NCBI GenBank assembly: GCA_965371225.1
Contig: CBDUXP010000029.1
Location: 1 to 45,813 of the forward strand
Source of the DNA: CBDUXP01 sp965371225 [NCBI: uncultured bacterium]
GTDB taxonomy: Bacteria; Abyssobacteria; SURF-5; CBDUXP01
Length of the DNA: 45,813 nt
Reading direction: 5' to 3'
Shown here: positions 1 to 45,813 of the stretch, in pieces
Layout of the letters: the number at the start of each line of letters is the position of its first letter
Numbering within the stretch: the stretch's first letter is position 1
Program-made: the position numbers and the translations under genes
Notes under the pieces: generated by a model
Database searches by the model: none
Told to the model about the DNA's origin: nothing
The model's input: only the letters and a program-made list of their open reading frames with translations

Positions 1-271
1 CGCCGCCGCCGCCGCCACGCGAGCGGTCTTCCCGGGGGCGGGATTCGTTGATCTTCAGCGTGCGCCCGTCGAGGTCCGTGCCGTCCAACGCTTGGATGGC
101 GGCGCGGGCTTCGCTGTCGTTGGGCATCTCGACGAACCCGAAGCCGCGGGGGCGGCCGGTGTCGCGATCGGTGATCAGTTTGGTCGAAGCGACCTGCCCG
201 TGCGCCTCAAAGAGGGCGCGGACGGAATGCTCGGCTGAGTCAAAGCTCAGGTTTCCTACGTAGATGTTCAT
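1..271 (-). CDS. RRM-domain RNA-binding protein, 3' end outside window
   Basis: This is the first 90 codons of a small single-RRM protein of the glycine-rich, cold-inducible type common in bacteria. Such proteins bind single-stranded RNA in the cytoplasm. RNP2 is visible as IYVGNL (residues 3-8) and RNP1 as RGFGFVEM (residues 42-49), with the aromatic residues that stack on RNA bases. The RRM ends near residue 77, and the frame then enters an Arg/Gly tail encoded by a GCC/GGC-type triplet run at the window edge. The start is firm: a full AGGAGGT ribosome binding site lies at 281-287, 9 nt upstream of the ATG. A long untranslated or intergenic stretch precedes it. The exact RNA target cannot be read from sequence. 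The C-terminus is cut by the window, not by mutation. Confidence 0.93.
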   Translation of the reverse strand, partial: MNIYVGNLSFDSAEHSVRALFEAHGQVASTKLITDRDTGRPRGFGFVEMPNDSEARAAIQALDGTDLDGRTLKINESRPREDRSRGGGGG

Positions 272-1003
272 TGGTGCTGGACCTCCTGGATCCATGTAGC
301 CGGTCTCTCTCCTGTCTCAATGGAACGAGGAAATCCGCCGGAATGATGCTGTGGGCCGGTCAGTGCGTTTGCGCGACGGGACGCCGAGGCGATTCCGCCC
401 GACACACCCATGCGGCGGCCTGCCGCCGACCCGTGTGGTGAACCGCAGCCCCGGTGCCTGCCGAACAGCGGCGAGGCGCCTGTGGCGCGGTTCCATTCTG
501 TAGCGCACATGGTCGCCATCCATTCGCGAGTCTGTCCCGATGCGCGGGGCCGCCGGCCACCCACAGCCGAAGCTTGGGTGAATATCACGCCAACGGTCGC
601 GACGTACGGGAGAGAAGGAATGGGAAAGCGATCTGCGCGTCTACGCCTAAAACGATCGGATCACGATGGCGTAGCCAAGTGGGGAATGCCCCTCGGGAAC
701 AACAGCGCGGAACCGGAAAGGTTCGGGCGCTGCCAGCGCGGTCTCGGTCAAGTGCCGGAAGTCTAGCAGCAGCCGCCCGACCCGTCAACCGGCCCGGCCC
801 CTGCCTGCCCACCCGGCCGGCCCGGGAGCCCGCTCAGTCCATAATGCCCACTTTAGGGGGGGATTCGCGAACGATTCTGTCCTAGGGGGTGGGGGCGTGG
901 ATGGTTCACTGGGAGGGCTTTCTAGGGCTGGCGGCGGCCTGTGCTAGCGTAGGCCGCGTCGGGGGGGCGTTGCTCCTGCTCCCCCGCACGGAGGGGCGCG
1001 AGG
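272..1003. other. Gene-poor 730-bp gap with RNA-like hairpins
   Basis: No convincing protein gene lies here; the open frames overlap in several registers, start without ribosome binding sites and match no family I recognise. The gap separates the divergent RRM gene and the arabinofuranosidase gene, so it must hold their promoters, but no clear -35/-10 pair is visible. Several perfect inverted repeats suggest structured RNA: one at 413-426 (GGCGGC/GCCGCC), one pairing CTACGCC near 641 with GGCGTAG near 668, and a two-tier hairpin at 703-732. It could be a long 5' leader of the RRM gene or an unannotated small RNA. Confidence 0.4.
703..732. repeat. Two-tier hairpin in the RRM/arabinofuranosidase gap
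   Basis: The outer arms CAGCGC (703-708) and GCGCTG (727-732) pair perfectly. Inside them GAACC pairs with GGTTC around a GGAAA loop. There is no T-run on either side, so it does not look like an intrinsic terminator; it fits a structured RNA or leader element better. The function is unknown. Confidence 0.45.
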
Positions 1004-2500
1004 ATGGACGCGACGCGATTGGACCTGCACACCGCTTTCCGCATTGCGGAGGTGGATCCGCGCCTGTTCGGCGGCTTCCTGGAACACATGGGCCGGGCGG
1101 TGTACGAAGGGGTCTACGACCAGACCAGCGTGCACGCGGATGAGCACGGCTTCCGGCGCGACGTGTTGGCGGCGCTGCGGCCGCTGCAGTTCACGCTCAT
1201 GCGCTACCCGGGCGGCAACTTCGTCTCCGGCTATCACTGGGAGGACGGCGTCGGCCCGCGCGACCAGCGGCCGCTGCGCCAGGAACGCGCGTGGAACAGC
1301 CAAGAACCGAACCACGTGGGCACCGACGAGTTCATGACGCTCTGCCGCGCGATGGACTGGCAACCCATGTTCGCGTGCAACCTGGGCACGGCGCCACCGG
1401 AGGAGGCGGCCGCGTGGGTCGCGTACTGCAACGCGGGTGCGGACGCGGGGCAGGGCCAACGGCGGGCGGCCAACGGCGCCGCGGCCCCGCATGACGTGAC
1501 CCTCTGGTGCCTGGGCAACGAGATGGACGGCGACTGGCAGCTCGGCCACACGAGCGTGGAGGACTACGCCAAGCGCGCCGCGCAGGCGGCGCAACTCATG
1601 CGCGCGCAGGACGGGCGGCTGGAGTTCGTCGCGTGCGGCTCGTCCCACCCGGGGCTGCCGTCGTTTTTGCACTGGGACCGGGGAGTGCTGGAACTGGCGG
1701 GCGCGGAGGTCGACTACATCAGCCTGCACCGTTACGTGGGCAACTGGACGGACGACACGGGGGAGTATCTGGCGACCACGAACTCCATCGACCGGCAGAT
1801 TGAAGACGTGGACGCGCTGTGCCGCACGGTGCAGACGCGGGAGCGGCGCGCGACGCGCCCGTACCTGAGCTTCGACGAGTGGAACGTGTGGTACAAGACG
1901 TTCGGCTCCAGCGGCACGAACGCGGGTGGGGCGTTTCCGGCCCATTTGATCGAGGAGGAATACAACCTGGAGGATGCGCTGATGGTGGCCGGGTTCCTCA
2001 ACAGCTTCATCCGCCACGCGGACTGCGTGAAGATCGCGAATCTCGCGCAGATCGTGAACGTCATCGCGCCGATCCTGACCCGCGGGGACGATCTGCTGGT
2101 GCAGTCCATCTATCATCCGATTCGGATGATGGCGCAGCGGCGGACGGGCGTCTCCCTCCGGCCCGCCGTGCGCGGTCCACGCTACGACGGGGGCGTCAAC
2201 GGGGAGGCGGCGTACCTGGACTGCAGCGCCATTTTGGACGGCGACACCCTGCACGTGTTCGCCACCAACCGCCACGAAACCGAGCCGATGCCGCTGACCA
2301 TCGCCCTCGCCGACCGCGCCATCGCCGCGCTGGAGAGTGGCGAGCTGCTCACCGGCCCGGATGCCAAAGCCGGGAACAGCTTCGACGAACCGGACGTCAT
2401 CCGCGCCGTGCCCTTCGACCACGTGCGATGCGAGGGAACCGCGAGCGTGACCCTGCCGCCCCTCTCCTTCGCCGCGCTGTCCTTCACGCTCGGCCCCTGA
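1004..2500 (+). CDS. Alpha-L-arabinofuranosidase, GH51
   Basis: This is predicted to release terminal alpha-L-arabinofuranosyl residues from arabinan, arabinoxylan or their oligosaccharides (EC 3.2.1.55), with retention of configuration. At 498 aa it has the usual GH51 length: a TIM barrel followed by a C-terminal beta-sandwich. Family landmarks are the N-terminal LFGGFLEHMGRAVYEGVYD segment, MRYPGGNFVSGYHW (about 66-79), LGNEMDGDWQ with the likely acid/base Glu173, and SFDEWNVW with the likely nucleophile Glu292. There is no signal peptide, so it is probably intracellular and works on imported oligosaccharides. The start follows a gagg-type ribosome binding site. No transporter or other sugar gene is adjacent, so it appears to stand alone. 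Confidence 0.93.
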   Translation: MDATRLDLHTAFRIAEVDPRLFGGFLEHMGRAVYEGVYDQTSVHADEHGFRRDVLAALRPLQFTLMRYPGGNFVSGYHWEDGVGPRDQRPLRQERAWNSQEPNHVGTDEFMTLCRAMDWQPMFACNLGTAPPEEAAAWVAYCNAGADAGQGQRRAANGAAAPHDVTLWCLGNEMDGDWQLGHTSVEDYAKRAAQAAQLMRAQDGRLEFVACGSSHPGLPSFLHWDRGVLELAGAEVDYISLHRYVGNWTDDTGEYLATTNSIDRQIEDVDALCRTVQTRERRATRPYLSFDEWNVWYKTFGSSGTNAGGAFPAHLIEEEYNLEDALMVAGFLNSFIRHADCVKIANLAQIVNVIAPILTRGDDLLVQSIYHPIRMMAQRRTGVSLRPAVRGPRYDGGVNGEAAYLDCSAILDGDTLHVFATNRHETEPMPLTIALADRAIAALESGELLTGPDAKAGNSFDEPDVIRAVPFDHVRCEGTASVTLPPLSFAALSFTLGP

Positions 2501-2662
2501 CCCGCGCAGGGAGCCGCCGCGACGGCCGATGCCGCGTTTGCCAGATCAGCCAATTCCCGCGGACTTAGGAGCTTGTGCCCCCTCACAGCCTGTCGGGAAT
2601 CGCACCTGCCCCGAAGGACCGTTACATCTGGTTACCCCGCCATCCCGGCCCGGTCAAGAGTT

Positions 2663-3634
2663 TTAGGCAAACCGGCCAGAAAACCTCTTACCCACTGAGG
2701 CATCTTGATCATCTTGCCTCCAGAACTTGGTTCTCGAGCTCATCTGTATCTTGGCATTTCTCAAGAAGAATCTTAGAAGCCTACGCGTGTAGGTCTCTGA
2801 GATCTGCGCCAGAATTGTCCAACTCTCAGGTTTCAGATCAAGATGCAGATTCTTTAGGCACTTTCGCTGCGCTTTCTTAGTATCCCCGTGAAGAACTGAA
2901 CAGCGCAACTTGTACAAGAGCCTAAGGGCGTCTTGATAGGCTGACTCAAAAATATGCGGATTGGCAAGGGGAACCCCCTCTCCATCCACTGAGGCGAAAA
3001 ATCGGGCCCCTCGACGTCGAAACGCGCTGCCGAGTCCGCCTTTGGCGTCGCTTCCTTCTGGGACGATTAGCGCCTCCATACAGAGGTAGTAGTCTACGAA
3101 CCGGTCCTTGTCATAGTACCGATATATCGCATCCGCGAACCGAAACAAAGGATCGAGCTCGTCCCAAGCATTAGGTTGCCATTTAGCAGTGGAGAGGAAT
3201 TGAATGAGCCGGCCCTCAACCAGATTAGTGAATTCATATGCTCCTACATCGATGCGGTCCTCTTTGCCCCACGGGACCCTGTAGGAAAGAGGAACTCTGT
3301 AAAGTCCTAGGAAACCGGGGTTATCCTTGAGTGGATAGAGGACAAGTTCGGCCGGGATAGTAACGCCTCCCTCTCCGGAAGTTCGGAGAACGAGATGCAC
3401 CGCCCGCATAAGAAGCCTTAGGCGATCATCGTACCAAACGTCTTCTTCCGCCCCTACGGGTGGGGTTGTATTCTCATGTACAGCGAAAACCCAGTCCGTG
3501 GACTCGCACGGGAAAATCGCCTGCTCTAATTCGTCAGCATTCCTGATTTCATAACCAGCAGGCAGTGTGGGTGGTCGATGAATAACCACGTTCCTTAGCA
3601 AGCCAACGTACCTAGGGATATTCATGTTTGGCAT
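2663..3634 (-). CDS. HEPN (Apea-like) domain protein, putative RNase effector
   Basis: This 323-aa protein resembles the Apea-type HEPN family, found in defence loci and in some stress or apoptosis-like systems. The key element is the C-terminal RCSVLHG segment, an R-x4-H motif (Arg244, His249) like the catalytic pair of HEPN RNases. It sits in a helical region after a conserved DYYLCMEALIVPE helix (about 182-194). The first half, about 150 residues, matches no family I can name and may sense a ligand or partner. It lies 64 nt downstream of the endonuclease gene on the same strand, so the three genes may be co-transcribed. Base composition is visibly lower in GC than the flanks, which suggests transfer. 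The ATG at 3634 is preferred because GGAG lies 8 nt upstream; a GTG at 3655 is the alternative. Substrate and trigger are unknown. Confidence 0.7.
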   Translation of the reverse strand: MPNMNIPRYVGLLRNVVIHRPPTLPAGYEIRNADELEQAIFPCESTDWVFAVHENTTPPVGAEEDVWYDDRLRLLMRAVHLVLRTSGEGGVTIPAELVLYPLKDNPGFLGLYRVPLSYRVPWGKEDRIDVGAYEFTNLVEGRLIQFLSTAKWQPNAWDELDPLFRFADAIYRYYDKDRFVDYYLCMEALIVPEGSDAKGGLGSAFRRRGARFFASVDGEGVPLANPHIFESAYQDALRLLYKLRCSVLHGDTKKAQRKCLKNLHLDLKPESWTILAQISETYTRRLLRFFLRNAKIQMSSRTKFWRQDDQDASVGKRFSGRFA

Positions 3635-3698
3635 TGACAACACTCCAACGGCCACCTCAACTTTGCGCAGCTGCCTTCAGACCGGGATGTCCCTAAGT

Positions 3699-4430
3699 TC
3701 AGGCGCGGGTCTTGACGTACGCGATGGCTTTGGCGAGGAGGGAGGCGGAAAAGGCCTGGAAGTTGAGCTCGGGCGCGGGTTCGGAGTAGGTCCCCCGGCG
3801 CCCGCCGGTGCGGGGGGACATGAGGAAGCACGCGGCGTCGTATAGCCGTTCGCGGACGAGCTTGGTCAGCAGGATCTGATAACGCTCGGCATACGACGCC
3901 CCGCGGAATTCATCGAACACGGGAAAGTGCGGCTCGCGCACATCGACGGGTGAGGTGGACTTGGGGGCTTGCTCCAGCAACATCAGGTACCCAAGCCAGG
4001 GCCGGGGCGACGTCCCAAGGGCCCCGTCGCGATACGCGGTCAAGAGATCGGTGGCGTTGCCAATGGCTTCTTCGGTCCGGTTGTTGTAATTATTCCCGAA
4101 TGACCCGACTTGGGACTTGAATTCGATGGATGCGAGCAGAATGTCGTCCACCACAATGAGGAGGTCCCACTGTTTCTCCGGACGATAGAAGCCGGGTAAT
4201 TCAAGACGGCGCCTGCAAAAGACCGTCGCTTCCGGAATCCCTGCCTCCACGATCAGGTACTTCACCAGCTCGACGAAACCGTCCATGTGCGCGCCGCCGG
4301 TAACGGCACTGCGGTTCCCGGCATCTTTTGTTCCGGACGCGCCGCCCTGCTTCCGTGCCTGCCGGTCGCGCGTTCGCCAGAAATGCCGGACGGCGGCTCG
4401 GAGCCGCTTTTCGATGTCGGCGCTGTTCAT
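3699..4430 (-). CDS. Type II restriction endonuclease, XhoI/PaeR7I family
   Basis: This is predicted to be the DNA-cutting half of a restriction-modification pair. The 243-aa length matches XhoI/PaeR7I enzymes, which recognise CTCGAG. The core KQWDLLIVVDDILLASIEF continues into KSQVGSFGNNYNNRTEEAIGN. It contains a PD-(D/E)XK-type site with Asp89, Glu103 and Lys105 as likely metal-binding and catalytic residues. The family's NNYNNRTEEAIG segment is intact. It starts 4 nt after the methyltransferase stop and lacks its own strong ribosome binding site, so translation is probably coupled; making the methylase first is the usual safe order. No frameshift or lost motif is seen. The recognition site is inferred from family membership only and may differ. 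Confidence 0.87.
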   Translation of the reverse strand: MNSADIEKRLRAAVRHFWRTRDRQARKQGGASGTKDAGNRSAVTGGAHMDGFVELVKYLIVEAGIPEATVFCRRRLELPGFYRPEKQWDLLIVVDDILLASIEFKSQVGSFGNNYNNRTEEAIGNATDLLTAYRDGALGTSPRPWLGYLMLLEQAPKSTSPVDVREPHFPVFDEFRGASYAERYQILLTKLVRERLYDAACFLMSPRTGGRRGTYSEPAPELNFQAFSASLLAKAIAYVKTRA

Positions 4431-4434
4431 ACCG

Positions 4435-5469
4435 TTAGGCGTTCGCGCTCACCACCCGAATGTCCGTGGCGTTAAAAAGGGTGCTGGTCTCTCGCGCTAG
4501 CCTCTTGTGCGCATCTTCGAAATACTTGGGGTCGATCTCACAGCCGATACTGTTTCGCCCCCATCTGGCGGCGGCGAGGCTCGTAGTGCCAGTGCCCATG
4601 AACGGGTCGAACACGGTGTCCCCGACAAAGCTGAACATGCGTACGAGGCGTTCGGCCAACTCCAGCGGGTAGGGCGCGGGGTGATGCCGCGTGGATGCGC
4701 CGGTGAGCCCCGTCCAGATTTGCTGGAACCACTGTTGGTGATTCTCCACGGAGATCACGCTGAGCACGCGGGTGGCCACGCTCGGGCTGCGGTACCCGCC
4801 GGGCTTGCGTTGCATGAGGATGTACTCGATATCGTTCTTGATTACAGCGTTCGGCTCGAACGGCTTTCCAAGGAAACCGGACCCGCCCTCCACTTCGTAC
4901 GCGGCGTTGGCAATCTTGTGCCAGATAATCGGCGCAAGATTGTCAAACCCGATGCCGCGGCAGTGCTCCTGAATCGAAGCGTGCAAGGGAACGACCACAT
5001 GGCGGCCTGCTTTGCGGCGAGACAGGCACACGTCGCCCACGACGCAGATCAGCCGGCCCCCGGGAACCAGAGCGTGCAGGCAGAGGTCCCATACGCGATC
5101 GAGCTCCGTAAGAAACTGGTCGTAATCTTCGATCGCGCCCATCTGGCCGGCGCTGTCCCGATATTCCTTGAGCGTCCAGTAGGGCGGCGACGTCAGGACC
5201 AGATGAATGCTCTCCCGCCTCAGGCCTAGCGCCCGTGCGTCCGAGTTGTGGAGCGCGTGCTGGGTCGGGATGCGCTGAACGGCTTCCTCGATAGCGGCCG
5301 TGAGCTTAGGATCCTTTGCGATGCGGGGCAGCGCCGTCTGATGATTGTCCAACTTGCGCAAGCTCTCCGGTACGAATTGACCGAGGTCCAGCGCGTCCCC
5401 GAGTGGAAGCTCTTCCTGGCTTGTCTGGGCAGCTGTTTTCGAAGCCGTTTTGGGCACCGTCATCCCCAT
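4435..5469 (-). CDS. DNA methyltransferase, beta-class N4/N6 type, partner of the endonuclease
   Basis: This 344-aa enzyme should transfer a methyl group from S-adenosylmethionine to an exocyclic amine in DNA and protect the host from the adjacent endonuclease. The catalytic motif IV is TSPPYW (93-98) and comes before the SAM-binding motif I FDPFMGTGTT (287-296), which is the beta-class order. SPPYW is more typical of N4-cytosine methylases, while NPPY is usual for N6-adenine, so cytosine-N4 is the likelier product. The region between (about 110-260) should contain target recognition. It is the first gene of a minus-strand unit followed by the endonuclease. Two start codons are possible (5469 and 5463) and neither has a strong ribosome binding site. 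Confidence in enzyme class is high; confidence in the methylated base is modest. Confidence 0.88.
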   Translation of the reverse strand: MGMTVPKTASKTAAQTSQEELPLGDALDLGQFVPESLRKLDNHQTALPRIAKDPKLTAAIEEAVQRIPTQHALHNSDARALGLRRESIHLVLTSPPYWTLKEYRDSAGQMGAIEDYDQFLTELDRVWDLCLHALVPGGRLICVVGDVCLSRRKAGRHVVVPLHASIQEHCRGIGFDNLAPIIWHKIANAAYEVEGGSGFLGKPFEPNAVIKNDIEYILMQRKPGGYRSPSVATRVLSVISVENHQQWFQQIWTGLTGASTRHHPAPYPLELAERLVRMFSFVGDTVFDPFMGTGTTSLAAARWGRNSIGCEIDPKYFEDAHKRLARETSTLFNATDIRVVSANA

Positions 5470-5607
5470 TCCGAGACGATGCAGTCTATTGGCAGCGTCA
5501 CTGGTGGCACAAGGGAGGCGCAGGACGCGACTTCAGGCGCCGGGCGCGTGATAGCAGCGACGCGGGTTTCTGGTTAGCCTGTGGGTACAGACACGGGAGG
5601 GGGATTC

Positions 5608-5976
5608 ATGATGGAGATTGCGTACGTGAATGTGTTCGTGAATGATTTCGAGCGCGCGGTGGCGTTCTATGCGTCGACCCTGGGGCTGCCGCTCACCCGG
5701 TCTGATCCGGAGCATGGGTACGCGTCGTTTGCGGCGGGCCCGATCCGGCTCGGCGTGGCGGCGGCGGGGGCGGAGCATCAAGCGCTGGTGGGCCGGCTGA
5801 CGGGGGTGGGCCTGGCCGTCGACGATCTGGAGGCGGAGCACGCGCGCCTGTCGGAGCTGGGGGTGGCGTTCGCCATGCCGCCGACCCGGCAGCCGTGGGG
5901 CGGGTTCATGGCGCTGGTCACGGACCCCGACGGCAACACGCTATACCTGGACGAGGTCGCGGCCGCGCATCCCTGA
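5608..5976 (+). CDS. VOC-fold (glyoxalase/dioxygenase superfamily) protein
   Basis: This is a 122-aa single-module vicinal-oxygen-chelate protein. The family covers glyoxalase I, ring-cleaving dioxygenases, fosfomycin and bleomycin resistance proteins and binding proteins. The opening VNVFVNDFERAVAFYASTLGLPL is the canonical first beta-alpha-beta module, and the end FMALVTDPDGNTLYLDEV carries the usual DPDGN turn and the Glu that often binds metal. Length fits one subunit of a homodimer. The ATG at 5608 is chosen because a GGGAGGGGG ribosome binding site lies just upstream; an upstream GTG at 5581 is less likely. The substrate cannot be predicted, and the neighbours (defence genes and a ferritin-like gene) give no hint. 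Confidence 0.82.
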   Translation: MMEIAYVNVFVNDFERAVAFYASTLGLPLTRSDPEHGYASFAAGPIRLGVAAAGAEHQALVGRLTGVGLAVDDLEAEHARLSELGVAFAMPPTRQPWGGFMALVTDPDGNTLYLDEVAAAHP

Positions 5977-6024
5977 TCCCCTCGCGCCCCGTCGCCGTTG
6001 AACGGGGACTGGCGCGGATGAGTT

Positions 6025-6045
6025 GGGCGACCGCAAGGGTCGCCC
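6025..6045. repeat. Perfect hairpin between convergent genes
   Basis: GGGCGACC (6025-6032) and GGTCGCCC (6038-6045) form a perfect 8-bp stem around a GCAAG loop. It lies between the VOC gene and the convergent ferritin-like gene, where it could stop transcription from both sides, although no T-run follows. Its stem and its GCA-containing loop resemble the hairpins inside the crotonase gene near 36924-36980, so it may be one copy of a dispersed palindromic repeat. Confidence 0.5.
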
Positions 6046-6122
6046 CTACGAAGAACGGCGCAGGTGGATTTTCTCGCCGCCCGCCCCGGCGCCTGCCTCT
6101 GGCCCTCCGGGCCAACCGCCCC

Positions 6123-6617
6123 CTATACGGCGGCCAGGCGTTCGAGCACTTGGGCGACGCGTTCGCCGTGGCGGGTTTCTTCTTTCCCGTTTTGGCGCAG
6201 GAGCGTGGCGACTTCTTCGTTCGGCTCGTTCTCGGCCCACCCCTGGTAGATCCCGTCGCCGTTCATCTCGAGCCCCTTGAGCATCTCGAGGAAGCCGGGG
6301 TCGCACCCGGGGGCGAGGGGGCCCTGGCAGTAGGGATTCGCCTCGTCGCGGACCAACTCGAACGGTTCGCCGGTCAGGATTTCGATGGCCTTCTTGCACC
6401 GGTGCGCGTGGGCGCGTTCCTCGCGGCCGTTCTTGCGCAGCAGATCGGCGCACCCCGCGTCGGGGGCGGAGTCGGCCAGCGCGTTGTAGAAGGGTTCGCC
6501 GCTGCACTCGACGAGCGCCATGAGTTTCAGGTCGTCGACCCCGAGGCGCGTCTGCGCGTTCAGGTAGTCGAGCGCACTCATCACGTCAGAGGGCAGGTTC
6601 TCAGGCAGGTTGGACAT
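6123..6617 (-). CDS. Ferritin-like di-iron four-helix protein
   Basis: This 164-aa protein has the spacing of a ferritin-like/rubrerythrin-like four-helix bundle that binds two metal ions. The likely ligands form two repeats: Glu37 followed by E67-R-A-H70, and Glu117 followed by E147-T-R-H150. The two halves also resemble each other (CADLLRKNGREERAHAHR and VATLLRQNGKEETRHGER), as expected for a duplicated helical hairpin. There is no C-terminal rubredoxin domain, so it is not a complete rubrerythrin. It probably handles iron, peroxide or oxygen in the cytoplasm, but the reaction is not defined. The start at MSNLPENL (6617) is preferred over an upstream GTG-type start. The next gene on this strand is a zinc ribbon, 75 nt upstream. 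Confidence 0.72.
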   Translation of the reverse strand: MSNLPENLPSDVMSALDYLNAQTRLGVDDLKLMALVECSGEPFYNALADSAPDAGCADLLRKNGREERAHAHRCKKAIEILTGEPFELVRDEANPYCQGPLAPGCDPGFLEMLKGLEMNGDGIYQGWAENEPNEEVATLLRQNGKEETRHGERVAQVLERLAAV

Positions 6618-6692
6618 GGCGCGGGTTCTCCTCAAGCCGGGCAAGCGTGGGTATTGTACCCGCCCGGCGCGAGACCGGGCGCGGCGCGGCGC

Positions 6693-6899
6693 TCAGGCGG
6701 AGTCGAAGAAGCCGAGCCGCCGGGGGATTTCGCAGCCGCAATTGGGACACAGCCAGGTGCGGCTGGCCCGGCGCCAAGTGAAGTATGCGCGCAGGCCCCC
6801 GGCGCTGCGGGGGGCGGACTGGTGGTCGCCGAAATTTACCGTCGCGCGCTTCTCCATATCGGCGCGACATTTCGGACACTGTTTCGGCCCTCGAGCCAC
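6693..6899 (-). CDS. Small double-CxxC zinc-ribbon protein
   Basis: This 68-aa protein carries two CxxC knuckles, CPKC near residue 8 and CPNCGC near residue 51, separated by about 40 residues. That is the pattern of a single zinc ribbon formed by one motif at each end. The central part is basic and aromatic (RAYFTWRRASRTWL), which could contact nucleic acid or protein. No catalytic residues are visible. It sits between the ferritin-like and the DDN-like genes on the same strand and may share a transcript with them. It is hypothetical; the zinc ribbon is the only supported statement. Confidence 0.6.
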   Translation of the reverse strand: MARGPKQCPKCRADMEKRATVNFGDHQSAPRSAGGLRAYFTWRRASRTWLCPNCGCEIPRRLGFFDSA

Positions 6900-7038
6900 T
6901 GACCCGTCCCTTCCGGCGTTGGGCGCGGCACCGGCAGTCTCCTTTCCCGATCCCCGATCACAGTATAGAGGAGGCCGCGTCCCTGTGCACGCGGTCGCAC
7001 GGGCGCGGCTCTCCTCCGCCCTGCGCCCCCCCCCGTGG

Positions 7039-7467
7039 CTATTCTTGGCGCGGTTCGAGAATGACGACGGGAATCTCGCGGGTGGTCAACTGCTTGTAGT
7101 CGTCGTAAGGGGGATAGATTCCCACGGCTTCCGCCCAGAGCGTCTGCCGTTCGCCCGGGCTCGCGAGGCGGGCGCGCACGGGGGTGACGTGCCGCCCGAT
7201 CTGCACGGTGGCCTCGGGGTTCGCTTCGAGATTGCGCCACCAGGCGGGATGTTGGGGGTTGCCGCCGTAGGACGCGATCACGACCCACCCGCCCTGGTAC
7301 TCCAGGTAGAGCAGCGGCACGCTCCGGGGCCGGCCCGACGTGCGGCCGGTGGCGGTGAGCATGAGGCACGGGATCTTGCCCATCTTGTTGCCGAGGCGGC
7401 CCCCGGTGGCGCGAAACAGCGTACGGTGGATACTCGTCATGAATTTGATGACTTCGGGACTTGGCAT
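7039..7467 (-). CDS. DDN-type deazaflavin (F420)-dependent nitroreductase family protein
   Basis: This 142-aa split-barrel protein resembles the Ddn/Rv3547 family, whose members use reduced F420 to reduce quinones or nitro compounds; some relatives bind FMN or heme instead. Typical family segments are MLTATGRTSGRPRSVPLLYLEYQGGWVVIASYGGNPQHPAWWRNLEANPEATVQIG (about 35-92), with the cofactor-binding G-R-x-S-G-x-x-R stretch and the PAWWRNLEANP loop. It has the usual length. If F420 is truly used, the host must make it, which nothing in this window shows. The adjacent plus-strand TfoX-like gene is divergent, with only about 70 bp between. Confidence 0.82.
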   Translation of the reverse strand: MPSPEVIKFMTSIHRTLFRATGGRLGNKMGKIPCLMLTATGRTSGRPRSVPLLYLEYQGGWVVIASYGGNPQHPAWWRNLEANPEATVQIGRHVTPVRARLASPGERQTLWAEAVGIYPPYDDYKQLTTREIPVVILEPRQE

Positions 7468-7537
7468 AGGGGCCTAGTCTACACGCCCACCCCGCCGCGC
7501 GATTCCCCCCCGATGGCCCCCTGTAGAATGACCGGTC

Positions 7538-7930
7538 GTGGCGGCGCGGAGCGAATACGTGGAGTACCTGGTGGAGCAGCTGGAGGCGCTGGGCGCCGTG
7601 CACGCCAGGCGCATGTTCGGCGGGTACGGGCTCTTCTTGGAGACGCTGATGTTCGGCATCGTGGCGGATGACACGCTCTACCTGAAGGCGGATGACACGA
7701 ACCGTCCCGACTTCGAGGCGGCGGGGCTGGGCCCGTTCACGTACACGCGGCAGGGGAAGGTCGCGGCGCTCTCGTACTTCCAGGCGCCGGACGAGACGGT
7801 GGACGACCGCGACGCGCTGTGCCGCTGGGCGCGCGGTGCGTTCGCCGTCGCGCAGCGTGCCGCGGCCAAAAAGACCGCGAAAAAGCGGCGGCGCCCAAGC
7901 CGGACGTCCGGCCGGAAGAAGCGCCCATGA
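7538..7930 (+). CDS. TfoX N-terminal domain protein
   Basis: This 130-aa protein matches the N-terminal domain of TfoX/Sxy proteins, best known as competence regulators in gamma-proteobacteria. It opens with YVEYLVEQLEALGAVHARRMFGGYGLFLETLMFGIVADDTLYLKADD, the signature stretch, and continues through FTYTRQGKVAALSYFQAPDE. The C-terminal TfoX domain is missing. Instead the protein ends in a highly basic Lys/Arg tail (about 105-130) that could bind nucleic acid. Stand-alone N domains are widespread outside competence systems and their role is mostly unknown. The start is a GTG at 7538 with no strong ribosome binding site. Confidence 0.8.
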   Translation: MAARSEYVEYLVEQLEALGAVHARRMFGGYGLFLETLMFGIVADDTLYLKADDTNRPDFEAAGLGPFTYTRQGKVAALSYFQAPDETVDDRDALCRWARGAFAVAQRAAAKKTAKKRRRPSRTSGRKKRP

Positions 7931-7952
7931 GCGACGCGGCAGACACCGCAGC

Positions 7953-8855
7953 CTAACCGGCGCGCGCGAAGCGGTGCAGCTCGGCGGCGAGCGCGTCGGG
8001 GTCCTCCTGCGGTGCGCAGTGATAGATGCCCGGAATGCTGACGGCGCGCGTTTGTGGCACGCGGCGGCGCAGCACCTCGGAGCCCCGGTGGTACCGCGGG
8101 TCTGAGCCCCCCGACACGGAAGCCACCACGGGACAGGTGATCCGGGGCAGCTCGGCAAACGGATCGCCGCGCCCATCGCCGCGGTACCGCTGCAAGGACA
8201 ACAGCATCAATGGTTCCATCATGCGCGCCTCGTTGTCCGGCGTGCACGCGAGGCGCACGATTCCGTCCGCGCCTTCTTTGAATCCGTGCTCGATGTACTC
8301 GCGCAAGATGTCCGGCCGCCAGCGATCGAACGGCTCGCGCGACCCGTACCGCGCAAAGACATCGTCCCGGCTCAGGAACTCCGCCCGCCGATTGGCACGG
8401 TCGCGCAGATGCAGGCATGCTTCCTCGTTCAGCCCTTCGCCGGGGTCCGTCTGCTCCGCGGGGTCGCCGACGGGCGCCTCGTGCACGTACACGCGCGCGA
8501 ACGCGTCGGGCCGGAGCGCGGCGGCCAGCAGGACGTCCGCCCCGCCAGCGCTGTGGCCGATGCCGTACACGTGGTGCAGATCGAGCGCGTCCAGAAAGGC
8601 GAGCAAGTCGTCCGCGAAATCGCGAAAGTCGTAACCGGTCGCGGGCGCGCTGCTGCGCCCGTGCGCGCGGCGGTCGTACGCGTAAACCACGTACGCATCG
8701 GACAGCGCTTCCGCAACGGCGCGCCACGTGGCGGCACAGAAACCGGTGCCGTGGACGAGCACGGCGGGCGGCTTGGCTGAGGCCGGGTCCCCCCAGCGCA
8801 GGTAGTGCAGGTCGATCCCGTTGACGGGGATGTTTGCAGTAAAACACTGCTCCAT
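7953..8855 (-). CDS. Alpha/beta-fold hydrolase, divergent from the PaaX-like gene
   Basis: This 300-aa serine hydrolase has the complete alpha/beta triad: Ser102 in the GHSAGG elbow, Asp252 in SGGSDPRY and His279 in GIYHCAPQEDP. The oxyanion-hole region is VLVHGTGFCAATW (33-45). No signal peptide is present, so it is likely cytoplasmic. Substrates in this superfamily are too varied to predict. It is transcribed divergently from the PaaX-like regulator, and the 87-bp gap holds an AT-rich dyad with a TAATAT box facing each way, so this gene is a plausible direct target of that regulator. That suggests a role in catabolism of an ester or acyl compound. The ATG at 8855 follows a purine-rich GGAGGG site. 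Confidence 0.85.
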   Translation of the reverse strand: MEQCFTANIPVNGIDLHYLRWGDPASAKPPAVLVHGTGFCAATWRAVAEALSDAYVVYAYDRRAHGRSSAPATGYDFRDFADDLLAFLDALDLHHVYGIGHSAGGADVLLAAALRPDAFARVYVHEAPVGDPAEQTDPGEGLNEEACLHLRDRANRRAEFLSRDDVFARYGSREPFDRWRPDILREYIEHGFKEGADGIVRLACTPDNEARMMEPLMLLSLQRYRGDGRGDPFAELPRITCPVVASVSGGSDPRYHRGSEVLRRRVPQTRAVSIPGIYHCAPQEDPDALAAELHRFARAG

Positions 8856-8891
8856 GATGCCCTCCGGTGCCGCACTGTAGCAGGCTCGCCC

Positions 8892-8938
8892 TGAATATTA
8901 CAATATTTGACAGGAATGAGTCATTGATGTAATATTCA
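8892..8938. promoter_or_regulatory. Operator-like 11-bp inverted repeat in a divergent promoter region
   Basis: TGAATATTACA (8892-8902) and TGTAATATTCA (8928-8938) are perfect inverted copies separated by 25 bp. The right arm covers the -10 box of the plus-strand promoter, and the left arm contains a TAATAT on the minus strand that can serve as -10 for the divergent hydrolase (weak -35 ATGACT, 18 bp away). The AT-rich block stands out sharply from its GC-rich surroundings. Its position suggests the binding site of the PaaX-like protein encoded immediately downstream. Confidence 0.65.
8907..8935 (+). promoter_or_regulatory. Near-consensus sigma-70 promoter for the PaaX-like gene
   Basis: TTGACA (8907-8912) and TAATAT (8930-8935) are separated by exactly 17 bp. 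The predicted transcript start, 6-8 nt downstream, falls at about 8942-8943, which is the GTG start codon itself. The mRNA would therefore be leaderless, which also explains why no ribosome binding site precedes the gene. Confidence 0.75.
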
Positions 8939-8942
8939 TGCC

Positions 8943-9809
8943 GTGAAGCTGACGGCTCAGCAACTCGTCCTCGAACTCCTCTCGGCGAGCCCCAGCCGCG
9001 CCATGCCCGTCCGCGCGCTCGTACCGGCCGGTGCGCTGTTCGGGTTTACGAGCAACAATCTGCGCGTGACTCTGGCCCGGTTGCTCAGCCGGGGCCTGGT
9101 CGACCGGGATGAGCGGGGGGTGTACCGGCTCGCGGTCGCCGCCCGCGCCGTGCAGAGCCAGGTCGCAAGCTGGACGGACCTCCACGAACGCATGGTTCCG
9201 TGGAACGGTAGTTGGGTCGGCGTGCACACGGGCGGGCTTCCGCGCGGCGCTCGCAGCGCGCAGCGACGCCGGCAGCGCGCCCTCGACTTTCTCGGCATGC
9301 GCGCATTGGCGCCACACCTCTGGGTGCGGCCGGACAACCTGACGGGCGGCGTTCCGGATGTGCGGCGACGTCTGCAAGCACTCGGGCTCGCGGCGGACGC
9401 GCCCGTGTTCGCCCTTGCGGTGTTGGACGATGCGGCGGAGACCCGCGCGCGCGCGCTCTGGGACACCGCCACGCTGCGCGCCGGCTACTACGAGATGGTG
9501 GCGACCTTGGAGGCGAGCGCGGCGCGTTTGTCAACGCTCCCGCTGGTGGATGCGTTAGTGGAAGCGTTTCTGCTGGGCCGTGATGCGATTCGCCTGCTGG
9601 TGTTCGATCCGCTGTTGCCGGAACCGCTCGTGCCGCCGGACGAACGGGATGCGCTGGTGCAGTGCATGCGGCGCTACGACCGCCAGGGGCACGACTTATG
9701 GAGCGTGTTCCGGCACCAGCGCGGCGGTCCGCCCATCGAATCGTTGTTGCACGCAGGATTGCTCGAGACCGCGGGTGGAGAGATGGTGCCCGCCGGGGGA
9801 ATGTTATGA
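8943..9809 (+). CDS. PaaX-family transcriptional regulator
   Basis: This 288-aa regulator has the PaaX layout: an N-terminal winged helix (about 1-65, with FTSNNLRVTLARLLSRGLVDRDERGVYRL as recognition helix and wing), a central domain with the family's WVGVH and LWVRPDNL segments, and the PaaX-C helical domain ending near residue 280. E. coli PaaX represses phenylacetate degradation and responds to phenylacetyl-CoA, so this relative may sense an acyl-CoA. No phenylacetate genes are nearby; its stop overlaps the start of a desaturase gene (ATGA), and a hydrolase is divergent. The GTG start at 8943 coincides with the predicted transcript start, suggesting leaderless translation. The perfect dyad over its promoter suggests autoregulation. 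Confidence 0.88.
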   Translation: MKLTAQQLVLELLSASPSRAMPVRALVPAGALFGFTSNNLRVTLARLLSRGLVDRDERGVYRLAVAARAVQSQVASWTDLHERMVPWNGSWVGVHTGGLPRGARSAQRRRQRALDFLGMRALAPHLWVRPDNLTGGVPDVRRRLQALGLAADAPVFALAVLDDAAETRARALWDTATLRAGYYEMVATLEASAARLSTLPLVDALVEAFLLGRDAIRLLVFDPLLPEPLVPPDERDALVQCMRRYDRQGHDLWSVFRHQRGGPPIESLLHAGLLETAGGEMVPAGGML

Positions 9810-10810
9810 GGCAAGCCGCACTCGCACGCGCCACGGAGAGCCCGACTGTAGACACGCCCGTTGGGGAGGCGCGGACGTGGCTGAACGCGTTAACGCTCGA
9901 GGAGCGCAAGTCGCTGCTGAAGCTGAATCCGGTGCGGGCGTGGCTGTCGGTCATCGCGAACTGGGCCCTGGTGTTCGCCGCCATGGCGGGCGTGGCGTGG
10001 GCGTGGCCGAATCCGTGGCTCACCGCACCGGCCGTGGTAGTGGCGCTCGCGGTCATCGGCGCCCGGCAACTGGCCATGGCCGTGCTCATGCACGAAGCGG
10101 GGCACCGGACCATGTTCGCCAATCGCCGGCTGAACGATTGGGTAGGCAAGTGGTTGGCCGCGTACCCCGTGTGGGTCACGCTGGAGTCCTATCGGCGGCA
10201 ACACCTGGTGCATCACACCAAGACCTGGATGGAGGAAGATCCGGACCTCGGCCTGGTGTTGCCTTTCCCCATCACCACAGCGAGCCTGCGCCGCAAGGTC
10301 TGGCGCGACCTGACAGGACAGACGGCGCGCAAGTTCATCAAGTTCCGCCTGGACCGCACGTTCGCCGAGGGCAGCGGCTCGTTCACGGGCAAGCCGGCGG
10401 ACACGGAGATTCGCCGCATGTTTCGCGGCATGGTACTGACGAACGCCGTGCTGCTCGGCCTCCTGACCCTCGCGGGATATCCCGCTCTCTACCTGCTATG
10501 GGTCGTCGCGTACCTGACGACGCACCATCTTCTCATCCGCATCCGCTCCATCGCGGAGCATTCCATGGTGGATGATCGAGCCGATGCGTTGCGCAATGCG
10601 CGGACGACGTGGGCCCGGTGGTGGGAGCGGCTCCTCCTGGCGCCGAACTACGTCAACTATCACCTGGAGCACCACCTGATGATGACGGTGCCGCACTACA
10701 ACCTCCCGCGCATGCACCGGCTGCTCCGCGACCGCGGCGTGATCACCGACGACATGGTCACGCAGGGGTACGGCGCCGTGCTGCGCCGCGCCACTACCGC
10801 CGCAGCCTGA
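9806..10810 (+). CDS. Membrane fatty-acid desaturase family protein
   Basis: This 334-aa integral membrane di-iron enzyme is predicted to introduce a double bond into, or hydroxylate, a lipid chain. The three histidine boxes are complete: HEAGH (96-100), HLVHH (133-137) and HLEHH (286-290), with an additional HH near 240. Hydrophobic segments at about 47-68, 72-95, 208-225 and 226-245 fit the four-helix desaturase topology. It starts inside the stop of the PaaX-like gene (ATGA overlap), so the two are translationally coupled. This suggests that membrane lipid unsaturation is controlled by a PaaX-type, possibly acyl-CoA-sensing, regulator. The exact substrate and electron donor are not evident; beta-carotene or other lipid hydroxylases are alternatives. 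Confidence 0.88.
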   Translation: MRQAALARATESPTVDTPVGEARTWLNALTLEERKSLLKLNPVRAWLSVIANWALVFAAMAGVAWAWPNPWLTAPAVVVALAVIGARQLAMAVLMHEAGHRTMFANRRLNDWVGKWLAAYPVWVTLESYRRQHLVHHTKTWMEEDPDLGLVLPFPITTASLRRKVWRDLTGQTARKFIKFRLDRTFAEGSGSFTGKPADTEIRRMFRGMVLTNAVLLGLLTLAGYPALYLLWVVAYLTTHHLLIRIRSIAEHSMVDDRADALRNARTTWARWWERLLLAPNYVNYHLEHHLMMTVPHYNLPRMHRLLRDRGVITDDMVTQGYGAVLRRATTAAA

Positions 10811-10822
10811 ACGCGCCTAGGC

Positions 10823-10868
10823 CGGGTTCAGATCCATCGGCTGGCGCAAGTCGAGCCGGGTGAACCCG
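10823..10868. terminator. Composite hairpin between convergent genes, possible bidirectional terminator
   Basis: CGGGTTCA (10823-10830) pairs perfectly with TGAACCCG (10861-10868), and inside it CGGCT (10838-10842) pairs with AGCCG (10854-10858). It lies in the short gap between the convergent desaturase and oxygenase genes. A TTTT run follows on the plus strand at about 10874-10877. The poor U-tract keeps this tentative. Confidence 0.45.
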
Positions 10869-10876
10869 CGCGCCTT

Positions 10877-11905
10877 TTACGTGGCGCTCGGCGCCGGGGT
10901 GGGCGCGGGATAGCGAATGTATTCGCGGATCAACAGCAAGCCGAGCTCGGTGGGATCCGGCAGGTCGTCCCCGAGGCGGCCGCGCTCGCGCAGGTCGGCA
11001 AGGAGCATGGCCATGACCTGCTCGTGGGTGAGGTCGTCCGTATGGTCCGCCACCATCTGCCGCTCCGCGTCGTCCGCGTAGCAGTACGCCTTCCACGAGA
11101 CGGAGAAGCGCAGGTCGTCCCACGTGTACTCGGCCACCGGCGGCTGGTCGGGATGCCCGCACGTCCATCGCCCGTCCCCCGCGTAGCGCACCCGCATGCC
11201 CTGCTCGATGGGCGGCAGCTCGGGTGCCGCCTGCGCCACGCGGTCAACGCCATGGAACGTGCTGTCCGTGTCCATCACCACCGCCGTGTTGTGGGCGGCG
11301 GGAATCGTCTGGGCCGGCGCATCCGGCCCGTCGGGGTAGTACGCGAACTCGCCCCCGGTCGGGCAGCCGTACCAGGACACGGCGGTCGCGATGGGCATAC
11401 GCCAGCGGTCGAACAGCCCCGAGTGGTGCATGGCCACGAGCAGGAACTCCGGTTCCGTGGTGCGATTCATGCCGCGGAATTCCGGCACGTCCGTATGGAC
11501 GGACAGCTCTTGCCCCGGGACCAGGATGTTTGCGTACACGATGTTGGGCACGACGACGGCACACGCGTAGAGGTCGCGTGCGCCCGCGAGGAAGCCCTCG
11601 CAGTGCAGGAACGGTTCGACGCCGTCCACCATCGGCTCGCCGTACCAGTAGGTCTCCCGAAAATAGTTGGTGCGGATCCCCAGGGTTTCGAAATCCTCTT
11701 TGCGCCCAAACCGGCCACCGGTCGAAATGAAATTGATGACGGCGTCGTGCCGTTGCTGCAGGCCGGCGCCCAGCCCGTCCTGAATCGGCTGCTGGCCATA
11801 CATGCCGTAGTCGCCGAACCGTTCGCACAGCCGCATCATGTCGTCGGCGGAGCCGTCGGTGAAGAGGGGATTCAAGATGTGGAACCTGGACGGTGTCAAG
11901 GCCAT
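10877..11905 (-). CDS. Putative Fe(II)/2-oxoglutarate-type oxygenase
   Basis: I do not recognise a named family for this 342-aa protein, but it carries a plausible non-heme iron facial triad: HTD (His137, Asp139) in the segment LSVHTDVPEFRGMNR, and a distal His218 in FHGVDRV followed by Arg222. That is the H-x-D...H order and spacing of the 2-oxoglutarate dioxygenase superfamily. The centre (LLVAMHHSGLFDRW through GGEFAYYPDG) reads as beta strands of a jelly roll with a G-x-F-x-x-Y strand often seen in such enzymes. The substrate is unknown. The ATG at 11905 sits behind a GGGAGG site; a GTG two codons earlier overlaps that site and is less likely. It is convergent with the desaturase gene. 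Confidence 0.55.
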   Translation of the reverse strand: MALTPSRFHILNPLFTDGSADDMMRLCERFGDYGMYGQQPIQDGLGAGLQQRHDAVINFISTGGRFGRKEDFETLGIRTNYFRETYWYGEPMVDGVEPFLHCEGFLAGARDLYACAVVVPNIVYANILVPGQELSVHTDVPEFRGMNRTTEPEFLLVAMHHSGLFDRWRMPIATAVSWYGCPTGGEFAYYPDGPDAPAQTIPAAHNTAVVMDTDSTFHGVDRVAQAAPELPPIEQGMRVRYAGDGRWTCGHPDQPPVAEYTWDDLRFSVSWKAYCYADDAERQMVADHTDDLTHEQVMAMLLADLRERGRLGDDLPDPTELGLLLIREYIRYPAPTPAPSAT

Positions 11906-12027
11906 GGCCACCTCCCGCGCGCACGCGGACGCTCGCTCATCGACAAAACGGGGTCAGCTGTCTATCATATTACGGGTGGTCGTGCGGTGAGGGAGCGTTC
12001 AGGATCGTCGGAGAACACCGAGCGCAA

Positions 12028-12744
12028 ATGACGACTGCGAACACCGGCCAGGCGGCCAACGACGCCCCTTTTTCCCTCGAAACCCTCCGCACTGATTTGG
12101 ATCGGGTGCTGGAGGTGGGGGCCAACGTGTTCGTCAACTTCCAGCGCGGCCAGGCGCAGCCGGCGCGTACCCGGCTTTGGGGCTGGGCGCCGGGGCGCTT
12201 CCTGCTTCTGGACGAACTCTCCCAGACCGACGCGGCGGTCGAGTTCCGGTCCGGGGCCCCGTGGCTGCTGAAGTATGTGGCCGCCGGGTACGTCTGCGTA
12301 GCCAAGACCCGGTTCCTGGCGAATGCGAACCCCGCGCTCGCCGGCGTGTTCGTCAGTTTCCCGCAGGAGATCCACGTCCATTCGCTGCGGCGGCACCACC
12401 GCGTCACGCTGGAACAAGAGCTGCGCTATCTTCCGGACGCCACGACCCCGCCACCGCTGGAGAGCATGATCCCCTCGCAGCTCTTCGACCTGAGTGTGGG
12501 GGGCTGCGGGTTCTGGACAGAGAAGGCGCTGCGCATGGACAGCCGGGTGGCGGTCGCCATCGCCGTCGAGCCGGGGGGCACGCCCGAGCTGTTCTTCGGT
12601 ACGGTCCGCCATTGCACCATGGGCATGGACAGTTTCCGGGTCGGCGTCGCGTTCGACCCGCACGACGAGGAGCACCTGCACGTGATCGGCCACCTCCTGG
12701 GCGACGCGACGACGCAGCGCGACGTGCTCACGGACGACCCATAA
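12028..12744 (+). CDS. PilZ-domain protein with YcgR-like N-terminal domain
   Basis: This 238-aa protein is predicted to bind cyclic di-GMP. The C-terminal PilZ domain (about 118-225) has both binding elements: the R-R-x-x-R stretch SLRRHHRV (Arg121, Arg122, Arg125) and D-x-S-x-x-G in LFDLSVGGCGF (Asp154, Ser156, Gly159). The N-terminal 110 residues (NVFVNFQRGQ... RFLLLDEL...) look like the beta-barrel PilZN/YcgR domain that positions the protein on its partner. In flagellated bacteria such proteins slow the motor; elsewhere they control exopolysaccharide or pili. No flagellar gene is nearby, so the output is open. The ATG at 12028 is the first start consistent with the domain. Confidence 0.82.
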   Translation: MTTANTGQAANDAPFSLETLRTDLDRVLEVGANVFVNFQRGQAQPARTRLWGWAPGRFLLLDELSQTDAAVEFRSGAPWLLKYVAAGYVCVAKTRFLANANPALAGVFVSFPQEIHVHSLRRHHRVTLEQELRYLPDATTPPPLESMIPSQLFDLSVGGCGFWTEKALRMDSRVAVAIAVEPGGTPELFFGTVRHCTMGMDSFRVGVAFDPHDEEHLHVIGHLLGDATTQRDVLTDDP

Positions 12745-12759
12745 GCGGCGGCGCGCGGG

Positions 12760-14925
12760 TCAGAACCGGAACGCCAGCGACATGGCGAACCCGTGCCCCT
12801 GATAGTCGTCGAATCCGCGACCAATATCATCCCCGAAATTGTAATACTCGTACCGGCAGTGCAGCACCTTGTTGGCCGCGAGGTGGTAGTCGGCCCCCAC
12901 CCACACTTCGTCCAACGTGCTATTCACATCGCTCCCATTCGTCTGCGTATGCTGGAATGACAGATTCGCGGACCACGTGTCGTTGACCACGTAGTGGCCG
13001 CTCAGAAAACCGACGACCGCTTCATACGCGTAGTCAAACGCGTTGTTGCCCGGCAGCCACTGCGTGCCCACGGGCAGCACCGTTGGCGTGTCGATCGCAT
13101 AGTTTTCGTACATGAGCATGGCGGTGCAGGAGAGGCCCGGCAGGGGCACGCCGAAGAGCGTGGTAGAGACGCGATGTGCGTCTAGTTCTTGCCCCGTAGT
13201 GCCTTGCCGGTCGAAGGCGATTTCGTCCCGCTCGAAGGCATACTTGAGGGTCGCTGTCCACGCGGGCAGCACCTGCCAATCCGTCCTGACCGAAATCTCA
13301 TGCACTTCTTGATCCTTGTCGCCGAGGATGCCTGGATAGGCCAGTGGATCGATGTCGAAGTCCTCCCGGTACTTATCCTCGTTGTCCTCAAACGAATACG
13401 CGGTCGTCACCCGCAGGCCGCGCCGCAGCCGGTGGACCACCGTAGCGCCGTAGTGCTGGTTGTGCGTATCGATATCAGCCTTGCGGGCAAAGGCGAAGTT
13501 CCGCGTCTCTCGCAGGTCCAGGTACCGTTGCTCCCACTCGGCGTTGAGGGTCACGGTCGTCTGGGGCCAGCGCTTGGACACGAGGCGCACCTGCTCGCTC
13601 ACGCGGAGTTCCTCGGTGGCGCTGGCGTTCTGCACGGGCTGGAGTGCGCCGAAGAACGGCGTCTCCAACCCCCGATGGCTGGCATCGGTGTCGGCGTAGG
13701 CCACCCGGACGTTGGTGTGGAGATCCGTGCGCTTGGCCAGGTTGAGGAACACGAGCCCGGCCGCGAGCACGTCCGTGATGCGATCGTTGTTCACTTCGGT
13801 CTGGACGAACTGGAAGCTGCGGCCGCCGCTGGGGGCCGGGCCAGGGCGCGTGACCTCGCGCGCGGAGATGTTCTTCAGATCGCTGTGGTAGTACGCCACG
13901 CTCCCGTAGAGATTCTCCGTGAGGAATGCGTCCGCCCCCACCAGCGTCCGCCACTCGCGCCACTCGAGATCGTCATCGTGCGTGAGCGTTTCCTGGAACG
14001 TCGGCACGCCCGCCAGCACCCGATATGTCGGCGCGGCGGACAATTGGTTGTCCTGGTACTTCTCCCACTCCTGCCGAATCGTCACGTTGTACGTGTCGCG
14101 GATCGTGAACGGCACTTCAATGAACAGCGTGTCGCTCGAGCCGTCGAGGCGGTTGGTAACCGGAATGGACCGCGCGCGCTGGATCACGGGCAATCCGTCG
14201 TTCCGCGCCAGGCCGCCCCACAGGAGCACTTCGTCGCCAAAGCGGCGCCACTTGTGCCAGCCGACCTTCACTTGCGGCGCGTCCGGTACGAGCAGGGTCC
14301 ATTCCACATTCGCATCCATCCGGTCCGCGTAGATGTTGCCGTCCGGCCGGTCGGCAAACTCGTTCTGCAGCAGGAAATCGCCGGGATTCCAGGCCTCGTT
14401 CGACCCGTCGTAATACTTCCGCAGCTTGCGATACTCCACGTCGAGTCGGTACGCATCAGCCTTCACGTAGGTCGCATCGACCAGAAAGTCGTCCTCCGCA
14501 ATCGCCCGCAACCGCAGTTTGAATTCCTCGCTGGAATAGAACAGCTCATCCAGGCCGCCGGTCCACCGGTCGTCCGCGAACCGATCTTGCCGGAAGCGCC
14601 CGCGGTCGCCGTTCACCTCGTAGTAGGCGGCGCCGACCTCCATGGACCATCCCTCGAAGTCGGACCACGCCTTGCCCGCTTCCGACACCGGGTAGGGGTA
14701 CGCCCACCCGCCCAACTGCTCCACCGGCCTGGGCGTGCGGTAGGTGCTGTCGAGCGTGAGCTCCGGCGCGTCGGCCCATCCCTCCTGGTCGGCCTGCGCG
14801 TCAGCGTCTTGGGCAGAGAGGGGACGCGCGTGCAGCACCGTCAGCGCCACGAGCAGGCCCCACCGCATCCGCCTCCCGGGCCTCGGCGCTAGGGATCCGT
14901 TGCCGCGTGTTGGCGCCATCCGCAT
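12760..14925 (-). CDS. MtrB/PioB-like outer-membrane beta-barrel of a porin-cytochrome conduit
   Basis: This protein of about 721 aa is predicted to be a large outer-membrane barrel that sheathes a multiheme cytochrome. An N-terminal signal peptide (RRMRWGLLVALTVLHARPLSAQ) is followed by many amphipathic strands rich in alternating aromatic and charged residues, such as FKLRLRAIAEDDFLVDATYVKADAYRLDVEYRKLRKYYDG. It ends in SLAFRF, the C-terminal Phe signature recognised by the BAM machinery. No catalytic motif exists. Size and strand content fit MtrB/PioB-type decaheme-associated porins. The gene starts 8 nt after the octaheme lipoprotein gene and is surely co-transcribed with it. The ATG at 14925 has a GAGG site; a TTG at 14937 overlapping the upstream stop is possible. 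Sequence similarity in this family is low, so the name rests mainly on context. Confidence 0.75.
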   Translation of the reverse strand: MRMAPTRGNGSLAPRPGRRMRWGLLVALTVLHARPLSAQDADAQADQEGWADAPELTLDSTYRTPRPVEQLGGWAYPYPVSEAGKAWSDFEGWSMEVGAAYYEVNGDRGRFRQDRFADDRWTGGLDELFYSSEEFKLRLRAIAEDDFLVDATYVKADAYRLDVEYRKLRKYYDGSNEAWNPGDFLLQNEFADRPDGNIYADRMDANVEWTLLVPDAPQVKVGWHKWRRFGDEVLLWGGLARNDGLPVIQRARSIPVTNRLDGSSDTLFIEVPFTIRDTYNVTIRQEWEKYQDNQLSAAPTYRVLAGVPTFQETLTHDDDLEWREWRTLVGADAFLTENLYGSVAYYHSDLKNISAREVTRPGPAPSGGRSFQFVQTEVNNDRITDVLAAGLVFLNLAKRTDLHTNVRVAYADTDASHRGLETPFFGALQPVQNASATEELRVSEQVRLVSKRWPQTTVTLNAEWEQRYLDLRETRNFAFARKADIDTHNQHYGATVVHRLRRGLRVTTAYSFEDNEDKYREDFDIDPLAYPGILGDKDQEVHEISVRTDWQVLPAWTATLKYAFERDEIAFDRQGTTGQELDAHRVSTTLFGVPLPGLSCTAMLMYENYAIDTPTVLPVGTQWLPGNNAFDYAYEAVVGFLSGHYVVNDTWSANLSFQHTQTNGSDVNSTLDEVWVGADYHLAANKVLHCRYEYYNFGDDIGRGFDDYQGHGFAMSLAFRF

Positions 14926-14933
14926 GCCGCGCC

Positions 14934-15746
14934 TCAATGCAGGAACGCGCGCTCAATGTTGGACCCGTGGGGGGCGGTATGGCAGTCGACGCAGTCCGAG
15001 CCGCGCCCCACGTGGAAGTTCGCATGGTTGAAATCCCCGATCAACCCGGGGGCGGTGTTAATGGAAGGCTCCCAATGGCAGCGCAGGCAGAGCACGCGGC
15101 CGTCCGCCACCAGGAGCTTCTCGAATACCGAGCCGTGCGGATTGTGGCACTCCCGACAGCCGGCGCGCACGGGATCGTGCTCGAACACGAACGGCCCCTT
15201 CTGCTCCTTGTGGCACTGGGTGCAGCGCTCGCTGGGGCCGCGCACGGCCTGCAGCGCCCAGGCGCCGCCGACGTCGTCCCCGTGCGGTGTATGACAGGCG
15301 GTGCAAGAGAGCCACCCTTCGGGTACCGGATGGTGGTACTGGAGCTGGAACTCCGCGCGCTTATCCACGTGACAGACGAAACAGCGGTCCGGGGTGCCGC
15401 GGGAGATCAGTGTGGGATCACCGACGTTCTCCACGTGCCGGCTGCCCGCGCCATGACACGACTCGCACGCCTCCCCCACGTACCGCTCCCCTGCTTCCAG
15501 GCTCCGGCCAGCGTGCGAGGTGAGGCGAAACCGCTCCGCCACGTCCCGGTGGCACTCCACGCACAGCTCCATACCCACATACTCGGCGCCGGGGATCAGA
15601 GGGCCCGCGAGGGTAAGGCGCTGCTCCGGCGAGGTGCCCTGGCAGGAGGCGACGCCGAGCCCGCAGGCAAGGGCGGCCAAGACGACCGCGCGGCCCCAAG
15701 GGCGCGGCCCCATTACCATCCCCGTCCGTCGTTGCGCTCCCGTCAC
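14934..15746 (-). CDS. Octaheme c-type cytochrome lipoprotein (MtrA/DmsE-like)
   Basis: This 270-aa protein carries eight CxxCH heme sites, starting at residues 62, 94, 122, 148, 175, 197, 220 and 252. The spacing is even, as in wire-like MtrA/DmsE/PioA cytochromes. The N-terminus is a lipoprotein signal: a hydrophobic run then VASC, with Cys35 as the acylated residue. It would therefore be anchored to a membrane rather than be a soluble periplasmic MtrA, which normally has ten hemes. The downstream gene is the barrel, giving a classic porin-cytochrome pair. It begins at GTG 15746 with an AAGGAAG-type site; ATG 15719 is an alternative. Its likely role is passing electrons from the periplasmic side through the barrel. 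Which membrane it is anchored in is not certain. Confidence 0.83.
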   Translation of the reverse strand: MTGAQRRTGMVMGPRPWGRAVVLAALACGLGVASCQGTSPEQRLTLAGPLIPGAEYVGMELCVECHRDVAERFRLTSHAGRSLEAGERYVGEACESCHGAGSRHVENVGDPTLISRGTPDRCFVCHVDKRAEFQLQYHHPVPEGWLSCTACHTPHGDDVGGAWALQAVRGPSERCTQCHKEQKGPFVFEHDPVRAGCRECHNPHGSVFEKLLVADGRVLCLRCHWEPSINTAPGLIGDFNHANFHVGRGSDCVDCHTAPHGSNIERAFLH

Positions 15747-15925
15747 AACTTGCTTCCTTGCGGGACTTCTCCTACCCCGAGCGCCGTGTAAAGCGCCAGC
15801 AGGTATAGCCTAACATGAGAGTAGAAGGCCCCGGAGCAGGGCCGCCCCCCTGCCACAAATGTGTATCCGCGCGGCGGCGCGCGCAAGGCCGTTTGGGACC
15901 AGTGCGCGCTACTGCGCGAGGCCGG

Positions 15926-17512
15926 CTACTCCGTCTTACCGCGCTCCTGCCACCTGTGTTCCGGGCGGCGGAGTATCTCGTCGACGACGGCTGCGGCGGC
16001 TTCCGCCTCGCGGGTCTGCCCCGCGGCGGCGGCGTGCGCGATGATCTCCCGCGCTTGCGGGATGAGTTCCATGTAGAACCGCTCGGCCACCTCGTACATG
16101 CCGTGCCAGTGGGCGTAATCGGGCGCCATCATGGCGGCGCCGTGGCGCGCGCGGCGCCCCTCGTGATGCCACAGGTAGAACCACGTCCACTCGATTTTCT
16201 CGTCGAACTGCGTCGGCGTCAGCAGGTCCTGTTCCCGCAACGCCGCGACGATCGCCCGGCCCGGCTTGGCGAACTTCTCGTTAAAGAGGATGATGAAGTC
16301 ATCGTACTGCGTGTAGAAAGCGTTCACGTAATCCGGCGTATGGCAGTGCAGACACACGTCCATCATGCGCCGCCGCTTTGCTTCGGCCGTGTCGTGTATG
16401 AGTTCGCGCCGCTTCGCCGGATCGGTCTCGGTGACCACCGCGTGGTTCACGTCCGTATCCATGACCAGACTGACCGGCGGCCGGTTCGTCCAGGAGATGC
16501 GCTCGCCCGGGTCGTGCGTCACCTTGCCGTTATTCCGCAAGTGGCCGGACATATGACACGTGGCGCACGTGGGCGCCTGGGCATAGTCCCGGCCCAGCAC
16601 CCACGTCCGCGAATCCAGGTTCATCTCCTCCCGCAGGTCCCGGTATGCCACCCCGTGCTTCGACTCTTCGTAGATTTCCTTCTGCGGATGATCCGGCCCC
16701 AGGTGGCACTTGCCACAGTTTTCCGGCTGCCGCGCCCGCCGCGGCGAAAAATCATGCCGGCTATGACACGCGGAACACGATCCGCGCGACCCGTCCAGGT
16801 TCAGCCGCCCGATGCCCGTGTTCGGCCAGGTGCTCGGGTGGAAGATGGGGCGTCCGTCTTCGTTCTTCACGACGCGGGCGACCGCCTCCGCCTTGGTGGG
16901 CTGCCCCGCAGCGTCCGGCTGCAGGTCCTCGAACGTAATCATGCCCCCGTCCGTGGCGAGCAGCGCTACTTTGCTGCCGTGGCACTGCTGACACCCGGTG
17001 AAGGCGCTGGCCAGCCCGTTCACGGTGTCCACCGCCTTGCCCGGGGTGGGCGAGTGCGGGCGGAAGGGCACGCGCGAGCCCTCCACGGTTTCCGCAAGAA
17101 AATTGTCGAGCGACGCGAGGATGTTGCCCGCCGCCGCATGATGACTGGCCGCGAATTCGCTCGCCTCGCGATCGTGGCAGCCCGCGCAGTCCCGCGGCGT
17201 CACCACCGTCGCAATGATGGCGCCGTAGTGGTTGAAGGCATCCACGTCGTCCTTCTCGGCGTCATGACACTCCACGCAGCCGATGCCCGTTTCCGCGTGG
17301 GTGCTGTTCCGCCAGTGGGCGATGATGCCGGGCGTGGTTTGCGTGTGGCAGGTCACGCAATTGATGGAGCTATCGGGCACGACGATCGGGGCCGTGCGCA
17401 GCCCGCTCTCCACTTCCTTGCGCGCCACCTCCATGCGCTGCACGTACATCAGCGACAGCAGGAACAGGAACCCGAGCGCGGCGATGATGATCTGTTTGCT
17501 GCGAAGTGACAT
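15926..17512 (-). CDS. Octaheme hydroxylamine-oxidoreductase-like cytochrome c
   Basis: This 528-aa multiheme protein belongs to the HAO family. Eight CxxCH sites start at residues 52, 79, 109, 174, 246, 266, 316 and 387, and the family segments EIYEESKHGVAYR, CATCHMSGH and WHHEGRRARHGAAMMAPDYAHWHG are present. Members oxidise hydroxylamine or hydrazine, or reduce nitrite or NO to hydroxylamine or ammonium. Tyr466 in PDYAHWHG lies where, as I recall, HAO has the tyrosine cross-linked to heme P460; its presence would favour the oxidative type. The N-terminus (residues 8-24, hydrophobic, no clear cleavage site) suggests a membrane anchor with the hemes in the periplasm. It lies 30 nt downstream of cytochrome b, so it likely exchanges electrons with the Rieske/b complex. 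The direction of catalysis is not proven. Confidence 0.88.
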   Translation of the reverse strand: MSLRSKQIIIAALGFLFLLSLMYVQRMEVARKEVESGLRTAPIVVPDSSINCVTCHTQTTPGIIAHWRNSTHAETGIGCVECHDAEKDDVDAFNHYGAIIATVVTPRDCAGCHDREASEFAASHHAAAGNILASLDNFLAETVEGSRVPFRPHSPTPGKAVDTVNGLASAFTGCQQCHGSKVALLATDGGMITFEDLQPDAAGQPTKAEAVARVVKNEDGRPIFHPSTWPNTGIGRLNLDGSRGSCSACHSRHDFSPRRARQPENCGKCHLGPDHPQKEIYEESKHGVAYRDLREEMNLDSRTWVLGRDYAQAPTCATCHMSGHLRNNGKVTHDPGERISWTNRPPVSLVMDTDVNHAVVTETDPAKRRELIHDTAEAKRRRMMDVCLHCHTPDYVNAFYTQYDDFIILFNEKFAKPGRAIVAALREQDLLTPTQFDEKIEWTWFYLWHHEGRRARHGAAMMAPDYAHWHGMYEVAERFYMELIPQAREIIAHAAAAGQTREAEAAAAVVDEILRRPEHRWQERGKTE

Positions 17513-17542
17513 GCGTGTCTCCCCTTCCCGCGTGGCGGGGGG

Positions 17543-18592
17543 CTAGTGCGCGACGGCGGCCTCCCACACGGTGAGCGTCATGATGGCCAGCGCCGCGGCC
17601 ACGCCGATCCAGACGCTGGCTTCGGAAGCCGGCCACCGCCGCCGAATCCACGCGTCCGCCAAGGGCCACCCGAACATCACAAAGACGACGAAGCCCATGC
17701 TGAGCACGGCCGCGGTCCCGGTGAACAGCTTAAGCCACCGGAACGCCACGTAGAAGAACCACTCCGGCTTGATCACCTCGGGCGTGGTGAGGGGATCGGC
17801 CGGTGGGCCCATGGTCGCCGGCAGGATCGTCGCCACAACACTCAAGAGGATCATGAGGATGAGGCCGATGGTCAGTTCCGTCAGGACATGGTCCGGAAAG
17901 AAATTGAAGTGCCGCGGCTCCCCCTCCGCTTCGTCGCCAAAGGTGAACTCCGTGACGCCGTGCAGCCGGAGGAGGCCGATGTGCATCGCCAGGACGGTCA
18001 TCATGGTGACCGGCAGGACGGCGGCGTGCAGGATGAAGAAGCGCGGGAGCGTCCGCTCGTTGTAGGCGTCCCCCGCCAGCAGCATTTGCTTGAGGAACCC
18101 GCCGACCACGGGCACGGTCTCGGTAATGTTCGCGCCCACAGTGGCGCCCCAGTAGCTGAGTTGCTCGTAGACGAGCGCATAGCCCGTGAACCCGGTCAGC
18201 AGCGTACAGATGAGCAGTACCATGCCCAGCATCCAATTGAGTTCGCGCGGCTTGCGGTACGCGCCCGTGAAAAACACGCGCATCTGGTGCAGGATCACCG
18301 CGGCGATCATAAACGTGGCGCCCCACTTGTGCACGCTCCGCAGGAACCAGCCGAAGGCCGCCTCGTGCGTAATGTAGTGCACGGACCCGTACGCCGCTTG
18401 CGGCGACGATTCGTAGTAGACCGCCAGCAGAATCCCCGTCACGATCTGCACGATGAACAGGTAGGCCGGCGTGCCCCCGAGACAGAACCACCAGTGCCGC
18501 AGATGATTCGGGACGGGTTCGTTGGTCAGTTCGCGCAACCACGCGCTGTCCAGCGGGACGCGTTCGCGGACCCAGTTGCCGAGCATCCCCAT
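17543..18592 (-). CDS. Cytochrome b of a b6-like Rieske/cytochrome b complex
   Basis: This 349-aa integral membrane subunit oxidises quinol and sends electrons to the Rieske protein and to low-potential b hemes. Both halves (b6-like and subunit-IV-like) are fused in one chain. The heme ligands are His88/His102 and His189/His204; the second pair is 14 residues apart, as in b6 and unlike the 13 of most bc1. The Qo-site motif PEWF is at 276-279. Cys37 in WWFCLGG matches the cysteine that holds the extra covalent heme cn in b6-type proteins. About seven or eight hydrophobic helices are visible. It starts 1 nt after the Rieske stop, so the two are coupled. Cytochrome f/c1 is absent; the downstream HAO-like octaheme protein could take its place. 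Confidence 0.92.
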   Translation of the reverse strand: MGMLGNWVRERVPLDSAWLRELTNEPVPNHLRHWWFCLGGTPAYLFIVQIVTGILLAVYYESSPQAAYGSVHYITHEAAFGWFLRSVHKWGATFMIAAVILHQMRVFFTGAYRKPRELNWMLGMVLLICTLLTGFTGYALVYEQLSYWGATVGANITETVPVVGGFLKQMLLAGDAYNERTLPRFFILHAAVLPVTMMTVLAMHIGLLRLHGVTEFTFGDEAEGEPRHFNFFPDHVLTELTIGLILMILLSVVATILPATMGPPADPLTTPEVIKPEWFFYVAFRWLKLFTGTAAVLSMGFVVFVMFGWPLADAWIRRRWPASEASVWIGVAAALAIMTLTVWEAAVAH

Positions 18593-18593
18593 G

Positions 18594-19130
18594 TCAGACG
18601 GATTGCGCCGGCCCAGGTGTGGGCGTGGGGATCGGGTCAGTGGGGACTTCGATGAACAACAGCCCGTGTTCCACTTGCAGCGGGTAACGCGGCAGCGATT
18701 GCCCCGCCTCGCCCGGCGGGCCCGACACGCCACGGCCATCGGCGTCGAAGATACCGTTGTGACAGGGACACCGGAAGTGCGACGTGCGACCTTCCCAGTG
18801 CACCTGGCACCCCAGATGCGGACACGTGGTAGACATGGCGATGAAATCGTCGACGGTCCCACCGTCCGCGCGGCGCGCGATGGTCACCCCGGCCCCCGCG
18901 GGGGTGTGGTACGTCATGGCGTCGCCCGGGTGCAACGTGCTCGTCGCGGCGACGAACATCCACCGGGTGCGGTCGGGCCGCGCGGGGTACAGGTACCGGG
19001 CGGCGATGGCGCCGAAGGCTCCGTAACCGGACACCAGCCCCGCGCCCATGGCCAGAGAGGACGCGGTGCTGAGGAAAGACCGCCGGGTGGTGGAGGCAGA
19101 CGGTGCGGGGTCCGGGGATGGGGCAGGCAC
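18594..19130 (-). CDS. Rieske [2Fe-2S] subunit with Tat signal
   Basis: This 178-aa Rieske protein is the high-potential electron acceptor of the quinol-oxidising complex. The cluster motifs are CPHLGC (Cys103, His105, Cys108) and CPCHNG (Cys121, Cys123, His124), including the two disulfide cysteines. The N-terminus has a twin-arginine signal TRRSFLS followed by a hydrophobic stretch that probably stays as the membrane anchor. The C-terminus is Pro-rich. It is the first gene of the minus-strand unit with cytochrome b and the HAO-like protein. The start is a GTG at 19130 without a strong ribosome binding site. The 116-bp gap to the divergent flavoenzyme gene should hold the operon promoter, but I see no strong match there. 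Confidence 0.93.
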   Translation of the reverse strand: MPAPSPDPAPSASTTRRSFLSTASSLAMGAGLVSGYGAFGAIAARYLYPARPDRTRWMFVAATSTLHPGDAMTYHTPAGAGVTIARRADGGTVDDFIAMSTTCPHLGCQVHWEGRTSHFRCPCHNGIFDADGRGVSGPPGEAGQSLPRYPLQVEHGLLFIEVPTDPIPTPTPGPAQSV

Positions 19131-19246
19131 GTGCGGGTTCCGCGAAGAGCCTACCAGATACCCCGCCTGTTCCGAACCAAAACGCCCGGCGATATCATGC
19201 GTTGACGCCGGGCGGTTGCCGCAACCCCCTCACACCGCGTCAGACA

Positions 19247-20347
19247 ATGCACATCGTCATCATCGGTGCCGGGATCATGGGCCTCTCCGCCGCGTGGGCG
19301 CTCCGGAAGCGCGGGCATCGCATCACGTTATTGGAACAGGGTCCCATTCCGAACCCGGCCGGCTCGTCCGTGGACCGGCATCGCGTCATTCGATATCCCT
19401 ACGGCGCGATGGCCGGCTATGCCGCCCTGGTCGGCCCCGCATACGCAGCCTGGGACCGCGTGTGGGCCGATCTGGGCGAACGGTATCTGGTCGAAACCGG
19501 GTGTCTGTGCCTCTGCTGCGTACCGGGCGACTGGACGGACCAGTCTGCCGACACCATGGACCGCCTGGGGCACGCGTATCAACGGAGCCGGCCTGAGGAA
19601 GTTGAGCGCAGATACCCGCACCTGGATTTGACCGGCGTGCGTTCGGTTGTGGAGACGCGGCACGGCGGCGCGCTCCTCGCGGAACGCATCGTCAGCGGGC
19701 TGGCGGACTGGTTGCGCGCGGACGGCGCCGCCGTGTTCGAGGGATCACCGGTCGCGGAGGTCGACCCGGCCCGCGCGTTCGCGCGCCTGCACGACGGACG
19801 CGAGATCGCCGGTGATGCGCTGGTCGTGGCGGCGGGCCCATGGGTCGCGCGGCTGCTGCCTGATCTCGCGCAGCGGATTACCCTCTCCCGCCAGGTGGTG
19901 ATCTATGTGGAGCCACCCGATGACCTGCGCGCGGCGTGGGTCCACACCCCGATCGTGGTGGACCTGGCCGCGGACGTGGGGATCTACACGCTGCCGCCCA
20001 TCGACGGTGGCGGGATGAAGATCGGCGACCATACGTTCTCGTTGACGGGGGATCCCGATCGGGACCGGGACGCCGGCGCAGCAGAGTGTGCGCGCCTGTT
20101 CGAGTTCGCCCGCGCGCGGTTCCGGCACCTGGACCGGTGCCGCCTCGCCATGGGACAGACCTGTTTCTACACGGTGACGCGCGACGAGGCGTTCATCATC
20201 GAGCAACAGGACCGCGCCTGGATCATGACCGGCTTCAGCGGCCACGGCTTCAAATTCGGCGCGCTCATGGGCGAGGCCGTCGCCGACGGTCTTGAAGGCC
20301 GGCGGTCCGCCGCGGACCTTGCCGCCTGGGCCGCCGGACGCGGTTAG
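19247..20347 (+). CDS. Sarcosine/N-methyltryptophan oxidase-like FAD-dependent oxidoreductase
   Basis: This 366-aa flavoenzyme of the DAO family resembles monomeric sarcosine oxidase and N-methyltryptophan oxidase, which oxidise secondary amines and make H2O2. The N-terminal dinucleotide-binding site is VIIGAGIMGLSAAWAL (4-19). MGQTCFYTVTRDEAFIIEQ contains Cys306, which aligns with the cysteine covalently linked to FAD in these oxidases. The C-terminal FAD segment GFSGHGFKFGALMGE (329-343) is almost canonical. It has the usual family length and is probably cytoplasmic. The amine substrate is unknown. The gene is divergent from the Rieske operon, and its last bases overlap those of the convergent acyl-CoA dehydrogenase gene. 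The ATG at 19247 places the dinucleotide fold at the very N-terminus, as in the family. Confidence 0.88.
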   Translation: MHIVIIGAGIMGLSAAWALRKRGHRITLLEQGPIPNPAGSSVDRHRVIRYPYGAMAGYAALVGPAYAAWDRVWADLGERYLVETGCLCLCCVPGDWTDQSADTMDRLGHAYQRSRPEEVERRYPHLDLTGVRSVVETRHGGALLAERIVSGLADWLRADGAAVFEGSPVAEVDPARAFARLHDGREIAGDALVVAAGPWVARLLPDLAQRITLSRQVVIYVEPPDDLRAAWVHTPIVVDLAADVGIYTLPPIDGGGMKIGDHTFSLTGDPDRDRDAGAAECARLFEFARARFRHLDRCRLAMGQTCFYTVTRDEAFIIEQQDRAWIMTGFSGHGFKFGALMGEAVADGLEGRRSAADLAAWAAGRG

Positions 20348-22131
20348 GCGCTCGCGAGTTCTCCGGCGCGGGCGAGGGTCACGGGCGCCGCACCCAGGAC
20401 AGCGTCCGCCACCGCAGCGTCCCACGCAGCATCGGGCACGCGCAGGGGATCGTCCGGCCCCAGCCGGTGATCGAGGACGAGGCGCGAGAGGATCAACCGG
20501 CGCGCGTCGCCACCCGCGCTACCGAGCGTCGCCGCTTCCCACGCCAAGAGCGCGGCGCTGGTGGCATGGTAGAGCGCGTCGGCCGCGCGGCGCGCCAGCG
20601 GCGCCCCCTCGGGCGCGGCCGCCACCGTGTCGGCGAACTGCACCGCCCGGTCCAGCATGTCGGAAATGCGGCCGCCGAACTGGCCGGGCAGGCCGGGCGT
20701 GTCATCCACCTGCTCGTGCAGGCTCTGCGCGAGCGCTTCGTGCGCGCGCTCCTTCCGGATGGCGCGAGTCGTGACGTCGAGGGCGTTGATGTTCGACGTG
20801 CCTTCCCACAGGACGCCCAGGTGCGCGTCGCGCACGAGCCGCGCGTTGATCCAGTCCTCGATGTACCCGTTCCCGCCGCGCATCTCCATGGCCCCCGTCG
20901 CCACCGGGATATTGTCGCGGCACGCGCGGAACTTGAGCAGCGGCGTCACGATGCGCAACGTGCGGACCGCCGTGGCGTCGCCCGCCTGCGCGCGCTCCAT
21001 GGTGCGCGCCGTGAAGAGCCACATGGAGAGTGCCTGCTCCGTTGGCAGGATGAGTTTCATGAGTTGACGGCGCACGAGCGGCATCTCGATCAGCGTCTGG
21101 CCGAAGGCTGTACGGTGGCGCGCCACCTGCAACGCCTCGTTGACGCAGCGGCGCATCATCCCCGCTGCGCGCACGCCGTGCGACAGCCGCGACAGGTTTA
21201 CCTGGTCCATCATCTGCTTGAGCCCGCGGTTCAGCTCGCCCAGGTGATAGCCCACCGCGCCCTCGAAGGTGACTTCGCCCGAGGCCATGGAGCGGGACCC
21301 CAACTTGTCCTTGAGCCGGATGATGCGGTACGCGTTGCGCGTGCCGTCCTCCAACTGCCGCGGCACCAGGAACAGGCCGAGGCCGGCGTTCCCGTCCGGG
21401 GCGCCGTCGGGCCGCGCGAGCATGAGGATCAGGTCCGCGTCCGCGTGTGAACAGAACCACTTGTCGCCATGGATGCGCCAGTGGTCGCCCTCCGGCACGG
21501 CGCGCACCTCGACGCGGCTCACGTCGGAGCCGCCAATCTTTTCGGTCATGAACTGCGCGCCGGTCCACATCTGCGCCCGCATTTCAGCGAGCATGCGCGG
21601 CAGGTAGCGCTCGCGAATCTCATCCGCCGCGTAGCGCCGGATCAGCATGGCCGATGTGTCGGTCACGCTGACGGGACAGAGGAGGCCGAATTCCGCCTGC
21701 ACGAACAGATACTGGACCGCATACTTCGCGAGCGGCGGGAACGGCTCCGGCCACCCGAGCACGCCACCCCGGTGGCTCATGACGTGCAAGCCGAAGTCGT
21801 CGAACGCGATACGCTCCATCTCGCGGTACGCCGGGTGGTACTCGATCCAATCCGCGTCCCGGCCGAACCGATCCCGGCGATGGAGCACCGGCTCGTGCTT
21901 GTCCGCCTGCTCCGCCAGTTCATCCAGCCGCCCGCCGGCCAACTCCCCCAGCCGCTGCAGGTGCGGCTCCAGGTGCGCGTGCAGGGTGGGCTCCAGGTAC
22001 AGCTTCAGCACCTCGCAGAAGCCCCGGTCGATCGCGTAAAAGTTCAGCCCCCGACAATCCGGCGCGACGGGATCCGCCCCCGCTCGGGCATCCGCGACAG
22101 CATGCGATACCGGAGTGGCCGCCTGATTCAT
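20344..22131 (-). CDS. AidB-like acyl-CoA dehydrogenase
   Basis: This 595-aa flavoprotein of the acyl-CoA dehydrogenase superfamily is longer than fatty-acid-oxidising members (about 380-400) and is closer to AidB-type or long bacterial members. Family marks are QFMTEKIGGSDVSRVEV (193-209), WFCSHADADLILMLARPDG, the Arg-rich HRTAFGQTLIEMPLVRRQL (339-357) and MRGGNGYIEDWINARLVRDAHLGVLWEGTSNI. Glu443 in WEGT is at the position of the catalytic base. AidB in E. coli belongs to the adaptive response to DNA alkylation, and an Ada-AlkA/Ogt operon lies 5 kb away, but a metabolic role is equally possible. The ATG at 22131 is preceded by GAGGCGAGG. Its 3' end overlaps that of the convergent flavoenzyme. 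Confidence 0.87.
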   Translation of the reverse strand: MNQAATPVSHAVADARAGADPVAPDCRGLNFYAIDRGFCEVLKLYLEPTLHAHLEPHLQRLGELAGGRLDELAEQADKHEPVLHRRDRFGRDADWIEYHPAYREMERIAFDDFGLHVMSHRGGVLGWPEPFPPLAKYAVQYLFVQAEFGLLCPVSVTDTSAMLIRRYAADEIRERYLPRMLAEMRAQMWTGAQFMTEKIGGSDVSRVEVRAVPEGDHWRIHGDKWFCSHADADLILMLARPDGAPDGNAGLGLFLVPRQLEDGTRNAYRIIRLKDKLGSRSMASGEVTFEGAVGYHLGELNRGLKQMMDQVNLSRLSHGVRAAGMMRRCVNEALQVARHRTAFGQTLIEMPLVRRQLMKLILPTEQALSMWLFTARTMERAQAGDATAVRTLRIVTPLLKFRACRDNIPVATGAMEMRGGNGYIEDWINARLVRDAHLGVLWEGTSNINALDVTTRAIRKERAHEALAQSLHEQVDDTPGLPGQFGGRISDMLDRAVQFADTVAAAPEGAPLARRAADALYHATSAALLAWEAATLGSAGGDARRLILSRLVLDHRLGPDDPLRVPDAAWDAAVADAVLGAAPVTLARAGELASA

Positions 22132-22205
22132 GGTGTGCCTCGCCTCCCCCTCCGCCGTGCAGCCCCGCGGCATCTTACCGGATACGGGGGCGCATGAGGG
22201 CGCGC

Positions 22206-23204
22206 CTATGGGTGACCCAAGTCGTCGTCCTCGAAAAGCGCGCGCACGAACACTTCGGGGTCGAACGGCTGCAGGTCGTCAATGTTTTCACCGAGGCCGA
22301 CGTAGCGCACGGGAATGCTGAGTTCGCGCTGAATGCCGAGCACGATGCCGCCCTTGGCCGTGCCGTCCAGCTTCGTCAGGATGATGCCGGTCACGCCGAG
22401 CGCCTCGGTGAACAGCTTGGCCTGGCTGATGCCGTTCTGGCCGGTGGTGGCGTCGATGACGAGCCACACGTCGTGCGGCGCGGTGGGGTCCTGCTTCTGC
22501 AGGACGCGCACGATCTTCTTGAGTTCTTCCATCAGATTGACTTTGGTCTGCAAACGCCCGGCGGTGTCGATGATCAACTCATCGGCGCCGCGCGCCTGGG
22601 CGGACGCCCACGCGTCGAAGCACACCGCCGCCGGATCGCCCCCCCGCTGCTGCCGCACGATGGGGACGCCCGCGCGCTCGCACCAGACCTCCAGCTGTTC
22701 CAGCGCGGCGGCGCGGAAGGTGTCCGCGGCGGCGACGACCACGCTGCGTCCCGCCTGCGACCACGCGCTCGCGAGCTTGCCGATGGTCGTCGTCTTGCCC
22801 GCGCCGTTCACCCCCGCGACGAGCGTCACGTGGGGGGCCCCGGCGGGCTGTTGCCCACGCGCCACGTCGAGCCGGTCGAAATGCTGTTCGTCGTGGAAGT
22901 CCTCCGCGTCGCGGACGCGCGCGATGAGTTCGTCCTCCATGCGCGTGTAGAGTTGCGTCAGGTCCGTGAGCTTCTCGGCGCGCACACAGTCGCGCAGAAA
23001 TCCCACCAGCTCGAGCGCCAGCGGCGCCCCCATGTCGGACTGGATCAGCAGGGCCTCCAACTCGTCCCACGTGTCGTCAGTGATGACGCGTGCTTGGCGG
23101 AACACCTGCCGGACAGGCTCGGCAATGCCCGCGCGGGATCGCGTGAGTCCGGTGCGGAAGCGGGTGAACAGGCCGCGCCGGGGGGCGGCCGTCTCGTCGG
23201 CCAT
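22206..23204 (-). CDS. ftsY: Signal recognition particle receptor FtsY
   Basis: This 332-aa SRP GTPase docks ribosome-nascent-chain complexes at the inner membrane. The NG domain is complete: helical N domain (about 10-110), P-loop GVNGAGKTTT (131-140), DTFRAAALEQL (161-171), DTAGR (213-217), TKLDGTAKGG (277-286) and the GLGE closing motif. The acidic A domain found in E. coli FtsY is absent; the protein begins almost directly with a short basic amphipathic segment that could bind lipid, as in many non-enteric bacteria. It follows smc by 24 nt on the same strand, an arrangement also known from Bacillus. Confidence 0.97.
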   Translation of the reverse strand: MADETAAPRRGLFTRFRTGLTRSRAGIAEPVRQVFRQARVITDDTWDELEALLIQSDMGAPLALELVGFLRDCVRAEKLTDLTQLYTRMEDELIARVRDAEDFHDEQHFDRLDVARGQQPAGAPHVTLVAGVNGAGKTTTIGKLASAWSQAGRSVVVAAADTFRAAALEQLEVWCERAGVPIVRQQRGGDPAAVCFDAWASAQARGADELIIDTAGRLQTKVNLMEELKKIVRVLQKQDPTAPHDVWLVIDATTGQNGISQAKLFTEALGVTGIILTKLDGTAKGGIVLGIQRELSIPVRYVGLGENIDDLQPFDPEVFVRALFEDDDLGHP

Positions 23205-23228
23205 GGCGCGGATTATACGTCGGCCGCG

Positions 23229-26915
<3,687 letters not shown>

Positions 26916-26955
26916 TCAGCTCCCCTTACGCGAACCCATCCTGAGGGATTTGCCA

Positions 26956-27015
26956 CACCACAAAATATGGGGTACTTGCCGCCAACGTGCGCAAAATAGT
27001 GTATATCTTGTGGTG
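26956..27015. repeat. 13-nt imperfect inverted repeat upstream of smc
   Basis: Arms at 26956-26968 and 27003-27015 (CACCACAA-ATAT against ATAT-TTGTGGTG) match at 12 of 13 positions around a 34-bp centre. The right arm overlaps the predicted smc transcription start. It could be an operator, or a 5'-leader hairpin in the smc mRNA. The AT-rich block stands out from its GC-rich surroundings. Confidence 0.5.
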
Positions 27016-27016
27016 G

Positions 27017-27045
27017 AGAATATCATGCACACCGAGGGGCGTCAA
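27017..27045 (-). promoter_or_regulatory. Sigma-70-like promoter of smc-ftsY
   Basis: On the minus strand TTGACG (27045-27040) and TATTCT (27022-27017) are separated by 17 bp. This predicts a transcript start near 27010 and a leader of about 95 nt before the smc ATG. The rest of the gap up to 27335 holds an AT-rich patch around 27090-27115 with TATTAT/TATAAT-like words but no good -35, possibly serving the divergent ada-alkA gene. Confidence 0.55.
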
Positions 27046-27335
27046 GGAGCGGCGGGGGGCTCGCGCAGCGTCGCAACACGTCTTAAGTCATGTGAGACAA
27101 ACATATTATAAGCGATTACCGGCACCTCCGCCACCGGAGAAAGGGCTGCCCTTTTCACCGGCCAGCAGGTCCATGGGATCTGAGTCCGGCTGCGGAGCGC
27201 TCCAGGGCCAGGGTAGCAGCCGCGGCACGACCCCGCCCCGCCCCGGCGCGGCGTGAACCATGTCCGAAAATGGCCAGACGCGGGGGGCGCTGCGGGGTAT
27301 GGTGATGGCGTGGAACAGCGAGCGACCGAGGCCGT

Positions 27336-28964
27336 GTGCTTTCCGGTGAACCGTTCGAGAATATCCGCGTGATCCATCTTGACCCCAACGTCTGCGAGCG
27401 CGCGCGCCTGTCGCGGGACGCGCGGTTCGACGGGCGGTTTTTTACCGGGGTCGTGACGACCGGCGTGTACTGTCGGCCGGTGTGTCCGGTGCGGCCCCCC
27501 AAGGCGGAGAACGTGCGCTTCTTCCCCACGGCTGCGGCCGCGGCGGAGGCAGGGTTTCGGCCGTGCCTCCGCTGCCGGCCGGAATGCTCGCCGGGGACGC
27601 CTGCCTGGTTGGGCACGTCGGCGACCGTGACGCGTGGGCTGCGGCTCATCGCGGCCGGCGAGTTGGACGCGGGAGGCGTCGAGGTGTTGGCCGCGCGTCT
27701 GGGCATCGGGCCCCGCCATCTGTCCCGCTTGTTCGTCAAGCACCTGGGGGCCTCGCCCCTGGCGGTGGCGCAGACGCGGCGGTTGCACTTCGCCAAAAGT
27801 TTGATTGACGACACGGAATTGCCCATGGCGCAGGTGGGCCTGTCTGCGGGCTTCAACAGTGTGCGCCGATTCAACGCGGCCTTCCGCGGGGCTTACGGGC
27901 GCACGCCGAGCGACCTGCGGCGCGCGGCCCGCAGGACCGGCGGCCGGGCGCACCCACGGGCGAACGGCGGGGCATTCACGCTGCGCCTGCGGTACCGGCC
28001 GCCGTTCGATTGGGGATCGCTGCTGGGGTTCCTGGCACTGCGGGCCACGCCCGGCGTGGAGGCGGTGGACGCGGAATCCTACCGGCGGACCATCGCGATC
28101 GACGGTCGGCAGGGCGTAGTCTGCGTGCGGCCGGGGGCGGGGGCGCATGTCCTCGACGTGGAGATCACGTTCCCCGATCCGCAAGCCCTGTTCCGCATCG
28201 TCGAACGGGTGCGCCGCATCTTCGACCTGGGGGCCGACCCGGAGGACATCAGCGCGCACCTGCGTACCGACGCCGACCTGGCTCCGTTAGTCCGAGCGTA
28301 TCCGGGCATCCGCGTCCCGGGGGCGTGGGACGGGTTCGAACTGGCGGTGCGGGCAATTCTCGGACAGCAGGTTACGGTCAAGGGAGCCACCACCCTGGCG
28401 GGGCGGGTGGCCCGCACCTTCGGTGAACCCCTGGTCGGCAGCGGCGCCGACGAACTCCACATGATCTTCCCAACGCCACAGGCCCTCGCCAACGCCAATT
28501 TGACGCGCATCGGCCTCCCGAAGGCGCGGGCGGACGCCGTGCGCGGGTTGGCCCGGGCGGTGGCTGCAGGCGAGGTATCTTTCGATACGTCCGTGGGCTT
28601 AGAGGCATGTGTGCGCCAACTCACGCAGCTTCCGGGCATCGGCGAGTGGACCGCGCAATACGTGGCGATGCGGGCGCTGAGTCTGCCCGACGCGTTTCCG
28701 GCGACGGACCTGGGGCTCCTGCGCGCCGCCGCCACCGGCAAGCGGAAGCTCACCGCCGCACAGTTGGTGGCGCGGGCGGAGGCGTGGCGCCCGTGGCGGG
28801 CCTACGCCGCGATGTATTTATGGAAGCGTTACGCGGACGGCATCGGCAGTCCGCCGGCGCGAAGCCGCAACGGCCACACGCCGGGGCGTCGCCGCAAGCC
28901 GAAGCAGACCGGTGCACGACGGCCGCGCGCGGCACGGACCGGGTCGGGAGGCAGAACAGGATGA
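27336..28964 (+). CDS. Ada-AlkA fusion: methyl-sensing regulator plus 3-methyladenine glycosylase
   Basis: This 542-aa protein joins three modules of the adaptive response. Residues 12-85 are the Ada zinc domain with Cys46, Cys50, Cys77 and Cys80; Cys46 is expected to accept methyl groups from phosphotriesters and switch the protein on. Residues 95-200 form an AraC-type HTH pair (EVLAARLGIGPRHLSRLF, AQVGLSAGFNSVRRFNAAF). Residues 215-500 are AlkA: an N-terminal beta domain, then HhH-GPD with LPGIGEWTAQY (432-442) and catalytic Asp458 in PATDLGL. It lacks the Ada O6-methylguanine domain, which is supplied by the next gene, overlapping by ATGA. The basic C-terminal tail may bind DNA. The start is a GTG with a GAGG site. 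Autoregulation is expected from the family. Confidence 0.92.
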   Translation: MLSGEPFENIRVIHLDPNVCERARLSRDARFDGRFFTGVVTTGVYCRPVCPVRPPKAENVRFFPTAAAAAEAGFRPCLRCRPECSPGTPAWLGTSATVTRGLRLIAAGELDAGGVEVLAARLGIGPRHLSRLFVKHLGASPLAVAQTRRLHFAKSLIDDTELPMAQVGLSAGFNSVRRFNAAFRGAYGRTPSDLRRAARRTGGRAHPRANGGAFTLRLRYRPPFDWGSLLGFLALRATPGVEAVDAESYRRTIAIDGRQGVVCVRPGAGAHVLDVEITFPDPQALFRIVERVRRIFDLGADPEDISAHLRTDADLAPLVRAYPGIRVPGAWDGFELAVRAILGQQVTVKGATTLAGRVARTFGEPLVGSGADELHMIFPTPQALANANLTRIGLPKARADAVRGLARAVAAGEVSFDTSVGLEACVRQLTQLPGIGEWTAQYVAMRALSLPDAFPATDLGLLRAAATGKRKLTAAQLVARAEAWRPWRAYAAMYLWKRYADGIGSPPARSRNGHTPGRRRKPKQTGARRPRAARTGSGGRTG

Positions 28965-29488
28965 ACACCATGTACTACAGCTTTGTGGAGAGTGCCCTCG
29001 GACGCCTGCTGGTCGCGGGAGATGACGCCGGTCTGCGGCTCATCAGCTTCCCGACGGGGCGGAAGAAGCGCCTGCCTGAACGGGACTGGGAAGAGAACCG
29101 GGGCCCCCTGGAGGAAGCGATCGGACAGATCGAGGCGTACTTCGCCGGCACGTTGCACGACTTCTCGCTGGCGTTGGCGCTGGAGGGCACGGCGTTTCAA
29201 CGGCGGGTGTGGCGCGCGCTGCAAGACATTCCCTACGGCGAAACCTGGTCGTACGGCGACGTGGCGCGCCGCATTGGGCGGCCCACCGCCTCGCGCGCGG
29301 TAGGCGCGGCGAACGGCAACAATCCGCTCCCCATCGTGGTTCCCTGCCATCGCGTGATCGGCAGCACGGGCAAGCTGACCGGATTCGGCGGTGGGCTCGA
29401 TGCGAAAGCGGCGCTCCTCGCGCTCGAGCAACAGCACGCGCCCCAGTCCGGCCGGCAGGCCGACCTTCCCCTCGCCGGCGTGACCTGA
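28961..29488 (+). CDS. ogt: Methylated-DNA--protein-cysteine methyltransferase (Ogt type)
   Basis: This 175-aa suicide enzyme moves the methyl group from O6-methylguanine, and less well O4-methylthymine, onto its own Cys129 in VVPCHRVIG. The arginine finger is in SRAVGAANGNNP (Arg112), and the N-terminal ribonuclease-H-like domain is present (YYSFVESALGRLLVAGDDAGLRLISF). Its ATG overlaps the stop of the Ada-AlkA gene, so it should be induced with it, giving a two-gene adaptive response. A second ATG three codons later is possible. It is convergent with RNase Y, 16 nt from its end. Confidence 0.94.
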   Translation: MNTMYYSFVESALGRLLVAGDDAGLRLISFPTGRKKRLPERDWEENRGPLEEAIGQIEAYFAGTLHDFSLALALEGTAFQRRVWRALQDIPYGETWSYGDVARRIGRPTASRAVGAANGNNPLPIVVPCHRVIGSTGKLTGFGGGLDAKAALLALEQQHAPQSGRQADLPLAGVT

Positions 29489-29504
29489 GCCCGGGCGGCG
29501 TCCG

Positions 29505-31091
29505 TTACATCGCGTATTCGACCGCGCGGGTCTCGCGGATACAGGTGACGCGGATGCGGCCGGGGTATTCCAATTGTTCCTCGATGGCGTGGGCGATGTC
29601 GCGCGACAGTTGCAGCATCTCCGCGTCGGTCATCTGCTCGGCATCCGTGACGACGCGCAGCTCCCGGCCGGCCTGAACGGCAAACGCGCGCTCGACCCCG
29701 GGCATGTCAAGCGCAATCTTTTCCAACGCCGTCAGCCGTTTCAGATAAAGCTCCAACTGATCGCGCCGGGCGCCGGGCCGCGCCGCGCTGATCGCATCCC
29801 CCACCTCGGCCAGCACGGCGTACGGGCTGGTCTGCTCCACATCGTGGTGGTGCGCTTCGACGGCGTTCACCACATAGTCGGGCTCGCCGAAGCGCCGGGC
29901 GGCTTCGCCCCCGATGAGCGCATGCGCGCCCCCGGCTTCGTGGCTCACCGCTTTTCCGATGTCGTGCAGCAGCCCTGCGCGCCGCGCCTTCGCGTCGTCC
30001 AGCCCGTATTCGGCCGCCATCATGCCGCAGAGATACGCCACCTCTTTCGAATGGTTCAACACGTTCTGGCCGTAACTGGTGCGGTATTTCAGCCGGCCCA
30101 GCAGGCGCACGATTTCGGGATGCACGCCGGTGATACCCAGCTCGCGCAACGCCTCTTCGCCGGCCTGCTCGATGGTCTCCTGCACCTCGGTCTGCGCCTT
30201 GGCATAGACCTCTTCGATCCGCGCCGGGTGGATGCGGCCGTCGGCGAGCAGCCGCTCGAGGGTCCGCCGCGCCGTCTCCCGGCGGACGGGATCGAAGCCG
30301 CTGAGGATGACCGCCCCAGGCGTGTCGTCGACCACGAAATCGATGCCCGTCACGTTCTGGAGCGCGTGGATATTGCGCCCGTCGCGACCGATGATGCGGC
30401 CCTTCATCTCGTCGTTCGCCAAATTCACGACGGTGACCGACGACTCGAACACGGTATCCACCGCGCAGCGTTCGATGGCGGTGGTGATGAGGTGCTGCGC
30501 CTTCTTGAGCGCTTGCTCCTGCAAGTCCTCTTCCATCTGGCGCAGCCGCTGGCCGAACTCGCGCTTCGTCTCCGCTTCGAACTGGGCAAGCAGCGCGTCC
30601 TTCGCTTCCGCGGCCGTCATGCCGGACAGGCGCTCCAGACTGGTGCGCTGTTCGGCGAGCAGCGCCGCCGCCTCGGCGGCTTGGGCCCGGGCGGCCGTCT
30701 CGCGGCCAGCCACGTCGCCCTCCCGGTGGGCCAAGTCCTGCATCCGTCCGTCCAGCGCCCCGGCCTTCCCGCTCAGCTCCTCCTGGGTCCGCGCCAGCGC
30801 GCCCGCGCGGGTGTCCAGCTCCTGCTTATGCTCCCAGGCTTCCTGGTCGGAGGCCGCCTTCAACTCGAGGCGTTTCTCCTGCAGCTCCAGGGTGCCCGCC
30901 TTCAGGGCCTGTTCGGCCTCGCGCTCCGCGTCGGCGATGATGCGCTCGGCCTGCTGGCGCAGGGTGGCGAGGCGGCGGCGGTTGCTCACCCAATACAGGC
31001 CGCCCACGGCCAGGACGGCGGCAATGCCCATGGCCGCGCCGACCAGCAGCAGGATGAGTGGGTTTCCGGAACCCGCGAGCACCTCGGGCAT
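29505..31091 (-). CDS. rny: Ribonuclease Y
   Basis: This 528-aa membrane-anchored endoribonuclease initiates mRNA decay. Domains in order are an N-terminal helix (PLILLLVGAAMGIAAVLAVGGLYW), a long Ala/Glu/Gln-rich coiled coil (about 40-200), a KH domain with GRIIGRDGRNIHALQ, and an HD domain with LLHDIGKAVSHE plus the later EAHHHD histidines. Length is close to the 520 aa of B. subtilis RNase Y. The ATG at 31091 is preferred because upstream ATGs overlap a perfect TATAAT at 31102-31107; the transcript would then begin only a few nucleotides before the start codon. A longer N-terminus from a TTG at 31139 is possible. RNase Y suggests mRNA decay of the RNase Y rather than RNase E kind in this host. 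Confidence 0.93.
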   Translation of the reverse strand: MPEVLAGSGNPLILLLVGAAMGIAAVLAVGGLYWVSNRRRLATLRQQAERIIADAEREAEQALKAGTLELQEKRLELKAASDQEAWEHKQELDTRAGALARTQEELSGKAGALDGRMQDLAHREGDVAGRETAARAQAAEAAALLAEQRTSLERLSGMTAAEAKDALLAQFEAETKREFGQRLRQMEEDLQEQALKKAQHLITTAIERCAVDTVFESSVTVVNLANDEMKGRIIGRDGRNIHALQNVTGIDFVVDDTPGAVILSGFDPVRRETARRTLERLLADGRIHPARIEEVYAKAQTEVQETIEQAGEEALRELGITGVHPEIVRLLGRLKYRTSYGQNVLNHSKEVAYLCGMMAAEYGLDDAKARRAGLLHDIGKAVSHEAGGAHALIGGEAARRFGEPDYVVNAVEAHHHDVEQTSPYAVLAEVGDAISAARPGARRDQLELYLKRLTALEKIALDMPGVERAFAVQAGRELRVVTDAEQMTDAEMLQLSRDIAHAIEEQLEYPGRIRVTCIRETRAVEYAM

Positions 31092-31101
31092 AGAGCGCAT
31101 C

Positions 31102-31107
31102 ATTATA
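31102..31107 (-). promoter_or_regulatory. TATAAT box just upstream of RNase Y
   Basis: A perfect TATAAT on the minus strand ends 10 nt before the preferred RNase Y start codon. No good -35 hexamer is found 15-19 bp away and there is no TG extension, so it is a weak promoter call. If used, the 5' leader would be only 3-5 nt. Confidence 0.35.
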
Positions 31108-31150
31108 TAGAGCCTGGAATAAAGAGCCCGGATCGGCAACCCTACCGCAC

Positions 31151-31190
31151 GGGTGCCGGGGCCCGGCGGGGCGCCGGCCCGGGGGCCGCA
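31151..31190. repeat. GC palindromic repeat, copy 1
   Basis: This block between the RNase Y and ABC ATPase genes is almost pure G and C and folds into nested hairpins. Its core CGGGGCGCCGGCCCGGGG (31167-31184) recurs exactly at 45105-45122, downstream of the pseudopilin gene. It looks like a dispersed palindromic element; it may also end transcripts. Confidence 0.5.
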
Positions 31191-31193
31191 GGG

Positions 31194-31931
31194 TTAGACG
31201 GGCGCGCCTTCCTCCGGCGCATCCTCAGTCAGGCGCAGGAAGAGGGACTCCAGGTCCCCGGCGCGGCCGGCCCGCAGCTCCTCCATGGTGCCGCACGCGA
31301 TCAGCCGGCCCTCGTGGATGATGCCGATCCGGTCGGCCAGTTCCTCCGCGATGGACAGGGTGTGCGTCGACATAAAGACGGTGACCCCGTGGCGCGTGCG
31401 TTCCTTGAGGAAGGTCTTGACGTTCCGGATGCTCTTGGGGTCGAGCCCGACCCACGGCTCATCGATCACCGCCAGGGTGGGGCGGTGCAGAAACGCGGCG
31501 CTGAACACGAGCTTTTGCCGCATGCCGTGCGAGTAGTCTTCCGTCAGCGTGTCGCCCACGTCCAGAATGCCGAAGGTCTCCAGCATTTCCTCGCTGCGGG
31601 TGACCACGTCGCCCGGGTCCATCTGCCAGAGGCCCCCGACGAACTTGAGGAACTCCCGCGCTGTGAGCTTTGGATAGAGGAACGGGCTATCGGGCACGTA
31701 GCCGATGAGCCGCTTCGCCGGCACCGGATCGCTGACCACGTCGTGGCCGCCGACGCGCACGACGCCGCTCGTGGGCCGCAACAGGCCGCACGTGGTCTTG
31801 ATGGTGGTAGTCTTGCCGGCCCCGTTCGGCCCCAGGAAGCAGAAGAACTCCCCGGGCGGCACGTGCAACGTGAGTTCGTTCACCGCGCAGGTGGCACCGT
31901 AGTACTTCGTCAGCGTTTCGATGTGGAGCAT
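31194..31931 (-). CDS. ABC transporter ATP-binding subunit, ABC-2 type
   Basis: This 245-aa ATPase powers export or another membrane process. Walker A is GPNGAGKTT (34-42), the signature region YSHGMRQKL (133-141) deviates from LSGGQ in the way common for ABC-2 exporters, Walker B is LAVIDEP (153-159) and the switch histidine is His190. The family usually pairs with an ABC-2 permease, but none lies next to it: the upstream neighbour is a divergent RND transporter and the downstream one is RNase Y. The partner must be encoded elsewhere or the gene works alone. The ATG at 31931 opens MLHIETLTKYYG, the standard beginning. Confidence 0.9.
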   Translation of the reverse strand: MLHIETLTKYYGATCAVNELTLHVPPGEFFCFLGPNGAGKTTTIKTTCGLLRPTSGVVRVGGHDVVSDPVPAKRLIGYVPDSPFLYPKLTAREFLKFVGGLWQMDPGDVVTRSEEMLETFGILDVGDTLTEDYSHGMRQKLVFSAAFLHRPTLAVIDEPWVGLDPKSIRNVKTFLKERTRHGVTVFMSTHTLSIAEELADRIGIIHEGRLIACGTMEELRAGRAGDLESLFLRLTEDAPEEGAPV

Positions 31932-32036
31932 GGAGAGCCGGACGGGAGGGTGCGCCCGAAGCTCCAGTGTAGCGCACCCGACCGGGCGCGGCGACCGCGG
32001 CGCGCACGGGGATCGCGGCGCCGACGCGGGGGCTGG

Positions 32037-32065
32037 TTGCCGAGTGCGCCCCGCCGCCCTATTCT
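32037..32065 (+). promoter_or_regulatory. Candidate sigma-70 promoter for the RND transporter
   Basis: TTGCCG (32037-32042) and TATTCT (32060-32065) are 17 bp apart in the 270-bp gap between the divergent ABC ATPase and RND transporter genes. The leader would be about 130 nt. The remainder of the gap is GC-rich and I see nothing else in it. Confidence 0.4.
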
Positions 32066-32201
32066 TAAGGGAAGGCTGCTACATGCTCGACGGACTCTGC
32101 GCGCATCCACCTCGCTACCGCCCCGGCCCGGGGAGTGCGCCGCCCGTGCACGCGGGAGGTGAACCGGTGCGGCGTGAGGCGGTCCGGACGGGCGGGGGCC
32201 G

Positions 32202-34949
32202 ATGAGCGCGTACCGCCAGGCCTTCTTCCACGCCTGGGCCCACTGGCTGGCGCGGCGCTACCGCGCGGTGCTCGCGGGAGCGGGCGTCCTGACCGTCCTG
32301 GCGGTGGGCGCGGCGACGCAGTTGGAGATTCGCGCCGGCCGGGTGGACCTGCTGGGGGACTCGCATCCGGTGGCGCGCGACTGGTTGGCGTTCGGCCGGG
32401 ACTTCGGGTCGCCGAACGGCATCGTGTTGCTCTTGGAAGGGGGCACGCCCGCCCGGCGGCGGCTGGCGGTGGACGTCCTGGCGGAGGTGCTCCACACCCG
32501 CGAACACGATCTTTATCGCAACGTCCTGTACCGGGTGGACGCGGAATTCCAGCAGGCGTTCGGTGCGTACTACCTGGACACGGACGTGCTGGAAACGGCG
32601 CAGACGGCGCTGGAAACCCTGGAGGGGGACACGACCCCCACGTGGTCGGCCGCGTTCGAGATCCTGGAGGCGCGTCTTCGGACGATGGGGACGGCGGAAC
32701 TGGACGACCCGAACAATGCAGCGGCGCTGGAGTCGGTGGTGCAAATCGCCGAGCGGTGGGCGGGCATCGTCGAGACGGGTGAGATGCCCGCGGAGCCGTT
32801 CGCGTTTCCCCTCGCCTCGCCCCTGGCGGCCCACACAGGGCTGACCCCGGTGGACGCCCAGGGGTACCTCATCTCGAACGACGGCGCGCGCCACCTGATG
32901 CTCATCGACCCGCGGTCGGAGCGGGAGGATGCGGCCGCCTTTCTCCTGCCGTTCATGACCACGCTGTACGACGCCATCGAGACGGCGGAGGTCAACGTGC
33001 CCGAGGTGGCGGTGCGGCTGACGGGCATGTCCGCGTACGCGTACCAGGACCTGGAAGTCATCACTTCGGAGATTCCGTGGCTGACGGCGCTCAGCCTCGT
33101 GGGTCTCGTGCTCATCTTCCGCGCCGCGTTCCCGTCCCTGCGCCCCGCCCTGTACGCGGGCGGCGCCCTGCTGCTCGCCATCGTGTGGACCCTCGGCCTG
33201 ACCGCGCTGACCGTCGGGCACCTGACCCTGCTGTCCAGCGTCTTCGGCCTCATCCTCATCGGCCTCGGCATCGACTACGGCATCTATCTCGTCGTCCTCT
33301 ATCAGGAGGCGCGGGGCCATCACGAACCTGCCGAAGCGCTAGCGACTGCCTTCGCACGGGGGGTCAACGGCATCCTGACCGGCGGCGCCACCACCGCCGC
33401 CGCGTTCGCGCTGTGCGGTATCGCCGACTTTGCCGCGTTCGCGCAACTCGGCACCATTACCGCCCTGGGGATCGGCTGCAATCTCCTGGCGATGCTCTTC
33501 GTCCTGCCCGCCCTGCTCATGGCGGGTGAACGGCGCGCCGCGGCGCGCGGGGTGGCCCTCACCCACACCGATGCGGAATCCGGGCCCCTGGAGCGGCTGT
33601 TTGGCGGGCTCGGCCGGCGGCTCGAACGCCACCAGTGGGTGGGCGCGGCGCTCGGCCTCGGCCTGGCAGCGTGGGCGGTGCCCAACATGGGGCGCGTCCC
33701 GTTCGACTACACGTTTCTGAACCTGCAGCCGGCCGGCTCGCCGTTCCCCGAGGCGGAGGAGATTCTGGCAGCCACGACCAATTTCGCGCCGCATTTCAAT
33801 TTGTTGTTGGGCGCCGACGCGGAAGAGGCCGGCCGCCTCGCGGCGGAAACCGAGACGCTCGACACGGTGCGCCACAGCATGCACGTGGGCGAGCTGGTGC
33901 CACCGCCGGACGCGGAGCGGGATGCGCTCGTGGCCCAGGTGCGCGCCGCGGCCATGCAGGTGCGGCCGCCGCCACCGCCGACGGGCACGGACCTGGAGCG
34001 GATCGACAAGACCCTCAATCTCATCCGCATGCGTTTCGCCGCGTTCGAGCGCGCGTCCTTCAGCATTCAGGATAAGGCCACGCTGCAACGCATCCGCCGC
34101 ATCGTGCGTGCGGTCGAGCGCATCCGCGCGGCGCGGGAGAATCTGAGCCGGGACGTGTGGGTCTACCGGCACGCGGCGTTCCTCGACACGGTCAGCGCCA
34201 CCTGGCTCGAGTTCGCCGAGCGGTTGGACGACATCGCGCCCGCGCCGCCGGGGCTCGCGGATCTCCCGGTGGAACTGCGCCGCCGCTTCATCGGCAGCTC
34301 CGGCCGCCACGCGGTCTACGTGATCCCGACAGACACGCTGTGGGACATCGAGTTCCTGCTCGGGTTCAACGCCGAGGTGCACACCGTCACGCCGGAGGTC
34401 ACGGGTATCGGCATACTGCTCGGGGAGTTGTTCGTGCAAGCGAGCGCGGCGCCGCGGCAGGTGGGCACGTGGGTGGGCGTCGTGATCCTGCTTGTGCTCT
34501 TTGCGGATTACCGCGATCCGCGGCCGGTGCTGGGCGCCTGCGCCGCGCTTGCGCTGGGGGTGGTGAGCGTCGTCGGCGTCATGCATTGGCTCGGCATGGA
34601 GTTCAACCCGATCAACATCCTGGCGTTCCCGCTGCTGCTCGGCATCGGCATCGACAACAGCGTGCACGTGCTGCACCGCTTCCGCGCGCCCGACCAACCG
34701 TCGTTCGAAACCGTGTTCCGCAGCACGGGCAAGGCGGTCTTCCTCGCGTCCCTCACGTCGTGCGTGAGCTTCGGGATACTCACGCTGAGCACCCACCGCG
34801 GCCTGTCCAGCTTCGGCACGGTCATGGCCATCGGCGTGTTCATGTGCTACCTGTCCGCCATGATCGTGCTGCCCTGCTGCCGCGGCCTCGCCCTGCGCAT
34901 CTTCGGCCGCCGGGCCCCGGCGCGCGACACGGCGGACACGCCGCGGTAG
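32202..34949 (+). CDS. RND-superfamily (MMPL/HpnN-like) transporter
   Basis: This 915-aa inner-membrane transporter has the two-fold RND architecture. An N-terminal helix (about 22-41) is followed by a large periplasmic loop (to about 285), then helices including LILIGLGIDYGIYLVVLYQEARG (TM4-like), a second single helix near 490, a second periplasmic loop, and a C-terminal bundle with FPLLLGIGIDNSVHVLHRFR. The GLGIDYG and GIGIDNS segments hold the aspartates expected to carry protons. HpnN and MMPL relatives move hopanoids or other lipids towards the outer membrane, so a lipid substrate is plausible but not shown. No membrane-fusion or outer-membrane partner is adjacent. A DoxX gene follows after 8 nt. 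Confidence 0.85.
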   Translation: MSAYRQAFFHAWAHWLARRYRAVLAGAGVLTVLAVGAATQLEIRAGRVDLLGDSHPVARDWLAFGRDFGSPNGIVLLLEGGTPARRRLAVDVLAEVLHTREHDLYRNVLYRVDAEFQQAFGAYYLDTDVLETAQTALETLEGDTTPTWSAAFEILEARLRTMGTAELDDPNNAAALESVVQIAERWAGIVETGEMPAEPFAFPLASPLAAHTGLTPVDAQGYLISNDGARHLMLIDPRSEREDAAAFLLPFMTTLYDAIETAEVNVPEVAVRLTGMSAYAYQDLEVITSEIPWLTALSLVGLVLIFRAAFPSLRPALYAGGALLLAIVWTLGLTALTVGHLTLLSSVFGLILIGLGIDYGIYLVVLYQEARGHHEPAEALATAFARGVNGILTGGATTAAAFALCGIADFAAFAQLGTITALGIGCNLLAMLFVLPALLMAGERRAAARGVALTHTDAESGPLERLFGGLGRRLERHQWVGAALGLGLAAWAVPNMGRVPFDYTFLNLQPAGSPFPEAEEILAATTNFAPHFNLLLGADAEEAGRLAAETETLDTVRHSMHVGELVPPPDAERDALVAQVRAAAMQVRPPPPPTGTDLERIDKTLNLIRMRFAAFERASFSIQDKATLQRIRRIVRAVERIRAARENLSRDVWVYRHAAFLDTVSATWLEFAERLDDIAPAPPGLADLPVELRRRFIGSSGRHAVYVIPTDTLWDIEFLLGFNAEVHTVTPEVTGIGILLGELFVQASAAPRQVGTWVGVVILLVLFADYRDPRPVLGACAALALGVVSVVGVMHWLGMEFNPINILAFPLLLGIGIDNSVHVLHRFRAPDQPSFETVFRSTGKAVFLASLTSCVSFGILTLSTHRGLSSFGTVMAIGVFMCYLSAMIVLPCCRGLALRIFGRRAPARDTADTPR

Positions 34950-34957
34950 GCCTCCTC

Positions 34958-35359
34958 ATGCTGCGCACGGTGAAGAACGTCCTGCGGTGGGTGCTGGCCG
35001 GCGTCATGGTCTTCGCCGGCGTGTCGCATTTCACGAACTTCGAGTTCTTCGTGGCAATCGTGCCGCCGTATCTCCCGTGGCACGCGGCGCTCGTGTACAT
35101 CAGCGGCGTGGCGGAGATCGCGGGCGGCGTAGGTCTGCTAGTGCCCCGCACCCGCCGCGCCGCCGCGTGGGGGCTCATTGCGCTCTACGTCGCCGTGTTT
35201 CCCGCGAACATCCACATGGCGGTGAACAACGTGCAACCGGGGGACACGGCGATCGACCCCATGATGCTGTGGCTGCGGCTCCCCTTGCAGGCGATTCCCA
35301 TCGCCTGGGCCTACTGGTTCACCCGGCCGGACGCCCCACACAAACCGCCAACATCCTAG
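34958..35359 (+). CDS. DoxX-family membrane protein
   Basis: This 133-aa protein has four predicted membrane helices (about 10-24, 42-62, 68-84 and 106-121) and the DoxX-type segments GVSHFTNFEFFVAIVPPYLPW and ISGVAEIAGGVGLLVPRTRRAAAWGL. DoxX relatives occur in thiosulfate:quinone oxidoreductase and in other, poorly defined membrane oxidoreductase or redox-protection complexes. Catalytic residues are not known for this group. It starts 8 nt after the RND transporter stop and is probably in the same operon. Confidence 0.82.
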   Translation: MLRTVKNVLRWVLAGVMVFAGVSHFTNFEFFVAIVPPYLPWHAALVYISGVAEIAGGVGLLVPRTRRAAAWGLIALYVAVFPANIHMAVNNVQPGDTAIDPMMLWLRLPLQAIPIAWAYWFTRPDAPHKPPTS

Positions 35360-35385
35360 TTCAAGAATACTTCTGCGAGGCAAGC

Positions 35386-36138
35386 ATGATCGAAAAGAAT
35401 CATGCCAGAATCATGGAGCGCGCCAGAAACATGGCACGCCGCCTTGCAGATGACACACTAAAAGCAATAGCGCTTGCTGAAGTCCACGCGCGCGGCGCAT
35501 ACGAAACGGACATTCGCGCGGTATTCAAGAAGTCTATCGAAACATGGGGATACGGTATTGTTGTTGACTCTATATTTCTAGAACTGATTGTTACTCTCCT
35601 GCGAATACATGATCATACAGGGGGAACCGTCTCATTGCCTTCGCTTTTCAAGATACTGGAATCACCAAGTGTCTTAAAGGACTTCCAGTACGATGCTTTC
35701 AAGAGACGACTTGATAGACCCATTCAAATTGATTACGGACCACACGTTGTAAAGCAAGCTGACAAGGATCAGCTACGACAATTCATCGAACATGACCTCG
35801 ACAAAGATGCTATTGCAACTTATCACAGAACCATCTGGCTGATTATAAACAGCCAGATGATATACACCGAGTTGGAGTGTCAACCGGTTCTTAAGCGGTT
35901 AAGGCGACTCCGGCATGAGTACTTCGCGCATAGCTCGTTGCATCAAAAACCACTCACTGGTACCACATACGGGGACGGGGATGTGCTTTTGAAAGACACG
36001 ATTCCTATAGTAAACGCAGTGTGCCTTGCCCTCCTCGGAACGGACTACGGGTTCGATGGGCATGCGGACGCGTGGAACAAGCGTTCTGATCGCTTTTGGC
36101 GCTTCGCAAGTCACCTGAGTTCTGAGACAACCGGTTAA
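35386..36138 (+). CDS. AbiU2-like HEPN protein, putative abortive-infection RNase
   Basis: This 250-aa protein resembles the AbiU2-type HEPN family from phage-resistance loci. The diagnostic stretch LKRLRRLRHEYFAHSS carries Arg176 and His182 (R-x5-H), the expected catalytic pair of HEPN RNases, near the end of a helical domain. An earlier conserved segment WGYGIVVDSIFLELIVTLLRIHD (54-76) is typical of these proteins. There is no signal peptide. The gene is clearly lower in GC than the flanking DoxX and ThiD2 genes, which points to recent acquisition; it is only 26 nt after doxX but probably not part of its original operon. It has its own GAGG site before the ATG at 35386. No antitoxin-like partner is visible beside it. 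Confidence 0.72.
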   Translation: MIEKNHARIMERARNMARRLADDTLKAIALAEVHARGAYETDIRAVFKKSIETWGYGIVVDSIFLELIVTLLRIHDHTGGTVSLPSLFKILESPSVLKDFQYDAFKRRLDRPIQIDYGPHVVKQADKDQLRQFIEHDLDKDAIATYHRTIWLIINSQMIYTELECQPVLKRLRRLRHEYFAHSSLHQKPLTGTTYGDGDVLLKDTIPIVNAVCLALLGTDYGFDGHADAWNKRSDRFWRFASHLSSETTG

Positions 36139-36139
36139 T

Positions 36140-36571
36140 TTACGGCTCCCGAGAAAGATTAATCGTGCGCTGTTCGAGTTCGTAGGCGTCGTACCGCAGG
36201 CGCTTGAATCCCCCCGCGACGGCGGGGTCGAGGAGCTTCCCGTACTCTTCGAGCGCGCGGAGGCCTTCCTGCACGCGCTTGAGGTTGGCGCGAACGACAG
36301 CCTGCACGTCCGCGCGGTCCTGTTCGCTGGGCGTGGCGCTGTCCGCCCCCACGTCGCCACTGGCGTCCCGCGCCGCCACGAGCGCCTCCGCAAGCTCCGG
36401 CGCGCTGAGCAGGTGCGACACCGCGTGGCGCAGGTCTTTGAGCGCGGCGGTTAAGTCCGCATCGTCGCAGCGGAAGCGGGCGTACTCCTCCACCACGCGC
36501 AGCCCCTCCCGCACGCGATTCGCGTTCGCGTCGATAATCCGCAGCACCGCGGGTTCCGGCAAGCCGCCCAT
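36140..36571 (-). CDS. ThiD2-family protein (thiamine pyrimidine kinase-type), stand-alone
   Basis: This protein of about 143 aa matches the ThiD2 domain, often found fused to the N-terminus of ThiE in cyanobacteria and Aquifex and linked to HMP-phosphate phosphorylation in thiamine synthesis. It contains the characteristic RIIDANANRVREGLRVVEEYARF (about 11-33), and a weaker second copy, RANLKRVQEGLRALEEYGKL, near residues 95-114, revealing an internal duplication. No ThiE domain follows and no other thiamine gene is adjacent. It is often annotated only as a thiamine-phosphate pyrophosphorylase-related protein. The start MGGLPEP (36571) is the only reasonable one. It is convergent with the AbiU2-like gene. 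Confidence 0.7.
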   Translation of the reverse strand: MGGLPEPAVLRIIDANANRVREGLRVVEEYARFRCDDADLTAALKDLRHAVSHLLSAPELAEALVAARDASGDVGADSATPSEQDRADVQAVVRANLKRVQEGLRALEEYGKLLDPAVAGGFKRLRYDAYELEQRTINLSREP

Positions 36572-36668
36572 CGGCCCATTATGGCACGGGCGGTTGACGC
36601 TGCGGAGCCCAAGACTTAGGCTGCGCGGACTGGCGGAGCCGCCCGGGGGGCGCGCGGAGGAGGAGGCC

Positions 36669-37712
36669 ATGGACACGCTGCGGACGATGACCTATGAGGT
36701 AACGGGGCGGATCGCGCGGATTACGCTGAACCGTCCCGCGCGGGGCAATGGGATTACGTTCGACTTGCCGCGGGAGCTGGCGGCGTGCGTGGAGCGCGCG
36801 GACCTGAACCCCGCGGTGCACGCGATCGCGCTGGCGGGCAACGGCAAGGGCTTCTGCGGCGGCTACGACCTGGTGGCCAGCGCGGAGCGCATGCTGGAGG
36901 ACCGGGGGGAAAGCCTGAGGGAAGCCGGTCGCACCGACGGTGCGGAGAGCCGGCAAAGCGGTCGCCCCGCAGGGGCGGAGCGGGATGCCGGGCCCGGCGG
37001 CTCTACCAATTCCGGGCCGGGCGGATACACGAACGCCCGGTTCGAGACGGTGAAGGGCAGCGCGCTGGATCCGGCGGTGCAAGCGCGAAACCACCATCCG
37101 AGTGAAACTTGGGATCCGATGATCGACTACCAGATGATGTCGCGGAACGTGCGCGGGTTCATGAGCCTGTTCCACGCGAACAAGCCGGTGGTGGTGAAGG
37201 TGCACGGGTTCTGCGTCGCGGGCGGTACGGACATGGCGCTGTGCGCGGACCTGATCGTGATCGAGGACACGGCGAAGATCGGCTACCCGCCCGCGCGCGT
37301 GTGGGGCTGCCCCACGTCGTCCATGTGGGCGTACCGCCTGGGGGTGGCGCGGGCGAAGCGGCTCCTGTTTACCGGCGATTGCCTGAGCGGGACGGAGGCG
37401 GTCGAGTGGGGGCTGGCGGTCGAGTGCGCGCCGCGGGACCAGTTGGACGAGCGGTTCGACATCTTGTTGAACCGCATCGCGCGCGTCCCGATCAATCAGC
37501 TCATGATGATGAAGCTGCACATGAACCAGACGCTCACGGCGCAGGGGCTGCATGCGGCGCAGATCATGGGCACGGTCTACGACGGGATCACGCGGCACAC
37601 GAAGGAAGGCTACGCGTTCCAGGCGCTGGCCGCGGAAAAGGGCTTCAAGACCGCCGTCCACGAACGGGACGATCCGTTCGGCGATTTCGGACCATCGACG
37701 TTTAAGGGCTGA
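36669..37712 (+). CDS. Crotonase-fold (enoyl-CoA hydratase-like) protein with repeat-coded insertion
   Basis: This 347-aa member of the crotonase superfamily binds acyl-CoA. The oxyanion-hole segments GNGKGFCGGYDL (57-68) and HGFCVAGGTDMALCADL (179-195) are present. The two glutamates of classical hydratases are not obvious: the first position reads GGTD with Asp188, and the second region reads IGYPPAR, lacking the usual Glu. The reaction may therefore be isomerisation, hydrolysis or decarboxylation rather than hydration. Residues about 80-142 form an extra low-complexity loop, and its DNA consists of tandem palindromes in frame. An AGGAGG site precedes the ATG at 36669. It could be co-transcribed with the exported protein and hydrolase genes that follow. 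Confidence 0.83.
   Translation: MDTLRTMTYEVTGRIARITLNRPARGNGITFDLPRELAACVERADLNPAVHAIALAGNGKGFCGGYDLVASAERMLEDRGESLREAGRTDGAESRQSGRPAGAERDAGPGGSTNSGPGGYTNARFETVKGSALDPAVQARNHHPSETWDPMIDYQMMSRNVRGFMSLFHANKPVVVKVHGFCVAGGTDMALCADLIVIEDTAKIGYPPARVWGCPTSSMWAYRLGVARAKRLLFTGDCLSGTEAVEWGLAVECAPRDQLDERFDILLNRIARVPINQLMMMKLHMNQTLTAQGLHAAQIMGTVYDGITRHTKEGYAFQALAAEKGFKTAVHERDDPFGDFGPSTFKG
36924..37040. repeat. Tandem palindromic element inserted in frame in the crotonase gene
   Basis: Four palindromes lie in a row. Two related hairpins start at 36926 and 36959, exactly 33 bp apart, with stems CGCACC/GGTGCG and CGCCCC/GGGGCG and the same flanks (CGGT before, GAG after). A perfect 12-bp palindrome, GCCGGGCCCGGC, follows at 36987-36998. 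Then CCGGGCG (37017-37023) pairs with CGCCCGG (37034-37040). The block encodes a low-complexity loop without breaking the frame, like the protein-coding palindromic elements known from Rickettsia. Confidence 0.65.
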
Positions 37713-37734
37713 CGTTTCGCGAAGGGGGGATCGC

Positions 37735-38355
37735 ATGCGTGAGTTGCCGCTCGCAGTCGCGGTAGCATTGCTGTGGACATCCACCGCGTGGGCCGGGGGC
37801 TTGCCGAGTCCGACCGTCGCCTACTCGGCCGACGTGTCTATCACCGCCGGCGCCATGCATCTCACGGGTAAGGTCTACAGCGCGCCCGGAATGCAGCGGC
37901 GCGAGATTTTGTTCGGCAAGAATCGGCCGATCCTGGTGCAGCAGATCATTCGGTACAAGCAAAGCCTCATGTGGCATTTGCTGCCCGTCCAGCGGCAGTA
38001 CGCGGAAACCAACCCATACGCGGGGAACTGGCTGTGGGACGGGTTCCACGCCTCGGGCTTCACGGCAGAGGAAGCGACCGCGCTGGGGCTCGAGACGATC
38101 GACGGGACGGCGACGACGAAGTATCAGATCGTCACGACGCGCGCCGATGGAAGGCGGAACCGGGGGATCATCTGGGTGATGGACAACGGTATCGCGCTCA
38201 AGGGCGAAGTCATGGAAAGCGCGGCGACGCTCCGGCCGGTGATGGAATTGCAGAACATCGCAGTCGGCCCGCAAGACCCGGCGCTCTTCGAACTGCCGAC
38301 CGGGTACACGGTATTCGTGCCGCCTCCCGAAGACTCACCGGAAGCGGTACAGTAA
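37735..38355 (+). CDS. Exported protein of unknown function
   Basis: This 206-aa protein begins with a clear Sec signal peptide (MRELPLAVAVALLWTSTAWA, cleavage after Ala20). The mature part is mostly beta strand. The pattern VAYSADVSITAGAMHLTGKVYSAPGMQRREI, a middle stretch about a default substrate (GIIWVMDNGIALKGEVME) and the final FELPTGYTVFVPPP resemble the loosely defined DUF4412-like and LolA-like exported proteins, but I cannot assign it firmly. No catalytic motif is visible. A good AGGGGGGA site precedes the ATG at 37735. It lies 22 nt after the crotonase gene and 5 nt before a hydrolase gene. Confidence 0.75.
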   Translation: MRELPLAVAVALLWTSTAWAGGLPSPTVAYSADVSITAGAMHLTGKVYSAPGMQRREILFGKNRPILVQQIIRYKQSLMWHLLPVQRQYAETNPYAGNWLWDGFHASGFTAEEATALGLETIDGTATTKYQIVTTRADGRRNRGIIWVMDNGIALKGEVMESAATLRPVMELQNIAVGPQDPALFELPTGYTVFVPPPEDSPEAVQ

Positions 38356-38360
38356 TCGCC

Positions 38361-39158
38361 ATGCCGCTTACGTTGGCCAACGGCCTGAACATCAACTATG
38401 AGACCCGGGGGAGCGGCCCGCGGCTGCTGTACATCAGCGGGAGTAGCGGGGACCTGCGCGAACATCCGAATGCGTTTGACACGCCGCTTGCGGAGCACTT
38501 CACCGTGCTCGCGTACGACCAGCGCGGACTCGGGCAGACGGACACGCCGCCGGGCCCGTACACCATGGCCGACTACGCGGCGGATGCGGACGCGCTGCTC
38601 GCCGCGCTCGGCTGGGACCAGTGCCACGTGATCGGCCATTCGTTCGGCGGCATGGTGGCGCAAGAAGTGGCGATCCGGTATCCCCAGCGCGTGGACCGGC
38701 TGGTGTTGAGCGCAACGTCGAGTGGCGGGGCCGGGGGCAGTTCCTATCCCGTGGAGACACTGGCCGCCCTGGAACCGGCCGAGCGGCTGAGCACGTTCAT
38801 CGCCCTGCGCGACACGCGGCAGTCGAAGAGCTGGCAGGAGGCGAATCCGGAGGCGTTTCAAGAGGTGGCGAAGCAGGTCGTGGCCGAGTTCGGTTCGCGC
38901 GGGACGGGCGAGCGGGAGGGCTCGAAGCTGCAGCTCGGCGCGCGCAAGGGGCACGACGTGTTCGGCCGCCTGGCGCACATCACCGCGCCGGTCCTGGTGG
39001 GGTCCGGCGCGTACGACGGCATCGCCCCGCCCCGGAATATGGAGGCGACGGCGTCGCAGCTTGCCAACGCGACCTTCGCCTCCTTCAACGGCGGCCACTT
39101 CTTCCTGAACGAAGATCCCGCCGCCTATCCCCGCGTGATCGAGTTTCTGACGGTATAG
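38361..39158 (+). CDS. Alpha/beta-fold hydrolase
   Basis: This 265-aa hydrolase has the full triad: Ser94 in GHSFGG, Asp219 in GSGAYDGIAPP and His246 in NGGHFFLNEDP. The strand-3 segment AYDQRGLGQTDTP (51-63) is typical of the 3-oxoadipate enol-lactonase and haloalkane or epoxide hydrolase branch. No signal peptide is present, so it should be cytoplasmic. The substrate cannot be named. It starts 5 nt after the exported-protein gene and so is likely the third member of a crotonase/exported protein/hydrolase unit. Confidence 0.87.
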   Translation: MPLTLANGLNINYETRGSGPRLLYISGSSGDLREHPNAFDTPLAEHFTVLAYDQRGLGQTDTPPGPYTMADYAADADALLAALGWDQCHVIGHSFGGMVAQEVAIRYPQRVDRLVLSATSSGGAGGSSYPVETLAALEPAERLSTFIALRDTRQSKSWQEANPEAFQEVAKQVVAEFGSRGTGEREGSKLQLGARKGHDVFGRLAHITAPVLVGSGAYDGIAPPRNMEATASQLANATFASFNGGHFFLNEDPAAYPRVIEFLTV

Positions 39159-39185
39159 GCTCTCGCCCGCCGCCCCGGGCAGGGG

Positions 39186-39857
39186 TCAATCGCCGGCGAC
39201 GAAGATGGTCATCGTCCACGCGCCGTCGATCTTCTCGAAGTACACGCGGTAGTCGATGGGGCTGCGCACGTGGGCGGAGCGGATATATCCGGTCTGGCCG
39301 CTGAGCGTCTCGACCTGGTTCCAATCGCTTGAGCCGTTTACCCGCCACTGGGTCACGCGCAAGATGTCGTAGCTAAGGTTGGCGACGACCGCCCCGTCAG
39401 GTTTCGACTCGGCGCGCAACGGCGCTTGGTCCCGGACCACGGCCACGTATTCAAAAGCGTTGTACGCATCGGGCCAGCGACTGAACACATACGGCGCCAC
39501 AAACCTGGGTGAGCCGGGGGCCCAGGGTTCTTGGGTCGCCCCCATCGCGAGAATTTCCCCCAGTTCGATCCAGATGGTGGACCCGTCGGTTTCCGTGCCC
39601 GGCATCAGCCACCATTCCCGGAATGCTTCGGCCCCATACCTCCCGCCAAAGCTCAGCTTGATGTTCTCCTCGACGATGCTGAGCACGTATTCCGCATCTT
39701 TCTCTCGCACCGCCCGGTCCAGCCGCTTCCAGAACGTCGCGAAGCTCTCGTTCTGCGATACTTCGTTGACGGGCAACAGCTTCGGCGGCGGTGGCATGTT
39801 CACATCCGCAAGGCCACCGCCGAGGATGAGCGCGAGTACTCCGACGAGGCGCGTCAT
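39186..39857 (-). CDS. Exported SH3-like domain protein
   Basis: This 223-aa protein has an N-terminal signal (MTRLVGVLALILGGGLA). The C-terminal 90 residues read as a bacterial SH3 barrel: PDGAVVANLSYDILRVTQW, then WNQVETLSGQTGYIRSAHVRSPIDYRVYFEKIDGAWTMTIF, with the G-x-x-G-Y-I turn typical of SH3_3 domains. The first half (about 30-130) matches nothing I know but contains FWKRLDRAVREKDAEYVLSIVEENIKLSFGG, often seen before such domains. It probably resides in the periplasm. The start lies 2 nt after the PheA stop, so it is expressed with pheA although no functional link is obvious. Confidence 0.75.
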   Translation of the reverse strand: MTRLVGVLALILGGGLADVNMPPPPKLLPVNEVSQNESFATFWKRLDRAVREKDAEYVLSIVEENIKLSFGGRYGAEAFREWWLMPGTETDGSTIWIELGEILAMGATQEPWAPGSPRFVAPYVFSRWPDAYNAFEYVAVVRDQAPLRAESKPDGAVVANLSYDILRVTQWRVNGSSDWNQVETLSGQTGYIRSAHVRSPIDYRVYFEKIDGAWTMTIFVAGD

Positions 39858-39859
39858 CG

Positions 39860-40936
39860 TTACGCCCGGCTCACGGTGTCCGCGGCGGGGTAGGAACCCA
39901 GGTGCTTGAGGAACATGCAGTGGCCGGCCACGTCGTCGAGGGCGGCTTTCACCTTGGGATCATCCATATGGCCCTCAATATCCACGAAGAACACGTACTC
40001 CCACGCCTTCCGGCGCGACGGGCGGGACTCGATGCGCGTCAGGTTGAGTTCGTCCTTCGCGAAAATGCGCAAAATCTCGCTGAGCGCGCCGACCTTGTGC
40101 TGCACGCTGAAGACGATGCTGGTTTTATCGCGGCCACTGATGCCGGGACGCTCGTGTCCAATGACGAAAAACCGCGTGAAGTTCTGTTTAATGTCCTCGA
40201 TCCGGTCCGCCAACACGGTCAGCCCGAAGTGCTCGGCAGCCAGGGCGCTGGCGATGGCCGCGCCGTGGGGGTCCGCGGCCGCCTGCTGCGCGCCCCCGGC
40301 GGTGCTGCTCGTGCCCTCCAGTTTCGCGTTCGGCAGGTGCGCCAGCAGCCAGCCGCGGCATTGCGCGATCCCCTGCGGGTGGCTGTACACGGTCTGCACG
40401 TCCTCAAGCGCGCACTTGCCCATGAGCACGTGCGTGATGTTTTGCGCGATCTCCGCGCAGATGAGCAGGTCGCTATCGATGAACTGGTCGACGGTGTGCG
40501 TCACGACGCCTTCGGTCGTGTTCTCGATGGGGACGACGCCGAAGTCCGCCTCCTGCCGCTCCACGACCCGAAAGATCTCGCCGAAGTCGCGTTCCGGAAG
40601 GTACTCCGTCGTGGACCCGAACTGCGCCAGCGCGGCCTGATGCGTGTAGGTGCTCTCCGGGCCCAGGTAGGCCACGCGCAGGGGCTGCTCCAGCGCCCGC
40701 GTAGCTGAGATGATCTCGCGGTAAATATTCCGCAGCGATTCGTGCGGAAACGGTCCCGCGTTCGCGCCGCATACCCGGTCGAGCACTTGCTGCTCCCGGT
40801 CGGGCTTGTACACCACGTCGCCTTCGGCGGTTTTGATCTTGCCGATCTCCTGCGCGTGTCTCGCGCGCTCGTTCAGCAGCTCGACGAGCTTCTGGTCCAG
40901 CGCGTCGATGGCCTTGCGATGTTCGTCGAGGCTCAT
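39860..40936 (-). CDS. pheA: Bifunctional chorismate mutase/prephenate dehydratase (P-protein)
   Basis: This 358-aa cytoplasmic enzyme converts chorismate to prephenate and then to phenylpyruvate, the last committed steps to phenylalanine. The AroQ chorismate mutase domain is residues 1-90 (HRKAIDALDQKLVELLNERARHAQEIGKIK). The prephenate dehydratase domain is about 85-262, with VAYLGPESTYTHQAA, VPIENTTEGVV and the TRF catalytic motif (254-256). The ACT domain is about 271-350 and carries ESRP (303-306), through which phenylalanine usually inhibits the enzyme. It has the normal length, and all key motifs are intact. Neighbouring genes are unrelated to amino-acid synthesis. Confidence 0.95.
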   Translation of the reverse strand: MSLDEHRKAIDALDQKLVELLNERARHAQEIGKIKTAEGDVVYKPDREQQVLDRVCGANAGPFPHESLRNIYREIISATRALEQPLRVAYLGPESTYTHQAALAQFGSTTEYLPERDFGEIFRVVERQEADFGVVPIENTTEGVVTHTVDQFIDSDLLICAEIAQNITHVLMGKCALEDVQTVYSHPQGIAQCRGWLLAHLPNAKLEGTSSTAGGAQQAAADPHGAAIASALAAEHFGLTVLADRIEDIKQNFTRFFVIGHERPGISGRDKTSIVFSVQHKVGALSEILRIFAKDELNLTRIESRPSRRKAWEYVFFVDIEGHMDDPKVKAALDDVAGHCMFLKHLGSYPAADTVSRA

Positions 40937-40951
40937 GGATGACTCCGCAGC

Positions 40952-41437
40952 CTACACCCAGCGGCGCACGGAGTTTTTGTAGCGCAGATATTCTTCGCCG
41001 AACGTGCGTTCCAGGTACGCCTCTTCCCGCACGATGACGCCGTAGTGCATGACGGCCACGGCGGGGCCCAACAACAACAGAATCCACCAGTTGTCCAGCA
41101 TCAGCGCGATGCCCACGTGGATCACCACATTCGCCGAGTACACCGGGTTCCGCGAGAAGCGGTACAGGCCACCGGTAATGACCGCTGGGGACGGGGTGTT
41201 CGGAAGCGGGTTCTGCCCGGCCCGGTGAAACGTGAGGAAGAAGAGGCCGACAATGACATGCCCTCCCACCACAAGCGCCAGCCCCAAGCCGAAGCGCACA
41301 CCACTCTCGGGCGCAATATGCCAGGCCCACCCGCGCTGCACCGCGACGCCCACCAATATAAAAGCGAGGTGGATGCCGGGAGGCGGCGCGACCACATTCG
41401 GGTGATCCGGCGCGGCTCCCTGTTCTCGATCACCCAT
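40952..41437 (-). CDS. Isoprenylcysteine carboxyl methyltransferase (ICMT)-like membrane protein
   Basis: This 161-aa membrane protein of the ICMT/phospholipid methyltransferase superfamily has several hydrophobic helices (about 22-34, 48-70, 100-130). The C-terminal signature is GGLYRFSRNPVYSANVVIHVG, then REEAYLERTFGEEYLRYKNSVRRWV, which in the family binds S-adenosylmethionine and the membrane substrate. In bacteria the substrate is usually unknown, since prenylated proteins are rare. The gene lies between pcrA and pheA on the same strand with short gaps (3 and 15 nt) and may share their transcript. Confidence 0.83.
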   Translation of the reverse strand: MGDREQGAAPDHPNVVAPPPGIHLAFILVGVAVQRGWAWHIAPESGVRFGLGLALVVGGHVIVGLFFLTFHRAGQNPLPNTPSPAVITGGLYRFSRNPVYSANVVIHVGIALMLDNWWILLLLGPAVAVMHYGVIVREEAYLERTFGEEYLRYKNSVRRWV

Positions 41438-41440
41438 GCC

Positions 41441-43705
41441 CTACTGTACCAAGCGCTCGATGGGGGCGTCCTTCACGCGGAGGATGCGCACGCCGACCTC
41501 GCCGCCGAAGACGACTTCGATTTTCTGCCGGGGCCCCTTCCCCTGCGTCTCGACGATGCGGCCCCGGCCCCACATGGCATGGGAAATCACCTCTCCCACG
41601 TAATACGGGCGCGGGCCGCCATCGGCCTCGGCCCCATCTTCATATTCGAGCGTATACCCATCGGCGGTGCGCGTGACCGGCGCGGCAGCGCCCCGTGCGC
41701 CGAAGGCGCGGGCGACCCCGGCGTGGCCGGCGAGGCTCGCATGCGCGTCGGGCCGCCACTGCGCTTGCTGCACCCCCTCGAACCGCACGACTTCCCGCGG
41801 CAGCTCGTCCAGGAAGCGGCTCGGCGCCTGCACCTCCGCCATGCCGTAGATGCGCCGCTGCCACGCGTGGGTCAGGATGAGCCGGTCCATGGCCCGCGTG
41901 AGTCCCACGTAACAGAGCCGGCGTTCTTCCTCGATGTCCCGCTCCCCGTACAGCGCATTGTTGTGCGGGAAGAGGCCTTCCTCCATCCCCGCCATGAACA
42001 CGATCGGGAACTCCAGCCCCTTCGCGCTGTGCAGGGTCATGAGCGTCACCGCGCCGCTCGAATCGTCCAACTGATCCACGTCCGACACCAGCGCCACGCC
42101 CTGCAGGAACGCGTCCAGCGTCACCTCGTCCGCGCGTTCCACGAACTCGGCGGCCGCCGACACCAGCTCCTCCAGGTTCTGCAACCGGTCCAGGGCCTCG
42201 CCCGTGTTCTGGCGCTCCAGCCCTTCCACGTACCCGGTAGCGGTCAGGACGTGCTCCACCAGCGCGGGCACCTCCAGGTCGCGCGCGGCCGCGGCCAGGC
42301 CGTCGTACAGGTCCACAAACGCCCGCAGCCGCTTGAGCGCGCCGGCGCCGACGCCCGGCACCTCGGCCGCCCGGCGCAACGCCTCCAAGAAGGACAGGCC
42401 CTGGGCCAGCGCCCAGCCTTGGACGCGACCGACCGTGGTCTTCCCGATGCCGCGGGTGGGCACGTTCACGATGCGCAAGGCGGACAGGTCATCCACGGGG
42501 TTCGAGATCAGGCGGAGGTAGGCGATGATATCCTTCACCTCGCGGCGGTCGTAGAACCGCGTGCCCCCGATGAGCACGTACGGGAGGTCCGCCCGGCGTA
42601 GCGCATCCTCCAACACCCGGCTCTGGGCGTTGGTGCGGTAGAAGATCGCGAACGCCTTCAGGGGCTCGTCGTCCGCGAGGCGGAGTTCCTGCAGACGGTC
42701 GATGATGCACTCCGCTTCCTCCTGCTCGTCCGCCAGCGCGATCACCGTGAGGAGTTCGCCGGGGGGCTTCCCGGTCCACAGCGTTTTGGGCTTGCGCGTC
42801 TGATTGTTCGCCACCACGCAGTTGGCGGCTGTCAGGATGTTCTGCGTGCTGCGGTAATTCTCCTCCAGCGTGATGACCTTCGTATGGGGATAGTCCGATT
42901 CAAAGTCGAGGATGTTGCGCAAGTCCGCGCCGCGCCACGCGTAGATGCTCTGATCGTCATCGCCGACCACGCAGAGGTTCGGCCGCGCGCGGGTCAGCAG
43001 GCGCACGATCTGGTACTGCGCGTGATTCGTGTCCTGATACTCGTCCACCATCACGTAGGCGAACCGCTCCTGATACTTGGCGAGCAGCGCGGGCGAATCG
43101 CGAAAGCCATCGGCCACGCGGCGCAGCAGATCGTCGAAATCCAGCGCGTTGTTCGCCTCGAGCGCCGCCTGGTAGTGCGCGTAGACATCGACGACGAACC
43201 CTTCGAAATAGCCCGTGGCCGTTTCCGCGTACACCTGGGGCCCCTCCAGCCGGTTTTTCGCACGGCTGATCTCGTTCAGCGCGGCATTGGGGTGGACCTG
43301 TTTGTCGCTGATGCCCAGCGCCTTGAGGGCCTGCTTGACCAGGCGAAGCTGATCGGCGGTGTCGTAGATACTGAAGTTGGCACTGACCCCAAAGGCGTCC
43401 GCGTCCCGACGCAGGAACCGGGAGCAGGTGGCGTGAAAGGTCCCCACCCACGCGCGGGCCGCTTCCGCCCCCCCGATCAGGGCGGCCACGCGGGACCGCA
43501 TCTCGCCCGCGGCCTTGTTGGTGAAGGTCACCGCCAGGATCTTGGAGGGCCAAACCCCATGCGCATCAACGAGATAGGCCAGCCGATGGGTAATGACGCG
43601 GGTCTTGCCGCTGCCCGCGCCCGCTAACACGAGGACCGGCCCGTCCACGGTCATCACCGCTTCGCGCTGCGGGGGATTCAGGTTGGCTAACAGATCGGCG
43701 GGCAT
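41441..43705 (-). CDS. pcrA: ATP-dependent DNA helicase, UvrD/PcrA type
   Basis: This 754-aa superfamily-1A helicase unwinds DNA 3'-5' in excision repair, replication restart and removal of RecA filaments. Motifs are LNPPQREAV (Q motif, 9-17), AGAGSGKT (28-35), VDEYQDTNHAQYQ (motif II), GDDDQSIYAWRGAD (motif III), LEENYRST (motif IV), HSAKGLEFPIVFMAGMEEGLFPH (motif V) and EERRLCYVGLTRA (motif VI). A C-terminal Tudor-like region (GEVISHAMWGRGRIVETQG) matches the RNA-polymerase-binding tail of PcrA/UvrD. The start at 43705 gives the standard N-terminus; an in-frame extension to 43960 is not protein-like. Its promoter region carries a perfect palindrome that could be an SOS operator. Confidence 0.95.
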   Translation of the reverse strand: MPADLLANLNPPQREAVMTVDGPVLVLAGAGSGKTRVITHRLAYLVDAHGVWPSKILAVTFTNKAAGEMRSRVAALIGGAEAARAWVGTFHATCSRFLRRDADAFGVSANFSIYDTADQLRLVKQALKALGISDKQVHPNAALNEISRAKNRLEGPQVYAETATGYFEGFVVDVYAHYQAALEANNALDFDDLLRRVADGFRDSPALLAKYQERFAYVMVDEYQDTNHAQYQIVRLLTRARPNLCVVGDDDQSIYAWRGADLRNILDFESDYPHTKVITLEENYRSTQNILTAANCVVANNQTRKPKTLWTGKPPGELLTVIALADEQEEAECIIDRLQELRLADDEPLKAFAIFYRTNAQSRVLEDALRRADLPYVLIGGTRFYDRREVKDIIAYLRLISNPVDDLSALRIVNVPTRGIGKTTVGRVQGWALAQGLSFLEALRRAAEVPGVGAGALKRLRAFVDLYDGLAAAARDLEVPALVEHVLTATGYVEGLERQNTGEALDRLQNLEELVSAAAEFVERADEVTLDAFLQGVALVSDVDQLDDSSGAVTLMTLHSAKGLEFPIVFMAGMEEGLFPHNNALYGERDIEEERRLCYVGLTRAMDRLILTHAWQRRIYGMAEVQAPSRFLDELPREVVRFEGVQQAQWRPDAHASLAGHAGVARAFGARGAAAPVTRTADGYTLEYEDGAEADGGPRPYYVGEVISHAMWGRGRIVETQGKGPRQKIEVVFGGEVGVRILRVKDAPIERLVQ

Positions 43706-43784
43706 CGGCGACGGACCTCGCAGGGTAACACGGCACAGGCCGCCCGAGGGGTCCCCGGCGACCGCGGCGGCGGATTCGGCGGTC

Positions 43785-43796
43785 GAGCATATGCTC
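43785..43796. repeat. Perfect 12-bp palindrome upstream of pcrA
   Basis: GAGCATATGCTC overlaps the candidate -10 box of pcrA. It resembles the Gram-positive LexA box GAAC-N4-GTTC with one change in each arm. This placement suits an operator; the bound protein is a guess. Confidence 0.5.
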
Positions 43797-43815
43797 ATAA
43801 TTCCAATGCTTTCAA
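43786..43815 (-). promoter_or_regulatory. Candidate pcrA promoter
   Basis: On the minus strand TTGAAA (43815-43810) and TATGCT (43791-43786) are 18 bp apart, about 80 nt upstream of the pcrA start. The palindrome at 43785-43796 covers the -10, so a protein bound there would block it. Confidence 0.45.
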
Positions 43816-43828
43816 TGACTAACAACGT

Positions 43829-43858
43829 TTGACACCCTTCGAATATCAGCGCTATACT
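43829..43858 (+). promoter_or_regulatory. Strong sigma-70 promoter of the pseudopilin gene
   Basis: TTGACA (43829-43834) and TATACT (43853-43858) are separated by 18 bp. The transcript should begin near 43865, giving a leader of about 95 nt. This is one of the two best promoter matches in the window. Confidence 0.65.
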
Positions 43859-43931
43859 TCGCAGGGCAGGGTGTGCTGCGGGGTGGGGAAAGGCATCCGG
43901 CCTGTTGGTGAGGGCGAGGTACACCACGGGC

Positions 43932-43958
43932 GAGACCCGCAGGGTCGTTGGAGGTCTC
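43932..43958 (+). promoter_or_regulatory. Leader hairpin covering the pseudopilin ribosome binding site
   Basis: GAGACC (43932-43937) pairs with GGTCTC (43953-43958), which lies directly before the ATG and takes in part of the GGAGGT ribosome binding site. A competing inner stem, GACCC-GCA-GGGTC, can form instead. Such a pair of alternative structures could tune translation. Confidence 0.45.
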
Positions 43959-45050
43959 ATGCACGCACAAAGTGTTCAGCGTAAAGGCTTTACGCTCGTT
44001 GAGCTGCTCACGGTGATCGCGATTATCGGCATCCTGGCCGGATTCCTGTTGCCCGCCCTGGGGCGGGCGCGGTTCGATGCCCGGATGGCCAAGGCCCGGT
44101 CCGAGGTCCGCGCGCTGGCGGATGCCTGCGACGCGTACTTCGCCCGGAACGGGACCTATCCGCCCATGGGCAATGACTGGGTCCGCATCGGCCCGAACGG
44201 GGCCGAGGCGATGGGCCCCAACGGCACCGCCAGCGCTGATGGGCGCTTCATCTTCTTCCCCAGTGAAGACGTGGGCTCCGACGGGGTCGGGCCCTACTTC
44301 TTCGACGGGACCGAGTGGGTGCCCCACTTCACGGTCAACGGCGCCCCGTCCAACTACACCGGCCCGGACGCCAACGGCACGGAAGGGAACTATCGCCTGG
44401 ACGCCGGCGAGGACATCGGCCTGGACCTGAACGCCGGGGCGGTCGATGCCAACGGGACCCAGGGCAACCGGCGGCTGGACGGCACGTTCTATGCCCGGGT
44501 GGGCGCCCTCGCGGCCGACGCGCAGCGGTTCGGCATGGTGGATGAGTGGGCGAGGGACAATACCCAGCTCTACCATTACTACGCGGGCTTAAAGAACGGG
44601 CCTCCCTCGATCACTGCGGCCACGCCCATTCTGGCCTACCAGCAGCTCCAGCGCGGCCAGCCCATGTACAACGCCTGCGTGGTGTACAGCATCGCCATTG
44701 ACGCGTCCGACCACGGCCTGCACAACTACTACACGACGACCATGGACTACAGCGACGACTTGGGGCCCGACAACTACCGCGGCGATCCCTTCGACAACGG
44801 CAGCGCGACGCCCAGCGCCGTTTCCAATAACAACGGGGTCCGGTTCGAACTCTCCCTGAATGAAAGCAACGGCGCGATCGACGCCGGCGAGAACGACTAC
44901 GGGCCTGGGGGACCGACCGTGGGCGACGGGCGCCGGGTATTTGATTACGACGACCGGATGCTGCGGATCTCGACGAAAGAGCCCATCTACGGCATGCCCG
45001 GGCCCATGCCGAATGGGGATGGGGTCATCATGGTCATCCGCGGCGGCTAG
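43959..45050 (+). CDS. Type II secretion/type IV pilin-like pseudopilin, large
   Basis: This 363-aa protein has a class III prepilin leader: QRKG, then cleavage before FTLVELLTVIAIIGILAGFLLPAL, with Glu at mature position 5. The N-terminal helix continues through RFDARMAKARSEVRALADACDAYFARNGTYPP. The rest is far longer than a normal GspG-like pseudopilin and is rich in Asp, Asn and Gly, with repeats such as DANGTEGNYRLDAGED, DANGTQGNRRLDG and NGAIDAGENDYG that look like calcium-binding loops. It needs a prepilin peptidase, which is not encoded here, and no other secretion gene is adjacent. A strong promoter and a ribosome-binding-site hairpin precede it. It probably forms part of a pseudopilus or is a surface protein of the PVC-like prepilin group. 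Confidence 0.8.
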   Translation: MHAQSVQRKGFTLVELLTVIAIIGILAGFLLPALGRARFDARMAKARSEVRALADACDAYFARNGTYPPMGNDWVRIGPNGAEAMGPNGTASADGRFIFFPSEDVGSDGVGPYFFDGTEWVPHFTVNGAPSNYTGPDANGTEGNYRLDAGEDIGLDLNAGAVDANGTQGNRRLDGTFYARVGALAADAQRFGMVDEWARDNTQLYHYYAGLKNGPPSITAATPILAYQQLQRGQPMYNACVVYSIAIDASDHGLHNYYTTTMDYSDDLGPDNYRGDPFDNGSATPSAVSNNNGVRFELSLNESNGAIDAGENDYGPGGPTVGDGRRVFDYDDRMLRISTKEPIYGMPGPMPNGDGVIMVIRGG

Positions 45051-45089
45051 GCGGTCCGGGCACGAGGCGGACTGCGGCGCTGGGGCTAC

Positions 45090-45130
45090 GGGCGCGGCCC
45101 CCGCCGGGGCGCCGGCCCGGGGACCGCTCC
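45090..45130. repeat. GC palindromic repeat, copy 2
   Basis: The core CGGGGCGCCGGCCCGGGG (45105-45122) is identical to the one at 31167-31184. It lies in the 179-bp gap between the pseudopilin and LLM genes, which otherwise shows no gene. It may act as a terminator or be a mobile palindromic repeat. Confidence 0.5.
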
Positions 45131-45229
45131 GCCATGCGGACCGCGCGGGGCACATTTGATACGCTGGGCCCCGTCTGAGGCCGCCCGGCGCCCGGCGGTC
45201 TCGTTGCCCGGCCTGCCGAGGAGTACGCG

Positions 45230-45813
45230 ATGAACCCCCGATTCGGTCTGCTGCACCTGTTCGAGTCGCCCCGCGGACGCACGGAACAGCAGTACTACCA
45301 CGAGAACCTCGAGCTGATCGAGTTTGCGGACCAGGTGGGCCTGGACGAGGTCTGGCTGGCGGAGCACCACTTCTCCGACTACGGCGTGATGCCGTCCACG
45401 CAGGTGTTCGGCTCCTTCATCGCCGCGCGCACGAAACGTATCCGTATCGGAACGGGCGTGGTCGTGCTCCCGTTCCACAACCCCATTCGCGTGGCTGAAG
45501 AGTTTGCGTTTCTGGATGTCCTCTCCGAGGGCCGGCTCGACTTCGGGGTCGGCCGCGGCTATCAGCCCGGCGAATTCGCGGGCTACGGGATCCCCTTCGC
45601 GGAGAGCCGCGAGTTGTTCGACGAGTCGCTCGAGATCATCCGCGCCGCGTGGACGCAGGACAGCGTGACCTTCAAGGGCAAGCACTTCCAGTTCGAGAAC
45701 GTGCGCCCGCGCCCGCGCCCGTTGCAGACGCCCCACCCCCCCCGGTTCGGCGCCGCCGTCAATCCCGACACGATCCAGTATCCGGCGATGTAGAAGATGA
45801 AACGGATCTTCAC
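45230..45813 (+). pseudogene. LLM-class (luciferase-like) flavin-dependent oxidoreductase with premature stop near the window edge
   Basis: The frame encodes the N-terminal half of a luciferase-like monooxygenase, a TIM-barrel FMN or F420 enzyme normally 330-350 aa long. Family features are FADQVGLDEVWLAEHHFSDYG (32-52), TKRIRIGTGVVVLPFHNPIRVAEEFAFLDVLSEGRLDFGVGRGYQPGEF and KPHPP-type QTPHPPRFGAAVNPDTIQY. A TAG at 45791-45793 stops it after 187 residues, yet the frame continues with KMKRIF in the style of the family (compare the usual AGRxGLRIFT), so the stop looks like a nonsense change rather than the natural end. It could be a decayed gene, a read error or recoding. The gene continues past the window, so the rest cannot be judged. 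A GAGG site precedes the ATG. Confidence 0.65.

Follow-up and report, generated by a model that had tools for sequence, protein, structure and literature searches.

The five-gene cluster in the 45,813-bp stretch of DNA analysed here (the window) raises the question of whether a Rieske/cytochrome b pair, an octahaem cytochrome of the HAO family and a porin-cytochrome pair make up one complete electron route, as an earlier note had proposed, or whether two sets of genes have come to lie side by side. An ORF check of the window located all five of the same-strand frames claimed in that note on the minus strand, at 12760-19130 (Table 1), in the order Rieske protein, cytochrome b, HAO-like octahaem, octahaem lipoprotein and barrel. 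On each side the unit borders on the opposite strand: upstream lies a gene of the DAO family, and downstream a PilZ gene converges on the barrel gene with 15 bp between them. The sixteen CxxCH sites claimed were also found, 8 in each of two proteins (the HAO-like octahaem and the octahaem lipoprotein), and none was present in any further window frame of at least 60 codons between stops; residue shuffles (2000 per protein) gave means of 0.02 and 0.08 sites and maxima of 1 and 2, which ruled out a chance origin. As these two 8-site frames are the only ones in the window with CxxCH, the cluster has no gene for cytochrome c1 or f, in agreement with the note, and is not a canonical bc1 or b6f cluster.

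Table 1. Positions of the five genes and of the intergenic gap in the window
Feature	Position	Strand	Remarks
Rieske [2Fe-2S] protein	18594..19130	-	178 aa; Pfam Rieske E 1.6e-11
Cytochrome b	17543..18592	-	349 aa; fused b6 + subunit-IV-like
HAO-family octahaem cytochrome c	15926..17512	-	528 aa; 8 CxxCH; solved HAO relatives
Gap between the two modules	15747..15925	-	179 bp
Octahaem lipoprotein, MtrA/DmsE (GSU2203-like) decahaem family	14934..15746	-	without haems 3 and 4
Outer-membrane beta-barrel, divergent MtrB/PioB superfamily	12760..14937	-	by profile-profile comparison; ends in Phe

The first two products have the features of Rieske/cytochrome b complexes, i.e. the ligand motifs, two His pairs and a PEWY-type loop. 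The Rieske protein has a twin-arginine-type N terminus (TRRSFL), one hydrophobic anchor (segment 26-44) and the motifs CPHLGC (103) and CPCH (121). Cytochrome b matched Pfam Cytochrome_B (E 1.9e-50) and Cytochrom_B_C (E 1.1e-6), its best solved relatives being b6 chains, and contains seven hydrophobic segments, the pairs His 88/102 and 189/204 (13 and 14 residues between) and PEWF at the PEWY-type loop. Its start in the ORF list was a GTG at 18862; translation more probably begins with the ATG at 18592, which adjoins the stop codon of the Rieske gene.

The third product belongs to the HAO family, as indicated by eight CxxCH sites in HAO order and by homology to eight solved chains, all HAO-type or HAO-like (4qo5, E 2.5e-43; 6h5l, E 8.6e-27; 1fgj, E 1.7e-17), and it begins with an uncleaved-looking hydrophobic anchor (7-25); a predicted model (pLDDT 58) was too poor to use. 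Alignment placed Asp274-His275, invariant in 21/21 aligned family members, on Asp267-His268 of 1fgj in the haem-4 pocket, where 4qo5 has Asp-Val. We take the Asp-His pair at this pocket of HAO to have a catalytic role. Trp469 was aligned, via Ruegeria HAO at 24% identity and thus with moderate certainty, with the column of the cross-link Tyr467 that marks an oxidative HAO (P460), suggesting that the octahaem probably lacks the Tyr cross-link. Because the Asp-His pair is kept but a Trp is aligned with the cross-link Tyr, a reductive, nitrite-type role appears likelier than hydroxylamine oxidation. An HAO serving ammonia or hydroxylamine oxidation was rejected on the grounds that 1) no Tyr occupies the cross-link column, 2) NapA lies beside relatives, and 3) no HaoB or c554 gene occurs among the window frames scanned. 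Reductive HAOs usually receive their quinol electrons from NapC/NirT, and relatives of the octahaem at 37-39% identity, on two Desulfo- plasmids, adjoin NapC/NirT.

Gene order around the octahaem was compared in the best 80 of at least 582 confirmed relatives, which are the closest rather than a random sample (67-75% identity to the window octahaem) and many of which are cut by contig ends. Rieske, cytochrome b and octahaem were in order on one strand in 76/80 of these loci, the median gap between the last two genes being 39 bp. Two of the four exceptions (L073 and L080) are contig-cut; in L005 the cytochrome b frame is broken and no Rieske match was found, and in L076 neither gene was found within 6 kb upstream. 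All 76 ordered relatives have kept the Rieske ligand motifs and 75/76 the H-x14-H; the loop reads PEWF in 59, PEWY in 8 and was not found in 9. Since 76/80 of the best loci keep this three-gene order on one strand, the octahaem is probably the partner of the Rieske protein, and the proposal that a Rieske/b pair is here joined by an HAO octahaem instead of c1 or f was borne out. Direct electron transfer from Rieske to the HAO-like protein, also suggested in the note, is probable given the conserved order, and was already proposed for Caldithrix abyssi in the relevant part of PMC5317091. By analogy with the family, the three proteins would form a quinol-oxidising complex (module 1), with the octahaem in the usual position of c1 or f. 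Quinol oxidation at the Qp site would send one electron via the Rieske cluster to the octahaem, and the second would recycle through the b haems. Eight CxxCH stop-to-stop frames were also noticed in relatives, ≤1.5 kb upstream of the Rieske-cytochrome b stretch or inside it, so a separate c-type subunit is possible there.

Of the 78 best loci with at least 400 bp of downstream sequence, NapA follows the octahaem in 27 and a NapB-like tetrahaem is present in 20. The octahaem, most likely working reductively on nitrite or another nitrogen oxide, would in many relatives be placed to feed NapA/NapB too. In the window, no molybdopterin protein was found among the frames scanned, and the place of NapA after the octahaem is taken by the lipoprotein and barrel. 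In a tree of the octahaems, that of the window grouped with L076 (SH-aLRT 82), within a 7-row set including L024 (SH-aLRT 80), neither value being strong, and the NapA label was not clearly clustered (2 changes against a shuffled mean of 2.9; 32/500 shuffles as low). Two marker proteins gave no clear placement of the window: SMC had matches in all 25 genomes compared, the near full-length ones at 30-37% identity, and RNase Y in 26 of 30, mainly at 41-48%, with genomes titled Acidobacteriota among the best. Octahaem genes of Planctomycetota, Acidobacteriota and Gemmatimonadota are often labelled only hao-like.

For the last two genes, family profiles and the barrel comparison below point to a porin-cytochrome pair, in line with the earlier claim. 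The lipoprotein, with a lipobox-like VASC read from the sequence, matched the DmsE (1.3e-47) and GSU2203 (1.8e-47) profiles, both under the curated cut-off (score 162 vs 192 for the DmsE decahaem family), and alignment with three decahaem relatives revealed that haems 3 and 4 are missing, leaving eight sites instead of the ten of MtrA/DmsE decahaems. The barrel frame overlaps the lipoprotein stop if TTG at 14937 is its start, an ATG lying 12 bp further on. It fell below the curated MtrB/PioB cut-offs (PF11854, 18.7 vs 23 bits; TIGR03509, 15.4 vs 240), and its predicted model (pLDDT 27) was too poor to use. However, hhalign aligned it over 537 columns, i.e. as a full-length homologue, with barrels encoded next to MtrA/DmsE-type decahaem genes (97.4%, E 9.3e-12); as the four barrels compared scored 231, 31, 21 bits and none with TIGR03509, the link to MtrB is partly indirect. 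The control with Alginate_exp porins gave 0.6% (E 0.09), which ruled out an ordinary porin. These results suggest that lipoprotein and barrel together make a conduit across the outer membrane, a shortened version of the MtrAB type (module 2).

It could also be imagined that the main task of the barrel is to channel nitrogen oxides as substrates, with its octahaem as a periplasmic relay, as Alginate_exp porins occur near the octahaem in several relatives (that of L024 matched frames in 8 loci including L024 itself, and the family was assigned by Pfam in L024, L070 and L061). The window barrel lies outside that family, and at each of the three loci where the pair was found the barrel is accompanied by an MtrA-type cytochrome, making this very improbable. 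Inward flow, in which a donor outside the cell, for instance Fe(II), would deliver electrons through the conduit to the octahaem, reducing a nitrogen oxide or feeding Rieske/b, is only somewhat less improbable: Fe(II) oxidation relies on MtrAB-type pairs that have no outer MtrC (MtoAB, PioAB), and the window frames include no extracellular multihaem partner of the MtrC type, but the sequence fixes no direction.

Whether the two halves are linked was judged from their distribution. No match to the lipoprotein or barrel (E 1e-4) was found in the flanks of the best 80 HAO loci (0/80). The pair itself was found in two other genomes, in searches where single-protein barrel queries may miss relatives near 23% identity and, for some empty ones, ran without a positive control in the same search; in both genomes the pair locus starts near a contig edge, and in all three pair members found the octahaem is without haems 3 and 4. 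In the first of these genomes the octahaem module is present as well; it lies on another contig, where an Alginate_exp porin follows the octahaem. In the second (G1249), whose pair was recovered only by a two-row alignment search, the best HAO match is partial (34%) and the pair lies beside efflux genes. In none of the other genomes examined were the halves side by side, and the idea of five genes as one conserved route was not upheld. The note had held that the parts would be independent neighbours if homologous clusters never keep HAO next to the barrel; the observed order comes near to this, although there are only two other pair loci. We therefore favour, with a probability of about 0.6, two separable modules side by side, the complex and the conduit, the latter being independently distributed and having come to lie downstream of the former in this genome.

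A single integrated operon would have the Rieske/b-octahaem complex replace CymA/NapC and pass electrons via the eight-haem MtrA-like protein to the outside, the Q-cycle powering extracellular respiration. One transcript is possible, as the five genes form an isolated same-strand unit with opposite-strand flanks and the gap contains no terminator-like or sigma-70-like site, its fold being no stronger than that of shuffles (z -0.79); the lipoprotein and barrel frames, moreover, adjoin or overlap. Among 151 Chlamydiota genomes searched, HAO was found in 1 and the barrel in 1, the same genome, which hints at a link. NapA-type relatives have the same complex beside another periplasmic acceptor, and CymA (NapC family) is described in part of PMC8805035 as the usual partner near mtrCAB, so that a CymA swap is chemically sensible. 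In view of the missing adjacency in the best 80 HAO loci and the two other pair loci, the lack of a third, extracellular cytochrome in the window and the 179-bp gap, we hold this operon to be rather unlikely, and equally tentative is a rewiring of the hub in this lineage from NapA to an eight-haem MtrA/MtrB-type conduit.

Quinol electrons usually reach outer-membrane conduits via CymA/NapC-type proteins or the inner-membrane cytochromes of Geobacter, and CymA or NapC conserve no energy at the quinol step. If the rewired hub were true, it would be a Q-cycle-driven extracellular electron exporter with energy conserved at that step. More generally, a Rieske/b complex with an octahaem c-subunit, serving nitrate reductase or perhaps a conduit according to lineage, would be a CymA-like but proton-translocating hub, and the Rieske-b-octahaem(-NapA) module, wide in genomes of Planctomycetota, Acidobacteriota and Gemmatimonadota, offers a testable respiratory route.

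Counterparts of both modules have been described. In the nap cluster of C. abyssi (Cabys_2556-2558), Rieske, cytochrome b and epsilon-Hao lie side by side as in the window, c1 is absent and the Tyr ligand is lacking, whereas NapA, NapM and NapGH are present and the portion of PMC5317091 on this cluster describes no porin-cytochrome pair. Operons of the Rieske/b-octahaem type, with a multihaem in place of c1/f, are described for Nitrospina, Kuenenia and Methylomirabilis in sections of PMC3578206 and PMC12954380; one Kuenenia complex has an HAO-like octahaem, likened to ours by description rather than sequence identity, but Kuenenia differs in a split b6/subunit IV and NAD(P)-oxidoreductase subunits. 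For module 2, MtrAB, PioAB and MtoAB likewise have an MtrA/DmsE-family multihaem c adjoining an MtrB-superfamily barrel, the window pair differing in its 8 instead of 10 haems, its lipoprotein nature, a barrel below family cut-offs and the absence of MtrC. In Geobacter Pcc (OmaB-OmbB-OmcB), too, a porin-like barrel is paired with a periplasmic cytochrome of 8 haems, together with a 12-haem outer cytochrome that the window lacks (PMC4245776, in part); a passage of PMC5877670 states that OmbB/OmaB and Mtr proteins have no sequence identity in common. It is correct, as the note remarked, that HAO-bc clusters and conduits usually occur apart, but Geobacter extHIJKLMNOPQS, as outlined in that part of PMC5877670, unites Rieske (ExtO), cytochrome b (ExtP, the top NCBIfam match of the window cytochrome b at 213 vs a cut-off of 290), multihaems and a different porin in one cluster; its cytochromes have 5, 12, 10 and 4 haems, its barrel is phosphate-porin-like, and that outline names no HAO-like protein. 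Each half thus resembles known systems, and both the type of module 1 and Rieske-to-octahaem transfer are already in print.

The five same-strand genes and the sixteen CxxCH sites claimed in the earlier note were both recovered, the former on the minus strand and the latter at a count far above chance. The Rieske gene, with its stop at 18594, almost abuts cytochrome b, with its ATG at 18592; 30 bp separate the latter from the octahaem gene, and a further 179 bp lie before the lipoprotein gene, whose frame adjoins or overlaps that of the barrel. Opposite-strand genes, one of the DAO family and one for a PilZ protein, flanked the unit.

Features in the window and in loci of its relatives (L numbers)
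Sequence	Feature	Positions	Strand	Basis
Window	Rieske, cytochrome b, HAO-family octahaem, octahaem lipoprotein, barrel	19130-12760	minus	reading frames
Window	XhoI-type restriction endonuclease adjoining DNA methylase	3699-5469	minus	
Window	protein with HEPN AbiU2 domain	34987-36138		
L024	Alginate_exp porin	7619-9163		
L070	Alginate_exp porin	9416-11140		
L061	Alginate_exp porin	9701-10951		
L035	ten-CxxCH frame	11572-13611	minus	
L076	lone octahaem relative	6077-7675		
L117	third lipoprotein-barrel pair	738-3525		
L097	26-CxxCH frame	280-2340		

The cytochrome b had seven hydrophobic segments, His pairs spaced by 13 and 14 residues and a PEWF motif, with b6 chains as its top solved-structure matches, and the octahaem, with a single N-terminal hydrophobic segment, matched IhOCC (4qo5), 6h5l and true HAOs. 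Scanning of one genome per species confirmed 582 octahaem relatives, of which the best 80, with 67-75% identity to the window protein, were retained. The order Rieske-cytochrome b-octahaem on one strand was found in 76 of these 80 loci, two of the four exceptions being truncated at contig ends, and the phyla titled were Planctomycetota, Acidobacteriota, Gemmatimonadota, Krumholzibacteriota, Deltaproteobacteria, Chlamydiae, Proteobacteria and UBP7. Since the main RNase Y matches in 30 such genomes were only 41-48% identical, the cross-phylum identity of the octahaem may be a sign of unusually strong conservation or of transfer. It was also noticed that the 6 kb upstream of the relative in L076, which differed at its N terminus, held neither Rieske nor cytochrome b, and that the octahaem of L036, a Kuenenia-titled contig whose title may be wrong, was placed by the tree within a Planctomyces-titled clade.

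Asp274-His275 of the window octahaem, conserved without exception across the 21 family members aligned, matched Asp267-His268 of Nitrosomonas HAO, a pair with a catalytic role. The position of the cross-link Tyr467, counted in an alignment of Ruegeria HAO with 1fgj, was occupied by Trp469 in a C-terminal alignment at 24% identity, and relatives at 37-39% on two Desulfo- plasmids adjoined NapC/NirT genes. Taken together, these features favour a reductive octahaem that would be fed by quinol, here via Rieske/b.

Of the 78 loci whose downstream flank reaches 400 bp or more, 27 encode a molybdopterin protein with the NapA-type domains directly 3′ of the octahaem (a count including the weak partial match of L026, with several frames truncated by contigs), and NapA was absent there from the remaining 51; a NapB-like tetrahaem accompanied it in 20 of the 27. 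The resulting Rieske-cytochrome b-octahaem-NapA cluster extends over several phyla (L001, L003, L005, L007 and 23 further loci). Alginate_exp (PF13372) porins lay near the three-gene module in several relatives, directly 3′ of the octahaem in L024, L070 and L061, and on the opposite strand near the module in L035 was a 680-codon frame. The window contains neither NapA/NapB-like genes nor an Alginate_exp porin.

The lipoprotein aligned with MtrA/DmsE-type decahaem proteins, minus haems 3 and 4, a loss common to two further proteins. The window barrel gave sub-threshold family matches only; a three-member barrel profile matched decahaem-adjacent barrels at 97.4% (E 9.3e-12, 537 columns; of the four comparison barrels, one came near the TIGR03509 threshold, with 231 vs 240 bits, and three had weak matches or none), whereas unrelated Alginate_exp porins, as control, gave 0.6% (E 0.09). 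A barrel search of 40 HAO-locus genomes had one match, the Chlamydiae MAG G024, and this was also the single match among the 151 genomes of its phylum. Matching genomes numbered 0/343, 0/247 and 0/220 in the phyla of G003, G001 and G005, and 0/198 and 1/247 (G1249) in those of G042 and G030, two sets which share genomes. Searching all 80 HAO genomes for the lipoprotein matched 32, with that of G024 (48%) the sole window-like match; the others inspected were mostly decahaem or larger, and G013 had a 687-codon frame with 26 CxxCH (L097). In G1249, where the top HAO match was partial (34%), the third copy of the pair (L117), with CxxxxCH as its eighth haem site, had a CHRD gene on one side and OEP/RND efflux genes on the other. 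In G024 and G1249 alike, the pair starts near a contig end, leaving the upstream side out of view.

The earlier note proposed a candidate five-gene electron route. This proposal is partly supported: its genes and families are present, but the pair was found in the flanks of 0/80 HAO loci at E 1e-4 (best 80 of 582). A functional link between the two modules would agree with their common strand and isolation by opposite-strand neighbours, with the terminator search of the 179-bp gap, which gave no such site, and with the co-occurrence of HAO and barrel, each in 1/151 Chlamydiota genomes, in the same MAG (one case). In this MAG (L024, L081), in which misbinned contigs are possible, the pair and the octahaem lie on separate contigs, C379 and C366 respectively, without a shared 15-mer; C366 has an Alginate_exp porin at its end. 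Based on this mixed evidence, we hold the modules to be separable, with a possible functional link. A bolder reading of the cluster, a Q-cycle-driven extracellular electron exporter, is given roughly one chance in four.

No description of the five-gene union was found in the open-licence literature, in which absence is weak evidence. Related systems include 1) Rieske/b/epsilon-Hao together with Nap (PMC5317091), 2) Rieske/b-octahaem operons (PMC3578206, PMC12954380), 3) Onr-like octahaems of Phycisphaerae (PMC11266412), and 4) the ext cluster (PMC5877670), Pcc clusters (PMC4245776) and mtrCAB contexts (PMC8805035), with further known work in PMC5220378, PMC6896113 and PMC4429474. The window cluster is a variation on these known kinds of system.
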